Shown here piece after piece: positions 1 to 64,000 of a stretch of 64,000 bases of DNA. The DNA lies in contig OX453278.1 in NCBI GenBank assembly GCA_949710005.1, positions 4,830,936 to 4,894,935 of the forward strand. Direction: 5' to 3'. The notes beneath the pieces are model-generated. The model saw nothing but the letters and a program-made list of their open reading frames with translations. It made no database searches and was not told the origin of the DNA. The DNA is from Ricordea florida (Eukaryota > Cnidaria > Anthozoa > Corallimorpharia > Ricordeidae). The stretch's first letter is position 1; each line of letters begins with the position of its first letter. Made by a program: the position numbers and the translations under genes.

Positions 1-23
1 TTTTTAATAAAACATAGATTCTT

Positions 24-650
24 TTAAATCACAGCAGGAATCTCTAAATAACATTGGAATGGATAACGTAAACATAAACATAGTCTCGAATATTTTTCAG
101 TTTTAAGCATTTCTACAAACTTTTTACGAGTTTCTGATTCTAAATCACCTCCATAATCTTCGAAAAGAATCTTCATACCTTTTTGTGATGGATTATGGAA
201 TGTAACAACACAAGCTACATTTTCACGGAATGGTTTTGCTATGGATGTTAATTGCTGAGTGAGAACCCACACTGATAATCCATGATGCCTTCCGGAGAAT
301 GCTAGATCTATAAACTTGTTTGAGCGTTTCTTTAGATCTTTCGATACAGCACAGTCGTCTAAAATTATTAGTGTATTTGTACCAGAGAACAAAGTTTGAC
401 AATCAGTTAATAACTCGTTAATCTCATCGCTGTTACTAGCATCTGGTGATAATACCAAGAAACGTTTATCTCCGTGAGCAAATTTATGATAGGTTTTATT
501 TTTAGCATAAGTTGGACATATGAGAACAATGTATTCAAACACTTTTCGGAATGGTCCTATGAGCTGATCCGTTAGGTACTTTGTCTTTCCACAATTTGTC
601 GGACCTGTTATAATGCAATGAAAAGGAACTTTATCTCGTAATTCTTCCAT
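24..650 (-). CDS. A32/FtsK-like genome packaging ATPase (element A)
   Basis: This 208-residue P-loop ATPase should pump the element's DNA into a capsid. The Walker A motif GPTNCGKT lies at about residues 16-23 and a Walker B strand ending LIILDDC at about 94-100. A conserved block reading SGRHHGLSVWVLTQQ follows, which fits the sensor segment of HerA/FtsK-type packaging ATPases. Homologues at 14148-14783 and 42375-43001 align along their whole length. The gene sits 8 nt after the capsid gene on the same strand, the usual capsid-ATPase pairing of Polintons. The ATG at 650 is the first in-frame start and matches the start of the other two copies. Family assignment is strong; the packaging role is inferred from the family and context. 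Confidence 0.88.
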   Translation of the reverse strand: MEELRDKVPFHCIITGPTNCGKTKYLTDQLIGPFRKVFEYIVLICPTYAKNKTYHKFAHGDKRFLVLSPDASNSDEINELLTDCQTLFSGTNTLIILDDCAVSKDLKKRSNKFIDLAFSGRHHGLSVWVLTQQLTSIAKPFRENVACVVTFHNPSQKGMKILFEDYGGDLESETRKKFVEMLKTEKYSRLCLCLRYPFQCYLEIPAVI

Positions 651-658
651 CTTTTTAA

Positions 659-1897
659 CTAATACATTATCGATCTTAAGTTTGAATTCATTATCTCCAT
701 CAACGCATCGGCTACCACAAACATGTGACAGGTTATATTTCCTGTTCCTCCAACTTTTCGTTTCATTTCAAGTTTTACTCCATCTCGTGTGTTGTTCAAA
801 GCCATACCTCCTCCATGAATACTATTGTCATGGTGAGTTCTCAAGTCAATCCATAGAGCAAACTTGTCGACATAAAAATCATTTAGCTTGACTCCCTCTT
901 TACCGAAACGTTTCATTACCGAATCCCAAAAGTCTGACGGTTTCATTCCCTTGGAGTAGATACGGTTTGGCATGCCGTCAACGTTAATGTCGATTGATGT
1001 AATATTTGGATTGACAAACTTTTCAGAATCTCTTGCTCCTCCGACATATTTCTCTGTGAACAAGCACAATATCCCTGTCATTGATCTCCTAGGTATATTA
1101 ATGTACTCGTTTATGTAACTGTCATTAGGTTTGGAGATGGTAAAAGTTTTGTGGAGAAGTACATTCTCGTAAAAGAATACTTTACCAACCTGATAAGCTG
1201 ACTGAGCCTCACTAGCTAAGTATTCACTTGAGATACAAGAATATTCCAACTCGAGGTTTTCGATTTTGTAAGTTGGAGTCTTGGTCTTGTCAGAATAAAC
1301 AACAATATCTGAAACTGGGGCCAGTGTAATCTCAAAGATTAGTGAATGAGGTAACGCCTTTGGATAGAAAACCTCATGATTGCTGAGAATAGGATGGTTG
1401 AGTGGGATACGGTACTTGGTGTTGTATACTGCTGCAAGAGCTACTTCCTTATCATTTCCTGAGGTTACCTTATCACCCGCATTTGTCCTAAGCTTCCTCA
1501 TGTTTTCAGAAGAAATACCTTGTTTTATTCCATTCTGACGATCTTCAGCTGTTAAGTATAAATCATGGTAGGTTTGAAAGAGATCGTATCTTTGAGTATC
1601 CTGTAGTGTTTCTCCACCAAAAAGAACCCTAAGTCTGGATACAAGGTTACTACCTACGTTATTCACAAGGGTGTTGTTAGCATGACCATCAACTGTCAAG
1701 TCAAATAGTAGAGATACACTTCCTGGAACAATCACTACATTTTGAGAAAGTTGTGGAATATTTATATATAGTGTTTCTTCAGGATTGGCGGATGAGGGAT
1801 TGAGTGTAATTCGATTCAGTGACGATTCCGCTTTCAAACCGAGAGGCTCTAGTGGAATCCTGTTTGGGTTAATTTCTTCAGATATAGCTTGCGACAT
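659..1897 (-). CDS. Major capsid protein, probable double jelly-roll type (element A)
   Basis: This 412-residue protein has close homologues at the same relative place in elements B (12837-14072) and C (43040-44281). All three share an N-terminal block around LNRITLNPSSA, a central TFDL/LFDL strand region, FGGETLQD or a similar block, and a C-terminal FALWIDLRT segment. Length, predicted beta-rich composition and linkage to the packaging ATPase and integrase fit the double jelly-roll capsid proteins of Polintons and adintoviruses. I see no protein-level motif that proves the fold. The gene starts 35 nt from the divergent integrase start, so the two probably share a control region. It is open along its full length. 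Confidence 0.75.
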   Translation of the reverse strand: MSQAISEEINPNRIPLEPLGLKAESSLNRITLNPSSANPEETLYINIPQLSQNVVIVPGSVSLLFDLTVDGHANNTLVNNVGSNLVSRLRVLFGGETLQDTQRYDLFQTYHDLYLTAEDRQNGIKQGISSENMRKLRTNAGDKVTSGNDKEVALAAVYNTKYRIPLNHPILSNHEVFYPKALPHSLIFEITLAPVSDIVVYSDKTKTPTYKIENLELEYSCISSEYLASEAQSAYQVGKVFFYENVLLHKTFTISKPNDSYINEYINIPRRSMTGILCLFTEKYVGGARDSEKFVNPNITSIDINVDGMPNRIYSKGMKPSDFWDSVMKRFGKEGVKLNDFYVDKFALWIDLRTHHDNSIHGGGMALNNTRDGVKLEMKRKVGGTGNITCHMFVVADALMEIMNSNLRSIMY

Positions 1898-1932
1898 GTT
1901 TTATTTTAAAGATAGGTGGAGTATTCTTTTAA

Positions 1933-2925
1933 ATGAGTAACGAAAGCGTGTTATCAAAAATATACTATTCAACTTATGGATATTGGAAAGGTTATTCTGC
2001 CATTCCTAAATTAGCTGAAAAAGCAAAAGTTAGTGAAGCTGAGGCTAAAAGATGGCTTGAGAAACAGGCGATGTGGCAAATCTATCTACCATCTCCAAAG
2101 TATATCCCTAGACCGCACTGGAATGTGGAAAAACCTAATCATATTCATCAAGCAGATTTATTATTTTTACCACATGATAGAGTGGGAAGAAAGACATATC
2201 GATATGCTCTGGTTGTGATTGATATTGCCTCGAGATACAAAGATGCAGAACCACTAACCTCAAAAGAAAGTAATGAGATTTCAAAAGCCTTTAGTAAGAT
2301 TTACTCTCGAAAGTTAAAATATCCTAAAACATTAATTGTTGATCCTGGTAAAGAATTCATGGGTGATGTAACAAAACTTATGGAAAAACATAATGTAAGA
2401 ATACAACGGTCTGAAGCTGGAAACCATAGAGCTCAAGCATTTGTTGAAAGAGCAAATAGAACATTATCAGAAAAACTATTTAGTCATCAATATGCACAAG
2501 AAATGATTAGTGATGATCGATCTAGAGTATGGGTGAAACGATTACCGGATATTTTGAAAACTTTGAATAGTGTACCAACGAGAATAACTGGGGAAGAGCC
2601 TGAGAAAGCTATAAAACTGAAAGAGGTTGATATTGATCCTCCAAAGTATAATCGAGTTGTTGGACATGATGAGGTTAGGCTACCACCTGGTGTTAAAGTT
2701 AGATACTTACTTGCTCCTGGAGAAGATGAAGGTGGAGAACGAAGAAGAGCTACGGATCCCATTTGGAGTATCCAGGTTTACGATCTTTCTAGTAGTGTTG
2801 TTTCACCTAATCAACCAGTTTTGTATTATTTACTAGATGGACCTAGGCGTGGTTTTGTGAGGGAAGAGCTTCAGTTTGTACCAGATGACACCGAACTCCC
2901 ACCTAATTTTGTGTTGAAACGATAA
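1933..2925 (+). CDS. Retroviral-like (rve) integrase (element A)
   Basis: This 330-residue DDE integrase would insert the linear element DNA into the host genome. Candidate catalytic residues are D75 in HQADLLFLP, D137 in VDPGKEF and E172 in FVERAN, giving the DD35E-like spacing of the rve family. The C-terminal third contains a basic, SH3-like stretch with RRRATDPIWS. The gene points opposite to the capsid gene and its 3' end overlaps the polymerase gene tail-to-tail by 55 nt. The same arrangement is found in elements B and C. The ATG at 1933 follows a TTTAAA run directly. The frame is intact. Confidence 0.9.
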   Translation: MSNESVLSKIYYSTYGYWKGYSAIPKLAEKAKVSEAEAKRWLEKQAMWQIYLPSPKYIPRPHWNVEKPNHIHQADLLFLPHDRVGRKTYRYALVVIDIASRYKDAEPLTSKESNEISKAFSKIYSRKLKYPKTLIVDPGKEFMGDVTKLMEKHNVRIQRSEAGNHRAQAFVERANRTLSEKLFSHQYAQEMISDDRSRVWVKRLPDILKTLNSVPTRITGEEPEKAIKLKEVDIDPPKYNRVVGHDEVRLPPGVKVRYLLAPGEDEGGERRRATDPIWSIQVYDLSSSVVSPNQPVLYYLLDGPRRGFVREELQFVPDDTELPPNFVLKR

Positions 2926-5900
2926 TGTCCATAGGCGTAAGTATGTATTCCATCTTCACAAATAACTCTCTTATCATCATCAGCAGATAGTGCAACTTTG
3001 TTAATCGTTTCAGTATAAACATCATGCTTATGACTTCTGATTACATTCATCTGTCTCATCTGAGGTTTTTTATTGAATAGACAATCCTTGTAATCATCAA
3101 ATGATATGGTCTTTTTTACTACTGATGCCTTTACACCTTTGTCCTTTTTTATCTCTTCACCTTTATCCATCTTATAGCTGTAAAGTTTGGCTCGTAGACC
3201 TACAAATTCAGCTATCTGTTTACCACCAGCTTCATCTTTGAACTTACCGATGACTTTCTTGTTCACACCTGTCTCAATACCTGATGGGTGGTTTTTAGGA
3301 TAATTACTAGTATCAAACATGGATTTTACATCTGGGTTAATATCCTTGTAGAAATCATCTGTTTCTGTCTCATATACAAGACTATCCGTATCTGTGAACA
3401 ACAATTTAGCTTTTACATCATATTTAGGTTTGATGTAATTATAATGAAATTTATACATTATTGTTTTACTTAGATCCAGAATGGACATACCTAAGTAAAC
3501 AGGTTTATTGAAGACCAACTTTGTTTTCTTCATGTGGATGGCAACCAGATTCTCACAAAAGATAGTACGATGCTGATAGTTAGGTTTTGATATTAATTTT
3601 TTCGCATCTTTTTTATTTGTAACCAATCGTACATCCACCCTTTTTCTAATATTTTCCATGGTTTTCCCAAAGACAGAGTTATTCATCAGCTTGAAGAAAT
3701 CTTTTTCAAAATCTTTGGTTGCTTTTGCCCTGAGGTTGGTATTCAAGTCGATGTATGGTTTTAACCAAGCTGACTCTTTGAATGTAATACCTCTATGAAT
3801 CTTAGTGACTTTTAATCCAAGACTTTCATAAACTTTCAGGGTTTCATGATGAACAACATACTTTACCTTATCATTGAGGTTTGGTATCAATTTCTCAACC
3901 TTATTAACGACAAGTCTCTCCGGAGCTAGTGGATAGTCGTTATGTAAATCATGAAGGTGATGGGGATAATCCAAATCAACCTCAAGTATGCATGGGATAT
4001 TTTTCCAGTTTGTAAGCTCTTGATCAGTCATCCATCTAAAACCATGAGTAGGGAGTGGTTTACTCATTCCACCACCATATAAGTTGTTTGCGTCGAGATA
4101 TGTATTATACTTTGTTGGTAAGTTAGAATCAAAGTTAGTCATGTAGGGGTTGTTAGCTTTACCATATCTAGTAGAGATCATAGATACACCCCCTCGAATG
4201 CCTTTTTCAACCATAAGTAGCATGTCAATATCAGTTAGCAACTCCAAATTCACTTTAGTTAACTTTAATGCTGCATCCCAGGCTAGTCCAGGTGCTGTGT
4301 AATACCAAGCAGGATCCAATCCATAGTTTTTACTACAAACATCTCTAAAGTTCTCAAAGACATCGGCTAACAGGAGTACATCTGACATAAGATATAGGTC
4401 GTGATATTCCCTCATTGTTTTCATATTGAAGGTTTCCCATACCTTTTTAGCATGTTGGTAGTTATCTTCTGTTATATCTTCATCGTTGAGTTTTGAATAG
4501 AACGCTTCTTTAGGTGGAAGTTGGGTTGCGTTGAGTTTATCGAAGCTATCAAACCAATCATATGGAAATACGCCTTTTCTCAACATCATATTCGTCTTAT
4601 CTTCAAAATAATTTTTCGTTTCAGCTAGATTCTTATCTGTCGGATAAAGACACTTACTTCCAGATAACACACATCTACAGACATCACACTTTCCACATTT
4701 AGTAAGATTATTAACTAAGTTGTCAAGGCTGGTTGCCATAAATTTAAATGAATCGATGAATTTGATATCTCGCTTCACATCAACCTGCTTACCTTCTTTA
4801 TTTGTAAAGGTATCAACTACAATCTGTTTTGTGAAAGAAATATAGTTTTCCTCATTATTAGCTATACAGTTTATTTTACCTTTTGATGTACCAAGATTCT
4901 TGATAAAAAGATGAGCGTCATATCTAGATAAGTTGTGAAAGAAGACTGGGAAGAACTTTGGAATCTTGTAATTTAAGTTGCATTCGTTATGAGCTGCTCC
5001 TCTATACTTTCCTGTAAGGTGACAGTGGTCCAATACCTTATCTTCTCCTAATTCACCCTCACATATGTGACAATGAGTAGCATTTTTATAGTCGATTTTA
5101 TCTTTATCACTCATCTCCACCTTCTTATGGAAATTGAACTTATTATAAATTTCCTTAATATCTGACTCTAATTTATCCACAAATATCTGTGCTATATCTT
5201 CATCTGGGGATTTAGCAGTGTATCGTACAGGCTTGGATTTAAATATGTTGTCATCAAAAGACTTTATAAAATAGCAGAATCCAGATGGTTTGTGCTTCTG
5301 GTATTGTTTAGTAAAGCTTCTACTTTCATCTGGGGAGCAGGTATGTATTTTCTTTGGAAAGCACTCAAAGTCTGCATATACACTAAAGGGGACTCGCATT
5401 TTTCTGTTATAATTTTTAAAATAAATATAACGAGGATTTCCATCTTTATCTATAGGCATTTCAATCTTAACTTCTTCTTTTGAGTTGCAGTATTCAAGAT
5501 GTTTTTCTAATGAGGTTTTGGAGTTAAATGAGTTGAGACATCTAAGACAAAATTCGCGTTTGTGTTGGTTATTATTTACTTGAGAGGATAAAAGTTTACT
5601 CAAAGACATATTCTTTATCCAGCAGTAGTGCTTTGTTTCATCGTATGATATTAGAAGTAAGTTGATCACTTGACATCCTCGTTTCTTACTTATTCTTAGA
5701 GTGTATACATAACCTTTATATCCTAAGACGTTAATCGCATAGGGATTTTGCTTTTCGAAGTTATCAATCTGTTTTGGTGAAACTGGGAACTCTATTCCTG
5801 ACCAGTTAAAATTATTTGAGTTTTCTCTCATTTGTTTATTTAGTCTCTCTGGATGAACATCTTGTGTATATACAGCTGAGGTTACTGCCCACTTGAAACA

Positions 5901-6585
5901 CTCATGATCCTTCTCATTCTTAACGTTTATAATTGCCTTCTTCGATGCTAATTTTGATGGTAGTGAAATATAGGAACTTCCAGAAAGCGGTTCAAAGGGG
6001 TCGATGTGTATATCAAAGTATTCCACATGGTCGAATTTCCAACCATAGCCGTTAACTATAAATCGCTCAAACTCTTCAAGTTGGTGATTGGTCATAGTAT
6101 CGAATAAGTTAGAGAAATCGGTTGATTCAGTAATTATTTCTACAAGTGAATGAAAGTATCTTGAAGTTTCATCAATATGATTAGTGAGTAGACTCTCTTT
6201 TATTAACTTACATGTTAAGATAAATTTCACCTTTATTGGTTTCTTTTTCTGATTAATGAGATTTAGAACTTTTTGTTTGATTTTATTGATGAACGTTTTG
6301 GGATCATACCCTTTCTGTCCATCTATCCTATAGGTTTTCAGATAACCCTTCAACGCTGTTTGTTGTTCTTTTGGGGCGAGGCGGTTGAATATGCGGTTAA
6401 ACTTTTCCTTCTGACTTTCGACTCGTTTTTTTACAGTCTTTTTGATATTTTCTGGGGTTAAAGATAGAATCCAATCTGTAAACTTTTTACTCGCTTTGTT
6501 TATCGGTTTGATAACTTTGCTTTCTAAATGTTTATGTGATATGAGTTGGGATGTGGGTTTAGAAGGTTCGAGAATGGGTCTTTGA

Positions 6586-7000
6586 GTTTGGTTTGGGATA
6601 TTTTTTCTAGGGGCTGGGATTGGTCTTTGTGGTTGGTTTGGGATATTAGTTCTAGGGGTTGGAATTGGTCTTTGTGGTTGGTTTGGGATATTTTTTCTAG
6701 GGGCTGGGATTGGTCTTTGTGGTTGGTTTGGGATATTAGTTCTAGGGGCTGGGATTGGTCTTTGTGGTTGGTTTGGGATATTAGTTCTAGGGGTTGGAAT
6801 TGGTCTTTGTGGTTGGTTTGGGATATTAGTTCTAGGGGTTGGAATTGGTCTTTGTGGTTGGTTTGGGATATTAATTCTAGGGGCTGGGATTGGTCTTTGT
6901 GGTTGGTTTGGGATATTTTTTCTAGGGGCTGGGATTGGTCTTTGTGGTTGGTTTGGGATATTAGTTCTAGGGGCTGGGATTGGTCTTTGTGGTTGGTTTG
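6586..7000 (-). repeat. 45-bp coding minisatellite, about nine copies
   Basis: The unit, seen on the + strand as variants around GGTTGGTTTGGGATATT, repeats every 45 bp with only a few substitutions. Because 45 is a multiple of three and the unit lacks stops, several reading frames stay open on both strands. The frame continuous with the polymerase gives a proline-rich 15-residue repeat, including NQPQRPIPAPR. Element B is inserted in the last copy. Confidence 0.9.
6996..7000. repeat. 5-bp target site duplication GTTTG, left copy (element B)
   Basis: GTTTG directly precedes the first base of element B and is repeated directly after its last base at 24790-24794. Five base pairs is within the range of retroviral-type integrases but shorter than the 6 bp usual for Polintons. 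Confidence 0.75.
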
Positions 7001-7300
7001 AGTAGTTGGATTGTGGGCATTCTGGCGCAATTTGATTTTGATCGATTTTTTTGCGAAATCGTGGTTTTGGGGGTGGTCGATTTTATCGGATGGGTGTGGT
7101 CAAAAAAGTTTGTGCATAATTAATTGGGTCGAGTCGAGTTTGACTTGGTTGATTTTTTTTGATCGATGACTTTTTTCCGTCGTGTCGTTTTTTTCGTTTG
7201 GATCATCGATGTCCTTTGGGGGGGGGTGGGGTGGGGGCCGAGTTGTTAAAGTGGGATTTTGGGTCGAGGGTTGCACCGATTGGCATACGCAAACGAAATG
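7001..7300 (+). repeat. Left terminal inverted repeat of element B
   Basis: This pairs with 24491-24789. The first roughly 268 bases match almost perfectly, except for a poly-G run of nine here versus eight on the right. The inner part diverges for about 15 bases and then matches again through GGCATACGCAAACGAAATG. The repeat ends exactly at an ATG used by the first gene on each side. Confidence 0.9.
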
Positions 7301-7885
7301 GCGAACATGGATGATATGAGACTTGATAATGACAATATGGAAATTAACTTTGGAAGTTCAGTAGTGGATTGTCAGCTTGTTGAGTTTATGAGGTTTGCCC
7401 TCAAAAAGGGTTTGAATATCCATGATTTGATTGAGGGAAATAAACGTTTGATTCTTAAATGGATTCATAGAAATTACAGGGGTAAAGGTTCGATTTGGTT
7501 TTACATTCAATGCCATGTAATTCCATTCCTAAGGCCCCCCACACAAGTGTGTTTTCAGGGGTGTGATGAGGATGAAATTTTTGAAAGTGATGTGATGATG
7601 GATGATATGGCTAATGATGTATACATTGAACCACTTGTTGGTTTTGATTTGGACCACATTGTTAAAAGAGTACATGACATTATTATTGAAGACAATAGAC
7701 GTGAAAGGTGTATTTATGGTATGAGCATTAAAATAGAACAAGATGAAGCCTGGAGGTATCACAAGAAAACCTTTTACAAGGATTTGGACGATGAATTGAT
7801 GCGTGTTGCTTGGCATCCAAGTCGGGCAGTTGATTGGTGTTTTGACGAAGACGAGAAAAGCCTTTTGAATGAATTTCTTGAGTAG
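7298..7885 (+). CDS. WHPS-motif protein, left terminal gene of element B
   Basis: A protein of 195 residues with no function I can assign. The chosen ATG (7298) ends the terminal repeat; longer versions would need a TTG inside the repeat. The C terminus carries KTFYKDLDDELMRVAWHPS followed by R-x2-DWCFDEDE. The same C-terminal pattern is found in the element B gene at 23311-23949 and in the broken gene of element C at 35701-36420. From memory, similar WHPxR-x-WCLD tails occur in uncharacterised giant-virus proteins; a search is needed. The upstream AAAGTGGGATTTTGG in the repeat aligns with the early-type motif found before the paralogue. A perfect 8-bp palindrome follows the stop. Confidence 0.7.
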   Translation: MANMDDMRLDNDNMEINFGSSVVDCQLVEFMRFALKKGLNIHDLIEGNKRLILKWIHRNYRGKGSIWFYIQCHVIPFLRPPTQVCFQGCDEDEIFESDVMMDDMANDVYIEPLVGFDLDHIVKRVHDIIIEDNRRERCIYGMSIKIEQDEAWRYHKKTFYKDLDDELMRVAWHPSRAVDWCFDEDEKSLLNEFLE

Positions 7886-7903
7886 TTATGTGAAGGGCAC
7901 ACA

Positions 7904-7928
7904 TTTGTGACATGGTTCGTGTCACAAA
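7904..7928. terminator. Palindrome after the left terminal gene
   Basis: TTTGTGAC (7904-7911) and GTCACAAA (7921-7928) form an 8-bp stem with a 9-nt loop, 19 nt after the stop codon at 7885. It belongs to a set of similar stems placed after stops throughout elements B and C. A hairpin 3'-end signal is the most likely role; an operator for the next gene is an alternative. Confidence 0.55.
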
Positions 7929-7941
7929 AGTTGAAACATGG
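7926..7941 (+). promoter_or_regulatory. Degenerate early-type motif upstream of polymerase B
   Basis: AAAAGTTGAAACATGG lies 40 nt before the polymerase ATG at 7982. It matches the 15-mer AAAAATTGAAATTGG found elsewhere in the window except at a few positions. It overlaps the right arm of the preceding palindrome. Confidence 0.4.
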
Positions 7942-7981
7942 TTGTCTTAGAGATTACAAATGCCAGTATACAATTCGTGCC

Positions 7982-10900
7982 ATGGAGAATCTGACAGTAA
8001 AAGACCTGAGGTCAATAGCTAAAAGAGCCGGTGTGAGTGTTCGTGGGTTCAGAAAGGCTGAAATGCTTACAGCGTTATCTGACATACAACCCGAGAACTT
8101 GCCAGTGAAGATACTACGAACCATGGCCAAGAGGTCCGGTATTCGAGGTTATGGCAGCATGCGTAAAGAGGTTCTCATTAATGCTATTGGAGCTCCACGT
8201 GTGGTTGAAGCCAACGTTCCAGTTCCTGGTCCGGTTAGACCCATAAGAACAAGACCCGCCCGGGCTTCGTATGGAAGGGCCGTTGCTGCTGCCAGGCGTG
8301 AAATCGTTCAGACCACAGAGTGGATACGATCCAATGTTAGAGACCCAAACAAGAGGGCCATCACCAGGAGATTAAGAAAGGCAGCTGCTGCGGTTAGAAG
8401 GGAGGAACCCGAGTTTTTCGTCCCCGAAAGGCATGAAACGGCTCTGAGAGGCTTTTTGAGGACTTACATAGTGAATGGTAGAACTGGATATGATCCACCT
8501 TCATTCCTTGACAAGGTTAGAACACCATTCTATGTTTTGATGCTTAACCTTAGGAAGCCATTCAAGTTGAAGTGTATTCTTTCGTGTGGATTCGCGAGGA
8601 GGAACCCCCAAGATAATCGTGTTATTGAGCGGAGTCAAGGTCATTTTCATTCACTGATGGAGACAGTGACAGCTTCAACAGACACATACGCTTTGTTTGA
8701 TGGCATCAAAGCTAAACTTGGTGAATTGGTGCAGAAATACGAGAATGAGCACTCTGGATGGGTGTTTGAAAGTGTGATTGACTTTCGTATTCATTTGAAC
8801 CCATTTCAACCCTTTTCTGGAACTTCATACATTAAACTACCACCCAAATTGGCCGCTAAGAAGGCAATTGTCAATGTCAAGAATGAGGATCAAGAGTGCT
8901 TCAAATGGGCAGTGACATCTGCTGTGTTTCCAAGGGAGAAGGATGCTGGAAGGCTAAACAGAGAGATGAGAGAGAACTCAGAGAAACTCGATTGGTCAGG
9001 GATAGAGTTTCCCGTGGCAGCACTTAGTACAACTCAGATAGACAGGTTTGAAAGGCAGAACCCATATGGGATCAACATCCTCGGTTATGAGAATGCCGAG
9101 CCAACCCTAATCAGGCGCAGTAAAAAGTCAGGGGTTACAAAGATTAACCTACTCTTGATATCAAACGAAGAGACGAATCATTACTGTTGGATCAAAAACA
9201 TGTCAAGATTTGTCGAGTATAATAAACATCATGGCACTCGTTTCTATTGTGACAACTGCCTAAACTCGTTCAATTGTCAAAAGTCACTGGACGACCATAT
9301 GGAGTACTGCCTAAACAACGAATCAGTCAAAGTCCAGATGCCGATGGGGGAGGATGGCAGCTCAAAGTACATCACCTTCAAGAACCACAGACGAAAGATG
9401 CAAGTGCCATTTGTGATCTATGCGGATTTTGAGTGTTTCACGGAGAAGTTGGACACTTGTTTACCGGACGATAGGGACAGCTTCACGAATCAGTATCAGA
9501 AGCACAAGCCATCAGGATTTTGTTACCTTATCAAGTGTTTCGATGATAGTATATTTGAGCCCAAATTGGTGATGAGAACAGCCAACTTACCGGAGGATGA
9601 CATACCGCAAATGTTTCAGGAAAGCTTGGAGGAGGATGTCAAGAAGATCTATGATCAATTCAAGTCTGAAAGGAAGCTTGTAATGAAGAACAGCGATTAT
9701 AGGAAGCATGGAAAGGCTACTCACTGCCATATTTGTGAGGGCGAGTTGGGGAACGATAAGGTGGTCGACCACTGTCATTTTACAGGTAGGTACAGAGGAG
9801 CAGCCCACAAGAAATGTAACCTGGAATTTAGCACCCCTAAGTTCTTCCCAGTCATCTTCCACAACTTGTCTGGATACGATAGCCATTTGTTTATCAAGAA
9901 GATGGGAGTGTCAGAGGGTAAGATTGATTGTATCCCACTCAACGATGAAAAGTACATCTCATTCACCAAAGAGATTATGGTTGAAAAGTTCATGAAGAAA
10001 GATGATGATGGTAAGGAAAAGGAGGTTCAGATTAAACGAACCATTAGATTTGTAGACAGTTTTAGATTCATGGCAAGTGGGTTGGCTAGATTGGCTGACA
10101 ACTTGCCGAGAGAGTCTTTGGCAAACCTCTCGAGATATTACGAAGGGACAAACTTTGATCTTTTGGCTAGGAAGGGAGTGTTCCCCTATGATTGGTTTGA
10201 TGGCTTTGACAAGTTACAAGTGTCCAGTCTACCACCCAAGGATGAGTTTTATTCGATACTATACGACACAGACATATCGGATGACGATTATCAACATGCT
10301 GGGAACGTGTGGGAGACCTTTGGTATGAGAAGTTTCAGGGATTACCATGACTTGTATCTCAAAACAGATGTGATCCTGTTGGCTGACGTCTTTGAGAATT
10401 TCAGGGGGGTTTGTATGAAGAACTATGGGTTGGATCCAGCATGGCATTATACTGCGCCTGGACTGGCTTGGGATGCTACGTTGAAGATCACCAAGGTCGA
10501 GTTGGAGCTTTTGAGGGATCCCGATATGCTGATCATGGTGGAGAATGGGATCAGAGGTGGAATCTCAACGATCTCGACCAGGTATGGGAAGGCCAATAAT
10601 CGATACATGAAGACCTATAACCCCAGGTTGCCCACAAAGTTCATCACCTATTTGGATGCGAATGGACTCTATGGCTATGCAATGACCAAGGCGTTACCAA
10701 CCCACGGTTTTGAGTGGATGAGTGATCAAGAGTTGGTAGACTGGAGGAACCATCCATGCATATTAGAGGTGGACTTGGAGTACCCATTGGAGTTACACGA
10801 TCTTCACAATGATTACCCATTGGCTCCAGAGAGGTTGGATGTGGATGGGGTTGTTAAGTTGGTCCCCAATTTGAGGGCCAAGAAGAAGTACATTCTACAC

Positions 10901-11860
10901 CACGAAGCTCTGAAACAGTACTTGTCGTTGGGGTTGAAGTTAAGCAAAGTCCACAGAGGGATTAAGTTCGAGGATTCGGAATGGTTGAGGTCCTACATTG
11001 ATCTGAACAATAGCCTGAGAGCCAGGGCTGAGAATGATTTCGAAAAGGACTTCTTCAAGTTGATGAACAATTCAGTGTTTGGCAAGACCATGGAGAACAT
11101 TAGGAAGAGGGTGGACATCCAGTTGGTCACTGAGGAGAAGAAAGCGCGTAAGTTGATTGTGAAGGCAAACTTCCATCATAGGAACATCTTTTGTGAGGAT
11201 CTTACCGCCTTCCACATGAAGAGAACGAAATTGCTCTTTGATAAGCCCATTTACTTGGGGCTGTCCATTCTGGATCTTAGCAAGACAGTCATGTACGATT
11301 TCCATTACAGGTACATAAAGCCCAAGTATGGGGACAAGGCCAAGTTGCTGTTCACAGACACGGATTCTTTAGCTTACGTGATAGAGACCGAGGACTTTTA
11401 CAGGGACATCAGTCCAGATGTGAGGGCTAAATTTGACACCAGCAACTACCCCAGGGACCATCCATCCGGGATTGAGACCGGAGTGAACAAAAAGGTCGGA
11501 GGGATGTTCAAAGACGAGGCTGGCGGTGAACAGATCACGGAATTTGTGGGTCTGAGGGCTAAACTGTATGCTTTCAAGACGGATAAGGAGGAAGAAGTCA
11601 AGAAGTGTAAAGGAGTTAACAAGGCAGTGGTCAGCAAAAGCATAAGTTTCCAAGATTACAAGACTTGCCTTTTCAATGGCCAATCCCAGAGACGGAAGAT
11701 GAACACCATAAGGAGTCATAGCCATGACATCTATACTGAAACCATTAACAAGATAGCATTATCACGCGAGGACGATAAACGTGCGATAATGGAAGACGGG
11801 ATAAATACGTATGCACATGGTCACTTCAGGACGCTGGAAGGGGGTGATTCAGTGTCTTGA
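7982..11860 (+). CDS. Protein-primed DNA polymerase B with endonuclease VII-like module (element B)
   Basis: This intact 1292-residue polymerase should replicate the linear element from its protein-capped ends. The N terminus holds two SAP-like repeats (ENLTVKDLRSIAKRAG and a second around ILRTMAKRSG). A finger (CDNCLNSF ... H-x3-C) precedes the exonuclease DFE near residue 481. An HNH/endonuclease VII-like zinc module lies at about 580-611 (HCHICEGELG ... DHCHFTGRYRGAAH). Polymerase motifs A (YLDANGLYGYAM, about 889), B (LMNNSVFGKTM, about 1026) and C (FTDTDSLAY, about 1123) follow. The ATG at 7982 was chosen because it begins the MENxxVKxL block also found at element A's start; an upstream in-frame ATG at 7907 lies in the palindrome. 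The 3' end overlaps the integrase gene by 40 nt. Confidence 0.93.
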   Translation: MENLTVKDLRSIAKRAGVSVRGFRKAEMLTALSDIQPENLPVKILRTMAKRSGIRGYGSMRKEVLINAIGAPRVVEANVPVPGPVRPIRTRPARASYGRAVAAARREIVQTTEWIRSNVRDPNKRAITRRLRKAAAAVRREEPEFFVPERHETALRGFLRTYIVNGRTGYDPPSFLDKVRTPFYVLMLNLRKPFKLKCILSCGFARRNPQDNRVIERSQGHFHSLMETVTASTDTYALFDGIKAKLGELVQKYENEHSGWVFESVIDFRIHLNPFQPFSGTSYIKLPPKLAAKKAIVNVKNEDQECFKWAVTSAVFPREKDAGRLNREMRENSEKLDWSGIEFPVAALSTTQIDRFERQNPYGINILGYENAEPTLIRRSKKSGVTKINLLLISNEETNHYCWIKNMSRFVEYNKHHGTRFYCDNCLNSFNCQKSLDDHMEYCLNNESVKVQMPMGEDGSSKYITFKNHRRKMQVPFVIYADFECFTEKLDTCLPDDRDSFTNQYQKHKPSGFCYLIKCFDDSIFEPKLVMRTANLPEDDIPQMFQESLEEDVKKIYDQFKSERKLVMKNSDYRKHGKATHCHICEGELGNDKVVDHCHFTGRYRGAAHKKCNLEFSTPKFFPVIFHNLSGYDSHLFIKKMGVSEGKIDCIPLNDEKYISFTKEIMVEKFMKKDDDGKEKEVQIKRTIRFVDSFRFMASGLARLADNLPRESLANLSRYYEGTNFDLLARKGVFPYDWFDGFDKLQVSSLPPKDEFYSILYDTDISDDDYQHAGNVWETFGMRSFRDYHDLYLKTDVILLADVFENFRGVCMKNYGLDPAWHYTAPGLAWDATLKITKVELELLRDPDMLIMVENGIRGGISTISTRYGKANNRYMKTYNPRLPTKFITYLDANGLYGYAMTKALPTHGFEWMSDQELVDWRNHPCILEVDLEYPLELHDLHNDYPLAPERLDVDGVVKLVPNLRAKKKYILHHEALKQYLSLGLKLSKVHRGIKFEDSEWLRSYIDLNNSLRARAENDFEKDFFKLMNNSVFGKTMENIRKRVDIQLVTEEKKARKLIVKANFHHRNIFCEDLTAFHMKRTKLLFDKPIYLGLSILDLSKTVMYDFHYRYIKPKYGDKAKLLFTDTDSLAYVIETEDFYRDISPDVRAKFDTSNYPRDHPSGIETGVNKKVGGMFKDEAGGEQITEFVGLRAKLYAFKTDKEEEVKKCKGVNKAVVSKSISFQDYKTCLFNGQSQRRKMNTIRSHSHDIYTETINKIALSREDDKRAIMEDGINTYAHGHFRTLEGGDSVS

Positions 11861-12810
11861 GGTACAAATTGAAGCTCTTCGCGAACGAATCCCCGTTTTG
11901 GACCTCCACTCAAATAATACAAGACTGGTTGACCTGGTTCGATTATGGTTCGAGCCAAATCATAGACTTCAAGACTCCATATAGGATCAGTAGCCCTTCG
12001 TTTGTCCCCACCTTCATCTTCACCCGGGGCATAAAGATACCTGACTTGAACATCTGGAGGTAATCTCTTCTCATTCAACCCCACAGGTCGCTTGTAGTCT
12101 GGAGTTTTGGCGTCAATTGAGTCCATTTTCAAAGCTTCGTCAGGCTCTTTTCCAGTAATACGGGTGGTCTCACTGTTGAGGGTTTTCATGATGGCTGGCA
12201 ATCTATTCACCCAAACTGTGGATCGGGTATCACTAATCATCTCTTGGGCGTATTGATGGCTGAATAGCTTCTCACCGAGAGTCCTGTTGGCCCTCTCCAC
12301 AAAAGCTTGAGCTCTATGATTCCCAGCTTCACTACGCTGGATTGTGACTTGATGCTTTTTCATAAGAGTTGTTACATCACCCTTGAATTCTGTTCCCGGA
12401 TCCACCATTAATGTTTGTGGCCACTTCAACTTACGGGAATAAATCCGTTGAAAGGCATTGGCAACTTCACCACTCTCCTTTGAGGTCAATGGTTCGGCAT
12501 CCTTGTATCTTGACGCGATATCAATCACGACTAAGGCGTAGCGGTATGTTTTTCTTCTCACTGTATCGTGAGGAAGAAACAACAAGTCCGCCTGATGGAT
12601 CTGATTAGGCTTATTCACACTCCAATGTGGCCTGGGTATATACTTGGGGGCTGGGAGATAAATTTGCCACAAGGCTTGCTTTTCCAACCACGCTTTAGCG
12701 ACCTTTTCACTAACGTTGGCTGCTTTGGCCAATTTGGGTATGGCTGAGTATCCTTTCCAGTATCCATCAGTGGAGTAGTATAATCGATTTAAAACGTTAG
12801 AATCAGTCAT
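11821..12810 (-). CDS. Retroviral-like (rve) integrase (element B)
   Basis: This 329-residue homologue matches the integrases of elements A and C along the full length. Candidate catalytic residues are D75 (HQADLLFLP), D137 (VDPGTEF) and E172 (FVERAN). The C-terminal region contains RRATDPIWS and ends with a conserved GGPKRGFVREELQFVP block. It is transcribed opposite to its neighbours: divergent from the capsid gene, with 26 nt between start codons, and convergent with the polymerase. The frame is intact, so the element could be autonomous for integration. Confidence 0.92.
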   Translation of the reverse strand: MTDSNVLNRLYYSTDGYWKGYSAIPKLAKAANVSEKVAKAWLEKQALWQIYLPAPKYIPRPHWSVNKPNQIHQADLLFLPHDTVRRKTYRYALVVIDIASRYKDAEPLTSKESGEVANAFQRIYSRKLKWPQTLMVDPGTEFKGDVTTLMKKHQVTIQRSEAGNHRAQAFVERANRTLGEKLFSHQYAQEMISDTRSTVWVNRLPAIMKTLNSETTRITGKEPDEALKMDSIDAKTPDYKRPVGLNEKRLPPDVQVRYLYAPGEDEGGDKRRATDPIWSLEVYDLARTIIEPGQPVLYYLSGGPKRGFVREELQFVPQDTESPPSSVLK

Positions 12811-12836
12811 TTACAAACAGAACATAAGCATTTAAA

Positions 12837-14072
12837 ATGGCTTCTATACCAAGCATTCTTGATGTCAATCGCGTTCCAAGGACTCGCGAAGGGTTGAAGG
12901 CTATGACGTCATTAAATAGGGTCACACTAAACCCATCGTCAGCCGAACCTGGTGAGACGCTGTATATTGAAATACCAAGATTGAGTGAAAATCTTGTGAT
13001 TGTGCCCGGTAGCGTCTACATAACCTTTGACATGGTTGTGACTGGGCACAAAGACAACACTCTTGTCAATAATTTGGGAAGGAATCTGATTTCACAGTAT
13101 AAGGTTCTATTTGGTGGTGAAGTCGTCGAGGATCTTGGTAGATTTGATTTGTTTAAGACTTACCACGACTTGTTTTTGGCCACCGAAGACCGTGAGAATA
13201 GATTGAGACAGGGCATATCCAATGTCAACATAAGGAGGATTAGGGCCAATGCGGGGAACAAAGATACATCAAAAGCAAGGGACAATACTTTAGCTGTGAT
13301 TCACAACACTAGGTACGCCATTCCATTAGATCACACAATCCTCAAAGATCATGGCGTATTTTACCCAATAGGATTACCCCATCCACTTAGATTTGAATTG
13401 ACGTTGGCCAAAGTGTCTGATGTTGTGGTTTATTCAAACCGTGAAGCACCGCCTGATTACAAATTAATAAACATGGAGATGGAGTACCAGTGTATATCAA
13501 GCAATTCTTTGGCAAGTCAGGCTGTTGGGTCCTACACAAATGGGAAAGGGTTCACGTATGAAAAGGTTCTTCTTCACAAAACCTTCACAATCTCTGAGGC
13601 GAATGATTCTGTGATAAATCAGCATGTCAATGTGCCGAGGAGATCCATGACTGGTATACTATGTCTTTTCACCGCCCCTCATGCAGAAGGCCTCAGGGAC
13701 TCTGAGATGTTTGCAAACCCGAAGATCACGTCAGTCAAGATTGACATAGATGGAGTGCCCAACCAAGTTTATTTGAAAGGTATGATGGCGACTGATTTGT
13801 GGCAATCCATAATCAAGCGAGTTGGCCTTAGTGATTCAATCGATGAATCTGATTTCTACACAGATAAGTTCGCTTTGTGGATTGACCTGAGGACTTATCC
13901 AGACAACGACATCCATGGAAGTGGTTTGTACATTCACGCTACTCGTGATGGAGTGACTTTGGAAATTAAGAGAGAAAAGGTAGGCACTAGAGTTCTTACG
14001 TGTCACATGTTTGTTATTGCTGACGCTGTCATGAGCATTGTTAATGGTGGCCTAAAGGAGATTAGATATTAA
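12837..14072 (+). CDS. Major capsid protein, probable double jelly-roll type (element B)
   Basis: A 411-residue protein homologous to 659-1897 and 43040-44281. Shared blocks include LNRVTLNPSSAEPGETLYI, a middle region ending FGGEVVEDLGRFDLFKTYHDL, RRSMTGILCLF and DKFALWIDLRT. It is the first gene of a long co-directional block that runs to about 22.5 kb and contains mostly membrane and virion-like proteins. Capsid identity rests on length, family conservation and pairing with the packaging ATPase. A 12-nt palindrome lies just after the stop, which suggests the capsid transcript may end separately from the next genes. Confidence 0.77.
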   Translation: MASIPSILDVNRVPRTREGLKAMTSLNRVTLNPSSAEPGETLYIEIPRLSENLVIVPGSVYITFDMVVTGHKDNTLVNNLGRNLISQYKVLFGGEVVEDLGRFDLFKTYHDLFLATEDRENRLRQGISNVNIRRIRANAGNKDTSKARDNTLAVIHNTRYAIPLDHTILKDHGVFYPIGLPHPLRFELTLAKVSDVVVYSNREAPPDYKLINMEMEYQCISSNSLASQAVGSYTNGKGFTYEKVLLHKTFTISEANDSVINQHVNVPRRSMTGILCLFTAPHAEGLRDSEMFANPKITSVKIDIDGVPNQVYLKGMMATDLWQSIIKRVGLSDSIDESDFYTDKFALWIDLRTYPDNDIHGSGLYIHATRDGVTLEIKREKVGTRVLTCHMFVIADAVMSIVNGGLKEIRY

Positions 14073-14083
14073 GCCGCTGTATG

Positions 14084-14114
14084 GTTTTCTTCTCAAAGTG
14101 TCATGAGAAGAAAC
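14084..14114. terminator. Palindrome after the capsid gene
   Basis: GTTTTCTTCTCA (14084-14095) pairs with TGAGAAGAAAC (14104-14114), one base unpaired, only 12 nt after the capsid stop codon. A TCTAAAG promoter-like motif for the next gene follows immediately at 14119. This gives a compact stop-hairpin-promoter-start arrangement. Confidence 0.55.
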
Positions 14115-14118
14115 ATCA

Positions 14119-14132
14119 GTCTAAAGGGATTC
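14119..14132 (+). promoter_or_regulatory. Late-type motif before the ATPase gene
   Basis: GTCTAAAGGGATTC lies 16 nt before the ATG at 14148. It matches the motif seen before most structural genes of element C (ATCTAAAGAT) and other genes of B. Confidence 0.45.
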
Positions 14133-14147
14133 ATGTAATGAGTAACG

Positions 14148-14783
14148 ATGAACGAACTCAGAGATTTGATTCCATTCAATTGCATCATCACTGGTCCCAC
14201 GAATTGCGGAAAGACCCAATACATAGTGGAACAGCTTCGAGGGCACTATAGGCAAGTGTTTGATTATATTGTGTTGATTTGCCCAACATATGCCCACAAC
14301 AAGACGTATAGAGGTTTTGCCAAAGGGGACAAACGATTCTTTGTACTGTCGCCAGATGCCAGTGACCATGACGAAATCAACAATTTGTTGATGGACTGTG
14401 AATCGTTCTTCTCGGGTACCAATACGCTCCTAATATTGGACGACTGTGCCGTTTCCAAGGATCTGAAGAATAGGTCCAACAAATTCATCGGTTTGGCCTT
14501 CTCTGGGAGACATGTAGGGATATCAGTGTGGGTTCTCACTCAGCAACTGACATCTATAGCCAAACCATTCCGTGAAAATGTAGCTTGTGTGGTCTCATTC
14601 CACAATCCGTCACAAACGGCGATGAAGATGCTTTTCGAGGAGTATGGCGGGGACCTGGATGCTGAAACGTGGAAGAAACTCAAGAAGCATCTTATGAATG
14701 AAAAGTATGCCAGGCTATGCTTCTCCCTCAGACATCCATTCCAAAACTATTTAGAAATACCGGCTCTAACGGCACAACCATGA
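14148..14783 (+). CDS. A32/FtsK-like genome packaging ATPase (element B)
   Basis: A 211-residue P-loop ATPase. Walker A is GPTNCGKT near residue 16, Walker B is LLILDDC near residue 94, and the SGRHVGISVWVLTQQL block follows. It aligns end to end with the ATPases of A and C. Its stop codon overlaps the start of the next gene in an ATGA junction (14780-14783). By family, it should drive DNA packaging into a capsid built from the neighbouring gene's product. Confidence 0.9.
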   Translation: MNELRDLIPFNCIITGPTNCGKTQYIVEQLRGHYRQVFDYIVLICPTYAHNKTYRGFAKGDKRFFVLSPDASDHDEINNLLMDCESFFSGTNTLLILDDCAVSKDLKNRSNKFIGLAFSGRHVGISVWVLTQQLTSIAKPFRENVACVVSFHNPSQTAMKMLFEEYGGDLDAETWKKLKKHLMNEKYARLCFSLRHPFQNYLEIPALTAQP

Positions 14784-15328
14784 CAACGCCTGAAGAAATC
14801 ATGAATGGTCAAACTGCAGTGGTGGAACAATCACCGCCAACCATGAACGTCGATGATGTGAAAGCCAAAAGAGAAGAGCTGGCAATACTAGCTTCTCTAG
14901 GCTCTAGCAAGGAGTATCTTGGCACTCAGATGGCTCTAGGTGACGTCCACAGATTGTCGGATAGGGACGTAGAGAAGTACTACAAGAGGTACAAGATGGT
15001 GTCTGGTAAGAATGTGGCTGAAGGACTATTTGATCCTCCTTTACATCTATTGGCCAGACTAGTCAACTGGTCTCTTAGTAGTTACGGTGGAATAGATGAT
15101 CCAGATGCTTTGGTAAAGGATTGGAAGAACAACCAGTTGATCAAGCAGGCGCTGTCAGAATATTCTGGTTCAATAGTGGTACATGGTGGTGCGATTGTTA
15201 CGTTATTGATAATAGCCATTACCGCTCTCAAGCATTTCAAACTAAAAGAGCCTAGTCCCCCAGCTACATTGTACGACATGGCTAATACGGATGAAGATTG
15301 GGGTGAGGGCGTTGACACTGTTCGGTGA
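14780..15328 (+). CDS. Conserved single-TM protein, unknown function (element B)
   Basis: A 182-residue protein. The ATG at 14780 overlaps the ATPase stop, and the resulting MTTPEE start matches the MTKPED start of the element C homologue (41813-42367). The conserved core includes LAILASLGSSKEYLG, LGDV and RDVEKYYKRY. One hydrophobic segment occurs near residues 130-150 (VVHGGAIVTLLIIAITAL). Both homologues end with EGVDTV plus one residue, so the C-terminal tail is probably functional. Position between the packaging ATPase and other membrane proteins suggests a virion or assembly role, but I recognise no family. Confidence 0.7.
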   Translation: MTTPEEIMNGQTAVVEQSPPTMNVDDVKAKREELAILASLGSSKEYLGTQMALGDVHRLSDRDVEKYYKRYKMVSGKNVAEGLFDPPLHLLARLVNWSLSSYGGIDDPDALVKDWKNNQLIKQALSEYSGSIVVHGGAIVTLLIIAITALKHFKLKEPSPPATLYDMANTDEDWGEGVDTVR

Positions 15329-15343
15329 AAAAATTGAAATTGG
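15328..15343 (+). promoter_or_regulatory. Early-type promoter motif AAAAAATTGAAATTGG
   Basis: This contains the 15-mer AAAAATTGAAATTGG, identical to copies at 22066-22080 (+) and 24956-24970 (-). It begins at the stop codon of the previous gene and ends 47 nt before the ATG at 15391. The AAAATTGA core equals the published Mimivirus early promoter; that part is established knowledge and the link here is inference. Confidence 0.6.
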
Positions 15344-15390
15344 AGGTGTAAGGGGTCGGTGTGAAGGCATACTCGAAAGAGATCGAAAAC

Positions 15391-16266
15391 ATGTCTCAGA
15401 GAACAAACTCAACTTCCTCAACTGGCTCAATGACGTCATGTTTTGTACCACTTGACAAGACCGACTTTGATTGGGATTCCATAGTCGTGGATGAGCCCAA
15501 GAAGAGTGGAAGGTACAACTGTGCCTTTTCCAAAGTCTTTGTGATGGATGGTGGTGAAAAGAAGAGCGTGTCTTTTGAAGTGGAAAAACAGGACATATGG
15601 GGCTTGTCATGGTCTTACAAAGACATGAACAAAAAGGATTCCGCCAACATCAATGGGATTCAAGTGAAGTATCCATTGACGTCATTTGAGACCAGGAATG
15701 CTCCAACTCTTTCGGAACAGGAAACCCAAAATAGGATTGACAAGATTGTAGAAATCGTTGGGTCCAGTCTTCAAAGATTCTACAAGAACAAAGACACCCG
15801 AAAGGAGCTGCCCAGTATCAGTGATGCTAAAAAGGCATTGTTGAAAACCGACCCAAGTGATTTGGTGAAAATGCCTTACTCGTTTCCAAAAAACAAGGAC
15901 ACCAAAGATCTTGACACCTCGAGGCCATTGGAGATGTACTTGAATTTCAAGACGAGTGGTGTTGGTATCGACAAAATAAGGTGTCATACTGTTTTCAAGG
16001 GTCGCAAAAGGCATGAGACCTTCAGAAATTACTTGTATGATCCTGAAAACAGCACCAGAGCATGCTCTCATATGGCGTTGAGATGGGAGTCTGTGTATTA
16101 TGGAGCGCATGGTACAAACGATGCTATCGCTTCTGCCAAATTAGTGGTTCAACACATTAAGTTGAGTAAGCCAATGGTTGAATTCGAACCGGTGGCAGAT
16201 GAAGAGGCGGTGCTTGGTGGTGATTCGGAATATGAAGAAGACTCAGACGAAGAAGAATCAGACTAA
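15391..16266 (+). CDS. Probable DNA-binding/early protein with acidic tail (element B only)
   Basis: A 291-residue soluble protein with no homologue in element C. The ATG at 15391 is preferred; a GTG at 15361 would add ten residues and lies close to the promoter motif. The body is rich in charged and aromatic residues, for example KQDIWGLSWSYKDMNKKD. The last 25 residues are very acidic, ending in a run of D, E and S. An acidic C-terminal tail after an aromatic-rich core is typical of single-stranded DNA-binding proteins, and the gene has the early-type promoter shared with polymerase. That makes an SSB-like role plausible but unproven. A 7-bp palindrome follows the stop. Confidence 0.6.
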   Translation: MSQRTNSTSSTGSMTSCFVPLDKTDFDWDSIVVDEPKKSGRYNCAFSKVFVMDGGEKKSVSFEVEKQDIWGLSWSYKDMNKKDSANINGIQVKYPLTSFETRNAPTLSEQETQNRIDKIVEIVGSSLQRFYKNKDTRKELPSISDAKKALLKTDPSDLVKMPYSFPKNKDTKDLDTSRPLEMYLNFKTSGVGIDKIRCHTVFKGRKRHETFRNYLYDPENSTRACSHMALRWESVYYGAHGTNDAIASAKLVVQHIKLSKPMVEFEPVADEEAVLGGDSEYEEDSDEEESD

Positions 16267-16298
16267 GATTAATAGTGGTTGGGTGGGATCTGACAGTT

Positions 16299-16321
16299 TC
16301 CTAGTATACAACTTACTAGGA
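16299..16321. terminator. Palindrome after the acidic-tail gene
   Basis: TCCTAGT (16299-16305) and ACTAGGA (16315-16321) form a 7-bp stem 32 nt after the stop at 16266. A GACTTAAAAATAAG motif for the next gene follows at 16322. Confidence 0.45.
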
Positions 16322-16335
16322 GACTTAAAAATAAG
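16322..16335 (+). promoter_or_regulatory. Late-type motif before 16354 gene
   Basis: GACTTAAAAATAAG ends 18 nt before the ATG at 16354, with the TTAAAA core shared by other structural genes. Confidence 0.35.
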
Positions 16336-16353
16336 AATAAGTTAACTCACAAC

Positions 16354-16746
16354 ATGTCTGAAGAAACAAGTCAGGTTGAGCAAATCACTAGAGAGCCTTC
16401 TGTCAAAACCAAGGTCAAAGACCCCAAGAGAGTTCAGGCTGGTAAAACGTTATCGGAAAAGAACAAGAGGGCCAGAGAGGCTTTGAAACGTGAAGAGGAA
16501 AGGGAGAAGAAAGAGAGTGAAAAGGAAGAGAATAAGGGTAGCTCTGGTGGTGGGAGAGGTGGTTGGATGACGTCCCAAACTATCTTTTTAGCCATAGGTG
16601 CAATTGGCCTCACCGCCTATGGACTGTGGAACAACTATCGAGACAGGATACCTGACTTGCATTTTCCATCGAAACCCAAAGTCACAGAAAGTCAGCCCGT
16701 GGCCAGCAAAGCAAAGGAAACTGATTTAAAAGATGACGTGTTATGA
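16354..16746 (+). CDS. Conserved basic single-TM protein (element B)
   Basis: A 130-residue protein with a highly charged N-terminal half: KDPKRVQAGKTLSEKNKRAR, then a run of K and E. This is followed by one hydrophobic segment (TIFLAIGAIGLTAYGLW, about residues 75-92). The element C homologue is 41347-41775, which shares the DPK-V-AGK-L-NK-AKEAL block. The charged region is probably helical or coiled. It is followed closely by another small membrane protein, so the two are likely co-transcribed. A membrane-anchored virion component is possible; no family is recognised. Confidence 0.68.
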   Translation: MSEETSQVEQITREPSVKTKVKDPKRVQAGKTLSEKNKRAREALKREEEREKKESEKEENKGSSGGGRGGWMTSQTIFLAIGAIGLTAYGLWNNYRDRIPDLHFPSKPKVTESQPVASKAKETDLKDDVL

Positions 16747-16752
16747 TCCAAA

Positions 16753-16974
16753 ATGACGGAGAATAAGCTCGTGAAGACAGTTACTGGCTCTGCAGTGCTC
16801 GTTGGATTGTCAGCTGGGATGGGCTGGCTTGGCAAAAAGGCTCTTCGGGAGTCGTTCATCGGTGACCCATCGACCAGTATCATGAACTATGCCAAATGGG
16901 TAGGTGTGCTGACTATAGCCATGTATGTCAAAACCTATTTAGAGGATCAGAAGATACTACCCACAAGTGATTGA
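16753..16974 (+). CDS. Small conserved membrane protein (element B)
   Basis: A 73-residue protein nearly identical in layout to the 72-residue element C protein at 41080-41298. Shared features are an ENKLVKTVT start, a VLVGLSAGMGWLGKKALRESF-like glycine-rich segment, a DPS-S--NYAKWV block, a second hydrophobic stretch, and the KTYLEDQKILP end. Two short hydrophobic stretches suggest a hairpin membrane protein. Strong conservation of such a small protein between divergent elements argues for a real virion or entry function, which cannot be specified. Confidence 0.72.
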   Translation: MTENKLVKTVTGSAVLVGLSAGMGWLGKKALRESFIGDPSTSIMNYAKWVGVLTIAMYVKTYLEDQKILPTSD

Positions 16975-16976
16975 AC

Positions 16977-17363
16977 ATGCCTTTGAGTTTCACTGAAGCA
17001 ATTAAAGATGCTCAAACTGATTACATCATTGATCTTATGAGACACATAAGACAATCATACGTTAATGCTTTACATGAAGCTGAGTATCTCTCTACTGCGA
17101 GAAATTCAGAGGTTGAAATCGACCCCATGCCTAGTAACAGAGAGCTTATCGAATGGTATTTCAAACTTGGAAATAGACAATTTCATCGTGCCAAGGAGCC
17201 TAGTATGGTAAGCTATCTTTTGAGAGATATGGATAAGGAACTTGATGAGACCGGCAAAAAGTCAGAACAACCACGACTAAGCCCACACCCACTGGTGTCA
17301 TTTACGCTTGGAGTGTTGACAGCGACCGCATTATACACAGGCTCGAAATTGTTTAAGAAGTAG
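16977..17363 (+). CDS. Hypothetical protein with C-terminal TM segment (element B only)
   Basis: A 128-residue protein starting at the ATG at 16977, just after the previous stop at 16974. The first 100 residues are polar and helical in character (TEAIKDAQTDYIIDLMRHIR). The C terminus has one hydrophobic segment (LVSFTLGVLTATALYTG) before a KLFKK tail. Element C has no counterpart between the matching neighbours (41298 and 41078), so this is an accessory gene of B. Function unknown. Confidence 0.6.
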   Translation: MPLSFTEAIKDAQTDYIIDLMRHIRQSYVNALHEAEYLSTARNSEVEIDPMPSNRELIEWYFKLGNRQFHRAKEPSMVSYLLRDMDKELDETGKKSEQPRLSPHPLVSFTLGVLTATALYTGSKLFKK

Positions 17364-17379
17364 GACAACAAATGGATAA

Positions 17380-17784
17380 ATGGCGACTATAGCAATCATG
17401 CTTGGAGGGGCAGTCCTCAACGCAACGGCCTTCATTGGTGGAAACTATTTAGCAAAAGTCATTAGCGGCTCGTCTTCGGCCGATCTCCAACTTGAAAGGG
17501 AAAGGCATGACAAAGCCATGGAGAAGTACCAGAAAGACTATGCTGCTTATCAAGAGAGACGAATGGCTTATATTGACTTTGAGAACCGTAGGAAGGGTGA
17601 TGAGAATCAAGCCTCTGAGAACATATCAAAGACGGATGAAGCGCTAAGATTGTACAACCAAATGGGCAATCCCCCCAAATTCTCAGACTATTACCGACCC
17701 AATTCAGATCAAAAGACTGGAGAAATGGTTTATGTTTCTGGTGGGATGTTAGCCTTGGGATACATTGCCAGCAAGTGGATATGA
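17380..17784 (+). CDS. Conserved small protein with two TM ends (element B)
   Basis: A 134-residue protein, homologous to 40686-41078 of element C. The N terminus is hydrophobic (ATIAIMLGGAVLNATAFIGGNYLA). The middle is a charged helical region (HDKAMEKYQKDYAAYQERR). The C terminus carries KFSDYY-P-DQKTGEMVYV followed by a hydrophobic GGMLALGYIASK end. Both ends and the DQKTGEMVYV block are strongly conserved. The layout suggests a membrane-associated virion protein. The stop overlaps the start of the next gene. Confidence 0.7.
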   Translation: MATIAIMLGGAVLNATAFIGGNYLAKVISGSSSADLQLERERHDKAMEKYQKDYAAYQERRMAYIDFENRRKGDENQASENISKTDEALRLYNQMGNPPKFSDYYRPNSDQKTGEMVYVSGGMLALGYIASKWI

Positions 17785-18020
17785 TGACTCCCCATGAGTA
17801 TGTCAAGTTGGTGGGGACCAGAGCTGAACAATTGCAGATGGGCAGTAAACCAGTGATAGACTGGCCATTTGATTTCAACCCTATAGCCATTGCCAAGAGT
17901 GAACTCAAACAGCGCGTTTTGCCCCTTGCTATAATTAGAAAGATCCCGGACTGCAATTCAAAGACTGGTTTCCGCGACGAGATATGGGACCTAAACGACA
18001 TGCATATACGAGACTTTTGA
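17781..18020 (+). CDS. Small hypothetical protein (element B only)
   Basis: A 79-residue protein. The ATG at 17781 overlaps the preceding TGA (ATGA junction), implying translational coupling or at least co-transcription. It is mixed in charge without a membrane segment, and no family is recognised. No homologue lies at the matching place in element C. A late-type motif for the following gene begins right after its stop. Confidence 0.5.
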   Translation: MMTPHEYVKLVGTRAEQLQMGSKPVIDWPFDFNPIAIAKSELKQRVLPLAIIRKIPDCNSKTGFRDEIWDLNDMHIRDF

Positions 18021-18023
18021 AAT

Positions 18024-18039
18024 CAGTTTAGAAGTTTCC
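18024..18039 (+). promoter_or_regulatory. Late-type motif before 18056 gene
   Basis: CAGTTTAGAAGTTTCC ends 16 nt before the ATG at 18056. It resembles the GTCTAAAGATTTC motif found before the element C homologue (40560-40569 on the minus strand). Confidence 0.4.
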
Positions 18040-18055
18040 ATATTCAACTTCAAAT

Positions 18056-19000
18056 ATGGCAACTGCTTATGATGATCCTGATTTGGATCCGACTACACTA
18101 AATGAGGCAGGTGATGGTGGTGATGGGGATGATACACTTTACTTGAGCCCAATCACAAAGACATCCACCACTCGTCCAATTGAACCTGATTATGAAGAGG
18201 AAGAAACCTCGTTCGGTGGTGTTGATGAAACTCGGCCCTTACTGATAGAAGAGATGGAAATTGAACAAGATGAAGCCTGGGCTAAGATTAGATCAAGATT
18301 CCCCAAAGTTGATACTTCGAAGTTTACAGCCAAACTGAATGAATTCAAACAAGTAGTCGTCAAATTGCTTAGGAAAGGATCAAAACCTTATGTGTTATTC
18401 AAAGGTGATGATGAATTGAATGATGGATTGCCAGACACCATCAAAAACAATCTAGGCCCAAGAGCAGAAGAAGTTGTGGAAGCCAATGATGGTGTGATCG
18501 CTGAGAAAAAGGGATTGCTCACCAAAATGAAGGAGACGCTAAGATTCCAAAGGGATAAACCGCTGAAGACCCCAGAAGAAGAAAGTAACATAGAGACTCT
18601 GGAGAGGGAAATCGGTGAGCAGGAGGAGGAGATAGCCAATTTGGAGGGTGAGAATGAGAGAATCCAGGAACGAATGTCATTGCGGGATCGTGTAAAGGCC
18701 ATCTTCAAGAAATACGGATTCACAGTCTTTGCTGTCATGAGTGCCGTTGGAGTGGTCATTGGTGTCATAGTCTCCAACCTCTCCAAAGGGCTCTCAAGAT
18801 TGGGCAAGGGTGTTGGTGATGGGCTAAAAAACCTTGGGAAGAAACTTGGCGAATTGCTGCCTGGGATGGTGGGCGCTATTGTAAGCTTTCTGTTCAAGAC
18901 TGCTGGGGAGGTCGTCTCATTCCTGGGGAAACATGCCTGGCTGTTAATAATGGCGGTTGTGCTTTACTTCATAGAAGAGTTAAAAAGGAAACGTACATGA
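18056..19000 (+). CDS. Conserved coiled-coil/TM virion-like protein (element B)
   Basis: A 314-residue protein homologous to 39535-40536 of element C. The layout is an acidic, disordered N terminus; a DEAWAKIRSRFPK block near residue 72; a long glutamate-rich coiled coil ending RIQERMSLRDR; and a glycine-rich amphipathic region (GVVIGVIVSNLSKGLSRLG). A C-terminal membrane segment is followed by a basic tail. The C-terminal 110 residues are much more conserved than the rest. The mix of amphipathic and membrane-active segments is reminiscent of membrane-lytic minor virion proteins, but this is only a structural analogy. Confidence 0.7.
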   Translation: MATAYDDPDLDPTTLNEAGDGGDGDDTLYLSPITKTSTTRPIEPDYEEEETSFGGVDETRPLLIEEMEIEQDEAWAKIRSRFPKVDTSKFTAKLNEFKQVVVKLLRKGSKPYVLFKGDDELNDGLPDTIKNNLGPRAEEVVEANDGVIAEKKGLLTKMKETLRFQRDKPLKTPEEESNIETLEREIGEQEEEIANLEGENERIQERMSLRDRVKAIFKKYGFTVFAVMSAVGVVIGVIVSNLSKGLSRLGKGVGDGLKNLGKKLGELLPGMVGAIVSFLFKTAGEVVSFLGKHAWLLIMAVVLYFIEELKRKRT

Positions 19001-19185
19001 ATCAAATGAAGAGCTATTGTGTCAAAGAGAAAAAGCTGACTGATTGTGTACCTGGTAGTGAAACCTTCGCCAAAACAGCCAAAGGAAGGCCGATGATGAA
19101 GTGTAAATGTTCCAGCTGCGGCATCATCAAAACTCGATTCCTCTCAGAGGCTGACTATAGAAGTTTAAAGATGACGAAGAAGTAG
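18997..19185 (+). CDS. Small zinc-ribbon-like protein (element B)
   Basis: A 62-residue basic protein whose ATG overlaps the preceding TGA. The pattern is YCVKEKK near the N terminus, FAKTAKGRPMMKCKCSSCG in the middle, then TRF. That resembles the small NGRPMxKxxCxxCG zinc-ribbon proteins (DUF5679-like) found in giant viruses and some Polinton-like viruses; this is recalled similarity only. Cysteines C8, C17 and CKCSSC could bind a metal. The end of the gene contains the promoter-like motif of the next gene. No counterpart was found in element C. Confidence 0.6.
   Translation: MNQMKSYCVKEKKLTDCVPGSETFAKTAKGRPMMKCKCSSCGIIKTRFLSEADYRSLKMTKK
19161..19175 (+). promoter_or_regulatory. Late-type motif before 19195 gene
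   Basis: AAGTTTAAAGATGAC lies inside the end of the preceding gene, 19 nt before the ATG at 19195. TTTAAAGAT matches the motif before the moved homologue in element C (ATCTAAAGAT, 37111-37120). Confidence 0.45.
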
Positions 19186-19194
19186 TCAAACAAC

Positions 19195-19827
19195 ATGTTG
19201 AGCATTACTATGTACGCGTCTGAATCCAGGGTGTATTTGGATCCCCCATTGGAAGAGGTTCGGGAGATCCAACTCCTCGACTGTATTGTACCCAAACGAT
19301 TGATCAACTTCAAAGATCGACAGGGCTTTCTCAAGGAGGATAATCGACCCATCTTAATAATCCCACCCGGTACATACTCTCTACGTGACATACACGCAAT
19401 CCTTCTGAACGATACGGATAACGCCAAGCTGTCGATCATTGAGACTGACACCGTTGATTACCTGTACTCCAACAAGAGTTTCAACATTAAACTCACAAGA
19501 GGTCTCCAAGTTGCTCTTGGGGTGCCTGAAATCGTAATCCCTGGAAAGCTGTACCCCATCAACATACAGATTAAGGAGCCGCTGAGACTTTTATGCAGTC
19601 TAGTGGACAATAAGTCGTCATATGCGAATGAGACTAAGTATGGCGACCTCGTGAAACTCTCACCTTCCCACCTCCTTGCCAACATACCATCACAGGATTA
19701 TCCAACCGTTCCAGTCCAAAACCATGAGACTCTCCTAACCCACTTCGACTTAAGCATCCTCGACATTGGATGGAAGAAACTTGATCTGAAGGGGTCTCCC
19801 ATAACCGTCAGCCTAAGGTTCAGATAA
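19195..19827 (+). CDS. Candidate minor capsid/penton-like protein (element B)
   Basis: A 210-residue protein homologous to 36450-37085 of element C. Conserved blocks include MLSITMYASESRVYLDPP, REIQLLDC, PPGTYSLRDIHAILLND, ETDTVDYLYSN, GVPE--IPGKLYPINIQI and LKGSPITVSLRFR at the C terminus. It looks beta-rich and soluble, with no membrane segment. Length and virion-gene context would suit a single jelly-roll vertex (penton) protein, which every Polinton virion should need, and no other protein here fits better. This is inference. The gene occupies a different place in element C. Confidence 0.6.
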   Translation: MLSITMYASESRVYLDPPLEEVREIQLLDCIVPKRLINFKDRQGFLKEDNRPILIIPPGTYSLRDIHAILLNDTDNAKLSIIETDTVDYLYSNKSFNIKLTRGLQVALGVPEIVIPGKLYPINIQIKEPLRLLCSLVDNKSSYANETKYGDLVKLSPSHLLANIPSQDYPTVPVQNHETLLTHFDLSILDIGWKKLDLKGSPITVSLRFR

Positions 19828-19828
19828 C

Positions 19829-19843
19829 ATCTTAAAAGTAAGT
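19829..19843 (+). promoter_or_regulatory. Late-type motif before 19859 gene
   Basis: CATCTTAAAAGTAAG ends 15 nt before the ATG at 19859 and directly follows the previous stop. Confidence 0.35.
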
Positions 19844-19858
19844 GGTCCTCAGTCCAAA

Positions 19859-20461
19859 ATGGGAGAATATAAGGCGATTTACCCTACCTTGGAAGCCACT
19901 GCACCTCCTCCCACTGATGGACCATCCTTCAGGCTTCAACAATGTTGTGATGCCTTGAACAAGCTAAAGTCTGAATTAAACCACTACGAGACAGTACTCA
20001 AAAAATACAACCGATCCAAGGGCACACTCATGAATGTAAGCTCGACCTGTGGTATAATGTCTTGCATTTTGGCGGCTGGCAGTCTGGGCACGTCGCTTAG
20101 TGGTGTCGGAATCGTCGCATCTGTACCATTGGGTGTGGTGAGTGGTGTATTTGTGTGCGCATCCATAGCGTGTCAACAGATATCCAAGAGACTGTCCCAG
20201 AAAGCTGTGAAGCATCAAAACACCATCACACTGGCCAGATCCAAGATAAACACCATTGAAGACCTGGTTTCCAAAGCCCTTCGTGACAATACGATCTCTG
20301 ACTCAGAATTCTCGTTGATCATGGACGAACTCAAGAAATTCGAAAAGCTTAAGGCTGAGATACGGGCTAGGGCTCAAAAAAATGTGAGTGGAGAGGACCC
20401 GTTGGTGCTGAGGCAGAGAGTACGCAACGAAATCCTCAAAGAACTAAAAGGAGGACCATAA
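19859..20461 (+). CDS. Conserved protein with central glycine-rich TM region (element B)
   Basis: A 200-residue protein homologous to 38877-39494 of element C. An N-terminal helical stretch (FRLQQCCDALNKLKSELNHYE) is followed by a long hydrophobic, glycine-rich segment at about 65-105 (AAGSLGTSLSGVGIVASVPLG). A C-terminal coiled-coil half follows, with KHQNTITLARSKINTIEDLV and ISDSEFSLIMDELKKFEKLK. In both elements it is next to the large TM-anchored protein (20532-22067 or 37137-38750). The layout is that of a membrane-inserting virion or effector protein; no family is recognised. Confidence 0.68.
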   Translation: MGEYKAIYPTLEATAPPPTDGPSFRLQQCCDALNKLKSELNHYETVLKKYNRSKGTLMNVSSTCGIMSCILAAGSLGTSLSGVGIVASVPLGVVSGVFVCASIACQQISKRLSQKAVKHQNTITLARSKINTIEDLVSKALRDNTISDSEFSLIMDELKKFEKLKAEIRARAQKNVSGEDPLVLRQRVRNEILKELKGGP

Positions 20462-20488
20462 CTATCATATATGAGCAAAACAAATACT

Positions 20489-20503
20489 AGCTTAAACGTT
20501 TGA
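20489..20503 (+). promoter_or_regulatory. Late-type motif before 20532 gene
   Basis: TAGCTTAAACGTTTG lies 28 nt before the ATG. A palindrome-like CTTCTACC ... GGATAGAAG (about 20507-20531) separates it from the start. Confidence 0.3.
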
Positions 20504-20531
20504 ACTCTTCTACCCAAATTCTGGATAGAAG

Positions 20532-22067
20532 ATGGTCTTACTCGATGATTTCAAAAACAAGTATCCAAAGGCTGACCTTAACCAATTCAACTTTGTGAAC
20601 GATCAATATGGGGGGTACATTAGATGGAAAGATAACGGTATGACAGTCATGTCCTATGATGACCCCACTGGCAAGACATGGACTGATGGGATGCAACCAA
20701 GTTTGAAATCGCGACTCTGGACTGATCTTGGACTGGCCGCACTGAACTCATTCCCGCCAAGCTTAACCATGACCAAACGATACTACCCGATACCCGCCGT
20801 TGATTTTGACAGCCCCACCAGTAACACTACAAACATGCTGACCTCGCTGGACATATACGTGTCCAATACGAAGAAATTCACCGCCAAGATGCGTAATGTT
20901 TTCACCTCCCAAGTTGTAACTTTCAAGTTTGGGAAACAAAGTCGAAAGTGGTTGAACGCTCCCGACATGAACTACTGGCCACAACAACTGAACTTTGCAG
21001 TGTGGTGTGCGACCTCTGGCTGTGGGATTAGCCCCTTCGAGAGCCTCAACTACCCCAAAGTCGTAAATAGCTTCATCAAGTTTCATGTGTATTTCACCAT
21101 AAGACGAATATTGTATGAACTGAGCCTTCCACTGCCTGATGAGCAACCCTTTGTAATCAACAACAACCCTTACAGCAAGGTCGCTTATCAACGATTGTGC
21201 GCTGAATTTGGCATCTCAAACAACTCTGACTTCAGATGGAAAGGTGGACGAAACGGGGGTTTGGGTGACATATTCATCGATTATGGGGCTGGATACCATG
21301 GTGTAGGTGGAGGATACCAAAACGTCCATATGGTAAGAAACTATGACGATGGAGCTGACCAATGGCCTGGTGAAGGTGGCAAATTCGCTGATGATGGGGG
21401 TAAGAAGGAAAAGGGCGACCTCATTTCATTCATCCGTAATGACGACTTTGCTGATTACAAGTATGCTTGGTTCATACCAACGAGTGGCTATGGACTCACC
21501 AAGGCTGGGCTAGGCAGGTTGAATCGGTCTGCTGAAGCCTTTGTTTACTGTGTGCTGGGGGCTCAAGTCAACACTAGAAACTCGATTGTGGGCACTGGTG
21601 GTGGGGCGATCGAAACTCAACAAGAGTTCTTGGCCCTGTTTGAGAGTAGTGTGATCGAGAACGACATTTCGAGTTCAATCCAAAGGTACCAACTGGCCAA
21701 TCAAGAGGCTAAATTAAGGCTTGATTTAGCCATTGCTCCTGGAGTGTGGTTGATGCCCAGTAACATGATCATAAACACGGAGAGTGTGGTCGGGTATAAC
21801 AACAACCTCATGAAGGCCACTGATGGGATGAAATTTGGTGTCAACACAAACATAAACCTGGAGACTAAGACTGTGGGGATCAGCCATAACCTGGGCTCTT
21901 CCAAGGTCAAGTTGCCACATGCAATTGTAGAGACTACACGTTCAACAACAACACCAACGATTCCTCCTCGACCTGAAATCAAAGAAGAAACAAATACCAA
22001 TCATGAAACCAACCTGATACTGTTAATCGTTGGAGTTGGAATTGCCGCTTGGATGCTCTTCAGATAA
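20532..22067 (+). CDS. Large conserved protein with C-terminal TM anchor (element B)
   Basis: A 511-residue protein homologous to 37137-38750 of element C. Conserved blocks include DDFKNKYPKADL, GKTWTDG, NYWPQQLNFAVWCATSGCG, AYQRLCAEFG, GLGDIFIDYG, SGYGLTKAGLGRLNRS and VNTRNSIVGTGGGA. It ends with a Thr/Pro-rich linker, a single hydrophobic segment (LILLIVGVGIAAWML) and FR. A large globular part plus one C-terminal anchor suggests a virion surface or internal membrane protein, possibly in receptor binding or membrane fusion. That role is inferred from layout only. Confidence 0.7.
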   Translation: MVLLDDFKNKYPKADLNQFNFVNDQYGGYIRWKDNGMTVMSYDDPTGKTWTDGMQPSLKSRLWTDLGLAALNSFPPSLTMTKRYYPIPAVDFDSPTSNTTNMLTSLDIYVSNTKKFTAKMRNVFTSQVVTFKFGKQSRKWLNAPDMNYWPQQLNFAVWCATSGCGISPFESLNYPKVVNSFIKFHVYFTIRRILYELSLPLPDEQPFVINNNPYSKVAYQRLCAEFGISNNSDFRWKGGRNGGLGDIFIDYGAGYHGVGGGYQNVHMVRNYDDGADQWPGEGGKFADDGGKKEKGDLISFIRNDDFADYKYAWFIPTSGYGLTKAGLGRLNRSAEAFVYCVLGAQVNTRNSIVGTGGGAIETQQEFLALFESSVIENDISSSIQRYQLANQEAKLRLDLAIAPGVWLMPSNMIINTESVVGYNNNLMKATDGMKFGVNTNINLETKTVGISHNLGSSKVKLPHAIVETTRSTTTPTIPPRPEIKEETNTNHETNLILLIVGVGIAAWMLFR

Positions 22068-22080
22068 AAATTGAAATTGG
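22066..22080 (+). promoter_or_regulatory. Early-type promoter motif AAAAATTGAAATTGG
   Basis: This copy is identical over 15 bases to those at 15329-15343 and 24956-24970 (-). It overlaps the stop codon of the preceding gene and precedes the SLOG-like gene, ending 28 nt before the ATG at 22109 or 13 nt before the ATG at 22094. Confidence 0.6.
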
Positions 22081-22093
22081 CAAACCATAGATC

Positions 22094-22482
22094 ATGGCCT
22101 CGCAAATCATGACATCATTGGCAATCATTGGCAGTAGGTACTTCAATGACATGTCCTTCTTGAAAGAGCAAATACGTAAAGCCCTCAAGAAATGGAAGCT
22201 GGATCTCTCCGACATACAATTGATTGTGTCTGGGGGTGCAGAAGGAGTTGATGAACTGGCCAGAGATTTTGCCATTGAACAGGAGATCCCATTCAAAGCG
22301 TTCAAAGTGAACCTCAATGGGACTATTATGGCAAGGCGGCTGGGCCAATTCGCAATAGAGTGATCATGGAGTGTGCAACGCATGTATTGGCCTTGCCTTC
22401 TTGTATTTACTCACCAGGTACTAAATCCGCTATTAAGTTGGCTAGGAAATACAAGAGAGAGGTTATAGTCGTTTATGTCTAA
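22094..22482 (+). pseudogene. SLOG-family (YspA/DUF2493-like) nucleotide-sensor gene with frameshift
   Basis: The first frame (22094-22363) begins with SLAIIGSRYFND, followed by LIVSGGAEGVDELARDFA, the characteristic nucleotide-binding start of the SLOG/DprA-like DUF2493 family. Around 22320-22330 the family's expected glycine-rich continuation switches to the -1 frame, which then stays open to a TAA at 22480-22482 with GTKSAIKLARKYK and a VIVVYV end. So the gene is split by a -1 shift, from either mutation or programmed frameshifting. No classic slippery heptamer was recognised. The ATG at 22109 may be the true start. Members of this family bind nucleotides or their derivatives in bacterial and phage conflict systems; its job here is unknown. 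Confidence 0.65.
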
Positions 22483-22496
22483 TGATTAAGTGAACT

Positions 22497-22521
22497 TTTG
22501 TAACGTGAAGCGCGTTACAAA
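22497..22521. terminator. Palindrome between convergent genes
   Basis: TTTGTAACG (22497-22505) and CGTTACAAA (22513-22521) form a 9-bp stem. It lies 14 nt after the SLOG-like frame's stop and 14 nt after the stop of the minus-strand Cys-rich gene, so it could end both transcripts. Confidence 0.6.
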
Positions 22522-22535
22522 TGTCTTTGGATGCC

Positions 22536-23009
22536 TCACAAAGGCCCACACTTTTCACAATCCTTTCGTAGCTTAACATGACGACAAACATACTCTCCAC
22601 TACACAAATGGCACATCTGTTTCTTATTATTAGTCTTAATTCTACCATGTTCACAATAACGATGAGGGCTACACATTTTACACTGACGTTTCTGTCTATC
22701 ATGTATGCAGATACCTACACCACCGCACTCTTTACAAAGATATTTCTGTCGACCATGTTGACAAATCCCTCTGCCACCGCACTCTTTACACTTTGATTTT
22801 TGTCGATTATGTAGGCAGATACCTGCACCGCCGCACTCTTTACAATGATATTTACGTCTACCATGTTGACAAATCCCTCTGCCACACTCTTTACACTTTG
22901 ATTTTTGTCGACTATGTTGACAAATCCCTCTGCCACCGCACTCTTTACAATAATATTTTTGCCTACCATGTGGACAACGTTTTCTTGGTTTAACTTGAGC
23001 ACAATCCAT
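22536..23009 (-). CDS. Tandem Cys/His zinc-binding repeat protein (element B)
   Basis: A 157-residue protein made almost entirely of seven or so repeats. Each has a CxxC (CKECGG) followed by IC-x-H-x-R-x-K, as in CKECGGRGICQHSRQK. Spacing is regular at about 19-21 residues, so each repeat should hold a zinc ion with C-C-C-H ligands. Element C has four comparable repeats fused behind a SAP-like segment (35148-35603). From memory, the same CKECGG-x-ICxHxR repeats are common in giant viruses and some protists and rare elsewhere; a search would decide. Function is unknown; nucleic-acid binding is a reasonable guess. It is transcribed leftward with the two genes to its right. Confidence 0.75.
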   Translation of the reverse strand: MDCAQVKPRKRCPHGRQKYYCKECGGRGICQHSRQKSKCKECGRGICQHGRRKYHCKECGGAGICLHNRQKSKCKECGGRGICQHGRQKYLCKECGGVGICIHDRQKRQCKMCSPHRYCEHGRIKTNNKKQMCHLCSGEYVCRHVKLRKDCEKCGPL

Positions 23010-23270
23010 TGTGTGTATACCACCACAGTATAAACATCAGTTACACTTTTGTAATGTCACACACTCCCACGCTTCCGTTTTAATACCACGCCCCATTCCA
23101 TACATACTTTTACGACGTAGCAACCGCGATTCTATAAATGGGTTTGATGTTTACTTTCTGAAGGCCCGTTTCTAACGTCGCTCAGGAATGTAATGACGTC
23201 AATGTAAACCCATTTTGAACCGGAATTGAACCGGAAATTTTTTGACCTCACTACGCCCCTCTAATATAAC
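23010..23270. other. Intergenic region of element B with no gene seen
   Basis: No convincing coding frame is present. The stretch contains GTAATGTCAC-type sequence near 23052 but no clean palindrome. The leader of the Cys-rich gene lies here. Confidence 0.4.
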
Positions 23271-23297
23271 TTTTGTAACACGGTACATGTTACAAAA
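23271..23297. terminator. 10-bp palindrome after the 23311 gene
   Basis: TTTTGTAACA (23271-23280) pairs perfectly with TGTTACAAAA (23288-23297) across a 7-nt loop. On the minus strand it begins 13 nt after the stop of the gene at 23311-23949. Confidence 0.65.
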
Positions 23298-23310
23298 ATA
23301 TCATGCATGA

Positions 23311-23949
23311 TTACCAATTAGCCCCCCAACGCTCCTTCACCTCTTGAAACTCTTCCAAATCAAGACACCAGTATACAAACCTACTTGGGTGCCATGCAAC
23401 AGACATTAGTTCTTCCCAAATTTCATTTCGAAAAATACGTTTGTGTATGCCCTTCCAAGCCTCATGCAACAACTCGTCTTTGAAACTTATGTACACCGCA
23501 ACTGAAAGATCCCCGATAAGAAGCTCGTCGACAGAATATGGCCGTTCGAGGTCAGCGTCAATCATACCAAACAGAGCTAACTCTTCAGCACCCTTACATA
23601 ATTTCTCAGCGATGTCTTTAGCACACAACTTGTCAAAGTCTTTCGAATATTCATAAACAATCTCGTTGTCGTCAATAAGAAAATGAGCCATGGTAAACAC
23701 AAGACGAACCTTCTCAACAAAACACTGGTTGAAACTAGAAACTATATATAATATGCTTAATTTGTGTTCTTCCAGAAAATCATTAACTCCTAACCGACCC
23801 ACGTTGCCACATAAGAAGTCAAATGATGCTGGCATTCTCATCGCGTATGTGTAGGGCCTTTGAGGAGCCATATACCAATCCCTACCAACGTCAGACCTAC
23901 GTATCAATCCCACAAATTCACTCGTCGTCTCGTCCATTCTGTAAGCCAT
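23311..23949 (-). CDS. WHPS-motif protein, internal paralogue (element B)
   Basis: A 212-residue protein of unknown function. The C terminus (ELMSVAWHPSRFVYWCLDLE) matches that of the left terminal gene 7298-7885. Its leader GGCATACGCAAACGAAATG is the same as the inner end of both terminal repeats, although this copy is not terminal. The ATG at 23949 ends that leader. An AAGATTGATATTTTAGG motif 35 nt upstream is related to the early-type motif. This gene and its right neighbour look like a small accessory module whose 5' control region was copied from the terminal repeats, or the reverse. Confidence 0.7.
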   Translation of the reverse strand: MAYRMDETTSEFVGLIRRSDVGRDWYMAPQRPYTYAMRMPASFDFLCGNVGRLGVNDFLEEHKLSILYIVSSFNQCFVEKVRLVFTMAHFLIDDNEIVYEYSKDFDKLCAKDIAEKLCKGAEELALFGMIDADLERPYSVDELLIGDLSVAVYISFKDELLHEAWKGIHKRIFRNEIWEELMSVAWHPSRFVYWCLDLEEFQEVKERWGANW

Positions 23950-23983
23950 TTCGTTTGCGTATGCCAATCGCTACACACGCCGA

Positions 23984-24000
23984 CCTAAAATATCAATCTT
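23984..24000 (-). promoter_or_regulatory. Early-type motif before the internal WHPS paralogue
   Basis: Read on the minus strand it is AAGATTGATATTTTAGG. It shares ATTGATATTT with the motif before element C's WHPS gene (35655-35670) and similar spacing to the start codon. Confidence 0.4.
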
Positions 24001-24005
24001 ATACT

Positions 24006-24034
24006 TTTTTGTAACACGATCCATGTTACAAAAA
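24006..24034. terminator. 11-bp palindrome after the right terminal gene
   Basis: TTTTTGTAACA (24006-24016) and TGTTACAAAAA (24024-24034) form a perfect 11-bp stem, 27 nt after the minus-strand stop at 24062. It is almost identical to the palindrome at 23271-23297. Confidence 0.65.
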
Positions 24035-24061
24035 TGATCACTTAAAACTTGACTACCCCTG

Positions 24062-24493
24062 TTAATAACAGACATACAACTTGCCTTTCAACACATCGTC
24101 AATTACATAACGTTGAAATTTGCCATAATCATCACTAGCAACCAAGTCATCACTAACATTCAAACGGATATTAACCGTGATGATTTCGTACTCGTCAGAT
24201 CCATAATTGGCTACACAACGTTCATGAAAATCGCTACAAAGACCTTCAATGTTCAAAACGTCCTCCAACCTTCTTTTGGTTAATACTCTAAACTTGTAGC
24301 CCAAATAGTCAAACGAAACGACCTCTTTGAAAAGTTTACAAATGTCGTTGGACGCGAAATGTTGAAAGAAGCCAACCATTTCGTCCCTCATCTTGGTAAT
24401 GAAATCATCATTACGTAGCTTGTTGCAATTGTAAAGAGCCAACTCCATATAATTGAAAACTGTGTTGAATTCAATTTGCAGGTTTCTTTGCAT
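24062..24493 (-). CDS. Hypothetical protein, right terminal gene of element B
   Basis: A 143-residue protein, the mirror-image partner of the left terminal gene. Its ATG (24493) is the last codon of the right terminal repeat. The coding part is unrelated or very distant from the left gene and lacks the WHPS tail, ending VLKGKLYVCY. It is mostly alpha-helical in composition. Because its promoter and leader lie wholly in the terminal repeat, it should be expressed like the left terminal gene. No function can be assigned. Confidence 0.6.
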   Translation of the reverse strand: MQRNLQIEFNTVFNYMELALYNCNKLRNDDFITKMRDEMVGFFQHFASNDICKLFKEVVSFDYLGYKFRVLTKRRLEDVLNIEGLCSDFHERCVANYGSDEYEIITVNIRLNVSDDLVASDDYGKFQRYVIDDVLKGKLYVCY

Positions 24494-24789
24494 TTCGTTT
24501 GCGTATGCCAATCGCTACACCACTCGACCCAAAATCCCACTTTAACAACTCGGCCCCCACCCCACCCCCCCCAAAGGACATCGATGATCCAAACGAAAAA
24601 AACGACACGACGGAAAAAAGTCATCGATCAAAAAAAATCAACCAAGTCAAACTCGACTCGACCCAATTAATTATGCACAAACTTTTTTGACCACACCCAT
24701 CCGATAAAATCGACCACACCCAAAACCACGATTTCGCAAAAAAATCGATCAAAATCAAATTGCGCCAGAATGCCCACAATCCAACTACT
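24491..24789 (-). repeat. Right terminal inverted repeat of element B
   Basis: This is the inverted partner of 7001-7300. The outer end CCAACTACT complements the left AGTAGTTGG. One base shorter than the left copy because of a poly-C run of eight instead of nine. Confidence 0.9.
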
Positions 24790-24794
24790 GTTTG
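24790..24794. repeat. 5-bp target site duplication GTTTG, right copy (element B)
   Basis: Direct repeat of 6996-7000, immediately outside the right end of element B. Confidence 0.75.
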
Positions 24795-24927
24795 GGATCT
24801 GTTCAGGTAAGGTGGTGTCTATATTACCCAACGCTTCGATAAGTTGAGCTTTACGCAATTCATACCATTTTTTAATACCCCTCTCTCGGGCAAGGGCTTT
24901 CAGTTCTTTGACTTTTTTGTTCTCCAT
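24790..24927 (-). pseudogene. Separated N-terminal piece of element A's DNA polymerase
   Basis: From the ATG at 24927 the frame gives a SAP-like helix-turn segment (NKKVKELKALARERGIKKWY) very similar to the first SAP repeat of element B's polymerase. It then runs into the right end of element B. The rest of the gene begins at 7000 on the other side of B. A piece of about 46 residues carries the start codon and promoter but no catalytic part. The frame currently reads on into B's terminal repeat for about 40 codons, giving only a nonfunctional fusion. Confidence 0.8.
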
Positions 24928-24955
24928 CTTTCTTACTAATATTCATTTCTTTAAA

Positions 24956-24970
24956 CCAATTTCAATTTTT
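24956..24970 (-). promoter_or_regulatory. Early-type promoter motif upstream of element A polymerase
   Basis: On the minus strand the sequence is AAAAATTGAAATTGG, identical to the two copies in element B. It ends 28 nt before the ATG at 24927, with TTTAAAG in between. Confidence 0.6.
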
Positions 24971-24972
24971 TT

Positions 24973-25135
24973 ATTTTGTCCTAGATTTTTTTTAATTTTT
25001 TTAAATTCTAGATTTTTTTTAATTTTTTTAAGTTCTAGATTTTTTTTAATTTTTTTAAATTTTGTTCTAGATTTTTTTTAATTTTTTTAAATTCTAGATT
25101 TTTTTTAATTTTTTTAAATTTTGTCCTAGGTTCGG
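24973..25135. repeat. T-rich tandem repeat near the right end of element A
   Basis: About five copies of a roughly 27-32 bp unit built from TTCTAGATTTTTTTTAATT. It lies between the polymerase promoter and host-like sequence and may be part of element A's terminal region. Confidence 0.7.
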
Positions 25136-25140
25136 TCAAT

Positions 25141-26375
<1,235 letters not shown>

Positions 26376-26614
26376 CTTTTCGTTGTGAGAAAATGAGGTT
26401 TCTTATCAACTTAAAATTCCTTATGAAGTATGGAAATATTAACTCTTCGTCTTTAATATTCGATATGATAGCGACGGCTCATGTGATGGTGTTTTTTGGC
26501 GTGGAGTCGATGTCTTCTTTTGTGTTAAAAAAAAGTTTCGCGGGAAATGAGAGCTCTAAAAATAATAACCACATTTGCTACTGTGCTGGGGACGAAACAC
26601 ATAGCATCGTGTAG

Positions 26615-27550
26615 CGCGCCTTCCCAGTCAATATTCAAACAGTTTCATTATGTAATGCATCTATTCCATTTCCGTTGTAGTAATTTTTATTTCCTTTCTG
26701 TGTGCTTTTTATTTTGCTTTGATATATTTTACGTCTGTTCCCATTAATCAGGCCCTGTTAGGGGGGTTCTGTATGTCGCAATTTAGGAAGGTTCGCAGGT
26801 CACTGGTCATAATTTCGTGTGAGCGGCTCGTCGTTCGTCATTTCAGCTCCTTCGTGTCGCCGTTTCAAGGCCATGTCGCTTGTCGGAATTTACCCCCAAC
26901 AGGGTCTAATAATTCTATAGAAGTGTTAAGCACATAATTATTTTGTTCTCTTTATTTTATATGCGCTCTATATGTAGAGGGTTCTCAAAAGGTTTGGCGG
27001 GATGCGGGATTTGGCTTTTTTTTGCAGTGATATTCGGGATTTGGACGAAAAAAGGGGCGGGAAGCGGGAATTTCAGTTGTGAGTGGGAGCGGGATCTCGT
27101 GTTTTTATAAGGTTGGGATGCGAAATTGGCAAGAGAAACAGAGCGGGATACGGGACTTCACTGATTCACGCGCAAAAACAGGAAGCTGGCGGAAACGGAC
27201 CTTTTGTGCGTACGACTGTGTCAGGTTTCAAGTAATGAATAACAGCGGCTCTGTACCCTGTCAGGACTTGTCAAAAGTATCCATTATCGCCTACTCCACG
27301 TTATTATCAGACCTTATGAGGTTTGTGAGTCCTATTGCGTCAATTACTATTTACCAAATTAATAATTAACGCAAACACGTCTTTAATAATAGAGCGGGAT
27401 TGGGATTCTCAAGTAAAAATGTGCGGGATGGTGGGGTTATCAGAACAAAATGGGTGGGAAAGCGAGATTGGAGAACCCTATTGTAGCCCCTCTATGTATG
27501 TTTTTTTTTTAACCACGATTTGCAACACGTGATCGCATTACCCGTGATTC
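26615..27550 (+). repeat. Dispersed repeat copy, interrupted by two small insertions
   Basis: Segments 26630-26755, 26925-26978 and 27488-27550 match, in order, the reverse complement of about 51190-51500. Two insertions break this copy. The first is 26757-26925, with near-complementary ends around CCCTGTTAGGGGG and CCCCAACAGGG. The second is 26979-27487, with GGGTTCTC and GAGAACCC ends and several CGGGATTTGG-like subrepeats. No protein of known family is encoded. Confidence 0.6.
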
Positions 27551-27641
27551 AACGACCTGCCTTGTCTTGAGCAAATGGCTGATGCTACTTTTAACAGATG
27601 CAAGCGACAGAGGCCTTGCAACTTCGTAGAGTCCCTTCATA

Positions 27642-29323
27642 GTATGGGGCGCCGATTGTAAAATAATTTATTTACCTTAACATTCTCAATTTTTTCATTA
27701 TTTAATAAATAAAGTTTTGTGATATGATACCATACATCATGGCTTTATTATTTGATATAATAAATCCTGATTTCAAATCAGTCGTTTATTATTTGATATA
27801 ATAAATCCTGATTTCAAATCAGTCGTTTATTATTTGATATAATAAATCCTGATTTCAAATCAGTCGTTTATTATTTGATGTAAGGAATCCTGATTTCAAA
27901 TCATGTGTTCATAATTTGATATAATAAATCCTGGTTTCATATCATGCGTCTATGATTTGAAATCACGACTTCATGATTTGATATCAGTGAAATCATGATT
28001 TAACTTAATAAGTATGATTTAACTTAATACATAACCCATGCGAGCGAGTTACTTGTGACAAGTCACATAAGCATCTATTGCGCGGGAAAACACGATCATG
28101 TCGGACGAACTTTCAAGGTCATTTTCTTCTGCCGTATCCCAAGCAGTTCAAGGGGCGGTCGATGAGGCTCTATCACGTCTTCCAAGTCAGGGAGTCACTT
28201 CAGCCAGTTCAAGCTCCACTTCAAGCTCGACCTTGATCTCTACATCGAGCTCAAATTCAAGTTTTCAAGAGGTACGTACATGTGCTGGCCGGCCAACAGT
28301 CATTGTGTTCGTTTTGAATCGAGTGTGTTATTTAATACTGAATATTTGACCATTTTTCCATTTTCCTCTCTTACTTTAGTGTTCGATGATGATTCCTGTG
28401 GTTTGCATGTTGTTCCAGAAGAGGATGCGTTTGGAACGGAAATCCCCCACCTTTAACACATTGTACTTTGTCACCGTTGCGTGACTTTGTTTATAGTCGC
28501 CAGGTTATCGCTCTTCAACGACTTGAAACGAAACCTTACAGCTAGCATCGATGACATTAGGTTATTCTTAAAGAAACTGTCCCTTGCCTTGTTGAATTGC
28601 GTCACACATAACCGCAATCTGCAAAGGTTTTATGTCGTGCTAAAAAGGCACTTGACATCACCGTTGCATGCAAACCCCAGGAAACATCATCAAACACTAA
28701 AATAAGACAGGAAAATGGAAAAATGGTCAAATATTCAGTATTAAATAGCACACTCGATTCAAGACAAACACAATGACTGTTGGCCGGCCGGCACATGTAC
28801 GTACCTCTTAAAAATTTGAATTTGAACTCGATGTGGAGATCAAGGTCGAGCTTGAGGTGGAGCTTGAACTGGCTGAAGTGACTCCCTGACTTGGAAGACG
28901 TGACAGAGCCTCATCGACCGCCCCTTGGACTGCTTGGGATACGCCTTGAAAGTTCATCAGGAGCCCATTGTAATGGGCTCCTGGTTAAATCATACTTATT
29001 AAGTTAAATCATGATTTCACTGATATCAAATCATGAAGTCGTGATTTCAAATCATAGACGCATGATATGAAACCAGGATTTATTATATCAAATTATGAAC
29101 ACATGATTTGAAATCAGGATTTCTTACATCAAATAATAAACGACTGATTTGAAATCAGGATTTATTATATCAAATAATAAATGACTGATTTGAAATCAGG
29201 ATTTATTATATCAAATAATAAAGCCATGATGTATGGTATCATATCACAAAACTTTATTTATAAATAATGAAAAAATTGAGAATGTTAAGGTAAATAAATT
29301 ATTTTACAATCGGCGCCCCATAC
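27642..29323. mobile_element. Large foldback (long inverted repeat) element
   Basis: Two arms of about 0.7-0.8 kb (27642 to about 28420, and about 28660 to 29323) are inverted copies with outer ends GTATGGGGCGCCG. Each contains a 41-bp subrepeat (TTATTATTTGATATAATAAA...), four copies on the left and three on the right. A shared coding-like stretch follows. Flanks CCTTCATAG and CCTTCGTAC could be a degraded 9-bp target duplication. The spacer of about 240 bp has no gene. Transposase type is unknown. Confidence 0.75.
28098..28270 (+). other. Exon-like ORF inside the left arm of the foldback element
   Basis: An ATG opens a Ser-rich frame (MSDELSRSFSSAVSQAVQGA) that ends at a plausible donor, CAAGAGGTACGT, at about 28270. 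The right arm carries a decayed inverted copy of the same stretch (about 28800-28955) lacking the ATG region. This looks like a first exon captured or carried by the element. The downstream exon is not present, so no complete product can be made here. Confidence 0.4.
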
Positions 29324-29464
29324 CTTCGTACGCTGTTGATTGTATCCAGAACACGAACGCATAAGATTTGTCTGTTGATTACTTCGAGGAAGCTAATTTG
29401 CGCCTGCAAGATGCAATTTTAACTGTGCTATTGCTACTCAGGAGTTGCTACTACACATTGTGTG
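29324..29464. other. Spacer between foldback element and RT relic
   Basis: Nothing recognised. Confidence 0.3.
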
Positions 29465-29761
29465 TTAAATAGGATTGGCAGGCCTGCGCGACACTCTCAC
29501 AGTTTTTCTCTTACGAGTATGTCTTGTAAAGAACCTATTTTCTTGTATTATAGGATTGGTTTGTCGTTCCTTAAAAACTTGTTTCAGCAATGGTTGACTT
29601 TCAGTCAAATACCAGTCTTTTACGAGAATTTGTTTTAAGTTAGGTACCGATGGTTGGTATTGCGTTACAAAATGCAACATTCGCCTGTATTCTTTGTGTT
29701 TTTGTTGGAGGGCTTGCTCTCTGTTTTCAAACTTCACTTCAGAAAGTGTTTTCTTTATCAA
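29465..29761 (-). pseudogene. Relic of a reverse transcriptase-type ORF (C-terminal)
   Basis: The 98-residue open frame includes MLHFVTQYQPSVPNLKQIL and KDWYLTESQPLLKQVF. This pattern recalls the thumb or C-terminal region of cnidarian non-LTR or Penelope-like reverse transcriptases, in which such a block precedes a short finger. No catalytic domain is present and no start is convincing, so it is a fragment. Identification is from recalled similarity and is uncertain. Confidence 0.4.
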
Positions 29762-29796
29762 ACTCTCTGGGTAACATCTCTGAAGGAGGTGTTATT

Positions 29797-30075
29797 TTAA
29801 GTTTTTGACTGGCTCTCTAAGGCCTTCCAAGGGGTTTTGGCAACAAGCGACAAAATTGCAACAAATGTAATGACAACCGTGTTCCAGAACACCGACAGAC
29901 GACAGAACCTGACGGAAAAAAGCGACAATTTGCGACGACAATCCATTTTTAATTTCGACAAAGCCACATCTTTACACTTTGCTATTTCGACAGCGACATG
30001 ACCGATCAGGCCAGCAAAAATTAAGCACATTTAGCGAAAATTTATATTCTAGCGAAAAAGAGACAGCAACAATTG
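29797..30075. other. Non-coding flank of the gypsy element
   Basis: No gene recognised. An AGCGAAAAAGAGACAGC-like stretch next to the LTR resembles the opposite flank after 50843, as expected for flanks of one insertion in a repetitive site. Confidence 0.3.
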
Positions 30076-30080
30076 CACGG
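30076..30080. repeat. 5-bp target duplication CACGG, left copy (gypsy)
   Basis: CACGG directly precedes the 3' LTR and is repeated at 50839-50843 directly after the 5' LTR. Confidence 0.8.
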
Positions 30081-30252
30081 TTTTGTGTTTCTCCTGCTTT
30101 ATTCGAATACATGCAGGGAACTCCTGGACATATAGTTTTTCACTCCCTTACAATACCGATAACCCTAAAGATATATCCGAGTAACATAATCCAAATCACG
30201 TGCAAGAGTCACTGATCGATCTTACAAGAAATGCGATATCACAAATACTATA
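30081..30252 (-). repeat. 3' LTR of gypsy element
   Basis: This 172-bp LTR appears identical to 50667-50838. On the minus strand it begins TATAGTATTTGTG and ends CACAAAA. It contains AATAAAG, a possible polyadenylation signal. Confidence 0.9.
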
Positions 30253-30264
30253 TCTCTCCCCAAG
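30253..30264 (-). other. Polypurine tract of gypsy element
   Basis: On the minus strand CTTGGGGAGAGA lies directly before the 3' LTR, the expected place for plus-strand priming. Confidence 0.7.
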
Positions 30265-30458
30265 TCGAGATAGGAAACTCATATCAATCAATCCATCAAA
30301 ATCAAATGTCATCCCCAACTAATAGTCTTTGAAATGTTAGAAGCGACTGTCATTGAAACATTTCCAGTTCGTTCAACCGGAACAATAAAAACAATTAGGT
30401 CAAAACGGTTACAATTTTTCGCTAACGCTCGTTCATAACGTTTCCAATGTGCGGCAAC

Positions 30459-33400
30459 TCAGTTGAGAACATAGTCACGGAGATAAGTTGGAGCGCGACG
30501 TGACCTTGGAGGTCTGTTTTCAGCACGAGTCGCTGTTTGGCCCGTGATCTCTGGTGTACACGCGACAGGAAACAAATCGTCGTCGCACGAGTGATCGACT
30601 TCGTACAGCTTACGAACACGAGACACGTTTCTGAGGATTCGCGCATCCATTCCACGTTGTAGCACAACACTTGGACCTTTCCGTGCCACGACTGTATACG
30701 GCTGTGGATCATAACGCGTGGATAACTTGTCTCGGGGTGTCTGTTGAAGTAAAACTTTATCACCTTCTTTCACGGGTGAAGAGGCGGCTCGCTGACGACC
30801 GTCAGCATACGCTTTTTGTTGGCATTTCTTGAGGAGGTCGTTCCCTCTTGCGACAATAAAGGCTTTGGTCATTCCGGGTTTACGAAGCTGGGGAGCTTTC
30901 GTCCGTATCTCGCGTCCAAACATCAACCGACAGGGGGCGATTCCAGTAACAGCATGCGGAGTAGCGCGATAGTTGAGCAGAAACTTGTAAATTTCTTGGC
31001 GCCAATCTTTGCCTTCAATATGCGCTGCACGAATTACCTTTTCTAAGGGCTGGTTGAAGCGCTCCACCTCAGCGTTGGCTTGAGGCCAGTACGGGGTGAC
31101 CTTGCGATGCGAAATTCCGTGGGCATCAAGGAAATTGGAAAACGCTTTGGAAACAAATTGTGGACCATTGTCCGACGTAAGCAACTCAGGAAGGCCATGC
31201 GTAGAGAATATCCTTTGAAGTTGCCTCACAATCACTTCAGCTGTAGTGGAGCGGAGAATAGCAACCTCTGGCCACCGTGAGCACGCGTCAACCAAAACGA
31301 GAAGACTGTCTCCAGAAGGAAGTGGACCGCATAGATCAATGTGGACGTTCTCCCATGGTTTTCGCGGCATAACGGAAGGGCGTAAAGGCTCTGGCGCTGA
31401 TTTTGGAGACATCGACTGGCAAGAAAGACATAGCTTCACCGTCTGCTCAATGTCACGGTCTATGCCTGGCCACCAGACTTTCTCTCGCAGAAGCTGCTTT
31501 GTGCGCACTATACCCTGGTGGCCCTCGTGAGCCAACTGGAGAGTGCGCCGTCGTAACTGAGCAGGGATCACAATTCGTCTGCCACGAAGAACGAGACCGT
31601 TATAAACGGACAATTCCGCACGAACTGCATAGAAGGGGAGGAGGTCGGGAGTAGTCGGCCATTTCCCACTACGTAAGTGGTCTGGCAGTCTTTGAAGTAT
31701 CGGGTCGTCGCGCGTTGCACTAACGATTTCTGTCCGAGACATGGCTTTCGGGACCGAATTGGAGGCAATGTAGTTAATGTATTCTTCCGCAATCTGCCGT
31801 TCACGATTGGGTTGGCCGTGAAGGGGAAGTCGCGAGAGAACATCTGCTGGATTTGTCTTGCCCCGCATATGAAGCACTTTGAATTTGTAGGGTTGTAGCC
31901 TGAGCGCCCATCGCTCTATTCGGGGAGGTGGTTTGGACTTTGGGCTGTAGATGACCTCTAAGGGTTTGTGATCGGTGTAGAGGGTGAATTCCTTGCCGTA
32001 CAAGTAGATGTGAAATCGTTCACAGCCCCAAACCACCGCCAAGGCTTCACGTTCGGTTTGCGAATATCTTCTTTCAACGTCTGTGAGTGAGCGGCTCGCA
32101 AAAACGACAGGGCGAAAGGTAGTGCCATCATGTTGCATCAGTATCGCTCCAACTCCCACAGGACTTGCATCTACCCGTAACTGAGTTTCCCGTGTCTCAT
32201 CGTAGTGTGCCATAACACAATCACTGGTCAAAGCGGACTTCAGCTTCTGAAAAGCCTCTTGATGTTCTTTGGTCCACGACCACGGTTCTCCTTTTCTAGT
32301 CAACTGCCGGAGCGGGTCAGACAGGGTTGCGAAATCCGGAATAAACCTTGAACAATAGTTCACTAGGCCTAAAAAACTTCTGACTTCGCCAGAATTTTGA
32401 GGTGAGCGCGCATTCTGTACAGCGTCTACTTTTTTATCATCTGGCGAAAGACCTGCCGCAGACACCTTGAAGCCGAAGAAAACCAACTCGGGAACACTGA
32501 ACAGGCATTTTTCCTTGTTTAAAGTAAGCCCACGCTCTTTAAGCCTCCTGAAAGTCTCTTCAAGGGAACGGTCATGCGCTGCTTGATCCTTCCCAAAGAT
32601 AAGAATGTCGTCAGAAATGTTCCGTGCGCCTGCAATGCCCTGAAGGGTTTCCTGAATAACGTACTGGTACTGTTCCGAGGCGGAGGATAAGCCGAAGATG
32701 AGGCGCTTGTAGCGTTTGAGACCTGTATGCGTGGAAAATGTAGTGAGAGCTCGCGAGTCTGGGTGGAGCTCTATTTGATGATACCCCCATCGTAAGTCGA
32801 GTTTCGAAAACACTTGTGCCCCGTTCATTGCTTGCAAGGTCTCTTCTAAGGTCGGAATCGGATGGCGTTCGCGTACCACGGCTTCGTTAACCCGTCGCAT
32901 GTCGACGCAGACACGAATGTCCCCATTGGACTTTGGAACGGCCACTAGGGGGGATACCCACGGGGTAGGACCGTCAGCATCTTCAATGATGTCAAGATCG
33001 GCCAGCTCCTGGAGTTTGCGTTCGACATCCTTTCGGATGTGGAAGGGCGTCCGTCGGAGCGGCTGTGCCACAGGAGTAACATTAGGATCGGTGTGAATTC
33101 TTAGTTGGTAGTCCTTCAGCTTGCCAACTCCCTCAAAAATATCTGCGTATTGCATGACCAACTGATCCACGCGAGAACTCCGCGTTCCACTCTCGGCCTC
33201 CGAAAGATTTTGCGTCACAGCGCGTATTTCCACGGGTTGTACTGGTCCGACTCTCAGTAGACCCAAGGCGATTGCCGTTTCCTTTCCTAAGAGTGAACCA
33301 GCGTGGTCATTGTCAACCACCCCGAAGCTAGCTTCAGTTGATAAGCCAGTAGAATCAGAGTACACGCGCGTATTGAAAATACCCTGCACAGGTAGAGGCT

Positions 33401-34520
33401 TCGGGGAGCCATAGGGGTACACACGAAGATCTGTTTGCAAGAGAGAAACATCAGGAAGGCGGTGGAAAGCCTGACCATCAAGAACGTTCACACTAGCACC
33501 AGAATCGATGACTACGGGTATGTCCGTGTCGTGAATGCGAACCTGAACCGTGCGCGGCGAAGCAGACGTTTCCGAGGTAAGACCGAAGAGGTATTCATCA
33601 TCAATGGAGTAATCTTGTGAATGTTCTCCGGTGTCAACGAGGTGAACTGCTTCACGCGGTTCGCGGCCCGCTTGAATTGAACGCTTCCCATTGCAAACAC
33701 GTTGAAAATGGCCCTTTTTACCACAATGAGAGCATGTTGCATTATTTGCAAAACAGGAAGGGTGCTTAGCTTTGTGGCCTTCTTTCCCGCAACAGAAACA
33801 GACCGGCGTAGAAGAATTTCGCCGAGGGGCGTGGCCACTTGAACGACTTGGAGCCTTGCGAGGTGATGGAAAATGTTTCTGACGAGCCGACCGGAGTTGT
33901 AGCGAGTTGACCGGCGCTGAAACTTGCTTCTCCATTTGTGCGGCGTTTCGATTGGAAACTTCGATGGCGCGGGCGATGGACAGAGCATTCTCTAGCGTAA
34001 GATCAGTTTCTCGAAGAAATCTTCGTCGAAGTTCCCGTGAATAACACTTATCGACAAGCTGATCCCGGATCATCTCGCTTGCGCTCTCCCCGTAGTCGCA
34101 ACTCTTAACCAGTTGCCGTAGCCGTGTTGCAAAAGCGTCAAGGGACTCATCGGGCAGCTGAGCGGCGGACCGGAAAATGTGCCGTTCGAAGGGCACGTTC
34201 TTTTTCGGTTCGAAGTAAGCTGTTAAGCGGTGAAGCGCGGTGCTGTAGGTGTCACCTGTGTCCTGTAACGTTGCGAAGACATCCTGAACCTCTTGTCCTG
34301 CAAGGTGCAAAAGAACGGCCCTCTTTTGGTTGGCATCTGTTATTCCAGAAGCAAGAATAAAATATTCCAAGGACTGAACCCACTTGGACCAACGCTGTCC
34401 TAAGGTAGAAGAATCGGCCAACGAAAAGGGCGGCAACGCGGGAAGCTGTAAAGAAGCTATTGAACTAGACGCGCTTGGCGAAACTGTAGGTGTTGTCGAA
34501 CCAGAAGAACGGACGTTATC
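30459..34520 (-). pseudogene. Ty3/gypsy gag-pol polyprotein, separated from its start codon
   Basis: One uninterrupted frame of about 1350 codons. The order is a gag-like region, two CCHC knuckles (CFCCGKEGHKAKHPSC and CSHCGKKGHFQRVC, about 255-292) and an aspartic protease (VVIDSGAS). Reverse transcriptase follows, with LDLRWGYHQIE and ISDD at about 650. RNase H has LYTDHKPLEV. The integrase has an HHCC finger and the acidic triad in HIDLCGP, TSDNGPQF and NAEVERF. The ISDD form replaces YxDD, as in a number of metazoan gypsy lineages. The start codon and first few codons are at 50644-50654 beyond element C. Reading into C's terminal repeat would supply only a TTG at 34565. No other lesion was seen. 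Confidence 0.9.
34516..34520. repeat. 5-bp target site duplication TTATC, left copy (element C)
   Basis: TTATC immediately precedes element C and recurs at 50644-50648 immediately after it. Confidence 0.85.
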
Positions 34521-35165
34521 AGAGAGGGAGAAAACTACGGGTTTGGGACACAGGAATTTCGACAAGGATTTTCTAGCTTATAAGCTAAATTGGTTTTTCA
34601 AATTTGATCAGGAATTTAACCAACAGCATAAAAGCCAACAAATACTTGTCGAAATACCAAAGACCCAAAAGACCTAGTCAAACCCTCAAGCCTTCATAAA
34701 GCCGCTGCTAGGCATTGTTGAAGTTGTAACCAAGTTTCCACAACCCTTTGCAAGGTCTCGGCCAAGTTAGGGGCCGACAGGCGGAGCGAGAGGATCGAGC
34801 GGAGGGCGGGGACTAGACAGGGGCAAAGTCTCTGCAAAGTATTGTCGAAGCCGTCAGCGTCGGGACACAGGAATTTTGACAAGGATTTTTAGCTTATAAG
34901 CAAAATTCTCCGTTGCCGCCAACCCTTTGCAAAGTTTCAGCCAAGTTAGGGGCCGACAGGCGGAGCGAGAGGATCGAGCGGAGGGCGGGACTAGACAGGG
35001 GCAAAGTATCTGCAAAGTTTCGGCTAAGCTGCGTGCCAAGCCAGAGATAAATTTTGGGACACAGGGATTTATTGCGCAATATTTCTGGGACAGGGAGAAA
35101 AATTTGAAAAGCGGCTTAAAGATTTGATAATTCTTACAAAAGAAATTATGGATCAGTTAAGAAGA
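34521..35165 (+). repeat. Left terminal inverted repeat of element C
   Basis: It matches the reverse complement of 49999-50643 over 645 bp with only a few mismatches. It contains an internal duplication: the stretch around GGCCGACAGGCGGAGCGAGA occurs near 34770 and again near 34952. The repeat extends past the ATG at 35148, so it encodes the first residues of a gene at both ends. Confidence 0.92.
35098..35114 (+). promoter_or_regulatory. Early-type motif in left terminal repeat
   Basis: AAAAATTTGAAAAGCGG lies 33 nt before the ATG at 35148. It differs from the AAAAATTGAAATTGG 15-mer by one inserted T and some 3' changes. The mirror copy precedes the polymerase. Confidence 0.4.
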
Positions 35166-35603
35166 TTATATATTTTTGAACTAAGAATAATAGCGAAAGA
35201 TCTTAAAATTAAAGGAAGAGCAAAAATGAATAAGAAAGAACTAATTGATGAAATTGCAAAACATAAAGATGAGGAAATTACTGGCTTAATTGAAAAAGTT
35301 ATCCCTATTAGCAGGATTATTTGCGATCATGGGAAAATAAAAAAATTTTGCAGTGAATGTGCTGGGTATAATTGTTTGCATAATAAATATAAATATCGCT
35401 GTAAGGAATGCATGGGAACACAAATATGCAGCCATAATAAACAAAAACAACATTGTAAAGAATGCATGGGTTCCCAAATTTGTGAACATAATAAACATAA
35501 ACATCAATGTGTAGAATGCGGGGGGTCACAAATTTGCGAACATGATAAGCAAAAAGCTTCTTGCAAGGATTGCAAAATTAAATTATTTTACGATTTAGAA
35601 TAA
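35148..35603 (+). CDS. SAP-like plus Cys/His-repeat protein, left terminal gene of element C
   Basis: A protein of 151 residues. The N-terminal 45 residues form a SAP-like helical segment (MDQLRR start, then RIIAKDLKIKGRAKMNKKEL). The rest holds four zinc-type repeats such as CKECMGSQICEHNKHKHQC, related to those of element B's 22536-23009 protein. The first residues are encoded within the terminal repeat and are therefore shared with the element's polymerase. SAP domains bind DNA, so a DNA-end or replication role is plausible but unproven. A palindrome lies 21 nt after the stop. Confidence 0.7.
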   Translation: MDQLRRLYIFELRIIAKDLKIKGRAKMNKKELIDEIAKHKDEEITGLIEKVIPISRIICDHGKIKKFCSECAGYNCLHNKYKYRCKECMGTQICSHNKQKQHCKECMGSQICEHNKHKHQCVECGGSQICEHDKQKASCKDCKIKLFYDLE

Positions 35604-35624
35604 AAGCGAAGAATAGGCAATTAT

Positions 35625-35654
35625 GTTATGAAACCTTTATTTTGGTTTAATAAC
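35625..35654. terminator. Palindrome after the left terminal gene of element C
   Basis: GTTATGAAACC (35625-35635) pairs with GGTTTAATAAC (35644-35654) with one mismatch and an 8-nt loop, just after the stop at 35603. Confidence 0.55.
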
Positions 35655-35670
35655 AAAAAAATTGATATTT
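35655..35670 (+). promoter_or_regulatory. Early-type motif before WHPS gene of element C
   Basis: AAAAAAATTGATATTT contains the full AAAATTGA core and ends 30 nt before the ATG at 35701. It directly abuts the preceding palindrome. Confidence 0.5.
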
Positions 35671-35700
35671 AAAAAGAAAATATAAAATAAAAAAAAAAAG

Positions 35701-36420
35701 ATGGAAAATAAATTTTATGAAAAAAACTCTTATTATGAATATGATGATGATGAAGATGAAATCGATTCTTTTATTCTTATTTATCATAATACGGAAAAAC
35801 TAAGAATAAAAGATTTTATGGAAGCAATTAATGGCGATTTTGAAAAAACTATAGCAAAAAATCGGTTTAGTTTTAAAAAGGAGTATATACGTTGTTCTGT
35901 TAGAGTTAATTATATGAAAAGGGGAACTAATAATGATATTGAATCATTTAATAATTATACCTTTGATGAAATAAAAAACACTAATAAATTTGTGAAAGGT
36001 ATTTTAAAATATATGAATTACACATATATTCATAAAATACGAATGAAAAAAATTTGTGATAATTTTATTTTTCCTTTTTGTAAGGATGATGAAGAGTTTT
36101 ATTTTTTAGACGAAGTTTGTGGGTATAGGGATAAAAATATTAGTATTAAAAAATTTGATGAGAATTATTTAATTAGGTTATTAAAATTTAATATAAGAAT
36201 AGATCGTTATGTTATCGAACATAAAAAGAAATTCCACAAAGATTTACATGATGATTTAATGAAAGCAATACATAAACGCAAATTCTATAAAGACTTACAC
36301 GATGAATTAATGGTTGTAACATGGCATCCATCTTGATATTTAGATTGGTGTATTGATTTTGAAGAGCTAAAGTTTTTGAAAGAAGAGGTATGGGGGACGA
36401 AGAAGATTAATGTTATATAA
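35701..36420 (+). pseudogene. WHPS-motif gene of element C with premature TGA
   Basis: The frame from the ATG at 35701 runs 211 codons to a TGA at 36334-36336, in the middle of the conserved C-terminal tail. It is open again in the same frame to a TAA at 36418-36420, with DWCIDFEE beyond the stop. The two element B relatives have an arginine codon at the stop position, so a CGA-to-TGA change, a common CpG decay, would explain it. The upstream part carries a duplicated FHKDLHDDLMKA/FYKDLHDELMVV segment. Function unknown. Whether the shortened protein still works cannot be told. Confidence 0.6.
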
Positions 36421-36442
36421 CCTAAGTACTGGTTACATAACA
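36411..36442. terminator. 12-nt palindrome between convergent genes (element C)
   Basis: TGTTATATAACC (36411-36422) and GGTTACATAACA (36431-36442), one mismatch. It overlaps the extended stop of the WHPS gene and lies 7 nt after the minus-strand stop at 36450, so it can serve both transcripts. Confidence 0.6.
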
Positions 36443-36449
36443 AAAAAAA

Positions 36450-37085
36450 TTATCTAAATCTTAAACTGAAAGTTATGGGTGAACCCTTCAGATCAAGTTT
36501 TTTCCATTCGTTGTCTAAGATACTTAAATCAAAGTGGTTTATGGGATTCTCATATTTTTGAACCGGAATTGTTGGGTAATCCTTTGATGGTATGTTTGCG
36601 AGTAGGTGCGAGGGCGCGAGTTTCACAAGTTCTTCATATTTGGCGTTATTCGTATATGATGACTTATTATCCACTATACTGCACATAAGTCTCAAAGGCT
36701 CTCTAATTTGTATATTTATTGGATATAATTTACCAGGATTTATAACTTCGGGCACACCTAAACCAAAAGCTAATCCTCTCGTAAGTTTTATTTTGAAGTT
36801 TTTATTGGAATAAAGATAGTCAACAGTGTCTGTCTCAATTATTGTTATCTTTTCCCTATCAGGATCATTAAGAAAGATTGATTGAATATTACGCAGAGAA
36901 TATGTGCCGGGCTGTATTATTATGAGAGGCTGATTATTATCTTTGAATAATATCTGTTGATCCCTGAAATTAATCAATCTTTTGGTTTTTATATTGCAAT
37001 CAAGGAGTTGTATCTCCCGAAGATTTTTCAGCGGCGGATCTAAATAAACCCGGGTTTCAGAATCATATATTGTAATACTCAACAT
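36450..37085 (-). CDS. Candidate minor capsid/penton-like protein (element C)
   Basis: A 211-residue homologue of element B's 19195-19827. Shared blocks are MLSITIYDSETRVYLDPP, REIQLLDC, PGTYSLRNIQSI, ETDTVDYLYSN, PGKLYPINIQIREPLRL and the LKGSPITFSLRFR end. It has no signal or membrane segment. In C it is the last gene of the virion block, whereas in B it precedes the 200-residue and 511-residue genes; the gene has therefore moved. A penton role is inferred only from size, context and beta-rich look. Confidence 0.62.
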   Translation of the reverse strand: MLSITIYDSETRVYLDPPLKNLREIQLLDCNIKTKRLINFRDQQILFKDNNQPLIIIQPGTYSLRNIQSIFLNDPDREKITIIETDTVDYLYSNKNFKIKLTRGLAFGLGVPEVINPGKLYPINIQIREPLRLMCSIVDNKSSYTNNAKYEELVKLAPSHLLANIPSKDYPTIPVQKYENPINHFDLSILDNEWKKLDLKGSPITFSLRFR

Positions 37086-37110
37086 TTTTTGTTTTGATTA
37101 CATCACGTTC

Positions 37111-37120
37111 ATCTTTAGAT
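37111..37120 (-). promoter_or_regulatory. Late-type motif ATCTAAAGAT
   Basis: A self-complementary-like 10-mer, ATCTAAAGAT on the minus strand, 25 nt before the ATG at 37085. It is identical to the motif at 39521-39530. Confidence 0.55.
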
Positions 37121-37136
37121 TCATTTAATCAAAACA

Positions 37137-38750
37137 TTAGCGAAACAAAAACCAGGATAATAATGCCCCGCCAATCCCTAAAACAATAAGATTATTTTGG
37201 TGAAAAGATGTTTCTATATTCTTAACTTCATCCTCCCCATTATCCGTTTCCTGTTTTTCACTTACTTTGCTCGCTATTGGTTTGGGTTTGGTATTTAATA
37301 TAACTTTTGTTGTGCCTAGACTATTAGGTATTCCAACAGATTTTGTTTCTACATTTATAGAATTATTTACACCAAATTTCATATCTTTTGTAGCCATTTT
37401 CAGATTATTATTGTATCCGATCACACTTTCTGTATTTATAATTAAATTACTAGGCATCAACCAAACTCCTGGAGCTACCGCCAAATCAAGACGCAACTTT
37501 GTTTCCTGAACAGATTTTTGGTAATTTTGAACGGAGTTGGAAATCTTATTTTCTTTTACACTACTTTCAAATAATGCTTTGAATTCCTCTTGCGTTTCTG
37601 TTGCTCCTCCACCATTTCCCACAATGGAATTTCTTGTATTAACTTGCGCCCCCAATATGCAATAAACAAAAGCTTCAACTGATCTATTTATTCTACCCAA
37701 TCCTGCTTTTGTTAATCCATGCCCCGATTCTGCGATAAACCAAGAATACTGGAAATCAACAAAATGATCATTTCTCATCATTGAGATTAAGTCTCCATTG
37801 CCTTTTCTTCCGCCATCATCGTAAAATTTATGTTCTCTGCTTGGCCAAATATTTGCTTCTGTATCATAATTTCTCACAATTCTAACATTTTGTAAACCAC
37901 CACCAGAATATTGAGATTCAGCACTTCCTGGCACACTACCAGGTTCTGCATATCCTTTTCCATAATCAATGAATATATCTCCAACTCCACTATTTGCTCC
38001 TCCTTTGAATCTAAAATCAGCCAGGGGGTTTTTCCATCCTTTGGAATCATGATTGTTACTTAACCCAAACTCTGCGCATAATGTGTTATAAGCACTTTTG
38101 TTATATTGATTATCTTTTAAGGAAAAAGTTTCTTCGTCGGGAAATGGCACTTTTAATTCTTCTAATATTCTTCTTATTGTAAAGTAAATGTGAAAAACAA
38201 AGAAACTTCTGATAACTTTAGGGTAATTAAAAATATCACTTAAGCTAACACCACATCCAGATGTTGCGCACCAAACAGCCATGTTTAATTGTTGAGGCCA
38301 TTGACTAATATTTGGTTTTCCCAACCATGCTCTAGCTTCTTTTCCACTGGTAAATCCTACAGTTTGGTTTTTGAAAATATTCTTCATTTCTTTCGTGAAA
38401 CTATCTTTTTCTGAAACATATATATTCAGATTGGTTAGTAATTGTGTGACATCAAGAGCAAACGAATTGAATTTAATCCCGGGTATTGGATATATTTGGT
38501 TTGTTAATCTTAAACTTGCGGGAAAGGAACTTGTTTTTTCTTTGTCTAAAACTCCCAAATCTTCCCGCAATAACTTTTTCAAATTATCGGGGAGAGAATC
38601 AGTCCATGTTTTTCCAGAAGGATCATCATCAGACATAACCGTTACTCCATTAACATTCCATTTAACATATCCTCCGAATGAGTCATTGACGAATGTGAAT
38701 TTTCCCAAGTTTGCTTTTGGGTATTTTGATTTGAAATCGCTAAATAACAT
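37137..38750 (-). CDS. Large conserved protein with C-terminal TM anchor (element C)
   Basis: A protein of 537 residues counted from the ATG at 38750 (MLFSDFKSKYPKANL); a GTG 18 nt upstream is the longer alternative, but element B's homologue supports the ATG. It shares GKTWTDS, QWPQQLNMAVWCATSGCGV, GVGDIFIDYG, SGHGLTKAGLGRINRS, NTRNSIVGNGGGA and the anchor NLIVLGIGGALLSWFLFR. Compared with B it has an extra Gly/Ser-rich loop after the FIDYG block. A 12-bp inverted repeat (38748-38759 and 38792-38803) brackets the start codon and its promoter motif. Confidence 0.72.
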   Translation of the reverse strand: MLFSDFKSKYPKANLGKFTFVNDSFGGYVKWNVNGVTVMSDDDPSGKTWTDSLPDNLKKLLREDLGVLDKEKTSSFPASLRLTNQIYPIPGIKFNSFALDVTQLLTNLNIYVSEKDSFTKEMKNIFKNQTVGFTSGKEARAWLGKPNISQWPQQLNMAVWCATSGCGVSLSDIFNYPKVIRSFFVFHIYFTIRRILEELKVPFPDEETFSLKDNQYNKSAYNTLCAEFGLSNNHDSKGWKNPLADFRFKGGANSGVGDIFIDYGKGYAEPGSVPGSAESQYSGGGLQNVRIVRNYDTEANIWPSREHKFYDDGGRKGNGDLISMMRNDHFVDFQYSWFIAESGHGLTKAGLGRINRSVEAFVYCILGAQVNTRNSIVGNGGGATETQEEFKALFESSVKENKISNSVQNYQKSVQETKLRLDLAVAPGVWLMPSNLIINTESVIGYNNNLKMATKDMKFGVNNSINVETKSVGIPNSLGTTKVILNTKPKPIASKVSEKQETDNGEDEVKNIETSFHQNNLIVLGIGGALLSWFLFR

Positions 38751-38777
38751 CTTATTCTTTTGTTTCACAATTTTTGA

Positions 38778-38787
38778 GCTTTAAATC
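38778..38787 (-). promoter_or_regulatory. Late-type motif GATTTAAAGC
   Basis: 27 nt before the ATG at 38750, on the minus strand, and inside the loop of the inverted repeat CATCTTATTCTT ... AAGAATAAGATG. Confidence 0.4.
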
Positions 38788-38876
38788 AGTGAAGAATAAG
38801 ATGTAAATTTAATGTACTTCTCTATTAACCCCCGCGAAACAATTACACCCAACTTCAGTTTTTTCATATACAAGTT

Positions 38877-39494
38877 TTAATGACCTTTCTCTCCTACGAG
38901 TTCTTTTAAAAGATCTTCTCGAACTTTCTTCCTTATTATACTCATGTCGAAATTTTTTTGGTCTTCTTTTCTGAACTTTTGGCGAACTTCTTGTTTCAAT
39001 TTCTGAAACTTTTCCAACTCCGCCAAAATTATTGAAAATTCTTGATCGGATATTACATTATCTTTCATAGCCTTAGAGACTAAATCGGTAATGGTGTTTA
39101 ATTTAGATTTTGCGATTGCAACTGTTTGCTCGTGTTTACTAACTTTGCTGGAAAGATTTTTGGATACAATTCCAAATCCGATTGAGAAAACTCCAAAAAA
39201 TCCACCAACTACACCCAAAGGTATACCAACTATAGCACCAACCCCAGTGAGAGAAGTTCCTAATCCGCTAGCTGATAGAATAACTGAAACAAATCCTCCG
39301 GAAACACTAATTTTTGCACATATTCCTCTTGCTCTATTATATTTTTTCCTCACTTCTTCGTAATGCCTAATTTCCTTTTCGAGATTTTGCAAAACTTCAC
39401 TTGATTTCTGTAATCTGAAATTAATTGTGCTTTCTCCTTTTTGTGTTTGGTCATTATTAGGTAATTGAGGATAAAGATCATTGTAGTCTGCCAT
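38877..39494 (-). CDS. Conserved protein with central glycine-rich TM region (element C)
   Basis: A 205-residue homologue of 19859-20461. It has an N-terminal FRLQKSSEVLQNLEKEIRHYE helix and a central hydrophobic glycine-rich segment (SASGLGTSLTGVGAIVGIPLG). The C-terminal half is coiled (KHEQTVAIAKSKLNTITDLV, ISDQEFSIILAELEKFQKLK). Conservation of both the membrane segment and the coil across divergent elements argues for a defined virion function, which is unknown. Confidence 0.68.
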   Translation of the reverse strand: MADYNDLYPQLPNNDQTQKGESTINFRLQKSSEVLQNLEKEIRHYEEVRKKYNRARGICAKISVSGGFVSVILSASGLGTSLTGVGAIVGIPLGVVGGFFGVFSIGFGIVSKNLSSKVSKHEQTVAIAKSKLNTITDLVSKAMKDNVISDQEFSIILAELEKFQKLKQEVRQKFRKEDQKNFDMSIIRKKVREDLLKELVGEKGH

Positions 39495-39520
39495 ATTGTG
39501 TTTTTACTGAACAGAAGGAT

Positions 39521-39530
39521 ATCTTTAGAT
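39521..39530 (-). promoter_or_regulatory. Late-type motif ATCTAAAGAT
   Basis: 26 nt before the ATG at 39494 on the minus strand, in the 40-nt gap to the previous gene. Confidence 0.55.
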
Positions 39531-39534
39531 TGAG

Positions 39535-40536
39535 TTACTTTGTCTTCTTTTTCATACTCTCCACAAAATACAAAACTACAGCCATGATTAAAAGCCAAGC
39601 ATTCTTTCCTAAAAACCCAATAACTTCTCCGGCTGTTTTGAAAAGAAAACTAACTATTGCGCCAATCATTCCTGGTAATATTTGCCCTAGTTTTTGGCCA
39701 AGGGTTTTCAAACCATTTCCAACTCCTCTTCCTAAAGAAGCTAATCCTTTTGAAAGACTAGAAACTATAACTCCAATTACCACACCAACTGCGCTTAGAA
39801 TAGCAAATACAGTAAATCCGTGTTTTTTGAAAATCGCCTTTATACGATCCCGCAATGACATTCGTTCTTGAATTCTTTCTTCCTCATCTTCTAAATTAGA
39901 TAAATCTTCTTGCTCATTAACAATTTCTCTTTCATCAGCTTCAATTTGACTTCTTTCTTCTGGTGTAATATTAGGTTTATCTCTTTTAATTTTTATGCTT
40001 TCTTTTAATTTATCGATTCTGCCTTTTTTCTTTATTTTTTCATTACTAATTCCTTCCAAAAGTTCATCTGCTGTGGGCCCAAGAGCATCTCTTAATGTTT
40101 TTACTTTCATAATTTTTTTGTTTATATTACCATAGCTATCATAAAATTCATACCACTTAACGTCTTTGGGGTTATTGCGCATTATTCCTATTTGTACTTT
40201 ACCAAATTCACTATACCTAAAATCAAAAATTGGTTTGGCTTCTGGGAATTTACTTCTAATTTCTTTCCAGGCTTCATCTTTATCACCATCAACATCTTCA
40301 GTTGCTAATCTTGTATATCCCTTTCTAGTTTTTGGTTTTGCCCCCTCCTTCGAATAATCTCTTCCACCGAATGATGTATCTTCATAACCCTTGTTATCAT
40401 AACTAGTGGATGTGTCTGTGTCCATGCGTTTTAGGTGTATATCAAACGATGGATCCCAATCCCCCGCATTATTATCTTTTGATTCATTTAATTCTGTTGG
40501 GTCTAATTCTTCTGGATTATATCCTCCTGTAGCCAT
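39535..40536 (-). CDS. Conserved coiled-coil/TM virion-like protein (element C)
   Basis: A 333-residue homologue of 18056-19000. An acidic N terminus is followed by DEAWKEIRSKFPEAK, a long E/K-rich coiled coil ending RIQERMSLRDRIKAIFKK, and the strongly conserved glycine-rich amphipathic block (GVVIGVIVSSLSKGLASLG). The C-terminal hydrophobic anchor ends in a basic tail. The C-terminal third is conserved far better than the rest, marking it as the functional part. Confidence 0.7.
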   Translation of the reverse strand: MATGGYNPEELDPTELNESKDNNAGDWDPSFDIHLKRMDTDTSTSYDNKGYEDTSFGGRDYSKEGAKPKTRKGYTRLATEDVDGDKDEAWKEIRSKFPEAKPIFDFRYSEFGKVQIGIMRNNPKDVKWYEFYDSYGNINKKIMKVKTLRDALGPTADELLEGISNEKIKKKGRIDKLKESIKIKRDKPNITPEERSQIEADEREIVNEQEDLSNLEDEEERIQERMSLRDRIKAIFKKHGFTVFAILSAVGVVIGVIVSSLSKGLASLGRGVGNGLKTLGQKLGQILPGMIGAIVSFLFKTAGEVIGFLGKNAWLLIMAVVLYFVESMKKKTK

Positions 40537-40559
40537 GATTTTTTACTCATCAGTATGAA

Positions 40560-40569
40560 ATCTTTAGAC
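40560..40569 (-). promoter_or_regulatory. Late-type motif GTCTAAAGAT
   Basis: 23 nt before the ATG at 40536 on the minus strand. Confidence 0.5.
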
Positions 40570-40652
40570 GAAGAAAATGATGAGTAATTATTTCTGACGA
40601 CGAATCTGTCTGATGATGGGAGTCTCATGTAAACCAAATAATAAATATACTT

Positions 40653-40686
40653 ATGTTATATAACCCAATTAATGGTTACATAACAT
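40653..40686. terminator. 13-nt palindrome at the stop of the 40686 gene
   Basis: ATGTTATATAACC (40653-40665) and GGTTACATAACAT (40674-40686), one mismatch. It touches the stop codon of the minus-strand gene at 40686-41078. It is nearly identical to the palindrome at 36411-36442. Confidence 0.6.
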
Positions 40687-41078
40687 TATAATATTTTACT
40701 TACCGCATACCCCAAACCCATCATCCCCGCTCCCACATATACCATTTCCCCAGTCTTTTGATCACCGCTTGGTTTATAATAATCGGAGAATTTTGGTTCT
40801 GTCATTTGCCCGTATAATTCAAAAGCCTGATTTGTAGTAGAAATATTTTTTGCTGCTTGGTATTTTTCATCTTTTCTTTTCATTCTCCAGTCAAGCATTT
40901 TTTGTCTTTTTTCTTGATATTCTTGGTAATCTTTTTCGTATTTTTCCATTGCTTTATCGTGTCGTATTTTTTCTGTATCAACATTCTTTCCTGATAAATA
41001 TCTTGCGAGATAATTTCCGCCGGTGAAAGCGGTTGCATTCAATATCGCTCCTCCAATCATCATTGCTATTGCTGCCAT
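40686..41078 (-). CDS. Conserved small protein with hydrophobic ends (element C)
   Basis: A 130-residue homologue of 17380-17784. An AAIAMMIGGAILNATAFTGGNYLA start, a charged helical middle (HDKAMEKYEKDYQEYQEKR), then KFSDYYKPSGDQKTGEMVYV and a hydrophobic end. The ATG at 41078 lies 2 nt after the previous stop, and its likely promoter motif (ATTTAGAGGATC, about 41099) lies inside the previous gene. Probable membrane-associated virion component. Confidence 0.7.
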   Translation of the reverse strand: MAAIAMMIGGAILNATAFTGGNYLARYLSGKNVDTEKIRHDKAMEKYEKDYQEYQEKRQKMLDWRMKRKDEKYQAAKNISTTNQAFELYGQMTEPKFSDYYKPSGDQKTGEMVYVGAGMMGLGYAVSKIL

Positions 41079-41079
41079 T

Positions 41080-41298
41080 TTATTTTGGTAAAATCTTTTG
41101 ATCCTCTAAATATGTTTTAAGATACATGCTTCCGGATAATACCGCAACCCACTTTGCATAATTTGTAATACTTGAGGATGGGTCACTCAAAAATGATTCT
41201 TTCATTACCTTTTTAGCCACATAACCAACTCCAGCACCTAATCCAATAAGTACCGCTGAATCAGTTACAGTTTTCACAAGTTTGTTTTCTGCGGACAT
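41080..41298 (-). CDS. Small conserved membrane protein (element C)
   Basis: A 72-residue protein matching 16753-16974 of element B: AENKLVKTVTDSAVLIGLGA, a DPSSSITNYAKWVAVLS block and the KTYLEDQKILPK end. Two short hydrophobic stretches. An ATTTAAAAGTTT motif precedes the start by about 25 nt. Such conservation at this size suggests an essential role in the particle. Confidence 0.72.
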   Translation of the reverse strand: MSAENKLVKTVTDSAVLIGLGAGVGYVAKKVMKESFLSDPSSSITNYAKWVAVLSGSMYLKTYLEDQKILPK

Positions 41299-41346
41299 AA
41301 TTTTTTTTACTGTACCATTGAGAAACTTTTAAATAACTTTATTCAG

Positions 41347-41775
41347 TTATTCCATTCCCAAAGATTTTGGGGTTGCAGAAAATGGTATCTTTTTTGGTTG
41401 CGGTGTTTGTGGTACTTGTGATAAATCAGCTATCCTATTTGAATATTCAGTCCGAGCTTTTTCCTTATACCTCATAAAAAGATCAATTGCTGTAAATCCA
41501 AGTCCGACAACGGATAAAACAGTAGTAAAAGATATCTCTGGAAGCCACGATTTTGCTTCACTATATGTATTTTCATTTGGCTCTTCTTCCTGTTTTATTT
41601 TTTCCTCTCTTTTCATCTCCCTTGCCAATGCTTCTTTTGCTTTTTTATTATATTCCGCTAATTTCTTTCCCGCTGCGACCTTTTTAGGATCCTTATCCTT
41701 CTTTTTAGTATCAGTATTCTCAGGTACTGGATCAGCAGTAATTCGCTCAGAGTTTTGCTCATTTTGTTCAGACAT
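41347..41775 (-). CDS. Conserved basic single-TM protein (element C)
   Basis: A 142-residue homologue of 16354-16746. The polar N terminus has KDPKKVAAGKKLAEYNKKAKE, followed by a K/E-rich stretch, one hydrophobic segment (ISFTTVLSVVGLGFTAIDLF) and a polar tail. A GATCTAAAAACT motif lies 24 nt before the ATG. A membrane-anchored virion protein is likely; no family is recognised. Confidence 0.68.
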   Translation of the reverse strand: MSEQNEQNSERITADPVPENTDTKKKDKDPKKVAAGKKLAEYNKKAKEALAREMKREEKIKQEEEPNENTYSEAKSWLPEISFTTVLSVVGLGFTAIDLFMRYKEKARTEYSNRIADLSQVPQTPQPKKIPFSATPKSLGME

Positions 41776-41812
41776 TGTTATTTAGATGCTTAGAATAAGT
41801 TTTTAGATCTGT

Positions 41813-42367
41813 TTAATACACTGTATCAACACCTTCAGCAAATTGCTTAGTTTCCTGACCAGTTGTGCTGCCGTTTGCTGGTTCTTCTCTTGAAAATTGT
41901 TGATTTTTGTTGAATTTAACGTGTTTAGCAACCTGGAATATCCCGCTAGCAAGTGCTGTCAGTCTTCCTCCTTTTAATGCCAAGAGACCTACAAAGCTTG
42001 TTAATTCTCGATTAACCAAATTATCTTTCTTCAAATCATCGCAAAGAGCATCTATGTCATCTACCGGAACTAAATACGAAATAAGTTTGGAAACTAATTC
42101 TAGGGAAGAATCTACCAATCCTCCGTTAATTTTCTTACCCATTACCGATTGATAACGATTAAAATATTTTTCTACATCTTTTGCAGATAATTTTTTTACA
42201 TCACCCAGGCTCATATCGGCCCCTAAATATTCTTTTGTTGTCCCGAGAACGGCGAGAATTGCGAGAGATTCTTGTTTTATTTCAAGATCCTCACTTTTTC
42301 CAGACCCTCCCTCCGGTAGGTCAGTTTTTTCTGTCGGTTGGTCAATGTAATCTTCCGGCTTTGTCAT
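41813..42367 (-). CDS. Conserved protein with C-terminal EGVDTV tail (element C)
   Basis: A 184-residue homologue of 14780-15328. Conserved blocks are LAILAVLGTTKEYLGADMSLGDV, KDVEKYFNRYQSVMGKK and the C-terminal EGVDTVY. The hydrophobic segment (GLLALKGGRLTALASGIF) is weaker than in B. It follows the ATPase stop by 7 nt, as in element B where the two overlap. The linkage to the ATPase is conserved, so a packaging or membrane-attachment role is plausible. Confidence 0.7.
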   Translation of the reverse strand: MTKPEDYIDQPTEKTDLPEGGSGKSEDLEIKQESLAILAVLGTTKEYLGADMSLGDVKKLSAKDVEKYFNRYQSVMGKKINGGLVDSSLELVSKLISYLVPVDDIDALCDDLKKDNLVNRELTSFVGLLALKGGRLTALASGIFQVAKHVKFNKNQQFSREEPANGSTTGQETKQFAEGVDTVY

Positions 42368-42374
42368 CTTTTTG

Positions 42375-43001
42375 TTAAATCATTTCGGGTATCTCTAAAT
42401 AGCAATTAAATGGGTAACGCAAAGATAAACATAATCTAGAATATTTTTCGGTTTTCAGGAGTTGTACAAACTTTTTCCCTAATTCATAATCCAAATCTCC
42501 GCCGTAATCTTCGAAAAACATTTTCATTCCTTTCTGCGACGGATTATGAAAAGTAACAACGCAGGCTACATTTTCTCGAAATGGTTTTGCTATTGATGTT
42601 AATTGCTGGGTTATAACCCAAACAGATAAACCATGATGCCTTCCGGAGAATGCTAAATCTATAAACTTATTTGATCGCTTTTTCAGATCATTAGAAACGG
42701 CGCAATCATCTAAAATTATTAGAGTATTTGTGCCGGAGAATAAAGTTTGACAATCAGTTAGTAACTCATTAATCTCCTCTACGTTACTTGCATCCGGAGA
42801 TAATACAAAAAAACGCTCATCCTTATTAGCAAAATTATGATAAGTTTTATTTTTAGAATAAGTCGGACAAATTAAAACAATATATTCAAAAACTTTCCGG
42901 AAAGGACCTCGGAGTTGTTCAATTAAGTACTTTGTTTTTCCACAATTTGTCGGTCCAGTTATAATACAATGAAATGGTATTTTATCACGCAAATTTTCCA
43001 T
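42375..43001 (-). CDS. A32/FtsK-like genome packaging ATPase (element C)
   Basis: A 208-residue ATPase with Walker A GPTNCGKT near residue 16, Walker B LIILDDC near 94 and the SGRHHGLSVWVITQQL block. It is closest to element A's copy (24-650). The frame is intact. By family it should translocate element DNA into the capsid. Confidence 0.9.
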   Translation of the reverse strand: MENLRDKIPFHCIITGPTNCGKTKYLIEQLRGPFRKVFEYIVLICPTYSKNKTYHNFANKDERFFVLSPDASNVEEINELLTDCQTLFSGTNTLIILDDCAVSNDLKKRSNKFIDLAFSGRHHGLSVWVITQQLTSIAKPFRENVACVVTFHNPSQKGMKMFFEDYGGDLDYELGKKFVQLLKTEKYSRLCLSLRYPFNCYLEIPEMI

Positions 43002-43039
43002 GATTTTTGTATCATAACTAAATGTTTTTTAAATTTAGG

Positions 43040-44281
43040 TTAGTACTTAATTGATCTCAAACTTGAATTCATAATCTCCAGCATTGCGTCAGCCACGACA
43101 AACATATGACAAGTTATGGTTCCAGTTCCGCCTTGTTTCCTTTTAATTTCTATTTTTACACCGTCATGAGTATTATTTAGAGCAAGTCCCCCACCGTGAA
43201 TACCATTATCTGGATGAGTTCTAGTATCAACCCAAAGTGCAAACTTATCCGCGTAAAATTCTTTTTCTTTCAAAGAAATTTGCAAACCATCATCCCGACG
43301 AAATCTTTTCTTCACGGATTCCCAAAGATCGGAAGGAATCATTCCCCTAGAGTATATTCTATTTGGTACACCATCAACATCAATTTCAACGGAAGATATG
43401 CCTGGATTATAAAAATTTTCAGAATCTCTTGCTCCTGGGGTTTGAGGTGATAAAAACAAAAACAATATTCCTGTCATTGATCTTCTCGGTAAATTAATAT
43501 GCTGATTAATAACGCCATCTCCAGCAATGGAAAATGTAAAAGTTTTGTGCAAAGTAACATTTTCATAAAAAAATCCTTTGCCGACTTGATAAGCCGCCTG
43601 AGCCTCGCGGGCTAAGTATTCACTAGAAATTGAAGAATATTCTAACTCTAAGTTTTTGATTGAATATGATGGTGCTTTAGTTGTGTCAGAATAAATAAGA
43701 ATATTAGCGATTGGGGCAAGTGTAATCTCAAATATAAGATGATTTTCCAGCGCTTTCGGATAAAAAACACCGTGATCGTTTAGAATAGGATGATTTATTG
43801 GTATTCTATACTTTGAACCATGAACATTTGCGAGAGCAGCTTCTTTTACATCTTGTGTTTTTGCATCTCCAGATTTTGTTCTAATTTTTCTGATATTTAG
43901 AGAAGAAATACCTTGTTTTAATCTATCTTCTCGCTCTTCTTCGGTTAAGAATAAATCGTGATAGGTTTGAAATAAATCATATCCTTGAGTATCTTGCAAT
44001 GTTTCTCCCCCAAAAAGAACTTTCATTCTGGTTACAAGATTGCGGCCCAAATTATTTACAACCGTATTATTCGCATGACCCTCAACATCTAAGTCAAATA
44101 GAAGAGATACACTTCCGGGCACAATCACCAAATTCTCTGCGAGTTTTGGAATATTTATGTATAATGTTTCTCCCGGACTGGCTGAGGATGGATTTAGAGT
44201 AATTCTATTCAGGGTTGATTCTGCTTTCAAGCCAAAGGGTTCTTTTGGAATTCTATTTGGGTTAATTTTTTCAGACGTCAT
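43040..44281 (-). CDS. Major capsid protein, probable double jelly-roll type (element C)
   Basis: A 413-residue homologue of the capsid-like proteins of A and B, with LNRITLNPSSASPGETLYI, FGGETLQDTQGYDLFQTYHDL, RRSMTGILFLF and DKFALWVDTRTH. It is placed before the ATPase on the same strand. A GGTTTAAAGGT motif lies 27 nt before the ATG. The frame is intact. Fold assignment is inferred from size, linkage and conservation. Confidence 0.77.
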   Translation of the reverse strand: MTSEKINPNRIPKEPFGLKAESTLNRITLNPSSASPGETLYINIPKLAENLVIVPGSVSLLFDLDVEGHANNTVVNNLGRNLVTRMKVLFGGETLQDTQGYDLFQTYHDLFLTEEEREDRLKQGISSLNIRKIRTKSGDAKTQDVKEAALANVHGSKYRIPINHPILNDHGVFYPKALENHLIFEITLAPIANILIYSDTTKAPSYSIKNLELEYSSISSEYLAREAQAAYQVGKGFFYENVTLHKTFTFSIAGDGVINQHINLPRRSMTGILFLFLSPQTPGARDSENFYNPGISSVEIDVDGVPNRIYSRGMIPSDLWESVKKRFRRDDGLQISLKEKEFYADKFALWVDTRTHPDNGIHGGGLALNNTHDGVKIEIKRKQGGTGTITCHMFVVADAMLEIMNSSLRSIKY

Positions 44282-44311
44282 TGTAAATTTATAAGATACT
44301 TTGGGTAACCT

Positions 44312-44491
44312 TTAAACCTTTTCTAACTTGGAAATATGTTTTAATATACCTTCTCTCGCCCCGGGAATTAAAATCATAATATTAAAAATTTGATCGCCAT
44401 CTTCCATATATAGAATTTTTTTCCTAATAATTTTTTTCATAATGTTGATTTGGTATTCGGTAAATATTATTTTTTCTTCCTCCTCAACCAT
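44312..44491 (-). CDS. Small 59-residue ORF between capsid and integrase (element C only)
   Basis: An ATG at 44491 opens a 59-codon frame ending with TAA at 44312-44314. The predicted product is highly charged at the N terminus (MVEEEEKIIFTEYQINIMKK) and ends with HISKLEKV. Elements A and B have only 35 and 26 nt between capsid and integrase starts, so this is private to C. The stop overlaps the capsid promoter motif, and the start faces the integrase start. AT-rich sequence could leave such a frame by chance, so this is tentative. Confidence 0.4.
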   Translation of the reverse strand: MVEEEEKIIFTEYQINIMKKIIRKKILYMEDGDQIFNIMILIPGAREGILKHISKLEKV

Positions 44492-44521
44492 CTGATTTAT
44501 AAGATAATTGTTTATTTTTAA

Positions 44522-45514
44522 ATGAACGACGAAAATATTCTCTCAAAAATATATTATTCAGCTGAAGGATATTGGAAAGGATATTCTGCAATTCCTAAAT
44601 TGGCTGAGAAGGCTAGAGTAAGTGAAAATGAAGCAAAACAATGGTTGCAAAAACAAGCAATATGGCAAATCTATCTACCCGCTCCTAAATATATACCTAG
44701 ACCGCACTGGACTGTGGATAAACCCAATCAGATTCATCAAGCAGATTTATTATTTTTGCCGTATGATAAAGTCGGAAGAAAAACTTATAAATATGCGTTA
44801 GTTGTGGTTGATATCGCCTCGAGATATAAAGATGCTGAAGCATTAACCTCAAAAGAAAGTCGAGAGATATCAGAAGCCTTTGAGAAAATATATTCTAGAA
44901 GATTGAAATACCCAAAAACATTAATGGTTGATCCCGGGAAAGAATTTATGGGAGAAGTTAGTAAACTCATGAATTACCATAATGTTAGGATACAAAGAAG
45001 TGAAGCTGGTAATCACAGAGCTCAAGCATTTGTTGAAAACGCAAACAGAATATTAGGAGAAAGATTATTTAGTCATCAATATGCGCAAGAAATGATTGGC
45101 GATGATCGGTCGCGTGTATGGGTGAAAAGATTACCAGATATTCTAAAAACCTTGAATAATACGAAAAAGAGAATAACCGGTAAAGAGCCCGATGAGGCTA
45201 TAAAACTGAAAGAGGTTGATATTGAACCCAAAAATTACAAACGCGCGGTGGGGCTTGATGAGGTTAGATTGCCGCCTATCGTTAAAGTTAGATATTTATT
45301 ATCACTGGGTGAACTTGAAGGCGGAGAAAGAAGACGAGCTACTGATCCTATTTGGAGTATCAAAGTTTATTATATTTCTAAAAGTATAATTTCGCCCAAT
45401 CAACCGGTTTTATATTATTTAATTGATGGGCCGCGGCGAGGATTTGTGAGGGAAGAATTACAAGTTATTCCTTATGATACTGAGTTGCCACCCAATTCTG
45501 TTTTAGTACGATAA
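44522..45514 (+). CDS. Retroviral-like (rve) integrase (element C)
   Basis: A 330-residue integrase with candidate catalytic D75 (HQADLLFLP), D137 (VDPGKEF) and E172 (FVENAN), and the conserved C-terminal RRRATDPIWS and GPRRGFVREEL blocks. It is closest to element A's integrase. It runs opposite to its neighbours and overlaps the 3' end of the polymerase gene by 43 nt. The flanking TTATC duplication indicates that this integrase type makes 5-bp staggered cuts. Confidence 0.92.
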   Translation: MNDENILSKIYYSAEGYWKGYSAIPKLAEKARVSENEAKQWLQKQAIWQIYLPAPKYIPRPHWTVDKPNQIHQADLLFLPYDKVGRKTYKYALVVVDIASRYKDAEALTSKESREISEAFEKIYSRRLKYPKTLMVDPGKEFMGEVSKLMNYHNVRIQRSEAGNHRAQAFVENANRILGERLFSHQYAQEMIGDDRSRVWVKRLPDILKTLNNTKKRITGKEPDEAIKLKEVDIEPKNYKRAVGLDEVRLPPIVKVRYLLSLGELEGGERRRATDPIWSIKVYYISKSIISPNQPVLYYLIDGPRRGFVREELQVIPYDTELPPNSVLVR

Positions 45515-48500
45515 TGTCCATAAGGAAGAGTATGTATTCCGTCTTTTTGAATGATTCTCTTATCATCATAAGCGGATAGCGCTTTCTTATTAACTGTTTT
45601 TGTGTAAATATTGTGTAGTTTTGATCCTATTAAATTTTGCGATCTCATTTGCGGTTCTTTAGTATTCAGACAATTTTTGAAATCATTAAAACTTATTGTT
45701 TTCTTAATAACTAATTTCTTTGTTCCTTTATTCTTCTTTATCTCTTTGCCGTTGTCCATTAATAAGGCATATTGTTTTGCCCCCAAACCCACAAATTCCG
45801 TAGGTATACTTCCACCAAACTCATCCTTAAACTTGCCAATTACTTTTTTGTTTGCATCATCCCAAATACCAGATTTGTGATTTTTAGGATAGTTGCTAGT
45901 GTCGAACTTTTCCCGAACATCTTGACTTATATCTTCATAGAAATCTTCCGTTTCTATATTATATACAAGACTATCGGTATCAGTCATAAGTAATTCGGCT
46001 TTTTCTCCATATTTCTCTTTGATATAATTATAATGAAAATTGTACATTATTTGCTTACTTAGATCCAAAATGGAAAACCCCACGTAAACCGGTTTATTGA
46101 ATCTTATTTCTGTTTTCTTCATATTTATGGCGGCTAGATCCTCAGAAAAGATAGTAAAATGATTAAAGTTCGGTTTTCTTATTAATTTTTTGGCTGATTC
46201 TATATTATTAACCAATCTAACGTCTATCCTTTTTCTCATATTTTCCATTGTTTTTCCGAATACGGAGTTATTCATTAGTTTGAAGAAATCCTTTTCAAAG
46301 TCATTCTTCGCGTGTTTTCTCAATTCAGTATTCCTATCGATATAAGTCTGTAACCACTTTGACTCTTGAAATTTGATTCCCTTATGAATCTTTGTTATTT
46401 TTAATCCTTGTTTTTCATAAAATTTCAGGGTTTCGTGATGAACTACATATCTTTTCTTATCTAATAGGTTCGGTATTAATTTCTTAACCTTATTAACGGT
46501 AAGTTTTTCTGGTGCTAAAGGCAGATCTTTATGACTATCATGAAGATTTTTTGGGTATTCCAAATCAACCTCAACTATACAAGACATGTCTCTCCAATTT
46601 ACGAGCTCTTCATTTGGAATCCATCTAAATCCACGTTTTGGTAATTTCTTGCTCATTGCGGCTCCGTATAAGTTATTCGCGTCAAGATAAATAATATAAC
46701 TTATAAGTTTATTTATTTCAAAATCTGTCATATAGGGGTTATTAGCTTTTGCATATCTTTTTGATATTTGGGATGTTCCGCCTCTAATCCCTTTCTCAAT
46801 AAAAAGCAACATATTAACGTCTGTAAACAATTCCAAACTAACTTTAGTTAATTTTAACATTGCATCCCAAGATAATCCCGGGGATGTAAAATAGTGGGCG
46901 GGATCTAAACTATAATTATTAATACACACATCCCTAAAGTTCTCGAATACGTCGGCTAGCTGCAGCACATCTGTTTTTAGATATAAATCGTGATAATCTC
47001 TAATTGTTTTCATTCCGAATGTTTCCCACACCTTTTTAGCATGTTCATAATCTTCGTCTGAAATACCGTGATTATTTAGTTTTGAGAAAAACTCTTCCTT
47101 TGGTGGGAGTTGGGTTTCATTAAGTTTTTCAATTCGATCAAAATAATCATAAGGGAACACACCCTTTCTCAACAATAGTTTTAACTTTTCTCCTGTGAAA
47201 TGTTTTTTAGTTATCGCCATATTTTTATCTATTGGAGAAAAACACATACTTCCTAATAACTTGCAATTCTTGCATTGTTCGCAATTACCAACGCCATTAA
47301 AAGTAATAATCTTTCCATCTTTTACGTATCTTTTCAAGCATTCTCCTGGTTTGCACGACTCACATTTTCCGCATTTTGTAAGATTGTCAACCAATCCACT
47401 AAGGGAGAATTGCATAAATTTATAAGAATCAATGAATCTTATTGTTCTAGTAATGGGCTTTTCTTTTTCATCCTCATCTTCGCAATCACAATCGTGCTCA
47501 AAATCATGATCGCAATCGTGATCGCAATCATAGTTAATTAAAATTTTCTTCGAGAAACTAATATACTTTTCATCGGTGTTGGCCAAACAGCTCATTCCAC
47601 CCTTTGTTTTCCCAAGATTCTTAATGAACAGATGAGAATCATACCCCGATAGATTATGAATTACTACTGGAACAAATTTGGGGATCACATATTTTAAGTT
47701 GCAAATTTTATGCGCTGCGCCGCGATATTTTCCGGTAAGATGACAATGATCTATTACTTTTCCAAAATCCTCTTCTTCAGAAAATTCGCGCTCGCATATA
47801 TGGCAGTGAGTTGCATTTTCATATTCTTTTTTATCTGTTTTTGACATATTCTTTTTATCATAAACTTTAAAAGTTTCCTTTTTTTCTTCTATTAACTGGA
47901 AAATTTTCCTGACATCTCTTTCTAAATATTCTGTGAATATCTGCGCAACATCCTCGTCATCAGATTTTGCGGTGTAGTTCACGCAGATATTAAAATCCTT
48001 TGGCAATATACTTTCATCAAAACACTTAATATAATAGCAGAAACCTGATGCTTTGTGCATTTGGTAATTTTTTGTAAAGCTTTTAATTTCGCTTGGTGAA
48101 CAAGTATGTATTGGTATTAGCTGGCCCTCAAAATCAACATAGATACCAAAAGGCGCACGCATTTTATTTTTAAAATTTTTAAAGTAAATAAATTTCGGGC
48201 TGCCATCCTCGTTCTTTGGCATTTTAATTTTAACTTCGCCGTGTGAATCGCAATATTCTTTGTGTTCTTGCAAAACCCTTTCATCATAAAATGAGTTGAA
48301 ACATCTAAGGCAGAAATATTTTTTGTTCTTATTTTTATCATTTTCGGATGATAAAAGCCTGCTGACATTATTTACTAAAATATAATGGGATTTTTCGTCA
48401 TTATTTATTAAAAGTAGTGTTATAAATTTGCAATCGCATAACTTGCATTCGTGGTTATTGCAATCGCATTTCTTGCATCCGCATTCTTCGCATTCGTGTT

Positions 48501-50016
48501 TTGCGCAGTCTTTTTTCACGCATTTCTGTTTTTTCTTGCACTCTTTTTTCATACAGCCGCAATTCTTACATTTTTCTTCTTTCTTGCAATAACATTTATC
48601 GCTTAATCTCGCGGTATATATTTCATCGGCTTCTTCATCATATTTCAATACATTAACTGGATAGGGGTTTTGTTTTTCAAACTTGGCAAAATCTTTTAAT
48701 TTCATTGCACCCTCTATACCAGAAAAGTTTAATTTTTTGCAATTTTTAAGCAATTCATTATTTACCCTCTCTCTATGATGTTTTCTTGGAAACACCGCCT
48801 CAGCTAATGAAAGTTGGCCGCAATCTTCGCACTTATTTTGTATATTAATAGTAGCTTTTTTTGCCGCTAATCTTTCTGGAGTAGGTATATATGAACTTCC
48901 AGAAATAACTGTGTAAGGCGCGATTCCGATGTCAAATCGTGCAACTGAATCAAACTGAAAAACACCAGAATCTGTATTTTCTTGAAATCTTTCAACCTCA
49001 AAGAATATATCTTTAATTATATCATCATATTCTTTTGACAAATCGCTTGCCTCTGTAATTATTTTTGGTTTAGCGCCAAAGTATTTTTCAACCTCTTCCT
49101 TAATTTGGTTATTTTGCAAAGGTGATTTTACAAACTTGGATGATAGTATAACCTTAACCTTTTTTGGTTTCTTATCCTTATTAATAATATCTATAACCTT
49201 TGGTTTTATTTTCCTCATGAATTCACCAATAGTATATCCTTTTTTCCCATCTATGCTGTGTTGCTTCAAATAGCCATTTTTGAATTTTCTCGTAGTTTCT
49301 TTGATAATTAATTCTTCTTCTTTCAGCCTTTTTGTTTTTGGCCTTGCTCCCTCCTTCACGTAATCTCTTTTTGATTTTGACTGGTTTGGCTTATTTTTAG
49401 GTTCATTCGCTTTTTTGTATCTATCTATAAAATTTTTAGCTAATTCCTCTGTTTTATTTTTTACTTTTTCTGGGATATATGGTTTCACAAAATCCCAAAA
49501 CTTGTTTAGTACATTTCCCAAAAAAGGAGTATTTTTAACTGATTCATTTTTTATTACTTGTTTTTTGAGTTTTGTTGGAATGGGAGGGGGTGGGCGCGTT
49601 GGTTTGAGCGGAGAAGGTCTTTTTGGATTATATTTATTAATATTTATTCTAGGTTGGTTTGCTGGCGGTGTTCCGGGAGGGGTCGTTGGTATAAATCTTT
49701 CTGGCGAACCTGGCGGTGTGCCCGGAATTTGAATTGGTTGAGGAATATTTAGAGGTGGTAAATTTGGTCTTATTTGTGGTATTGGAAGAGGGGGTTGCGG
49801 CTGATTCGCTCTTCTCCTCGGCATATTATCAATTGTTCTAAAAATTTCTGTTCTATTATCTATGATTTGTTGAATATTATTAATTACTTCTGGTATAATT
49901 CCCAATGCTAACGCTTTATCCTCTTTAGTAGTCATTTCTGATCTACCCGGAATTTTATAAAATGTGAGCAATTTGGTTAATTGCTTAAAATTCAATTCTC
50001 TTCTTAACTGATCCAT
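45472..50016 (-). CDS. Protein-primed DNA polymerase B with Cys-rich insertion (element C)
   Basis: A 1514-residue intact polymerase starting at the ATG at 50016 within the right terminal repeat. The N terminus has a SAP-like segment and a long proline-rich linker. A cysteine-rich block unique to C follows at about 480-540 (CKNCGCMKKECKKKQKC and more CxxC pairs). The exonuclease DFE is near 626 (YVDFEGQ), and the endonuclease VII-like module is at about 740-770 (HCHICEREF ... DHCHLTGKYRGAAH). A D/H/C-rich loop follows, and then motifs A (YLDANNLYGAAM, about 1112), B (LMNNSVFGKTM) and C (MTDTDSLVY, about 1347). An early-type motif lies 35 nt upstream. Confidence 0.93.
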   Translation of the reverse strand: MDQLRRELNFKQLTKLLTFYKIPGRSEMTTKEDKALALGIIPEVINNIQQIIDNRTEIFRTIDNMPRRRANQPQPPLPIPQIRPNLPPLNIPQPIQIPGTPPGSPERFIPTTPPGTPPANQPRININKYNPKRPSPLKPTRPPPPIPTKLKKQVIKNESVKNTPFLGNVLNKFWDFVKPYIPEKVKNKTEELAKNFIDRYKKANEPKNKPNQSKSKRDYVKEGARPKTKRLKEEELIIKETTRKFKNGYLKQHSIDGKKGYTIGEFMRKIKPKVIDIINKDKKPKKVKVILSSKFVKSPLQNNQIKEEVEKYFGAKPKIITEASDLSKEYDDIIKDIFFEVERFQENTDSGVFQFDSVARFDIGIAPYTVISGSSYIPTPERLAAKKATINIQNKCEDCGQLSLAEAVFPRKHHRERVNNELLKNCKKLNFSGIEGAMKLKDFAKFEKQNPYPVNVLKYDEEADEIYTARLSDKCYCKKEEKCKNCGCMKKECKKKQKCVKKDCAKHECEECGCKKCDCNNHECKLCDCKFITLLLINNDEKSHYILVNNVSRLLSSENDKNKNKKYFCLRCFNSFYDERVLQEHKEYCDSHGEVKIKMPKNEDGSPKFIYFKNFKNKMRAPFGIYVDFEGQLIPIHTCSPSEIKSFTKNYQMHKASGFCYYIKCFDESILPKDFNICVNYTAKSDDEDVAQIFTEYLERDVRKIFQLIEEKKETFKVYDKKNMSKTDKKEYENATHCHICEREFSEEEDFGKVIDHCHLTGKYRGAAHKICNLKYVIPKFVPVVIHNLSGYDSHLFIKNLGKTKGGMSCLANTDEKYISFSKKILINYDCDHDCDHDFEHDCDCEDEDEKEKPITRTIRFIDSYKFMQFSLSGLVDNLTKCGKCESCKPGECLKRYVKDGKIITFNGVGNCEQCKNCKLLGSMCFSPIDKNMAITKKHFTGEKLKLLLRKGVFPYDYFDRIEKLNETQLPPKEEFFSKLNNHGISDEDYEHAKKVWETFGMKTIRDYHDLYLKTDVLQLADVFENFRDVCINNYSLDPAHYFTSPGLSWDAMLKLTKVSLELFTDVNMLLFIEKGIRGGTSQISKRYAKANNPYMTDFEINKLISYIIYLDANNLYGAAMSKKLPKRGFRWIPNEELVNWRDMSCIVEVDLEYPKNLHDSHKDLPLAPEKLTVNKVKKLIPNLLDKKRYVVHHETLKFYEKQGLKITKIHKGIKFQESKWLQTYIDRNTELRKHAKNDFEKDFFKLMNNSVFGKTMENMRKRIDVRLVNNIESAKKLIRKPNFNHFTIFSEDLAAINMKKTEIRFNKPVYVGFSILDLSKQIMYNFHYNYIKEKYGEKAELLMTDTDSLVYNIETEDFYEDISQDVREKFDTSNYPKNHKSGIWDDANKKVIGKFKDEFGGSIPTEFVGLGAKQYALLMDNGKEIKKNKGTKKLVIKKTISFNDFKNCLNTKEPQMRSQNLIGSKLHNIYTKTVNKKALSAYDDKRIIQKDGIHTLPYGHYRTKTELGGNSVS

Positions 50017-50643
50017 AATTTCTTTTGTAAGAATTATCAAATCTTTAAGCCCTTTTTCAAATTTTTCTCCCTGTCCCAGAAATATTGCGCAATAAATCCC
50101 TGTGTCCCAAAATTTATCTCTGGCTTGGCACGCAGCTTAGCCGAAACTTTGCAGATACTTTGCCCCTGTCTAGTCCCGCCCTCCGCTCGATCCTCTCGCT
50201 CCGCCTGTCGGCCCCTAACTTGGCTGAAACTTTGCAAAGGGTTGGCGGCAACGGAGAATTTTGCTTATAAGCTAAAAATCCTTGTCAAAATTCCTGTGTC
50301 CCGACGCTGACGGCTTCGACAATACTTTGCAGAGACTTTGCCCCTGTCTAGTCCCCGCCCTCCGCTCGATCCTCTCGCTCCGCCTGTCGGCCCCTAACTT
50401 GGCCGAGACCTTGCAAAGGGTTGTGGAAACTTGGTTACAACTTCAACAATGCCTAGCAGCGGCTTTATGAAGGCTTGAGGGTTTGACTAGGTCTTTTGGG
50501 TCTTTGGTATTTCGACAAGTATTTGTTGGCTTTTATGCTGTTGGTTAAATTCCTGATCAAATTTGAAAAACCAATTTAGCTTATAAGCTAGAAAATCCTT
50601 GTCGAAATTCCTGTGTCCCAAACCCGTAGTTTTCTCCCTCTCT
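49999..50643 (-). repeat. Right terminal inverted repeat of element C
   Basis: Inverted partner of 34521-35165, equal in length (645 bp) with very few differences (for example one at the GCGGC/AGGGC position near the promoter). It includes the polymerase start codon and leader. Confidence 0.92.
50051..50066 (-). promoter_or_regulatory. Early-type motif before element C polymerase
   Basis: On the minus strand AAAAATTTGAAAAAGG ends 35 nt before the ATG at 50016, followed by GCTTAAAG. It is the mirror copy of the motif at 35098-35114. Confidence 0.4.
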
Positions 50644-50666
50644 TTATCAGTCATCCTCGTCGCCAA
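50644..50666 (-). other. Gypsy leader remnant with primer-binding-like site and gag start codon
   Basis: On the minus strand TTGGCGACGAGG directly follows the 5' LTR, the usual place of the tRNA primer-binding site. It is followed by the gag-pol ATG at 50654. Only 11 nt of coding sequence precede element C. The TTATC at 50644-50648 is the right copy of C's target duplication. Confidence 0.7.
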
Positions 50667-50838
50667 TTTTGTGTTTCTCCTGCTTTATTCGAATACATGC
50701 AGGGAACTCCTGGACATATAGTTTTTCACTCCCTTACAATACCGATAACCCTAAAGATATATCCGAGTAACATAATCCAAATCACGTGCAAGAGTCACTG
50801 ATCGATCTTACAAGAAATGCGATATCACAAATACTATA
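50667..50838 (-). repeat. 5' LTR of gypsy element
   Basis: A 172-bp LTR that appears identical to 30081-30252. It is followed on the + strand by the CACGG target duplication at 50839-50843. Confidence 0.9.
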
Positions 50839-50843
50839 CACGG

Positions 50844-51189
50844 CAGCGAAAAAAAAAGACAGCGACATTTGTATCAAGCCAAATAGGCGACAGGTGGGCT
50901 GGAAAATGAACGACAAAGCAACTTCAGAACCTCCCTTGGAAGGCCTCCTCTCTTCAAGTTGAATTCTAGGGGAGTTTGTTCCCAGTCTCAAGGCCTCTCC
51001 CTCTGGCTGACTTCTTGGGCTGCTTCGGTCTTACCGATTTACTACTACACTGTACCTCTTCTCCTGCTACCTTAGTGCGAACTAAGAGTTGCAAATAGAT
51101 TGGCCGGGAGACCGACGACGTTGAATTCAGCATCCGCGACCGCTCTACATGGCCTTGATAGTTTTTCTTTCTGGTGTCCAGAAATCAAA
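50844..51189. other. Intron sequence without a recognised gene
   Basis: Nothing beyond flanking repeat-like sequence is recognised. Confidence 0.3.
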
Positions 51190-51500
51190 ATGGCGAAAAA
51201 TGGCCCATGTGAATCACGGGTAATGCGATCACGTGTTGTATATTTAATTAGAATGGAAATAAAAAATCGTAGTTCGAAGGAAAGAAAACACGGCACAAAT
51301 ACATAGAGAACGCATATAAAATAAAGAGAACAAAAAAAAAATTAATGTGCTTAACACTTATATTTAATTAATGGGAAGAGACGTGAAATATGTCAAAGCA
51401 AAGTAAAAAGCACACAGAAAGGAAATAAAAATTACGCCACAGAAATGGAATGCATGCATTACATAATAAAGCTGTTTGAATATTGACAAGGAAAGAGCAC
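51190..51500 (-). repeat. Dispersed repeat copy, inverted relative to 26615-27550
   Basis: The reverse complement aligns with the three conserved pieces of the left copy, for example around GCACACAGAAAGGAAATAAA and GCGATCACGTGTTG. This copy lacks the two insertions found in the left one, so it shows the uninterrupted form. Confidence 0.65.
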
Positions 51501-51569
51501 ATAGAATCGCTCCTGGTATTGGGATTGCTTTTGATCTTTTTATTCTCATTTAACATTTTTCTTATCAAG

Positions 51570-52201
51570 CGTCTTCCTTGAACAAAACGTGCAGCCATAT
51601 CAAATGTATGTATCCAGCCTCTCCAAGTGGATTGTACCTCATCGATCCTGACCAATCAGGAGGCGTGACACCTTTTAGTGTCTACTGTAACATGAGCGAT
51701 AAGAATGGAGTTGGCGTCACAGTTATTAGTCACGACAGTGAAGCCAAAACCCTGGTAGAAGGATACGAATCTCCAGGGAGCTACTCGCGTGATGTCCATT
51801 ACATTGGCGCCAGTCTGGCTCAGTTGGTCAGTCTGATCGATCAATCAGGGAACTGCGAACAGTTTATTAAGTACAAGTGTTATCACTCCGGGCTTTTCTG
51901 GAACGGATCGCCTAGCGGTTGGTGGGTGTCACGTGAAGGTCGCGACATGTATTACTGGGGAGGAGTCGCAGCAGGCAATAATTACACATGCGCATGCGCC
52001 ATGACCAAGAGCTGCGCTAACCCACACTACAAATGTAACTGTGATAAAAACGACAACGTGTGACGTGAGGACAGCGGTTTTCTCACTAACAAATCGCACC
52101 TTCCTGTGAGCCAGCTCAGATTTGGTGATACAGGTGGTCATGGAGAATATGGATATCATACACTGGGAAAGATGCAATGCTATGGCATAGCTGGACCATA
52201 A
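51570..52201 (+). pseudogene. Host terminal exon: fibrinogen-like/contactin-associated-like domain with in-frame TGA
   Basis: The exon starts after an AAG acceptor (51567-51569) with two bases that complete the phase-1 codon of the EGF exon at 25903-26020. It encodes the pattern SGLYLIDPDQSGGVTPFSVYC, then GVGVTVISHDSE, CEQFIKYKC and CNCDKNDNV, typical of the fibrinogen-like region of contactin-associated/neurexin-like secreted proteins. A TGA at 52061-52063 stands where a tryptophan would be expected. The same frame then stays open through REDSGF and FGDTGGHGEYGYHTLGK to a TAA at 52199-52201. The gene is therefore either newly broken, a truncating allele, or carries a sequencing error. Confidence 0.7.
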
Positions 52202-52229
52202 TACCTCTTGACTAACACCAATGTGCAAA

Positions 52230-52235
52230 AATAAA
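52230..52235 (+). other. Polyadenylation signal AATAAA of the host gene
   Basis: AATAAA lies 29 nt after the TAA of the preceding exon, as expected for the 3' end of its transcript. Confidence 0.55.
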
Positions 52236-52263
52236 GTAATCAAACCAGTGAATAAGTAGTGGA

Positions 52264-52541
52264 TATTTCATGGCCGCGCGGTTAGAACTTGTTATACTCC
52301 AGCATAATTTGTAACCTCGATTTCGGCTGCTAAGACGGGAGGAGGATCGAAGAGCGCAGGCTCAGACTCCGAGCAGCGGCTGATAAATGAGCCTCGCAAT
52401 TGCAGACTGGTTTCTAATTGTTTTGCTTAATTCAATACTTTTATTTCTTTTTTATAAACTTCTCAATAGCCCATACAACTCCCATTAACAAATAGAAAAC
52501 ATTTCCGTGTTTCGATCGAGTTATAGAAACAGGAGTGGAAG

Positions 52542-52572
<31 letters not shown>

Positions 52573-53640
52573 GAGCCGAAAGGCGAAGAAAATGTTTTCT
52601 ATTTCTTTTAGAAAATAGCCCAGAGCCCGTGACTACGACAACTTTTTTGTGTTTCTATCGAGTTATAGAAACGCGATTTTTAACCAATCAGCGCGCGTAT
52701 TTCTAAGTACAGTGAACTCTCTCTTGAGAGACCACACCCTCTGTGCGAGAAAAAGTGATCACTTAATAGGAAAGTCAACAAAAGCAACCATAACCTGTGT
52801 GGATCCACTTAATATTACTATTTATTATCTTATTAATTAAAATGATGTAAATATACCAAGCGTCTCTGAGGAAAAGAATGATTCTTGTTCTTATTCTACG
52901 GCTTAGGGGAAAGATTGGAAACAGTGGTGTATTTCTCGTGAATAGGAATTCCTATCATTCATTGCAACTGTTGAATTTTTAATGCCATGTGACCACGATC
53001 AAACAGTATTCTTTCAAATGTGTAAACTATCTATCTGCGTTACCTTAAAAAATTGAGCTGCGTGACATCTGAGTAACGCAAAGATTTTGGGTGGTTTGCT
53101 TACTGGAAACACAAAACAAACGTTGTCAAGTTTCAGGCCTCGAAAGTGGTCATCTAACAGAGAATTTTTGAAACAATGTTTGACTGAGAAGCAAAAAAGG
53201 TTCTTAAGAGAAGTGGTTGCTTGATAGAGTTGTAATAAAGAGAGGGTTGGCTGAATGTTTTGTGCACAAATGTTTAACACGCAGAGAACAGTTTGGCTTG
53301 GAATTCGACCATTTGCAACCTCAGGCGGATTGTACTATATAATTACGCTGGACGAACGATCTGAAAAAATGCCAAAATAACGAGGGCTTAGAAAAAAGAA
53401 AACAGCTTTAAGAAATTGTAATCTTAATGTTTCTGATAGATTTGTAAAGAACGCGAAACACGAAATAAAGTCTCGAAAAAGCTGAGAAGTTCTTTATCAT
53501 TTTCAGTGCCAATCGTGAAACTTGAGGATCACGCTATCTTATAATCCATTCCTAATTATTTTCTTACACAGTAAGTAACATGATCATTATGAAGATCTTC
53601 GATTGTACGGTCAATCAAGGTCTAGATGTATTGTTAGCAT
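52264..53640. other. Intergenic host sequence, no gene seen
   Basis: Two short related stretches (around GTGTTTCGATCGAGTTATAG at 52507 and again near 52649) hint at an old repeat. No coding region is supported. Confidence 0.4.
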
Positions 53641-53647
53641 GGAGACC

Positions 53648-54530
53648 CTTTTATTTATTTATTTATTTTTATTTATTATTATTTTGCCATATACACAAAA
53701 TATACATGTAAAATTAAAAAAAAAGACGAGGCAAGGAAGCCCAAGAAAGCCAACAAGGCTTATGAACAGAGCCACCTTTTAAGATTATGTTATTTAATTG
53801 ATAATTACAATGCTGACATCGGCAATTTAACTCTAAGTACTTATATTTGTTTCGAACATAGAAAATGATCATTAAAATAGGATAAAAATAGAAAAGGCTG
53901 AACGTGTAAGTGTAAAAAAAAAAATAATAATAAAATAAAAAAAAGGACGCGGAGAAAGAAAAGGTGAAAAAAAAATGCAAGAATAAACGAGAAAGAAAAT
54001 GCGAAGAAGAGAAAAACTACACACAAGCATTAGGAGAACTAAATTGTGCTTATACCAAGAAAAAATGACTTAAGTTTAGAATGGAACAAAGCAATACTAG
54101 AGGCATTCTGAATTTCAGAGCTAAGGGTATTAAATATTTTGGGCCCTTGAAAACGAAGTGAAAATTTCCTTACATTTGTCCTACAGAAGGGCAAACGGAA
54201 GGAATTCTTACTTCTAGTATTATATGAATGTATCTCACAGTTAAGCAAAAACATGTCATTGAAACTATCAGGAAGGAGGCCGTTTTTATAAAGGTACATA
54301 ACTTTACCTATTTGGAGTTTGATAATGTCTTCAAATTTTAGAATTCGTAAGCTTATAAAGATAGAATTGGCATGCGCATCAAAAGAACTCCTTGAAACTA
54401 TTCTAATAACCCGTTTCTGAAGATTAATCAGACGCTTTAAATTTGACTGATAAGTTGAGCCCCACACAATCGCACAGTAATGTAAATAAGGATAAACTAA
54501 ACTATAACTATAACTATAACTATTCATGGA
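53648..54530 (-). pseudogene. 5'-truncated non-LTR retrotransposon (LINE) fragment
   Basis: On the minus strand a frame from about 54495 to 54039 encodes LVYPYLHYCAIVWGSTYQSN and then LINLQKRVIRIV, the pattern seen after the reverse transcriptase domain of Jockey/CR1-like LINEs. The remainder (IHSYNTRSKNSFRLP, KFSLRFQGPKIFNTL) also fits. The fragment ends at a TATTTATT-rich tail (53648-53690) on the 3' side and at a short ATAACT repeat on the 5' side. The catalytic domain is missing, so it is not autonomous. Confidence 0.7.
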
Positions 54531-54566
54531 AAGTTCAGTATAGCTTTCCAAAGAATGGTCACACCC

Positions 54567-54938
54567 CGGGGGGGGGGGGGGGGGACTCGCATATGAAAGG
54601 GGCGGCGATGCTCGTCGGAAATTTTAAATCGAATCAAACCCCTAAGGGGAACGATGTGGGCGTGGCCCAAGCTTTTTTTTGACCCCTAAAGGAGACCATG
54701 TTTAAGTCTTCTTTAGACATTGATGTTATGAAAAACTCTGATATATAAATCAAGTAAATAAAACGAATTAGAAATATACATAATAGATTTATATTTTTAC
54801 ATTTCTTCGTGTGTAACCCCAAACGGCTAAATGTAATGGCGTTTTGCCTAGACCACCCTAAGTGAGACCAAAATCAGAAATTTATACCCCTAGGCGAGAC
54901 GATGAGTACCCCCGCCTCTTTCATATGCGAGTCCCCCA
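54567..54938. mobile_element. MITE-like element with poly-G end
   Basis: The ends GGGGGACTCGCATATGAAAG (after a G run at 54569-54585) and CTTTCATATGCGAGTCCCCC (54919-54938) are complementary. It interrupts the 106-bp minisatellite, whose unit is visible on both sides. No coding capacity. Confidence 0.65.
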
Positions 54939-55309
54939 CGGTGTTCCGCACTCTACATGGTTTGATCCACAGATGAAAAGTTAGAACCACACTGTATAGT
55001 AAAACAGACACTTCCACAGTACAGCACTGTTCAGTAGCTTTGCAAAGAATGGTCACACTGCATGGTTTAATGCACAGATGAAAAGTTAGAACCGCACTGA
55101 CATTACAACAAACAACCACAGTACTATTCAGTCGCTTTCCAAACAATGGTCACACTGCATAGTTTGATCCACAGATGAAAAAGTTAGAACCACACTGTAT
55201 AGTAAAACAAACAGTACCACAGTACAGTACTGTTCAGTAGCTTTTCAAAGAATGGTCACACTGCATGGTTTGATCCACAGATGTAAAAGTTAGTTAGAAT
55301 TTCAGATTT

Positions 55310-55925
55310 CAGATTCAGATTTTTTTTATTTATTGCACTATTTCAGTAGTTTACAACAGAAAGAAAATTACAATGTGTCATAAAAGTAGAATAAAACAAC
55401 ATTAAATTACAAAAATCAGTCAAGGTGGAATGTGCGCAGTGACCAAAGGAGCTTCAGCTTTCGAGTTGGTCACTGCCACGTGTAACTAAGTGGCGTGGAC
55501 ATTTAATAACAAGTAAAGACAGAAATATTAAAAGTGCATAAGGTTATACTACAATTTTATATAAAAACAATGGAAAGATGATTGATAGGAGGACAGTGAA
55601 ATCAATTTACTCATTGAGTGTTTAAAAGATACAGTTTGTATTGCTTGTAGAAGCTGATATATGGGAGTTTTTTAAATTTAGATGGACTTTTTTCCCAGAT
55701 TTTTGGCCCAGCAAAAGCAAAAGTGGCAGCTCCATAATTATTGTTTATCCTTGGCCGACGAAAATTAAAGCTTGATACAAGTCTGGTATTGTAGCTATGA
55801 ATCTCAGAGGCTAGGGTAAGGGTTCCTTTGAATATCATAGGAATGTTGGTTGCATTGTTAGTAATTTTGTGTGTGAAAAGGGCTACTTTGAATTGTCTAT
55901 ATGTTTTCAAGTGTAAGAATTTCTA
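55310..55925 (-). pseudogene. Second LINE C-terminal fragment inside the minisatellite
   Basis: On the minus strand KTYRQFKVALFTHKITNNAT, EIHSYNTRLVSSFN and FAFAGPKIWEKSP match the C-terminal pattern of the LINE at 53648-54530. It is shorter and has no catalytic part. Minisatellite sequence stops at about 55295 and resumes at about 55935, showing insertion into the array. Confidence 0.65.
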
Positions 55926-56089
55926 AAAGATTGAAGCACATTGTATAGTAAAACAAACAGTACCACAGTACAGTACTGTTCAGTAGCTTTTCAAAGAATG
56001 GTCACACTGCATGGTTTGATCCACAGATGAAAAAAGTTAGAACCACACCATGAAGTAAACCAAACAGTACCATGGTGCTGTTTTGTTCA

Positions 56090-57010
56090 TCAACAGGTTT
56101 GCAATCTTTTCACTTTCCGCGAGGTCCAAATATAGTAAATCTCCAAATTAAGTACCCCAAGTTTCTTTGTTTTCAGTTAGGAGAATTTGCTGTTGAATCG
56201 ATTAAGCATTCTCGATTCGCATGCTGATCAATTTTCATAATCGTTTAGGTTTACATTACACATACATTGGCCACTCTTGGAAACTAAAAATTTAAGACGG
56301 GATATTTTTCCATGTACCGAACCTAGTATCATTCAATTTCTATTTGACTTAGAATTTGAATCCATAGTTGCACGTATTCTTTGCGAGATAACTTGAAACT
56401 CAGAAGCTGACGTTAAACCTGTAAATGCATTGCGGGTCGTTCGCACGAGCGTTATTATCGTAAAGGGTTTAAGCAAACAATGAAAAGGCGAATTTGTTTT
56501 CCTGGTGCATCAGTGGCGTCAGGTTTGTTTCATTTTCTATCCATATTCCTTTTAAATTGTAAAATTTTTACCTTTTATTCCGAATTTCGGATGATCGGTA
56601 ATCTCTCGTTGTTGTTTTGCAGAGAACGGCAAAGAAACTCACCACACTGTATTGTGCAAATGCAGTTTCATTGTTTCTTTCACTGGCGCTTTTGTGTTTG
56701 GTGCCGTCCTGTTCGACGTCATCATGGTTTTTTTGCTTAAGCTCCCTATTGCGTGACAACAACTGGTGATTTTGGACTAGCTTTAAAATCCGAATAGCAA
56801 ATTCCCTGCGATTAATTAAGCAGGTATATCAAATGGCGTTTCCCGGTCAACTTGTTCTACTTTTCGCACGACTTATAACACGATAAAATCCCTCTTGTAA
56901 ACGGCCCAAAGTAGCGTTCCGAAGATTTCATATAATGTACAGAATAAAATTAAAGCGGTCATTTCAATATACTATACAAAAGAGCAGGAAAGTACGTAAG
57001 GCAAGTAGGT
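56090..57010. other. Sequence downstream of the M13 gene, no gene seen
   Basis: The 3' untranslated region of the minus-strand peptidase gene probably begins here. Only short unremarkable frames are present otherwise. Confidence 0.4.
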
Positions 57011-57016
57011 CAGTAT

Positions 57017-57116
57017 TCACCAAACTCTACACCGATGCGTGGGATTCAACTTGCTGCTTTTGGGACAATTGTAAGCTTTTGCAAATTCTTCTGTGTTTGA
57101 CAAAACTCCGTTAACC
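57017..57116 (-). CDS. M13 peptidase gene, last coding exon
   Basis: On the minus strand, after a TTTTTCAG acceptor, the exon encodes VNGVLSNTEEFAKAYNCP, then KLNPTHRCRVW and TGA (57017-57019). The final CxxW-type ending and the VNGxxSN-EFA-A--C pattern are hallmarks of neprilysin/endothelin-converting enzyme-like peptidases. The first base completes the split arginine codon of the previous exon. Confidence 0.85.
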
Positions 57117-57240
57117 CTGAAAAATGAAAACAGACAGTGATTTGCAACTTATGCGTTTTCCATGATTCGCAAACAAAGTGATTAAGTATTGAACAATCCG
57201 ATCACTGTTGAAGAGCGTACCAGTTTATTTATGACTGTCT

Positions 57241-57421
57241 TAGGGTGTATTCCATTGGTATGATCCGGATTTGGTTTTGTGATCCGAGTTCCCACGGATC
57301 ATGGCCGGTCGAAGGAGCCGACGAATCCACCCTAGACAAGGGGTCATCGGTTCTGTTGATGTGCTATGATCCGTGTAATCTCTGATCTCAAATCCAAATC
57401 CGGATATAAAGGAACGCACCT
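57241..57421. mobile_element. MITE-like inverted repeat in intron
   Basis: GATCCGGATTTGG near 57265 and CCAAATCCGGAT near 57392 are complementary, with further matches outward (GGTGTATTCC against GGAACGCACC). No coding capacity. Confidence 0.5.
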
Positions 57422-57796
57422 CTATATGAACTGCCTGATTCGAGCCGGTTAGTCTGTTTCACAAACCGGCTTCACTTTCCAATGGTTTACACTTTTATGG
57501 ATTATAGCATAACGCTGTAAAACGTCAAAAACTCAAGTTAAGCCCCAACCCGCATGGAATTGGTTTCAATTCAACGTTTGAACACTTAATAACGTCATTC
57601 CATGATCTATAACAGTGTAGAAAAGTTTGTTCAACTTTCGTTTTACAACAACACTGAAATTAATCGACGACAAAGGGAAAAAGGCATGCGTCGGAAACCT
57701 AATGCTTTTTTCCTGCCTGCTTTTGTGCTATTTTAGGCCATTTTTTTCAGATACTACAAACTTAATCTGTATTTGATAAACCGTTGTTATAGATAC

Positions 57797-57873
57797 CTGT
57801 AAAGAGGTAAAGCATGCGAGTCGGCCTTTGCTCGCCATTCAATTCGCGTTGGACTGAATTTACTGCACCACAT
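57797..57873 (-). CDS. M13 peptidase gene, penultimate exon
   Basis: The exon follows a CTCTTTTCAG acceptor and ends at a GTATCT donor. It encodes MWCSKFSPTRIEWRAKADSH and then ALPLY plus two bases of an arginine codon. This corresponds to the W-C segment after the FLSxAQ block in the family. Phases agree with both neighbours. Confidence 0.85.
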
Positions 57874-58137
57874 CTGAAAAGAGAAAAATGAAAAATATAT
57901 CTACTCAGTGCGTACTGTGTGTCAGGTCTTCTCACGTTTGAGACAGTATTTTATTTTTTTCTCAGGCATCTCAGCGGGCCGGAATCCCAAATCGTCGAAT
58001 CTGATTGGCTAATCGCGCGCTCGTAACTGGTCCAGCTTTTTACGATACGGACCACGGTCCGAATTTTTATCCGCGCTATTCGCGGCAAATTGAAATTGTT
58101 GCGAAAAAAAAGCAAACAAACAGAAAAATTAAATAAG

Positions 58138-58255
58138 TTATTTACCGGTCTAGGCCGGTCCGTATGGGAAAAAACTGCCCTTGGTCTTGAGTCAAGACCT
58201 CGGGCACAGTTTCTTCCCATACGGACCTCCCGCCCGGTAAATAACATATATAGTG
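58138..58255. repeat. Palindromic repeat in intron
   Basis: GGTCCGTATGGGAAAAAACTG (58156 onward) and its complement near CAGTTTCTTCCCATACGGAC (about 58208-58228) enclose a GACC-rich centre. Outer ends TATTTACCGG and CCGGTAAATA also pair. Probably a MITE. Confidence 0.55.
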
Positions 58256-58737
58256 CATAACTTGAACTATGTCATCTCTGCTGATTTTATATTTTTTTTC
58301 AGGAGAGGAGAGTTCTAATGGGCTTTCGAACAATCAATAACTCTCCAAGGGATTACAGAAAAAAATCCTTCACCCATATTCACGTGCACCCATATATAGC
58401 AAAACCATAACAAAGCTGAGTCATAGAATTTTGATAAATCCTTTACTTGACCGATCTTTATCTGAGGCTTATTCTTCGGAATTCAAGAGACCTGCCAGCA
58501 GACTAGCAACGTACGTGATTTATGCACACCACGAGGACCTATTTGTTTAAGTTCAGTCACTCGCTATTACCTACCTGACGAAAGAGTGAGTAGAGCACTA
58601 TGTATTGCACCACCTACAAAAGCAAATGGTGAAAACGCGGCGCACTGTGTTCAATGTCACAGTCTCGACTCAGGACGCGCGACGTCTACCAAACTCGTTA
58701 GTACTGCCCTTTGAATCTTCCCGTCGAATGTAGAAGG

Positions 58738-58779
<42 letters not shown>

Positions 58780-58797
58780 GAGGGGGGGGGGGGGGCT
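58738..58797. repeat. GA/poly-G microsatellite
   Basis: A run of about 18 AG units followed by G-rich sequence. Confidence 0.9.
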
Positions 58798-58876
58798 GAG
58801 AGCGTGATAGCAGTCGTGTGGAAGTAGAGAGAGGTTTTTATCAATAGACACATTTCTTATTGCTAAGCTGACTCAC

Positions 58877-58972
58877 CTGTGCATAGCTTAAGAAAAACAT
58901 TTGTTCACTGGATTTCTTCAGCCCGGGAACAAGCTCTTCTACTCCGTGAGTTTTGACCCAATTCTTATACCC
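58877..58972 (-). CDS. M13 peptidase gene exon
   Basis: A 96-nt, 32-codon exon with GT/AG boundaries (TTTTTCAG acceptor, GTGAGT donor). It encodes GYKNWVKTHGVEELVPGLKK and then SEQMFFLSYAQ. The LPGL-x-QxFFLSxAQ pattern is characteristic of the neprilysin family. In phase 0 at both ends. Confidence 0.88.
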
Positions 58973-59339
58973 CTGAAAAACACGCAATGCGCGATCAGAT
59001 TTCAGGTCCCCTTCACTACTAGGATCTGAGCCGTAATTTTGTTTGTGATATGGCTGGTTCCACGGAAGATGAGGCTGATCCAGAGTTCTGAATGGCTACC
59101 AGAGCGGACAATACGACTTTGGGCTCATCTCCAGTGTAATGTAATTTATTCACACAACTGACGTAAAACAAAGGACACAAAGCATTCTTAACAATGTACC
59201 TAACCCTAACTAACAAAAAAGTGAATAAATTATATTACACTGGAGATGAGTCCAACTTTGTCCCATGAAACAAAACTAAACGAAATGGCCATTGGCTTAA
59301 TCGTTTATTGACTAAGCCTTTTCGGTCAAGATTTAGCTC

Positions 59340-59450
59340 TTATTAACCGAGCTGGAGGTCTGTATGGGAGAATCTTGACCGAGGTCGTGAGTACAGACCG
59401 AACGCAGTGAGGTCTGTACACACGACCGAGGTCAAGATTCTTAAAACTTA
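59340..59450. repeat. Palindromic repeat in intron
   Basis: AATCTTGACCGAGGTCGTG near 59371 and its complement CACGACCGAGGTCAAGATT near 59420 enclose a CAGACCGAACG centre. Probably a MITE remnant. Confidence 0.5.
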
Positions 59451-59699
59451 AACCTGCCGAAATTTGCTCGTCTTCTTTACTTTTTTTTGTCATCAGGCTT
59501 TTTGGCACTTCCATAACTGATTGAGACGAGAATAAAAGAAAATGGTGAACATTCTTGTATTTTAGTTCGCTACTTTTCGCCGCAAAATATAACCGATCTA
59601 CTGAGATGCCGGTCTAGTTGGGAAAATCTAGACCGCCTTCAATATCGGTTTTAGCCAATCAAATTCGTGAATTCGGTAGTTCCCAGTCCTTCTGAGACA

Positions 59700-59970
59700 C
59701 AGCCATATAATAAAACTGGATATTATAGACCAAATGCATAAATGGCGGCCAAAAAATTATTCTTTTGTTTATGTGCTAATTAAACTCACTAGCATCGTTT
59801 GCATGGACAAAATTCAAAAGAATTGTTGCTTGAGAGCGAGGTTAGTGACTTAAATTAGCATATAAACAAAAGAATACATTTTTGGCCGCCATTTATGCAT
59901 TCGGTCTATTACCCTCGTTCTTTTTCTTTTTTGCGAACTTGACCAATATGCAGTCTTATTATATGGCTAC
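59700..59970. mobile_element. MITE in intron
   Basis: Complementary ends AGCCATATAATAAAAC (59701) and TCTTATTATATGGCT (about 59954-59968), with long inner complementarity around AATGCATAAATGGCGGCC. No coding capacity. Confidence 0.65.
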
Positions 59971-60180
59971 AATAGTACGCGCGCTCTGATTGGCTGCTGA
60001 GTGGGCAAGATTATCTTTAATGACCGGGCATTATGAAAATTTTTCAAATTTTTTTTTTCCTTTAATATCAACAAAAGCTGTCTCATTTTCAAAGAAACTG
60101 TTTTTTTTTTAACTTCTTGTTTCGTTCGCGCAAGTGGATATTGAAAAACCCTTCTGTTTTTCTTTTTCCAGTGCTAAAAA

Positions 60181-60350
60181 GGCCATATAATAAATAACTT
60201 ATTAACCTCGCCTGTTCGGTCATGACAAGGAAATCTCAGGCCTCGGCCTTGACAGTATTGACCTCGCTATCGCTCGGTCAATACATCAAGGTCTCGGTCT
60301 GAGATTTCCCTGTAATAACCTCACACTCGGTTAATAAGTGGTATATATTG
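60181..60350. repeat. Palindromic repeat in intron
   Basis: AATAACTTATTAACC ... GGTTAATAAGT ends with inner complementary GGAAATCTCAGGCC-like arms and a centre of GACCTCGCTATCGCTCGGTC. Probably a MITE. Confidence 0.55.
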
Positions 60351-60454
60351 ACTAAATATGCTTGATCAATAACACACATTTAGTGAGTGCCATGTGCCAT
60401 GCATTCTCGTATATTTTTTAGTTCCTTTGAACGTAAGAAATAATTGTTGTTTAC

Positions 60455-60520
60455 CCTGAAAGCGATCTTTATGGCTCCGTTGTCAGCAATGTTCTCAGCC
60501 AGTGTAAGTCGACCGTTTAT
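60455..60520 (-). CDS. M13 peptidase gene exon with the glutamate zinc ligand
   Basis: A 22-codon exon in phase 0: INGRLTLAENIADNGAIKIA and FR. The ENIAD motif supplies the third zinc ligand (E) and the catalytic aspartate of M13 peptidases; the residue before it is A where G is usual. The splice sites are TTTCCAG and GTAAAC. Confidence 0.9.
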
Positions 60521-61439
60521 CTGGAAACAAGAGAAACGTCAACCGAGTTTTTGTAAAAAGAGCATGGAAAAAAATCCCAATTCTATTAACAAATTGAATT
60601 GAAATTATGAATATGAAAGTTTCATGCATCAACCAAAAGGCGAATTTGAAACAGTTCCGCTTGCTTTTAAGTTGCAAATCATTATTGCCCAGCTTTGTTT
60701 CAAAATTTCCTGCGCATCGCCATCTTGAATTTTACTTGACATCAAGCAACTGGGAAACAGTGGACGTCATGGAATTCAAAATGGCTGCGCCAGGGATATT
60801 TGAAATCGTGCAAATGAAATAGCGTTTTATTGCGTAGTACGATATTTTTTCCAATTTTATGTACGAAATGTGCCGTAAGAGGGGTTTTTCGACAGTGCCT
60901 ACGTGTTGTAAGGATGAAATTTTCCTTTATACCCTGGTTTTTAAATTTCTTTAGTGTTTTATACGAAAAAATACGCAGGAATGGTGTAGCGTAGTACCGT
61001 GATACTTTGCGTGCAGCGCTCACCGTAATGACCACTCATGTTCAAATTTGAAGCTTGTTCAATTAGGTCAAAGATTGAAATAAACATCGTCAACGGAAAG
61101 GTTGAAAAAATGGTAGCAAAAGATGAAGATATGTCTTAATGTTTGCAATTGTTTGTAATTACGGTTCATTTTTTGTTAGTAAAGGTAATCATACGGTTTC
61201 GAGTTCAATTTGGAATTAATTTGCACGAGTGAGTTTTTCAAAAAGCTGAAATTGCACGAGCCGCTTCGGCGACTGCAACAGGAAGTGAGCATTTGACGCG
61301 GATTTGACACTTTATTTACTGATTGGCTGATGAAGATCAGGTGATAACGCTACGAACTCAAAGCGGTTCGTTTAAAAATATTTGCACATGGAATCGTCTA
61401 AAAAAAATTCATCGATGTGCAATTTGCATTGGCGTTACA

Positions 61440-61471
<32 letters not shown>

Positions 61472-61552
61472 TGAGTAATTTTTTCATGTATATTATTAAT
61501 TCTGTAATTTCTAACAGTTGCATTGCTGGTATTTCATAACCATGCTGATACC

Positions 61553-61825
61553 AGCCGGTTAGCTCAGTTGGTAGAGCTATATGTTTATAGACTTTCTAAT
61601 CTTCTCGGATAAGGACGATAAACCGTAGGTCCCGTCTCACATCATTTGTTCATGATAACTTAGTGGGACGTTAAAGAACCTACACCCTGATTGCAAAGAG
61701 TAGGGGACGTAGTTCCCGGTAATGTGGTCTGGCCTCTGGGTTGGCGCTTCACATAGAGATAACCTCATTGCGCCTTTCCCCCTTGGGCAGAATTGTCTAA
61801 AAAAAATAAATAAATAAGAATGTAT
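61553..61825 (+). mobile_element. tRNA-derived SINE
   Basis: A head with CCGGTTAGCTCAGTTGGTAG (61555-61575), an RNA polymerase III A-box as in tRNA genes, and a conserved middle with GTGGGACGTTAAAGAACC. The tail is AATAAATAAATAAG. It lies in an intron of the M13 gene, next to the 61842 splice donor. Confidence 0.75.
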
Positions 61826-61841
61826 GTATGTATGTACGTAC

Positions 61842-61987
61842 ATATATTTTATTGCCTTGTTGGTCTAAGCCCACAGGGTACTTGTCGTACTGGTCCACAA
61901 GACATTGCGATCGGTTCCGAAAACCTGCTAAGGTGAAGTTACTCCACCAAGGATCCCTGATTTCCCCGTACATGTTGAATAGACGAC
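61842..61987 (-). CDS. M13 peptidase gene exon
   Basis: A 146-nt exon encoding RLFNMYGEIRDPWWSNFTLA, then FRNRSQCLVDQYDKYP and GLDQQGNKIY, the region between the HExxH helix and the ENIAD motif. It starts with the two bases completing the split glycine codon of the upstream exon and ends in phase 0 at a GTACGT donor. WW, the F-x-R-x2-C and VDQY are family signatures. Confidence 0.88.
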
Positions 61988-62039
61988 CTGAAAAGAAAAA
62001 ACAGATTAACAAACATTAGTATGTATTGAAAAGTACCAG

Positions 62040-63170
62040 ACTGCCACATTGCGGCATTGTTAATCCACAGCACCCTACCGTTCAGTAGAGTTACAAAGAA
62101 TGGTCACACTGCATAGTTTGATCCACAGATAAAAAAGTTAGAACCACACTGTAAAGTAAAACAAACAATGCCACAGTACAGCGCTGTTCAGTAGCTTTAC
62201 AAAGAATGGTCACCCTATACAGTTCGATCCACAGATAGAAAAGTTAGAGCCACACTGTAGTAAAACAAACAATACCACAGTACTGTACTGTTCAGTAGCT
62301 TTACAAAGAATGTTCACTGACATTGCATGGTTTGATCCACACATGAAAAAGTTAGAGCCACACTGTATAGTAAAACAAACAGTACCACAGTACGGTACTG
62401 TTCAGTAGCTTTACAAAGAATGGTCACACTGCATGGTTTGATCCACACATGAAAAAGTTAGAACCACACTGTATAGTAAAAGAAACAGTACCACAGTACA
62501 GTACTGTTCAGTTGCTTTACAAAGAATGGTCACACTGCATGGTTTGATCCACACATGAAAAAGATAGAACCACACTGTATAGTAAAACACACAGTACCAC
62601 AGTACAGAATTGTTCAGTAGCTTTACAAAGAATGGTCACACTGCATGGTTTGATCCACACATGAAAAAGTTAGAACCACGCTGTATAGTAAAACAAACAG
62701 TACCACAGTACAGTACTGTTCAGTAGCTTTACAAAGAATGGTCACACTGCTTGGTTTGATCCACACATGAAAAAGATAGAACCACACTGTATAATAAAAC
62801 AAACAGTACCACAGTACAGTACTGTTCAGTAGCTTTTCAAATAATGGTCACACTGCATGGTTTGATCCACACATGAAAAAGATAGAACCACACTGTATAG
62901 TAAAACAAACAGTACCACAGTACAGTACTGTTCAGTAGCTTTACAAAGAATGGTCACACTGCATGGTTTGATCCACACATGAAAAAGATAGAACCACACT
63001 GTATAGTAAAACAAACAGTATCACAGTACAGTACTGTTCAGTAGTCACTGACACTGCATGGTTTGATCCACCACAGATGGAAATATTAGAGCCACACTGC
63101 ACAGTAAAACAAATAGTAATGCAGAGCAACACTGTTCAGTAGTTTTCCAAAGAATAGTCAGATTGTATTG
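62040..63170. repeat. 106-bp minisatellite, right block (about ten copies)
   Basis: The unit includes TTACAAAGAATGGTCACACT, ATGGTTTGATCCACACATGA and CAGTACCACAGTACAGTACT. Copies are highly similar in the middle and decay at both edges. It lies in an intron of the M13 gene and shares its unit with 54536-56085. Confidence 0.85.
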
Positions 63171-63331
63171 TTTCATAACATATGAAAAATTAGAAGCGGC
63201 AATACATAAATCAAGTCTTAACACAGTACAGGTATAATTGCGTACATACTGCGGACATCGAATCTTTAACTACAGAACAGTGCTGGGACTCTCGACTTGA
63301 ACAAAGGAAGGTTCACGAGGCCGTCTCTTAC

Positions 63332-63399
63332 CAACGCTGTCGAAGCCATGAGTGAGTTCATGCGCCAGTACAATTCCAATTCCTCCAAAATTAACGGCT
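63332..63399 (-). CDS. M13 peptidase gene exon with the HExxH zinc-binding helix
   Basis: A 68-nt exon encoding AVNFGGIGIVLAHELTHGFD and then SV plus one base of a glycine codon. HELTH is the HExxH zinc-binding motif and NFGGIG-x-V is its usual lead-in in neprilysin-like peptidases. The acceptor is TTCTTGCCAG and the donor GTAAGA. Upstream exons for the ectodomain and the membrane anchor lie beyond the right edge or were not recognised. The six visible exons form a continuous, intact 3' part of one gene for a zinc metallopeptidase that probably cleaves extracellular peptides. Confidence 0.9.
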
Positions 63400-64000
63400 C
63401 TGGCAAGAAAATAATAATAATAATAAAAACCATCGTACCTCTTTTCGCAGGTGACCGTAACATCCGCATCGTACTCTGCCGTTTCAACTTCACTCAGCGT
63501 TCTAGCAATTGTGGGATTTTTATAGTCAAGGTTATAACGGGGCGGGGTTAGAATTTTTGGCACTTAGGACGAAAATGAGGGTGGGGATTTTTACCTCGTA
63601 GATTCAACGCATGTTTACTAAATTCTTGATTCATTCTTTTTATGGGCATAACAGGAACTCTACTCTCTGCTTCTAGGCGTTGATTACATGATCGCTCAAC
63701 TGGTCGAGTATTGTATAGGTAATTGCGAGGTCTTGGGTTTAAATTCGGTTTGACCGTGTGCTTTAAGTCGTGTCAACACTGCGAGAGTCCAATGTCGGTT
63801 CAGTGTGAATATTATTCGGTTTGATCCGCGGAAGAGCAACAAACAATTGTTGGATGAGTTTGCGCAAACTCTCGCGCTTTGCCTTTTAGTGAGTCATTTT
63901 AATATTGTTGAAGGGGGCTGAGTTGAATGACTGATTTTGAGAGACAGTCAAAAACACGATTTACACTGTAATTGCTGTTTTATCATTCAGCGAAAATCGT
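63400..64000. other. Intron of the M13 gene, nothing recognised
   Basis: No exon matching the M13 family was found here; an ATAATAATAA run lies at 63410-63424. Confidence 0.4.

Follow-up and report, generated by a model that had tools for sequence, protein, structure and literature searches.

How the Polintons of animals are expressed, and whether they ever form virions, is an open question. We address it in a 64,000-nucleotide window of Ricordea florida, the whole stretch of DNA that was analysed, which holds three elements (A, B, and C). With confidence only slightly better than even, we predict that all three are viruses of the Polinton type that have integrated, and that their genes are compact transcription units bearing expression signals in the style of the NCLDVs (nucleocytoplasmic large DNA viruses). 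Among the papers listed in our literature searches, no title or abstract opening pointed to a study of promoters in animal Polintons.

Gene content of the elements

Element B sits inside the polymerase gene of A and splits that element. The terminal inverted repeats of B and C are 98-99% complementary; the ends of A are not both within the window. The A integrase (rve) matches PF00665 (35.8 bits, cut-off 32.6), and by alignment the B and C integrases share 71-75% identity with one another or with that of A. The packaging ATPase matches PF04665 (47.8 bits, cut-off 22.8), and the major capsid protein (MCP) scores 23.6 bits with Capsid_N, just under the cut-off of 24. The polymerase has no match to the Pfam DNA_pol_B model despite visible polymerase-like motifs, among them DTDSL, which we take to be one. 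Two traits of adintoviruses were looked for and not found. The adintovirus definition names a PolB with an N-terminal OTU-like domain and an integrase with a C-terminal chromodomain (PMC11071296), and Pfam matched neither an OTU-like domain in the B polymerase nor a chromodomain in the A integrase at E 0.1.

Four genes of B have notable sequence or fold similarities:

15391-16266, plus strand: g291, with an acidic C-terminal tail; predicted fold like the ASFV CP312R ssDNA-binding protein
17781-18020, plus strand: Rpb6/RPABC2/Rpo6-like RNA polymerase subunit, 79 aa (PDB E=1e-7)
18997-19185, plus strand: g62, small Cys-rich protein, DUF5679 (E 4.8e-6, 27.1 bits, cut-off 27)
22094-22363, plus strand: intact N-terminal part of the SLOG-like gene (PF10686, E 1.2e-8); frame broken after 89 codons

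The similarity of g291 to CP312R has a Foldseek E of 6e-6, with a TM of only 0.37-0.39 and a model of mean pLDDT 61.8. The first-pass annotation saw no RNA polymerase in the elements, a statement that needs correcting for one subunit because B encodes the Rpb6-like protein. It aligns to the conserved Rpb6/RPABC2/Rpo6 core at the E value above, and its NCBIfam (3.2e-11) and Pfam (0.001) matches are both below curated cut-offs. A structure model made from the one sequence (pLDDT 46.6) was set aside. No catalytic RNA polymerase subunit was found among the 29 element proteins scanned, nor a viral polyA polymerase or RNase III among the proteins scanned. The literature searched contained no report that names "Polinton" together with "Rpb6".

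A putative early-class word upstream of genes

The exact 15-mer AAAAATTGAAATTGG occurs three times in the window, as the first-pass annotation had it, and a fourth gene is preceded by the shorter word AAAATTGA:

15329-15343, plus strand: 15-mer, 47 nt 5′ of the ATG (15391) of B g291 (SSB-like, the "acidic-tail" gene)
22066-22080, plus strand: 15-mer, 13 nt 5′ of the ATG (22094) of the B SLOG-like gene
24956-24970, minus strand: 15-mer, 28 nt 5′ of the ATG (24927) of the N-terminal part of the A DNA polymerase, followed directly by TTTAAAGAA
35658-35665, plus strand: AAAATTGA before the C WHPS gene (ATG 35701), followed by ATTTAAAAAG

Whole-window shuffles gave a mean of 0.01 exact matches to the 15-mer, with three copies in 0/100. 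It is the sole 15-mer with at least three copies outside the hand-masked repeats of A/B/C, and all copies lie 13-47 nt before an ATG; three chance copies are therefore unlikely. At least one triple 15-mer of some kind arose outside repeats in 5/200 shuffles of A/B/C. The copy at 24956 does lie 5′ of the A polymerase gene, but it precedes only the detached N-terminal part, because B inserted into that gene. The 15-mer is positioned like an early promoter, 5′ of replication or regulatory genes.

Eight copies of AAAATTGA are present in the window and four within the elements. All 4/4 element copies are 27-61 nt 5′ of an ATG on the coding strand (A polymerase, B SLOG, B g291, and C WHPS). The word falls within 60 nt upstream in 3/37 genes versus 0.59 expected, and 4/500 shuffles reach three.

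The 15-mer itself is restricted to three genes. Related forms had been proposed before further genes; as a set, the sites with up to three mismatches are at chance level (14 versus 11.8 expected, reached in 31/100 shuffles), and those at 7926 and 35655 start either at or within a stem-loop's 3′ arm. Among the matches listed from IMG/VR, the 15-mer has at least 120 occurrences, 98 inside ORFs, 4 upstream of an ORF, and 18 elsewhere.

A second upstream element common to most genes

An unbiased EM motif search of 37 of the 40 gene starts of the elements recovered RT[T/C]TA[A/G]A ("TTTAAAG"), with its best site 27-37 nt 5′ of the ATG in 29/37 genes. The log-likelihood ratio was 64.6, compared with a mean of 31.8 and maximum of 39.1 for 12 shuffles, and a mean of 39.9 and maximum of 44.7 for 12 samples of internal-Met windows. 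A PWM score of at least 7 at that position occurs in 24/37 genes, the same genes on which the PWM was trained, versus 1/200 internal windows. Training on C yields a motif that is well positioned in A+B (p 0.0003-0.004); training on A+B yields one that is not well positioned in C (p 0.35 and 0.64), and its K=8 version is without the core. Plain k-mer counts (32/35 upstreams) gave no word that beat the best shuffle, and TCTA, the late promoter word of CroV and mavirus, is not enriched (8/37 upstreams versus 8.4 expected). The distance to the ATG varies little in B and C, and virion genes are preceded by the element too. It is probably initiator-like. Sites include:

14119-14128, plus strand: B ATPase
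19163-19172, plus strand: B g210, inside the last codons of g62
24947-24956, minus strand: A polymerase
35667-35676, plus strand: C WHPS
37111-37120, minus strand: C g210, within a hairpin loop
38777-38786, minus strand: C g511, within a hairpin loop
39521-39530, minus strand: C g200
40560-40569, minus strand: C g314, within a hairpin loop
44308-44317, minus strand: C major capsid protein gene

Some TTTAAAG-type sites fall in codons of the upstream gene; the chief example is the TTTAGAGGA that precedes both B g128 and C g134 and codes for a conserved peptide. The literature searched contained no report joining "TTTAAA" with "promoter" and "virophage".

Stem-loops at gene ends

Of 39 gene ends, 13 carry stems, which belong to 11 distinct stem-loops; shuffles give a mean of 0.98 and a maximum of 5. 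Of 25 intergenic regions, 12 carry stems, compared with a shuffle mean of 1.43 and maximum of 5. Coding windows reach at most 4 and host flanks at most 5. The stem-loops lie 0-33 nt 3′ of stop codons and are present at about one third of gene ends; a strong stem is absent at the other 26/39, including all three A gene ends examined (0/3). The host flanks are themselves slightly stem-rich relative to their own shuffles (2.70 versus 1.05). Covariation in the B palindromes is weak (equalled in 53/500 shuffles). The stem-loops at gene ends, and two 5′ of genes, are:

7904-7928, plus strand: 19 nt after the B WHPS1 stop, B palindrome family
14086-14113, plus strand: 14 nt after the B MCP stop
16295-16325, plus strand: after the B g291 stop
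18033-18064, plus strand: 13 nt after the B rpb6-like gene, spanning the g314 ATG
22497-22521, no strand: common to the convergent B SLOG and CxxC gene ends, B palindrome family
23271-23297, minus strand: 14 nt after the B WHPS2 stop, B palindrome family
24006-24034, minus strand: 28 nt after the B g143 stop, B palindrome family
35624-35655, plus strand: 21 nt after the C CxxC gene stop, C palindrome family
36411-36442, no strand: common to the convergent C WHPS and g210 gene ends, C palindrome family
37090-37136, minus strand: after the C g511 stop and 5′ of g210, with TCTAAAGAT in the loop
38747-38804, minus strand: 13-bp stem 5′ of C g511, with TTTAAAG in the loop
40543-40587, minus strand: 5′ of C g314, with TCTAAAGAT in the loop
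40653-40686, minus strand: at the C g134 stop, C palindrome family

If host Pol II expressed the elements in the ordinary nuclear way, TTTAAAG would be a variant of a TATA box or of an initiator, AAAATTGA would be an upstream element rich in AT, and the palindromes would be incidental or act otherwise. TTTAAA does resemble a weak TATA box, the elements are integrated, and the proteins scanned lack a catalytic polymerase subunit. With a TATA box only 27-37 nt 5′ of the ATG, on the other hand, there would be almost no 5′ leader; the polyA signal is not enriched (A[AT]TAAA after 4/39 gene ends versus 6.9 expected), many stop codons are followed by a stem-loop, and B carries the Rpb6-like gene. 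We consider host expression of this kind rather unlikely.

Less probable again is that the palindromes are DNA binding sites of element regulators (for example WHPS, CxxC, or SLOG) and not 3′-end RNA hairpins. One palindrome sequence is common to four B copies and another to three C copies, and most of these flank WHPS, g143, CxxC, or SLOG genes; the hairpins of mimivirus are described as not sequence-conserved (PMC4402537). Yet the palindromes stand just past stop codons, also in long and convergent gaps, and the stems at B MCP, B g291, and C g511 are unrelated in sequence.

That the signals are vestiges of a common Polinton/NCLDV ancestor, no longer used, seems improbable to us. It would fit the broken genes (the split A polymerase, the B SLOG frame, and an in-frame stop in C WHPS); against it stand the tight spacing in B and C and the near-identical terminal repeats, which suggest recent activity. 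Chance in AT-rich DNA, to which the triple 15-mers of shuffles and the chance-level related forms would point, is very hard to reconcile with three coding-strand 15-mers that all precede ATGs and with motif and stem statistics above shuffles and coding controls.

Distant relatives

Scans of IMG/VR with MCP, ATPase, and integrase, and alignments of MCP and integrase, confirmed no close relatives. Alignment of the polymerase to IMG/VR gave contig L123 and eight loci with short matches only; GTDB contigs gave two diverged fragments, L121 and L122. All three contigs are relatives. L123 is without AAAATTGA and without a stem excess. AAATTGA lies 43 nt 5′ of the L122 polymerase, as 42/1000 shuffles also achieve, and is not in the upstream stretch examined for L121.

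Predicted expression of the elements

In the NCLDV-style reading that we favour, early-class AAAAATTGA, extended to AAAAATTGAAATTGG in three places, would lie ahead of replication and regulatory genes; the initiator-like RT[T/C]TA[A/G]A would serve most genes, virion genes included, and the stem-loops would form about a third of 3′ ends. The reader may be an NCLDV/poxvirus-like multisubunit RNA polymerase, or a host polymerase altered by element factors such as the B Rpb6-like protein. We infer promoter and 3′-end function, early and late timing, and the acting polymerase from these patterns.

More tentatively, and with considerable doubt, we suggest that a non-host or host-modified multisubunit RNA polymerase reads the early and TTTAAAG signals, ends transcripts at the stem-loops, and takes up the B Rpb6-like subunit; the family would then be animal counterparts of virophages or cytoplasmic linear plasmids. 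The elements may live like virophages in an animal. Readable start and stop signals together with an RNA polymerase subunit gene allow a direct test of which polymerase acts. If it is not the host's, a type of transcription (virus-on-virus or cytoplasmic) that has so far been known from protists and yeast would also occur in animals, and there would be functional evidence to add to the link between Polintons, poxviruses, and giant viruses.

Comparison with known systems

Taken together, the predicted signals resemble those of NCLDVs, virophages, and yeast linear plasmids. They look NCLDV-type to us because early-promoter-like placement before replication and regulatory genes is joined by a second positioned element and 3′ stem-loops. 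This much of an earlier assignment to a giant-virus-type early promoter stands; the word does not single out the Mimivirus group, since words of the same kind also occur in an iridovirus promoter, in poxviruses, and in yeast linear plasmids.

Like the elements with their putative signals, the Mimiviridae (Mimivirus, CroV, and Bodo saltans virus) have a AAAATTGA/AAAAATTGA early element and palindromic gene-end stem-loops (PMC4402537, PMC5294985, PMC5871332). In the elements, by contrast, the early word is at four genes only, the common element is TTTAAAG-like and not TCTA or TGCG, and some stem-loops share sequence. Virophages are likewise small elements carrying giant-virus promoter motifs: Sputnik genes have hairpin 3′ ends, and mavirus genes have the CroV late motif (PMC6723459, PMC8547959). 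Unlike them, B has an Rpb6-like gene, and A/B/C have no known helper virus.

The elements share with Polintons/Mavericks and adintoviruses an rve integrase, an A32-type ATPase, terminal inverted repeats, and a PolB-like polymerase; they differ in the sub-threshold Capsid_N score and the absent OTU and chromodomain matches. Cnidarian MCPs are reported to group apart from the main cluster of Maverick-Polinton sequences (PMC10120064).

For yeast linear plasmids and poxvirus early elements, an AT-rich element is described in which TGA follows a single free position, and the cytoplasmic plasmids form 3′ ends at stem-loops whose median distance from stop codons is 26 nt (PMC6211774); the elements are similar in their AT-rich plus TGA upstream element, putative initiator region, and stem-loops near stops. 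Yeast linear plasmids and poxviruses carry genes for both an RNA polymerase and a capping enzyme, whereas only the Rpb6-like subunit was found in the elements. Iridovirus IIV-6 differs in being large and in having transcription genes of its own. Its DNA polymerase promoter contains AAAATTGATTATTTGTTTT, and AAAATTGA lies just 5′ of the DNA polymerase transcription start (PMC5294985), a likeness to the elements.

Polinton-type elements and their layout

On the likeliest reading, the three Polinton-type elements in the window (A, B and C) carry functional expression signals of the kind used by nucleocytoplasmic large DNA viruses (NCLDV). The polymerase gene of A has been interrupted by the insertion of B and is split into two parts.

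2871 to about 6995 (-), remaining part of the A polymerase gene
7001-7300 and 24491-24789, terminal inverted repeats of B (7001-24789), which lies between the two parts
24790-24927 (-), first codons of the A polymerase gene, starting at 24927
34521-35177 and 49987-50643, terminal repeats of C

A retroelement encloses C. Between its 172-nt direct repeats, 30081-30252 and 50667-50838, identity is 100%, and TTATC on each flank of C (retroelement span 30081-50838) is a possible target-site duplication. Non-element DNA (27642-29323 and 62065-63195) contains a foldback structure that has 41-bp repeats and long inverted arms, as well as a 106-bp tandem array. The A integrase (PF00665) and A32-type ATPase (PF04665) score above Pfam cut-offs, and the major capsid protein of B matches Capsid_N just under the cut-off. 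At E 0.001 this capsid protein has 403 homologues and the B integrase 3555; the 120 listed in each case are mostly from ENA contigs.

Two genes are broken: the B SLOG-like gene (22094-22482) has a broken frame, and the C WHPS gene (35701-36410) has an in-frame stop beyond which similarity continues. Proteins built of Cys/His repeat units, encoded by 54-nt DNA repeats, adjoin the terminal repeats (B, 22536-23009; C, 35148-35603). The C copy and the C polymerase begin with the same SAP/Rho_N-like leader because both sit in the terminal repeat.

Signals before start codons

An unbiased EM search of the 60 nt before 37 of the 40 gene starts (the other three were set aside for having a leader or terminal repeat in common with another gene) arrived at RT[T/C]TA[A/G]A, here called TTTAAAG. 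Its log-likelihood of 64.6 compares with a mean of 31.8 and maximum of 39.1 in 12 shuffles, and with a mean of 39.9 and maximum of 44.7 in windows before internal methionines (12 samples of 37 drawn from 200 windows). In 29/37 genes the best site falls 27-37 nt upstream of the ATG. Weight-matrix scores of 7 or more are reached at that distance in 24 of the 37, the same genes that trained the matrix, versus 1/200 internal windows. We consider the element, close to the start codon, to be probably initiator-like. Motifs trained on C are well placed in A and B (p 0.0003-0.004); those trained on A and B are not well placed in C (p 0.35 and 0.64), with the core missed at K=8. K-mer counts in the upstream regions show no excess over shuffles. 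Some sites fall within codons of the upstream gene, and a conserved peptide is encoded by the site that precedes g128 in B and g134 in C. The first-pass annotation proposed a comparison with CroV and mavirus promoters; TCTA, their late motif, is not enriched in the elements.

The identical 15-mer that the first-pass annotation had placed before three genes is indeed at 15329-15343 (+), 22066-22080 (+) and 24956-24970 (-), each time on the coding strand and 13, 28 or 47 nt before an ATG. No other 15-mer reaches three copies outside repeats in A, B and C; 5/200 shuffles contain at least one that does. The "related forms" reported with it are, as a group, not significant. The word AAAATTGA has four copies in the elements, all 27-61 nt upstream of an ATG. 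A fixed 60-nt upstream window holds it in 3/37 cases (0.59 expected; 4/500 shuffles reach 3). Among the IMG/VR matches to the 15-mer that were listed, 98/120 are within ORFs and 4/120 upstream of one, so the word as such does not imply promoter position. In a distant related IMG/VR contig, found through polymerase alignment, none of 12 gene starts has AAAATTGA within 100 nt, and the stems described below are not in excess.

Genes behind the early word

The early word precedes the A DNA polymerase, the B SLOG gene (PF10686, E 1.2e-8), the C WHPS gene and g291, the acidic-tail gene of B. The predicted fold of g291 (mean pLDDT 61.8) matches CP312R, the ssDNA-binding protein of African swine fever virus (ASFV; TM 0.37-0.42, Foldseek E 6e-6 and 1.3e-4). 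A weaker match is to T7 gp2.5 (E 0.035). Given these identities, two of the four are probably replication genes; none is a capsid gene. Three of six predicted g291 relatives start with MKKLK, in the leader region that holds the 15-mer in B. This is compatible with retention of AAAAATTGAAA there, protein letters being no proof of DNA. Separately, B WHPS1, WHPS2 and g143 (7298, 23949, 24493) share a nearly identical leader ending in ATTGGCATACGCAAACGAA directly before the ATG.

Stem-loops at gene ends

Strong stems occur in 12 of 25 intergenic regions, versus a mean of 1.43 and maximum of 5 in 200 shuffles. Length-matched controls (40 draws each) reach at most 4 in coding windows and 5 in host flanks, the flanks themselves exceeding their own shuffles (mean 2.70 vs 1.05). 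Stems scoring at least 8 follow the stop codon at 13/39 gene ends (0.98 expected; one of 40 ends left out at the window edge) and start 0-33 nt past it. They represent 11 distinct stem-loops, two being common to convergent genes, and the ends of the two broken genes (SLOG and C WHPS) were placed by hand. The polyA signal A[AT]TAAA follows 4/39 gene ends versus 6.9 expected.

Four B copies have a palindrome sequence in common, and three C copies a different one. Three pairs in the B copies are changed on both sides, weak evidence given that 53/500 shuffles do as well. RNA folding z-scores are -1.8 to -5.8 for 11 regions chosen for their stems. The TTTAAAG element sits in the loop of three C stems.

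An Rpb6-like subunit and the transcribing polymerase

Within its virion gene cluster, B encodes a 79-aa Rpb6-like protein (17781-18020, +) whose ORF has a four-base overlap with its upstream neighbour. It matches RPABC2 in the PDB (E=1e-7) and ASFV C147L (E=2.5e-4) and, under the cut-offs, NCBIfam subunit K (E=3.2e-11) and Pfam (E=0.001). We regard it as a candidate contribution to a polymerase that reads the elements. A serious rival is that host Pol II expresses them. No counterpart was detected by tblastn in C or the rest of the window, most of A being outside it. Among 29 proteins scanned, covering part of the C genes, none has a Pfam match to another polymerase subunit, a capping enzyme or a polyA polymerase.

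Comparison with known expression signals

Polintons and virophage promoters are already known. Among literature titles and abstract openings, we found no animal Polinton with an Rpb6-like gene and none with matched early, core and 3′ stem-loop signals. The first-pass annotation had read the early word as the Mimivirus-group promoter. Its place upstream of genes stands; the assignment to that group is loosened, as an iridovirus DNA polymerase promoter also contains AAAATTGA (PMC5294985). This occurrence, together with the signal mixtures of other systems, indicates that the word is not peculiar to the Mimivirus group. The elements combine a AAAAATTGA early element, the initiator-like TTTAAAG and stem-loop 3′ ends. 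Signals of this combination, each time in a mixture of their own, are on record from mimiviruses and Bodo saltans virus (PMC4402537, PMC5871332), from the virophages Sputnik and mavirus (PMC6723459, PMC8547959), and also from poxviruses and the linear plasmids of yeast (PMC6211774).
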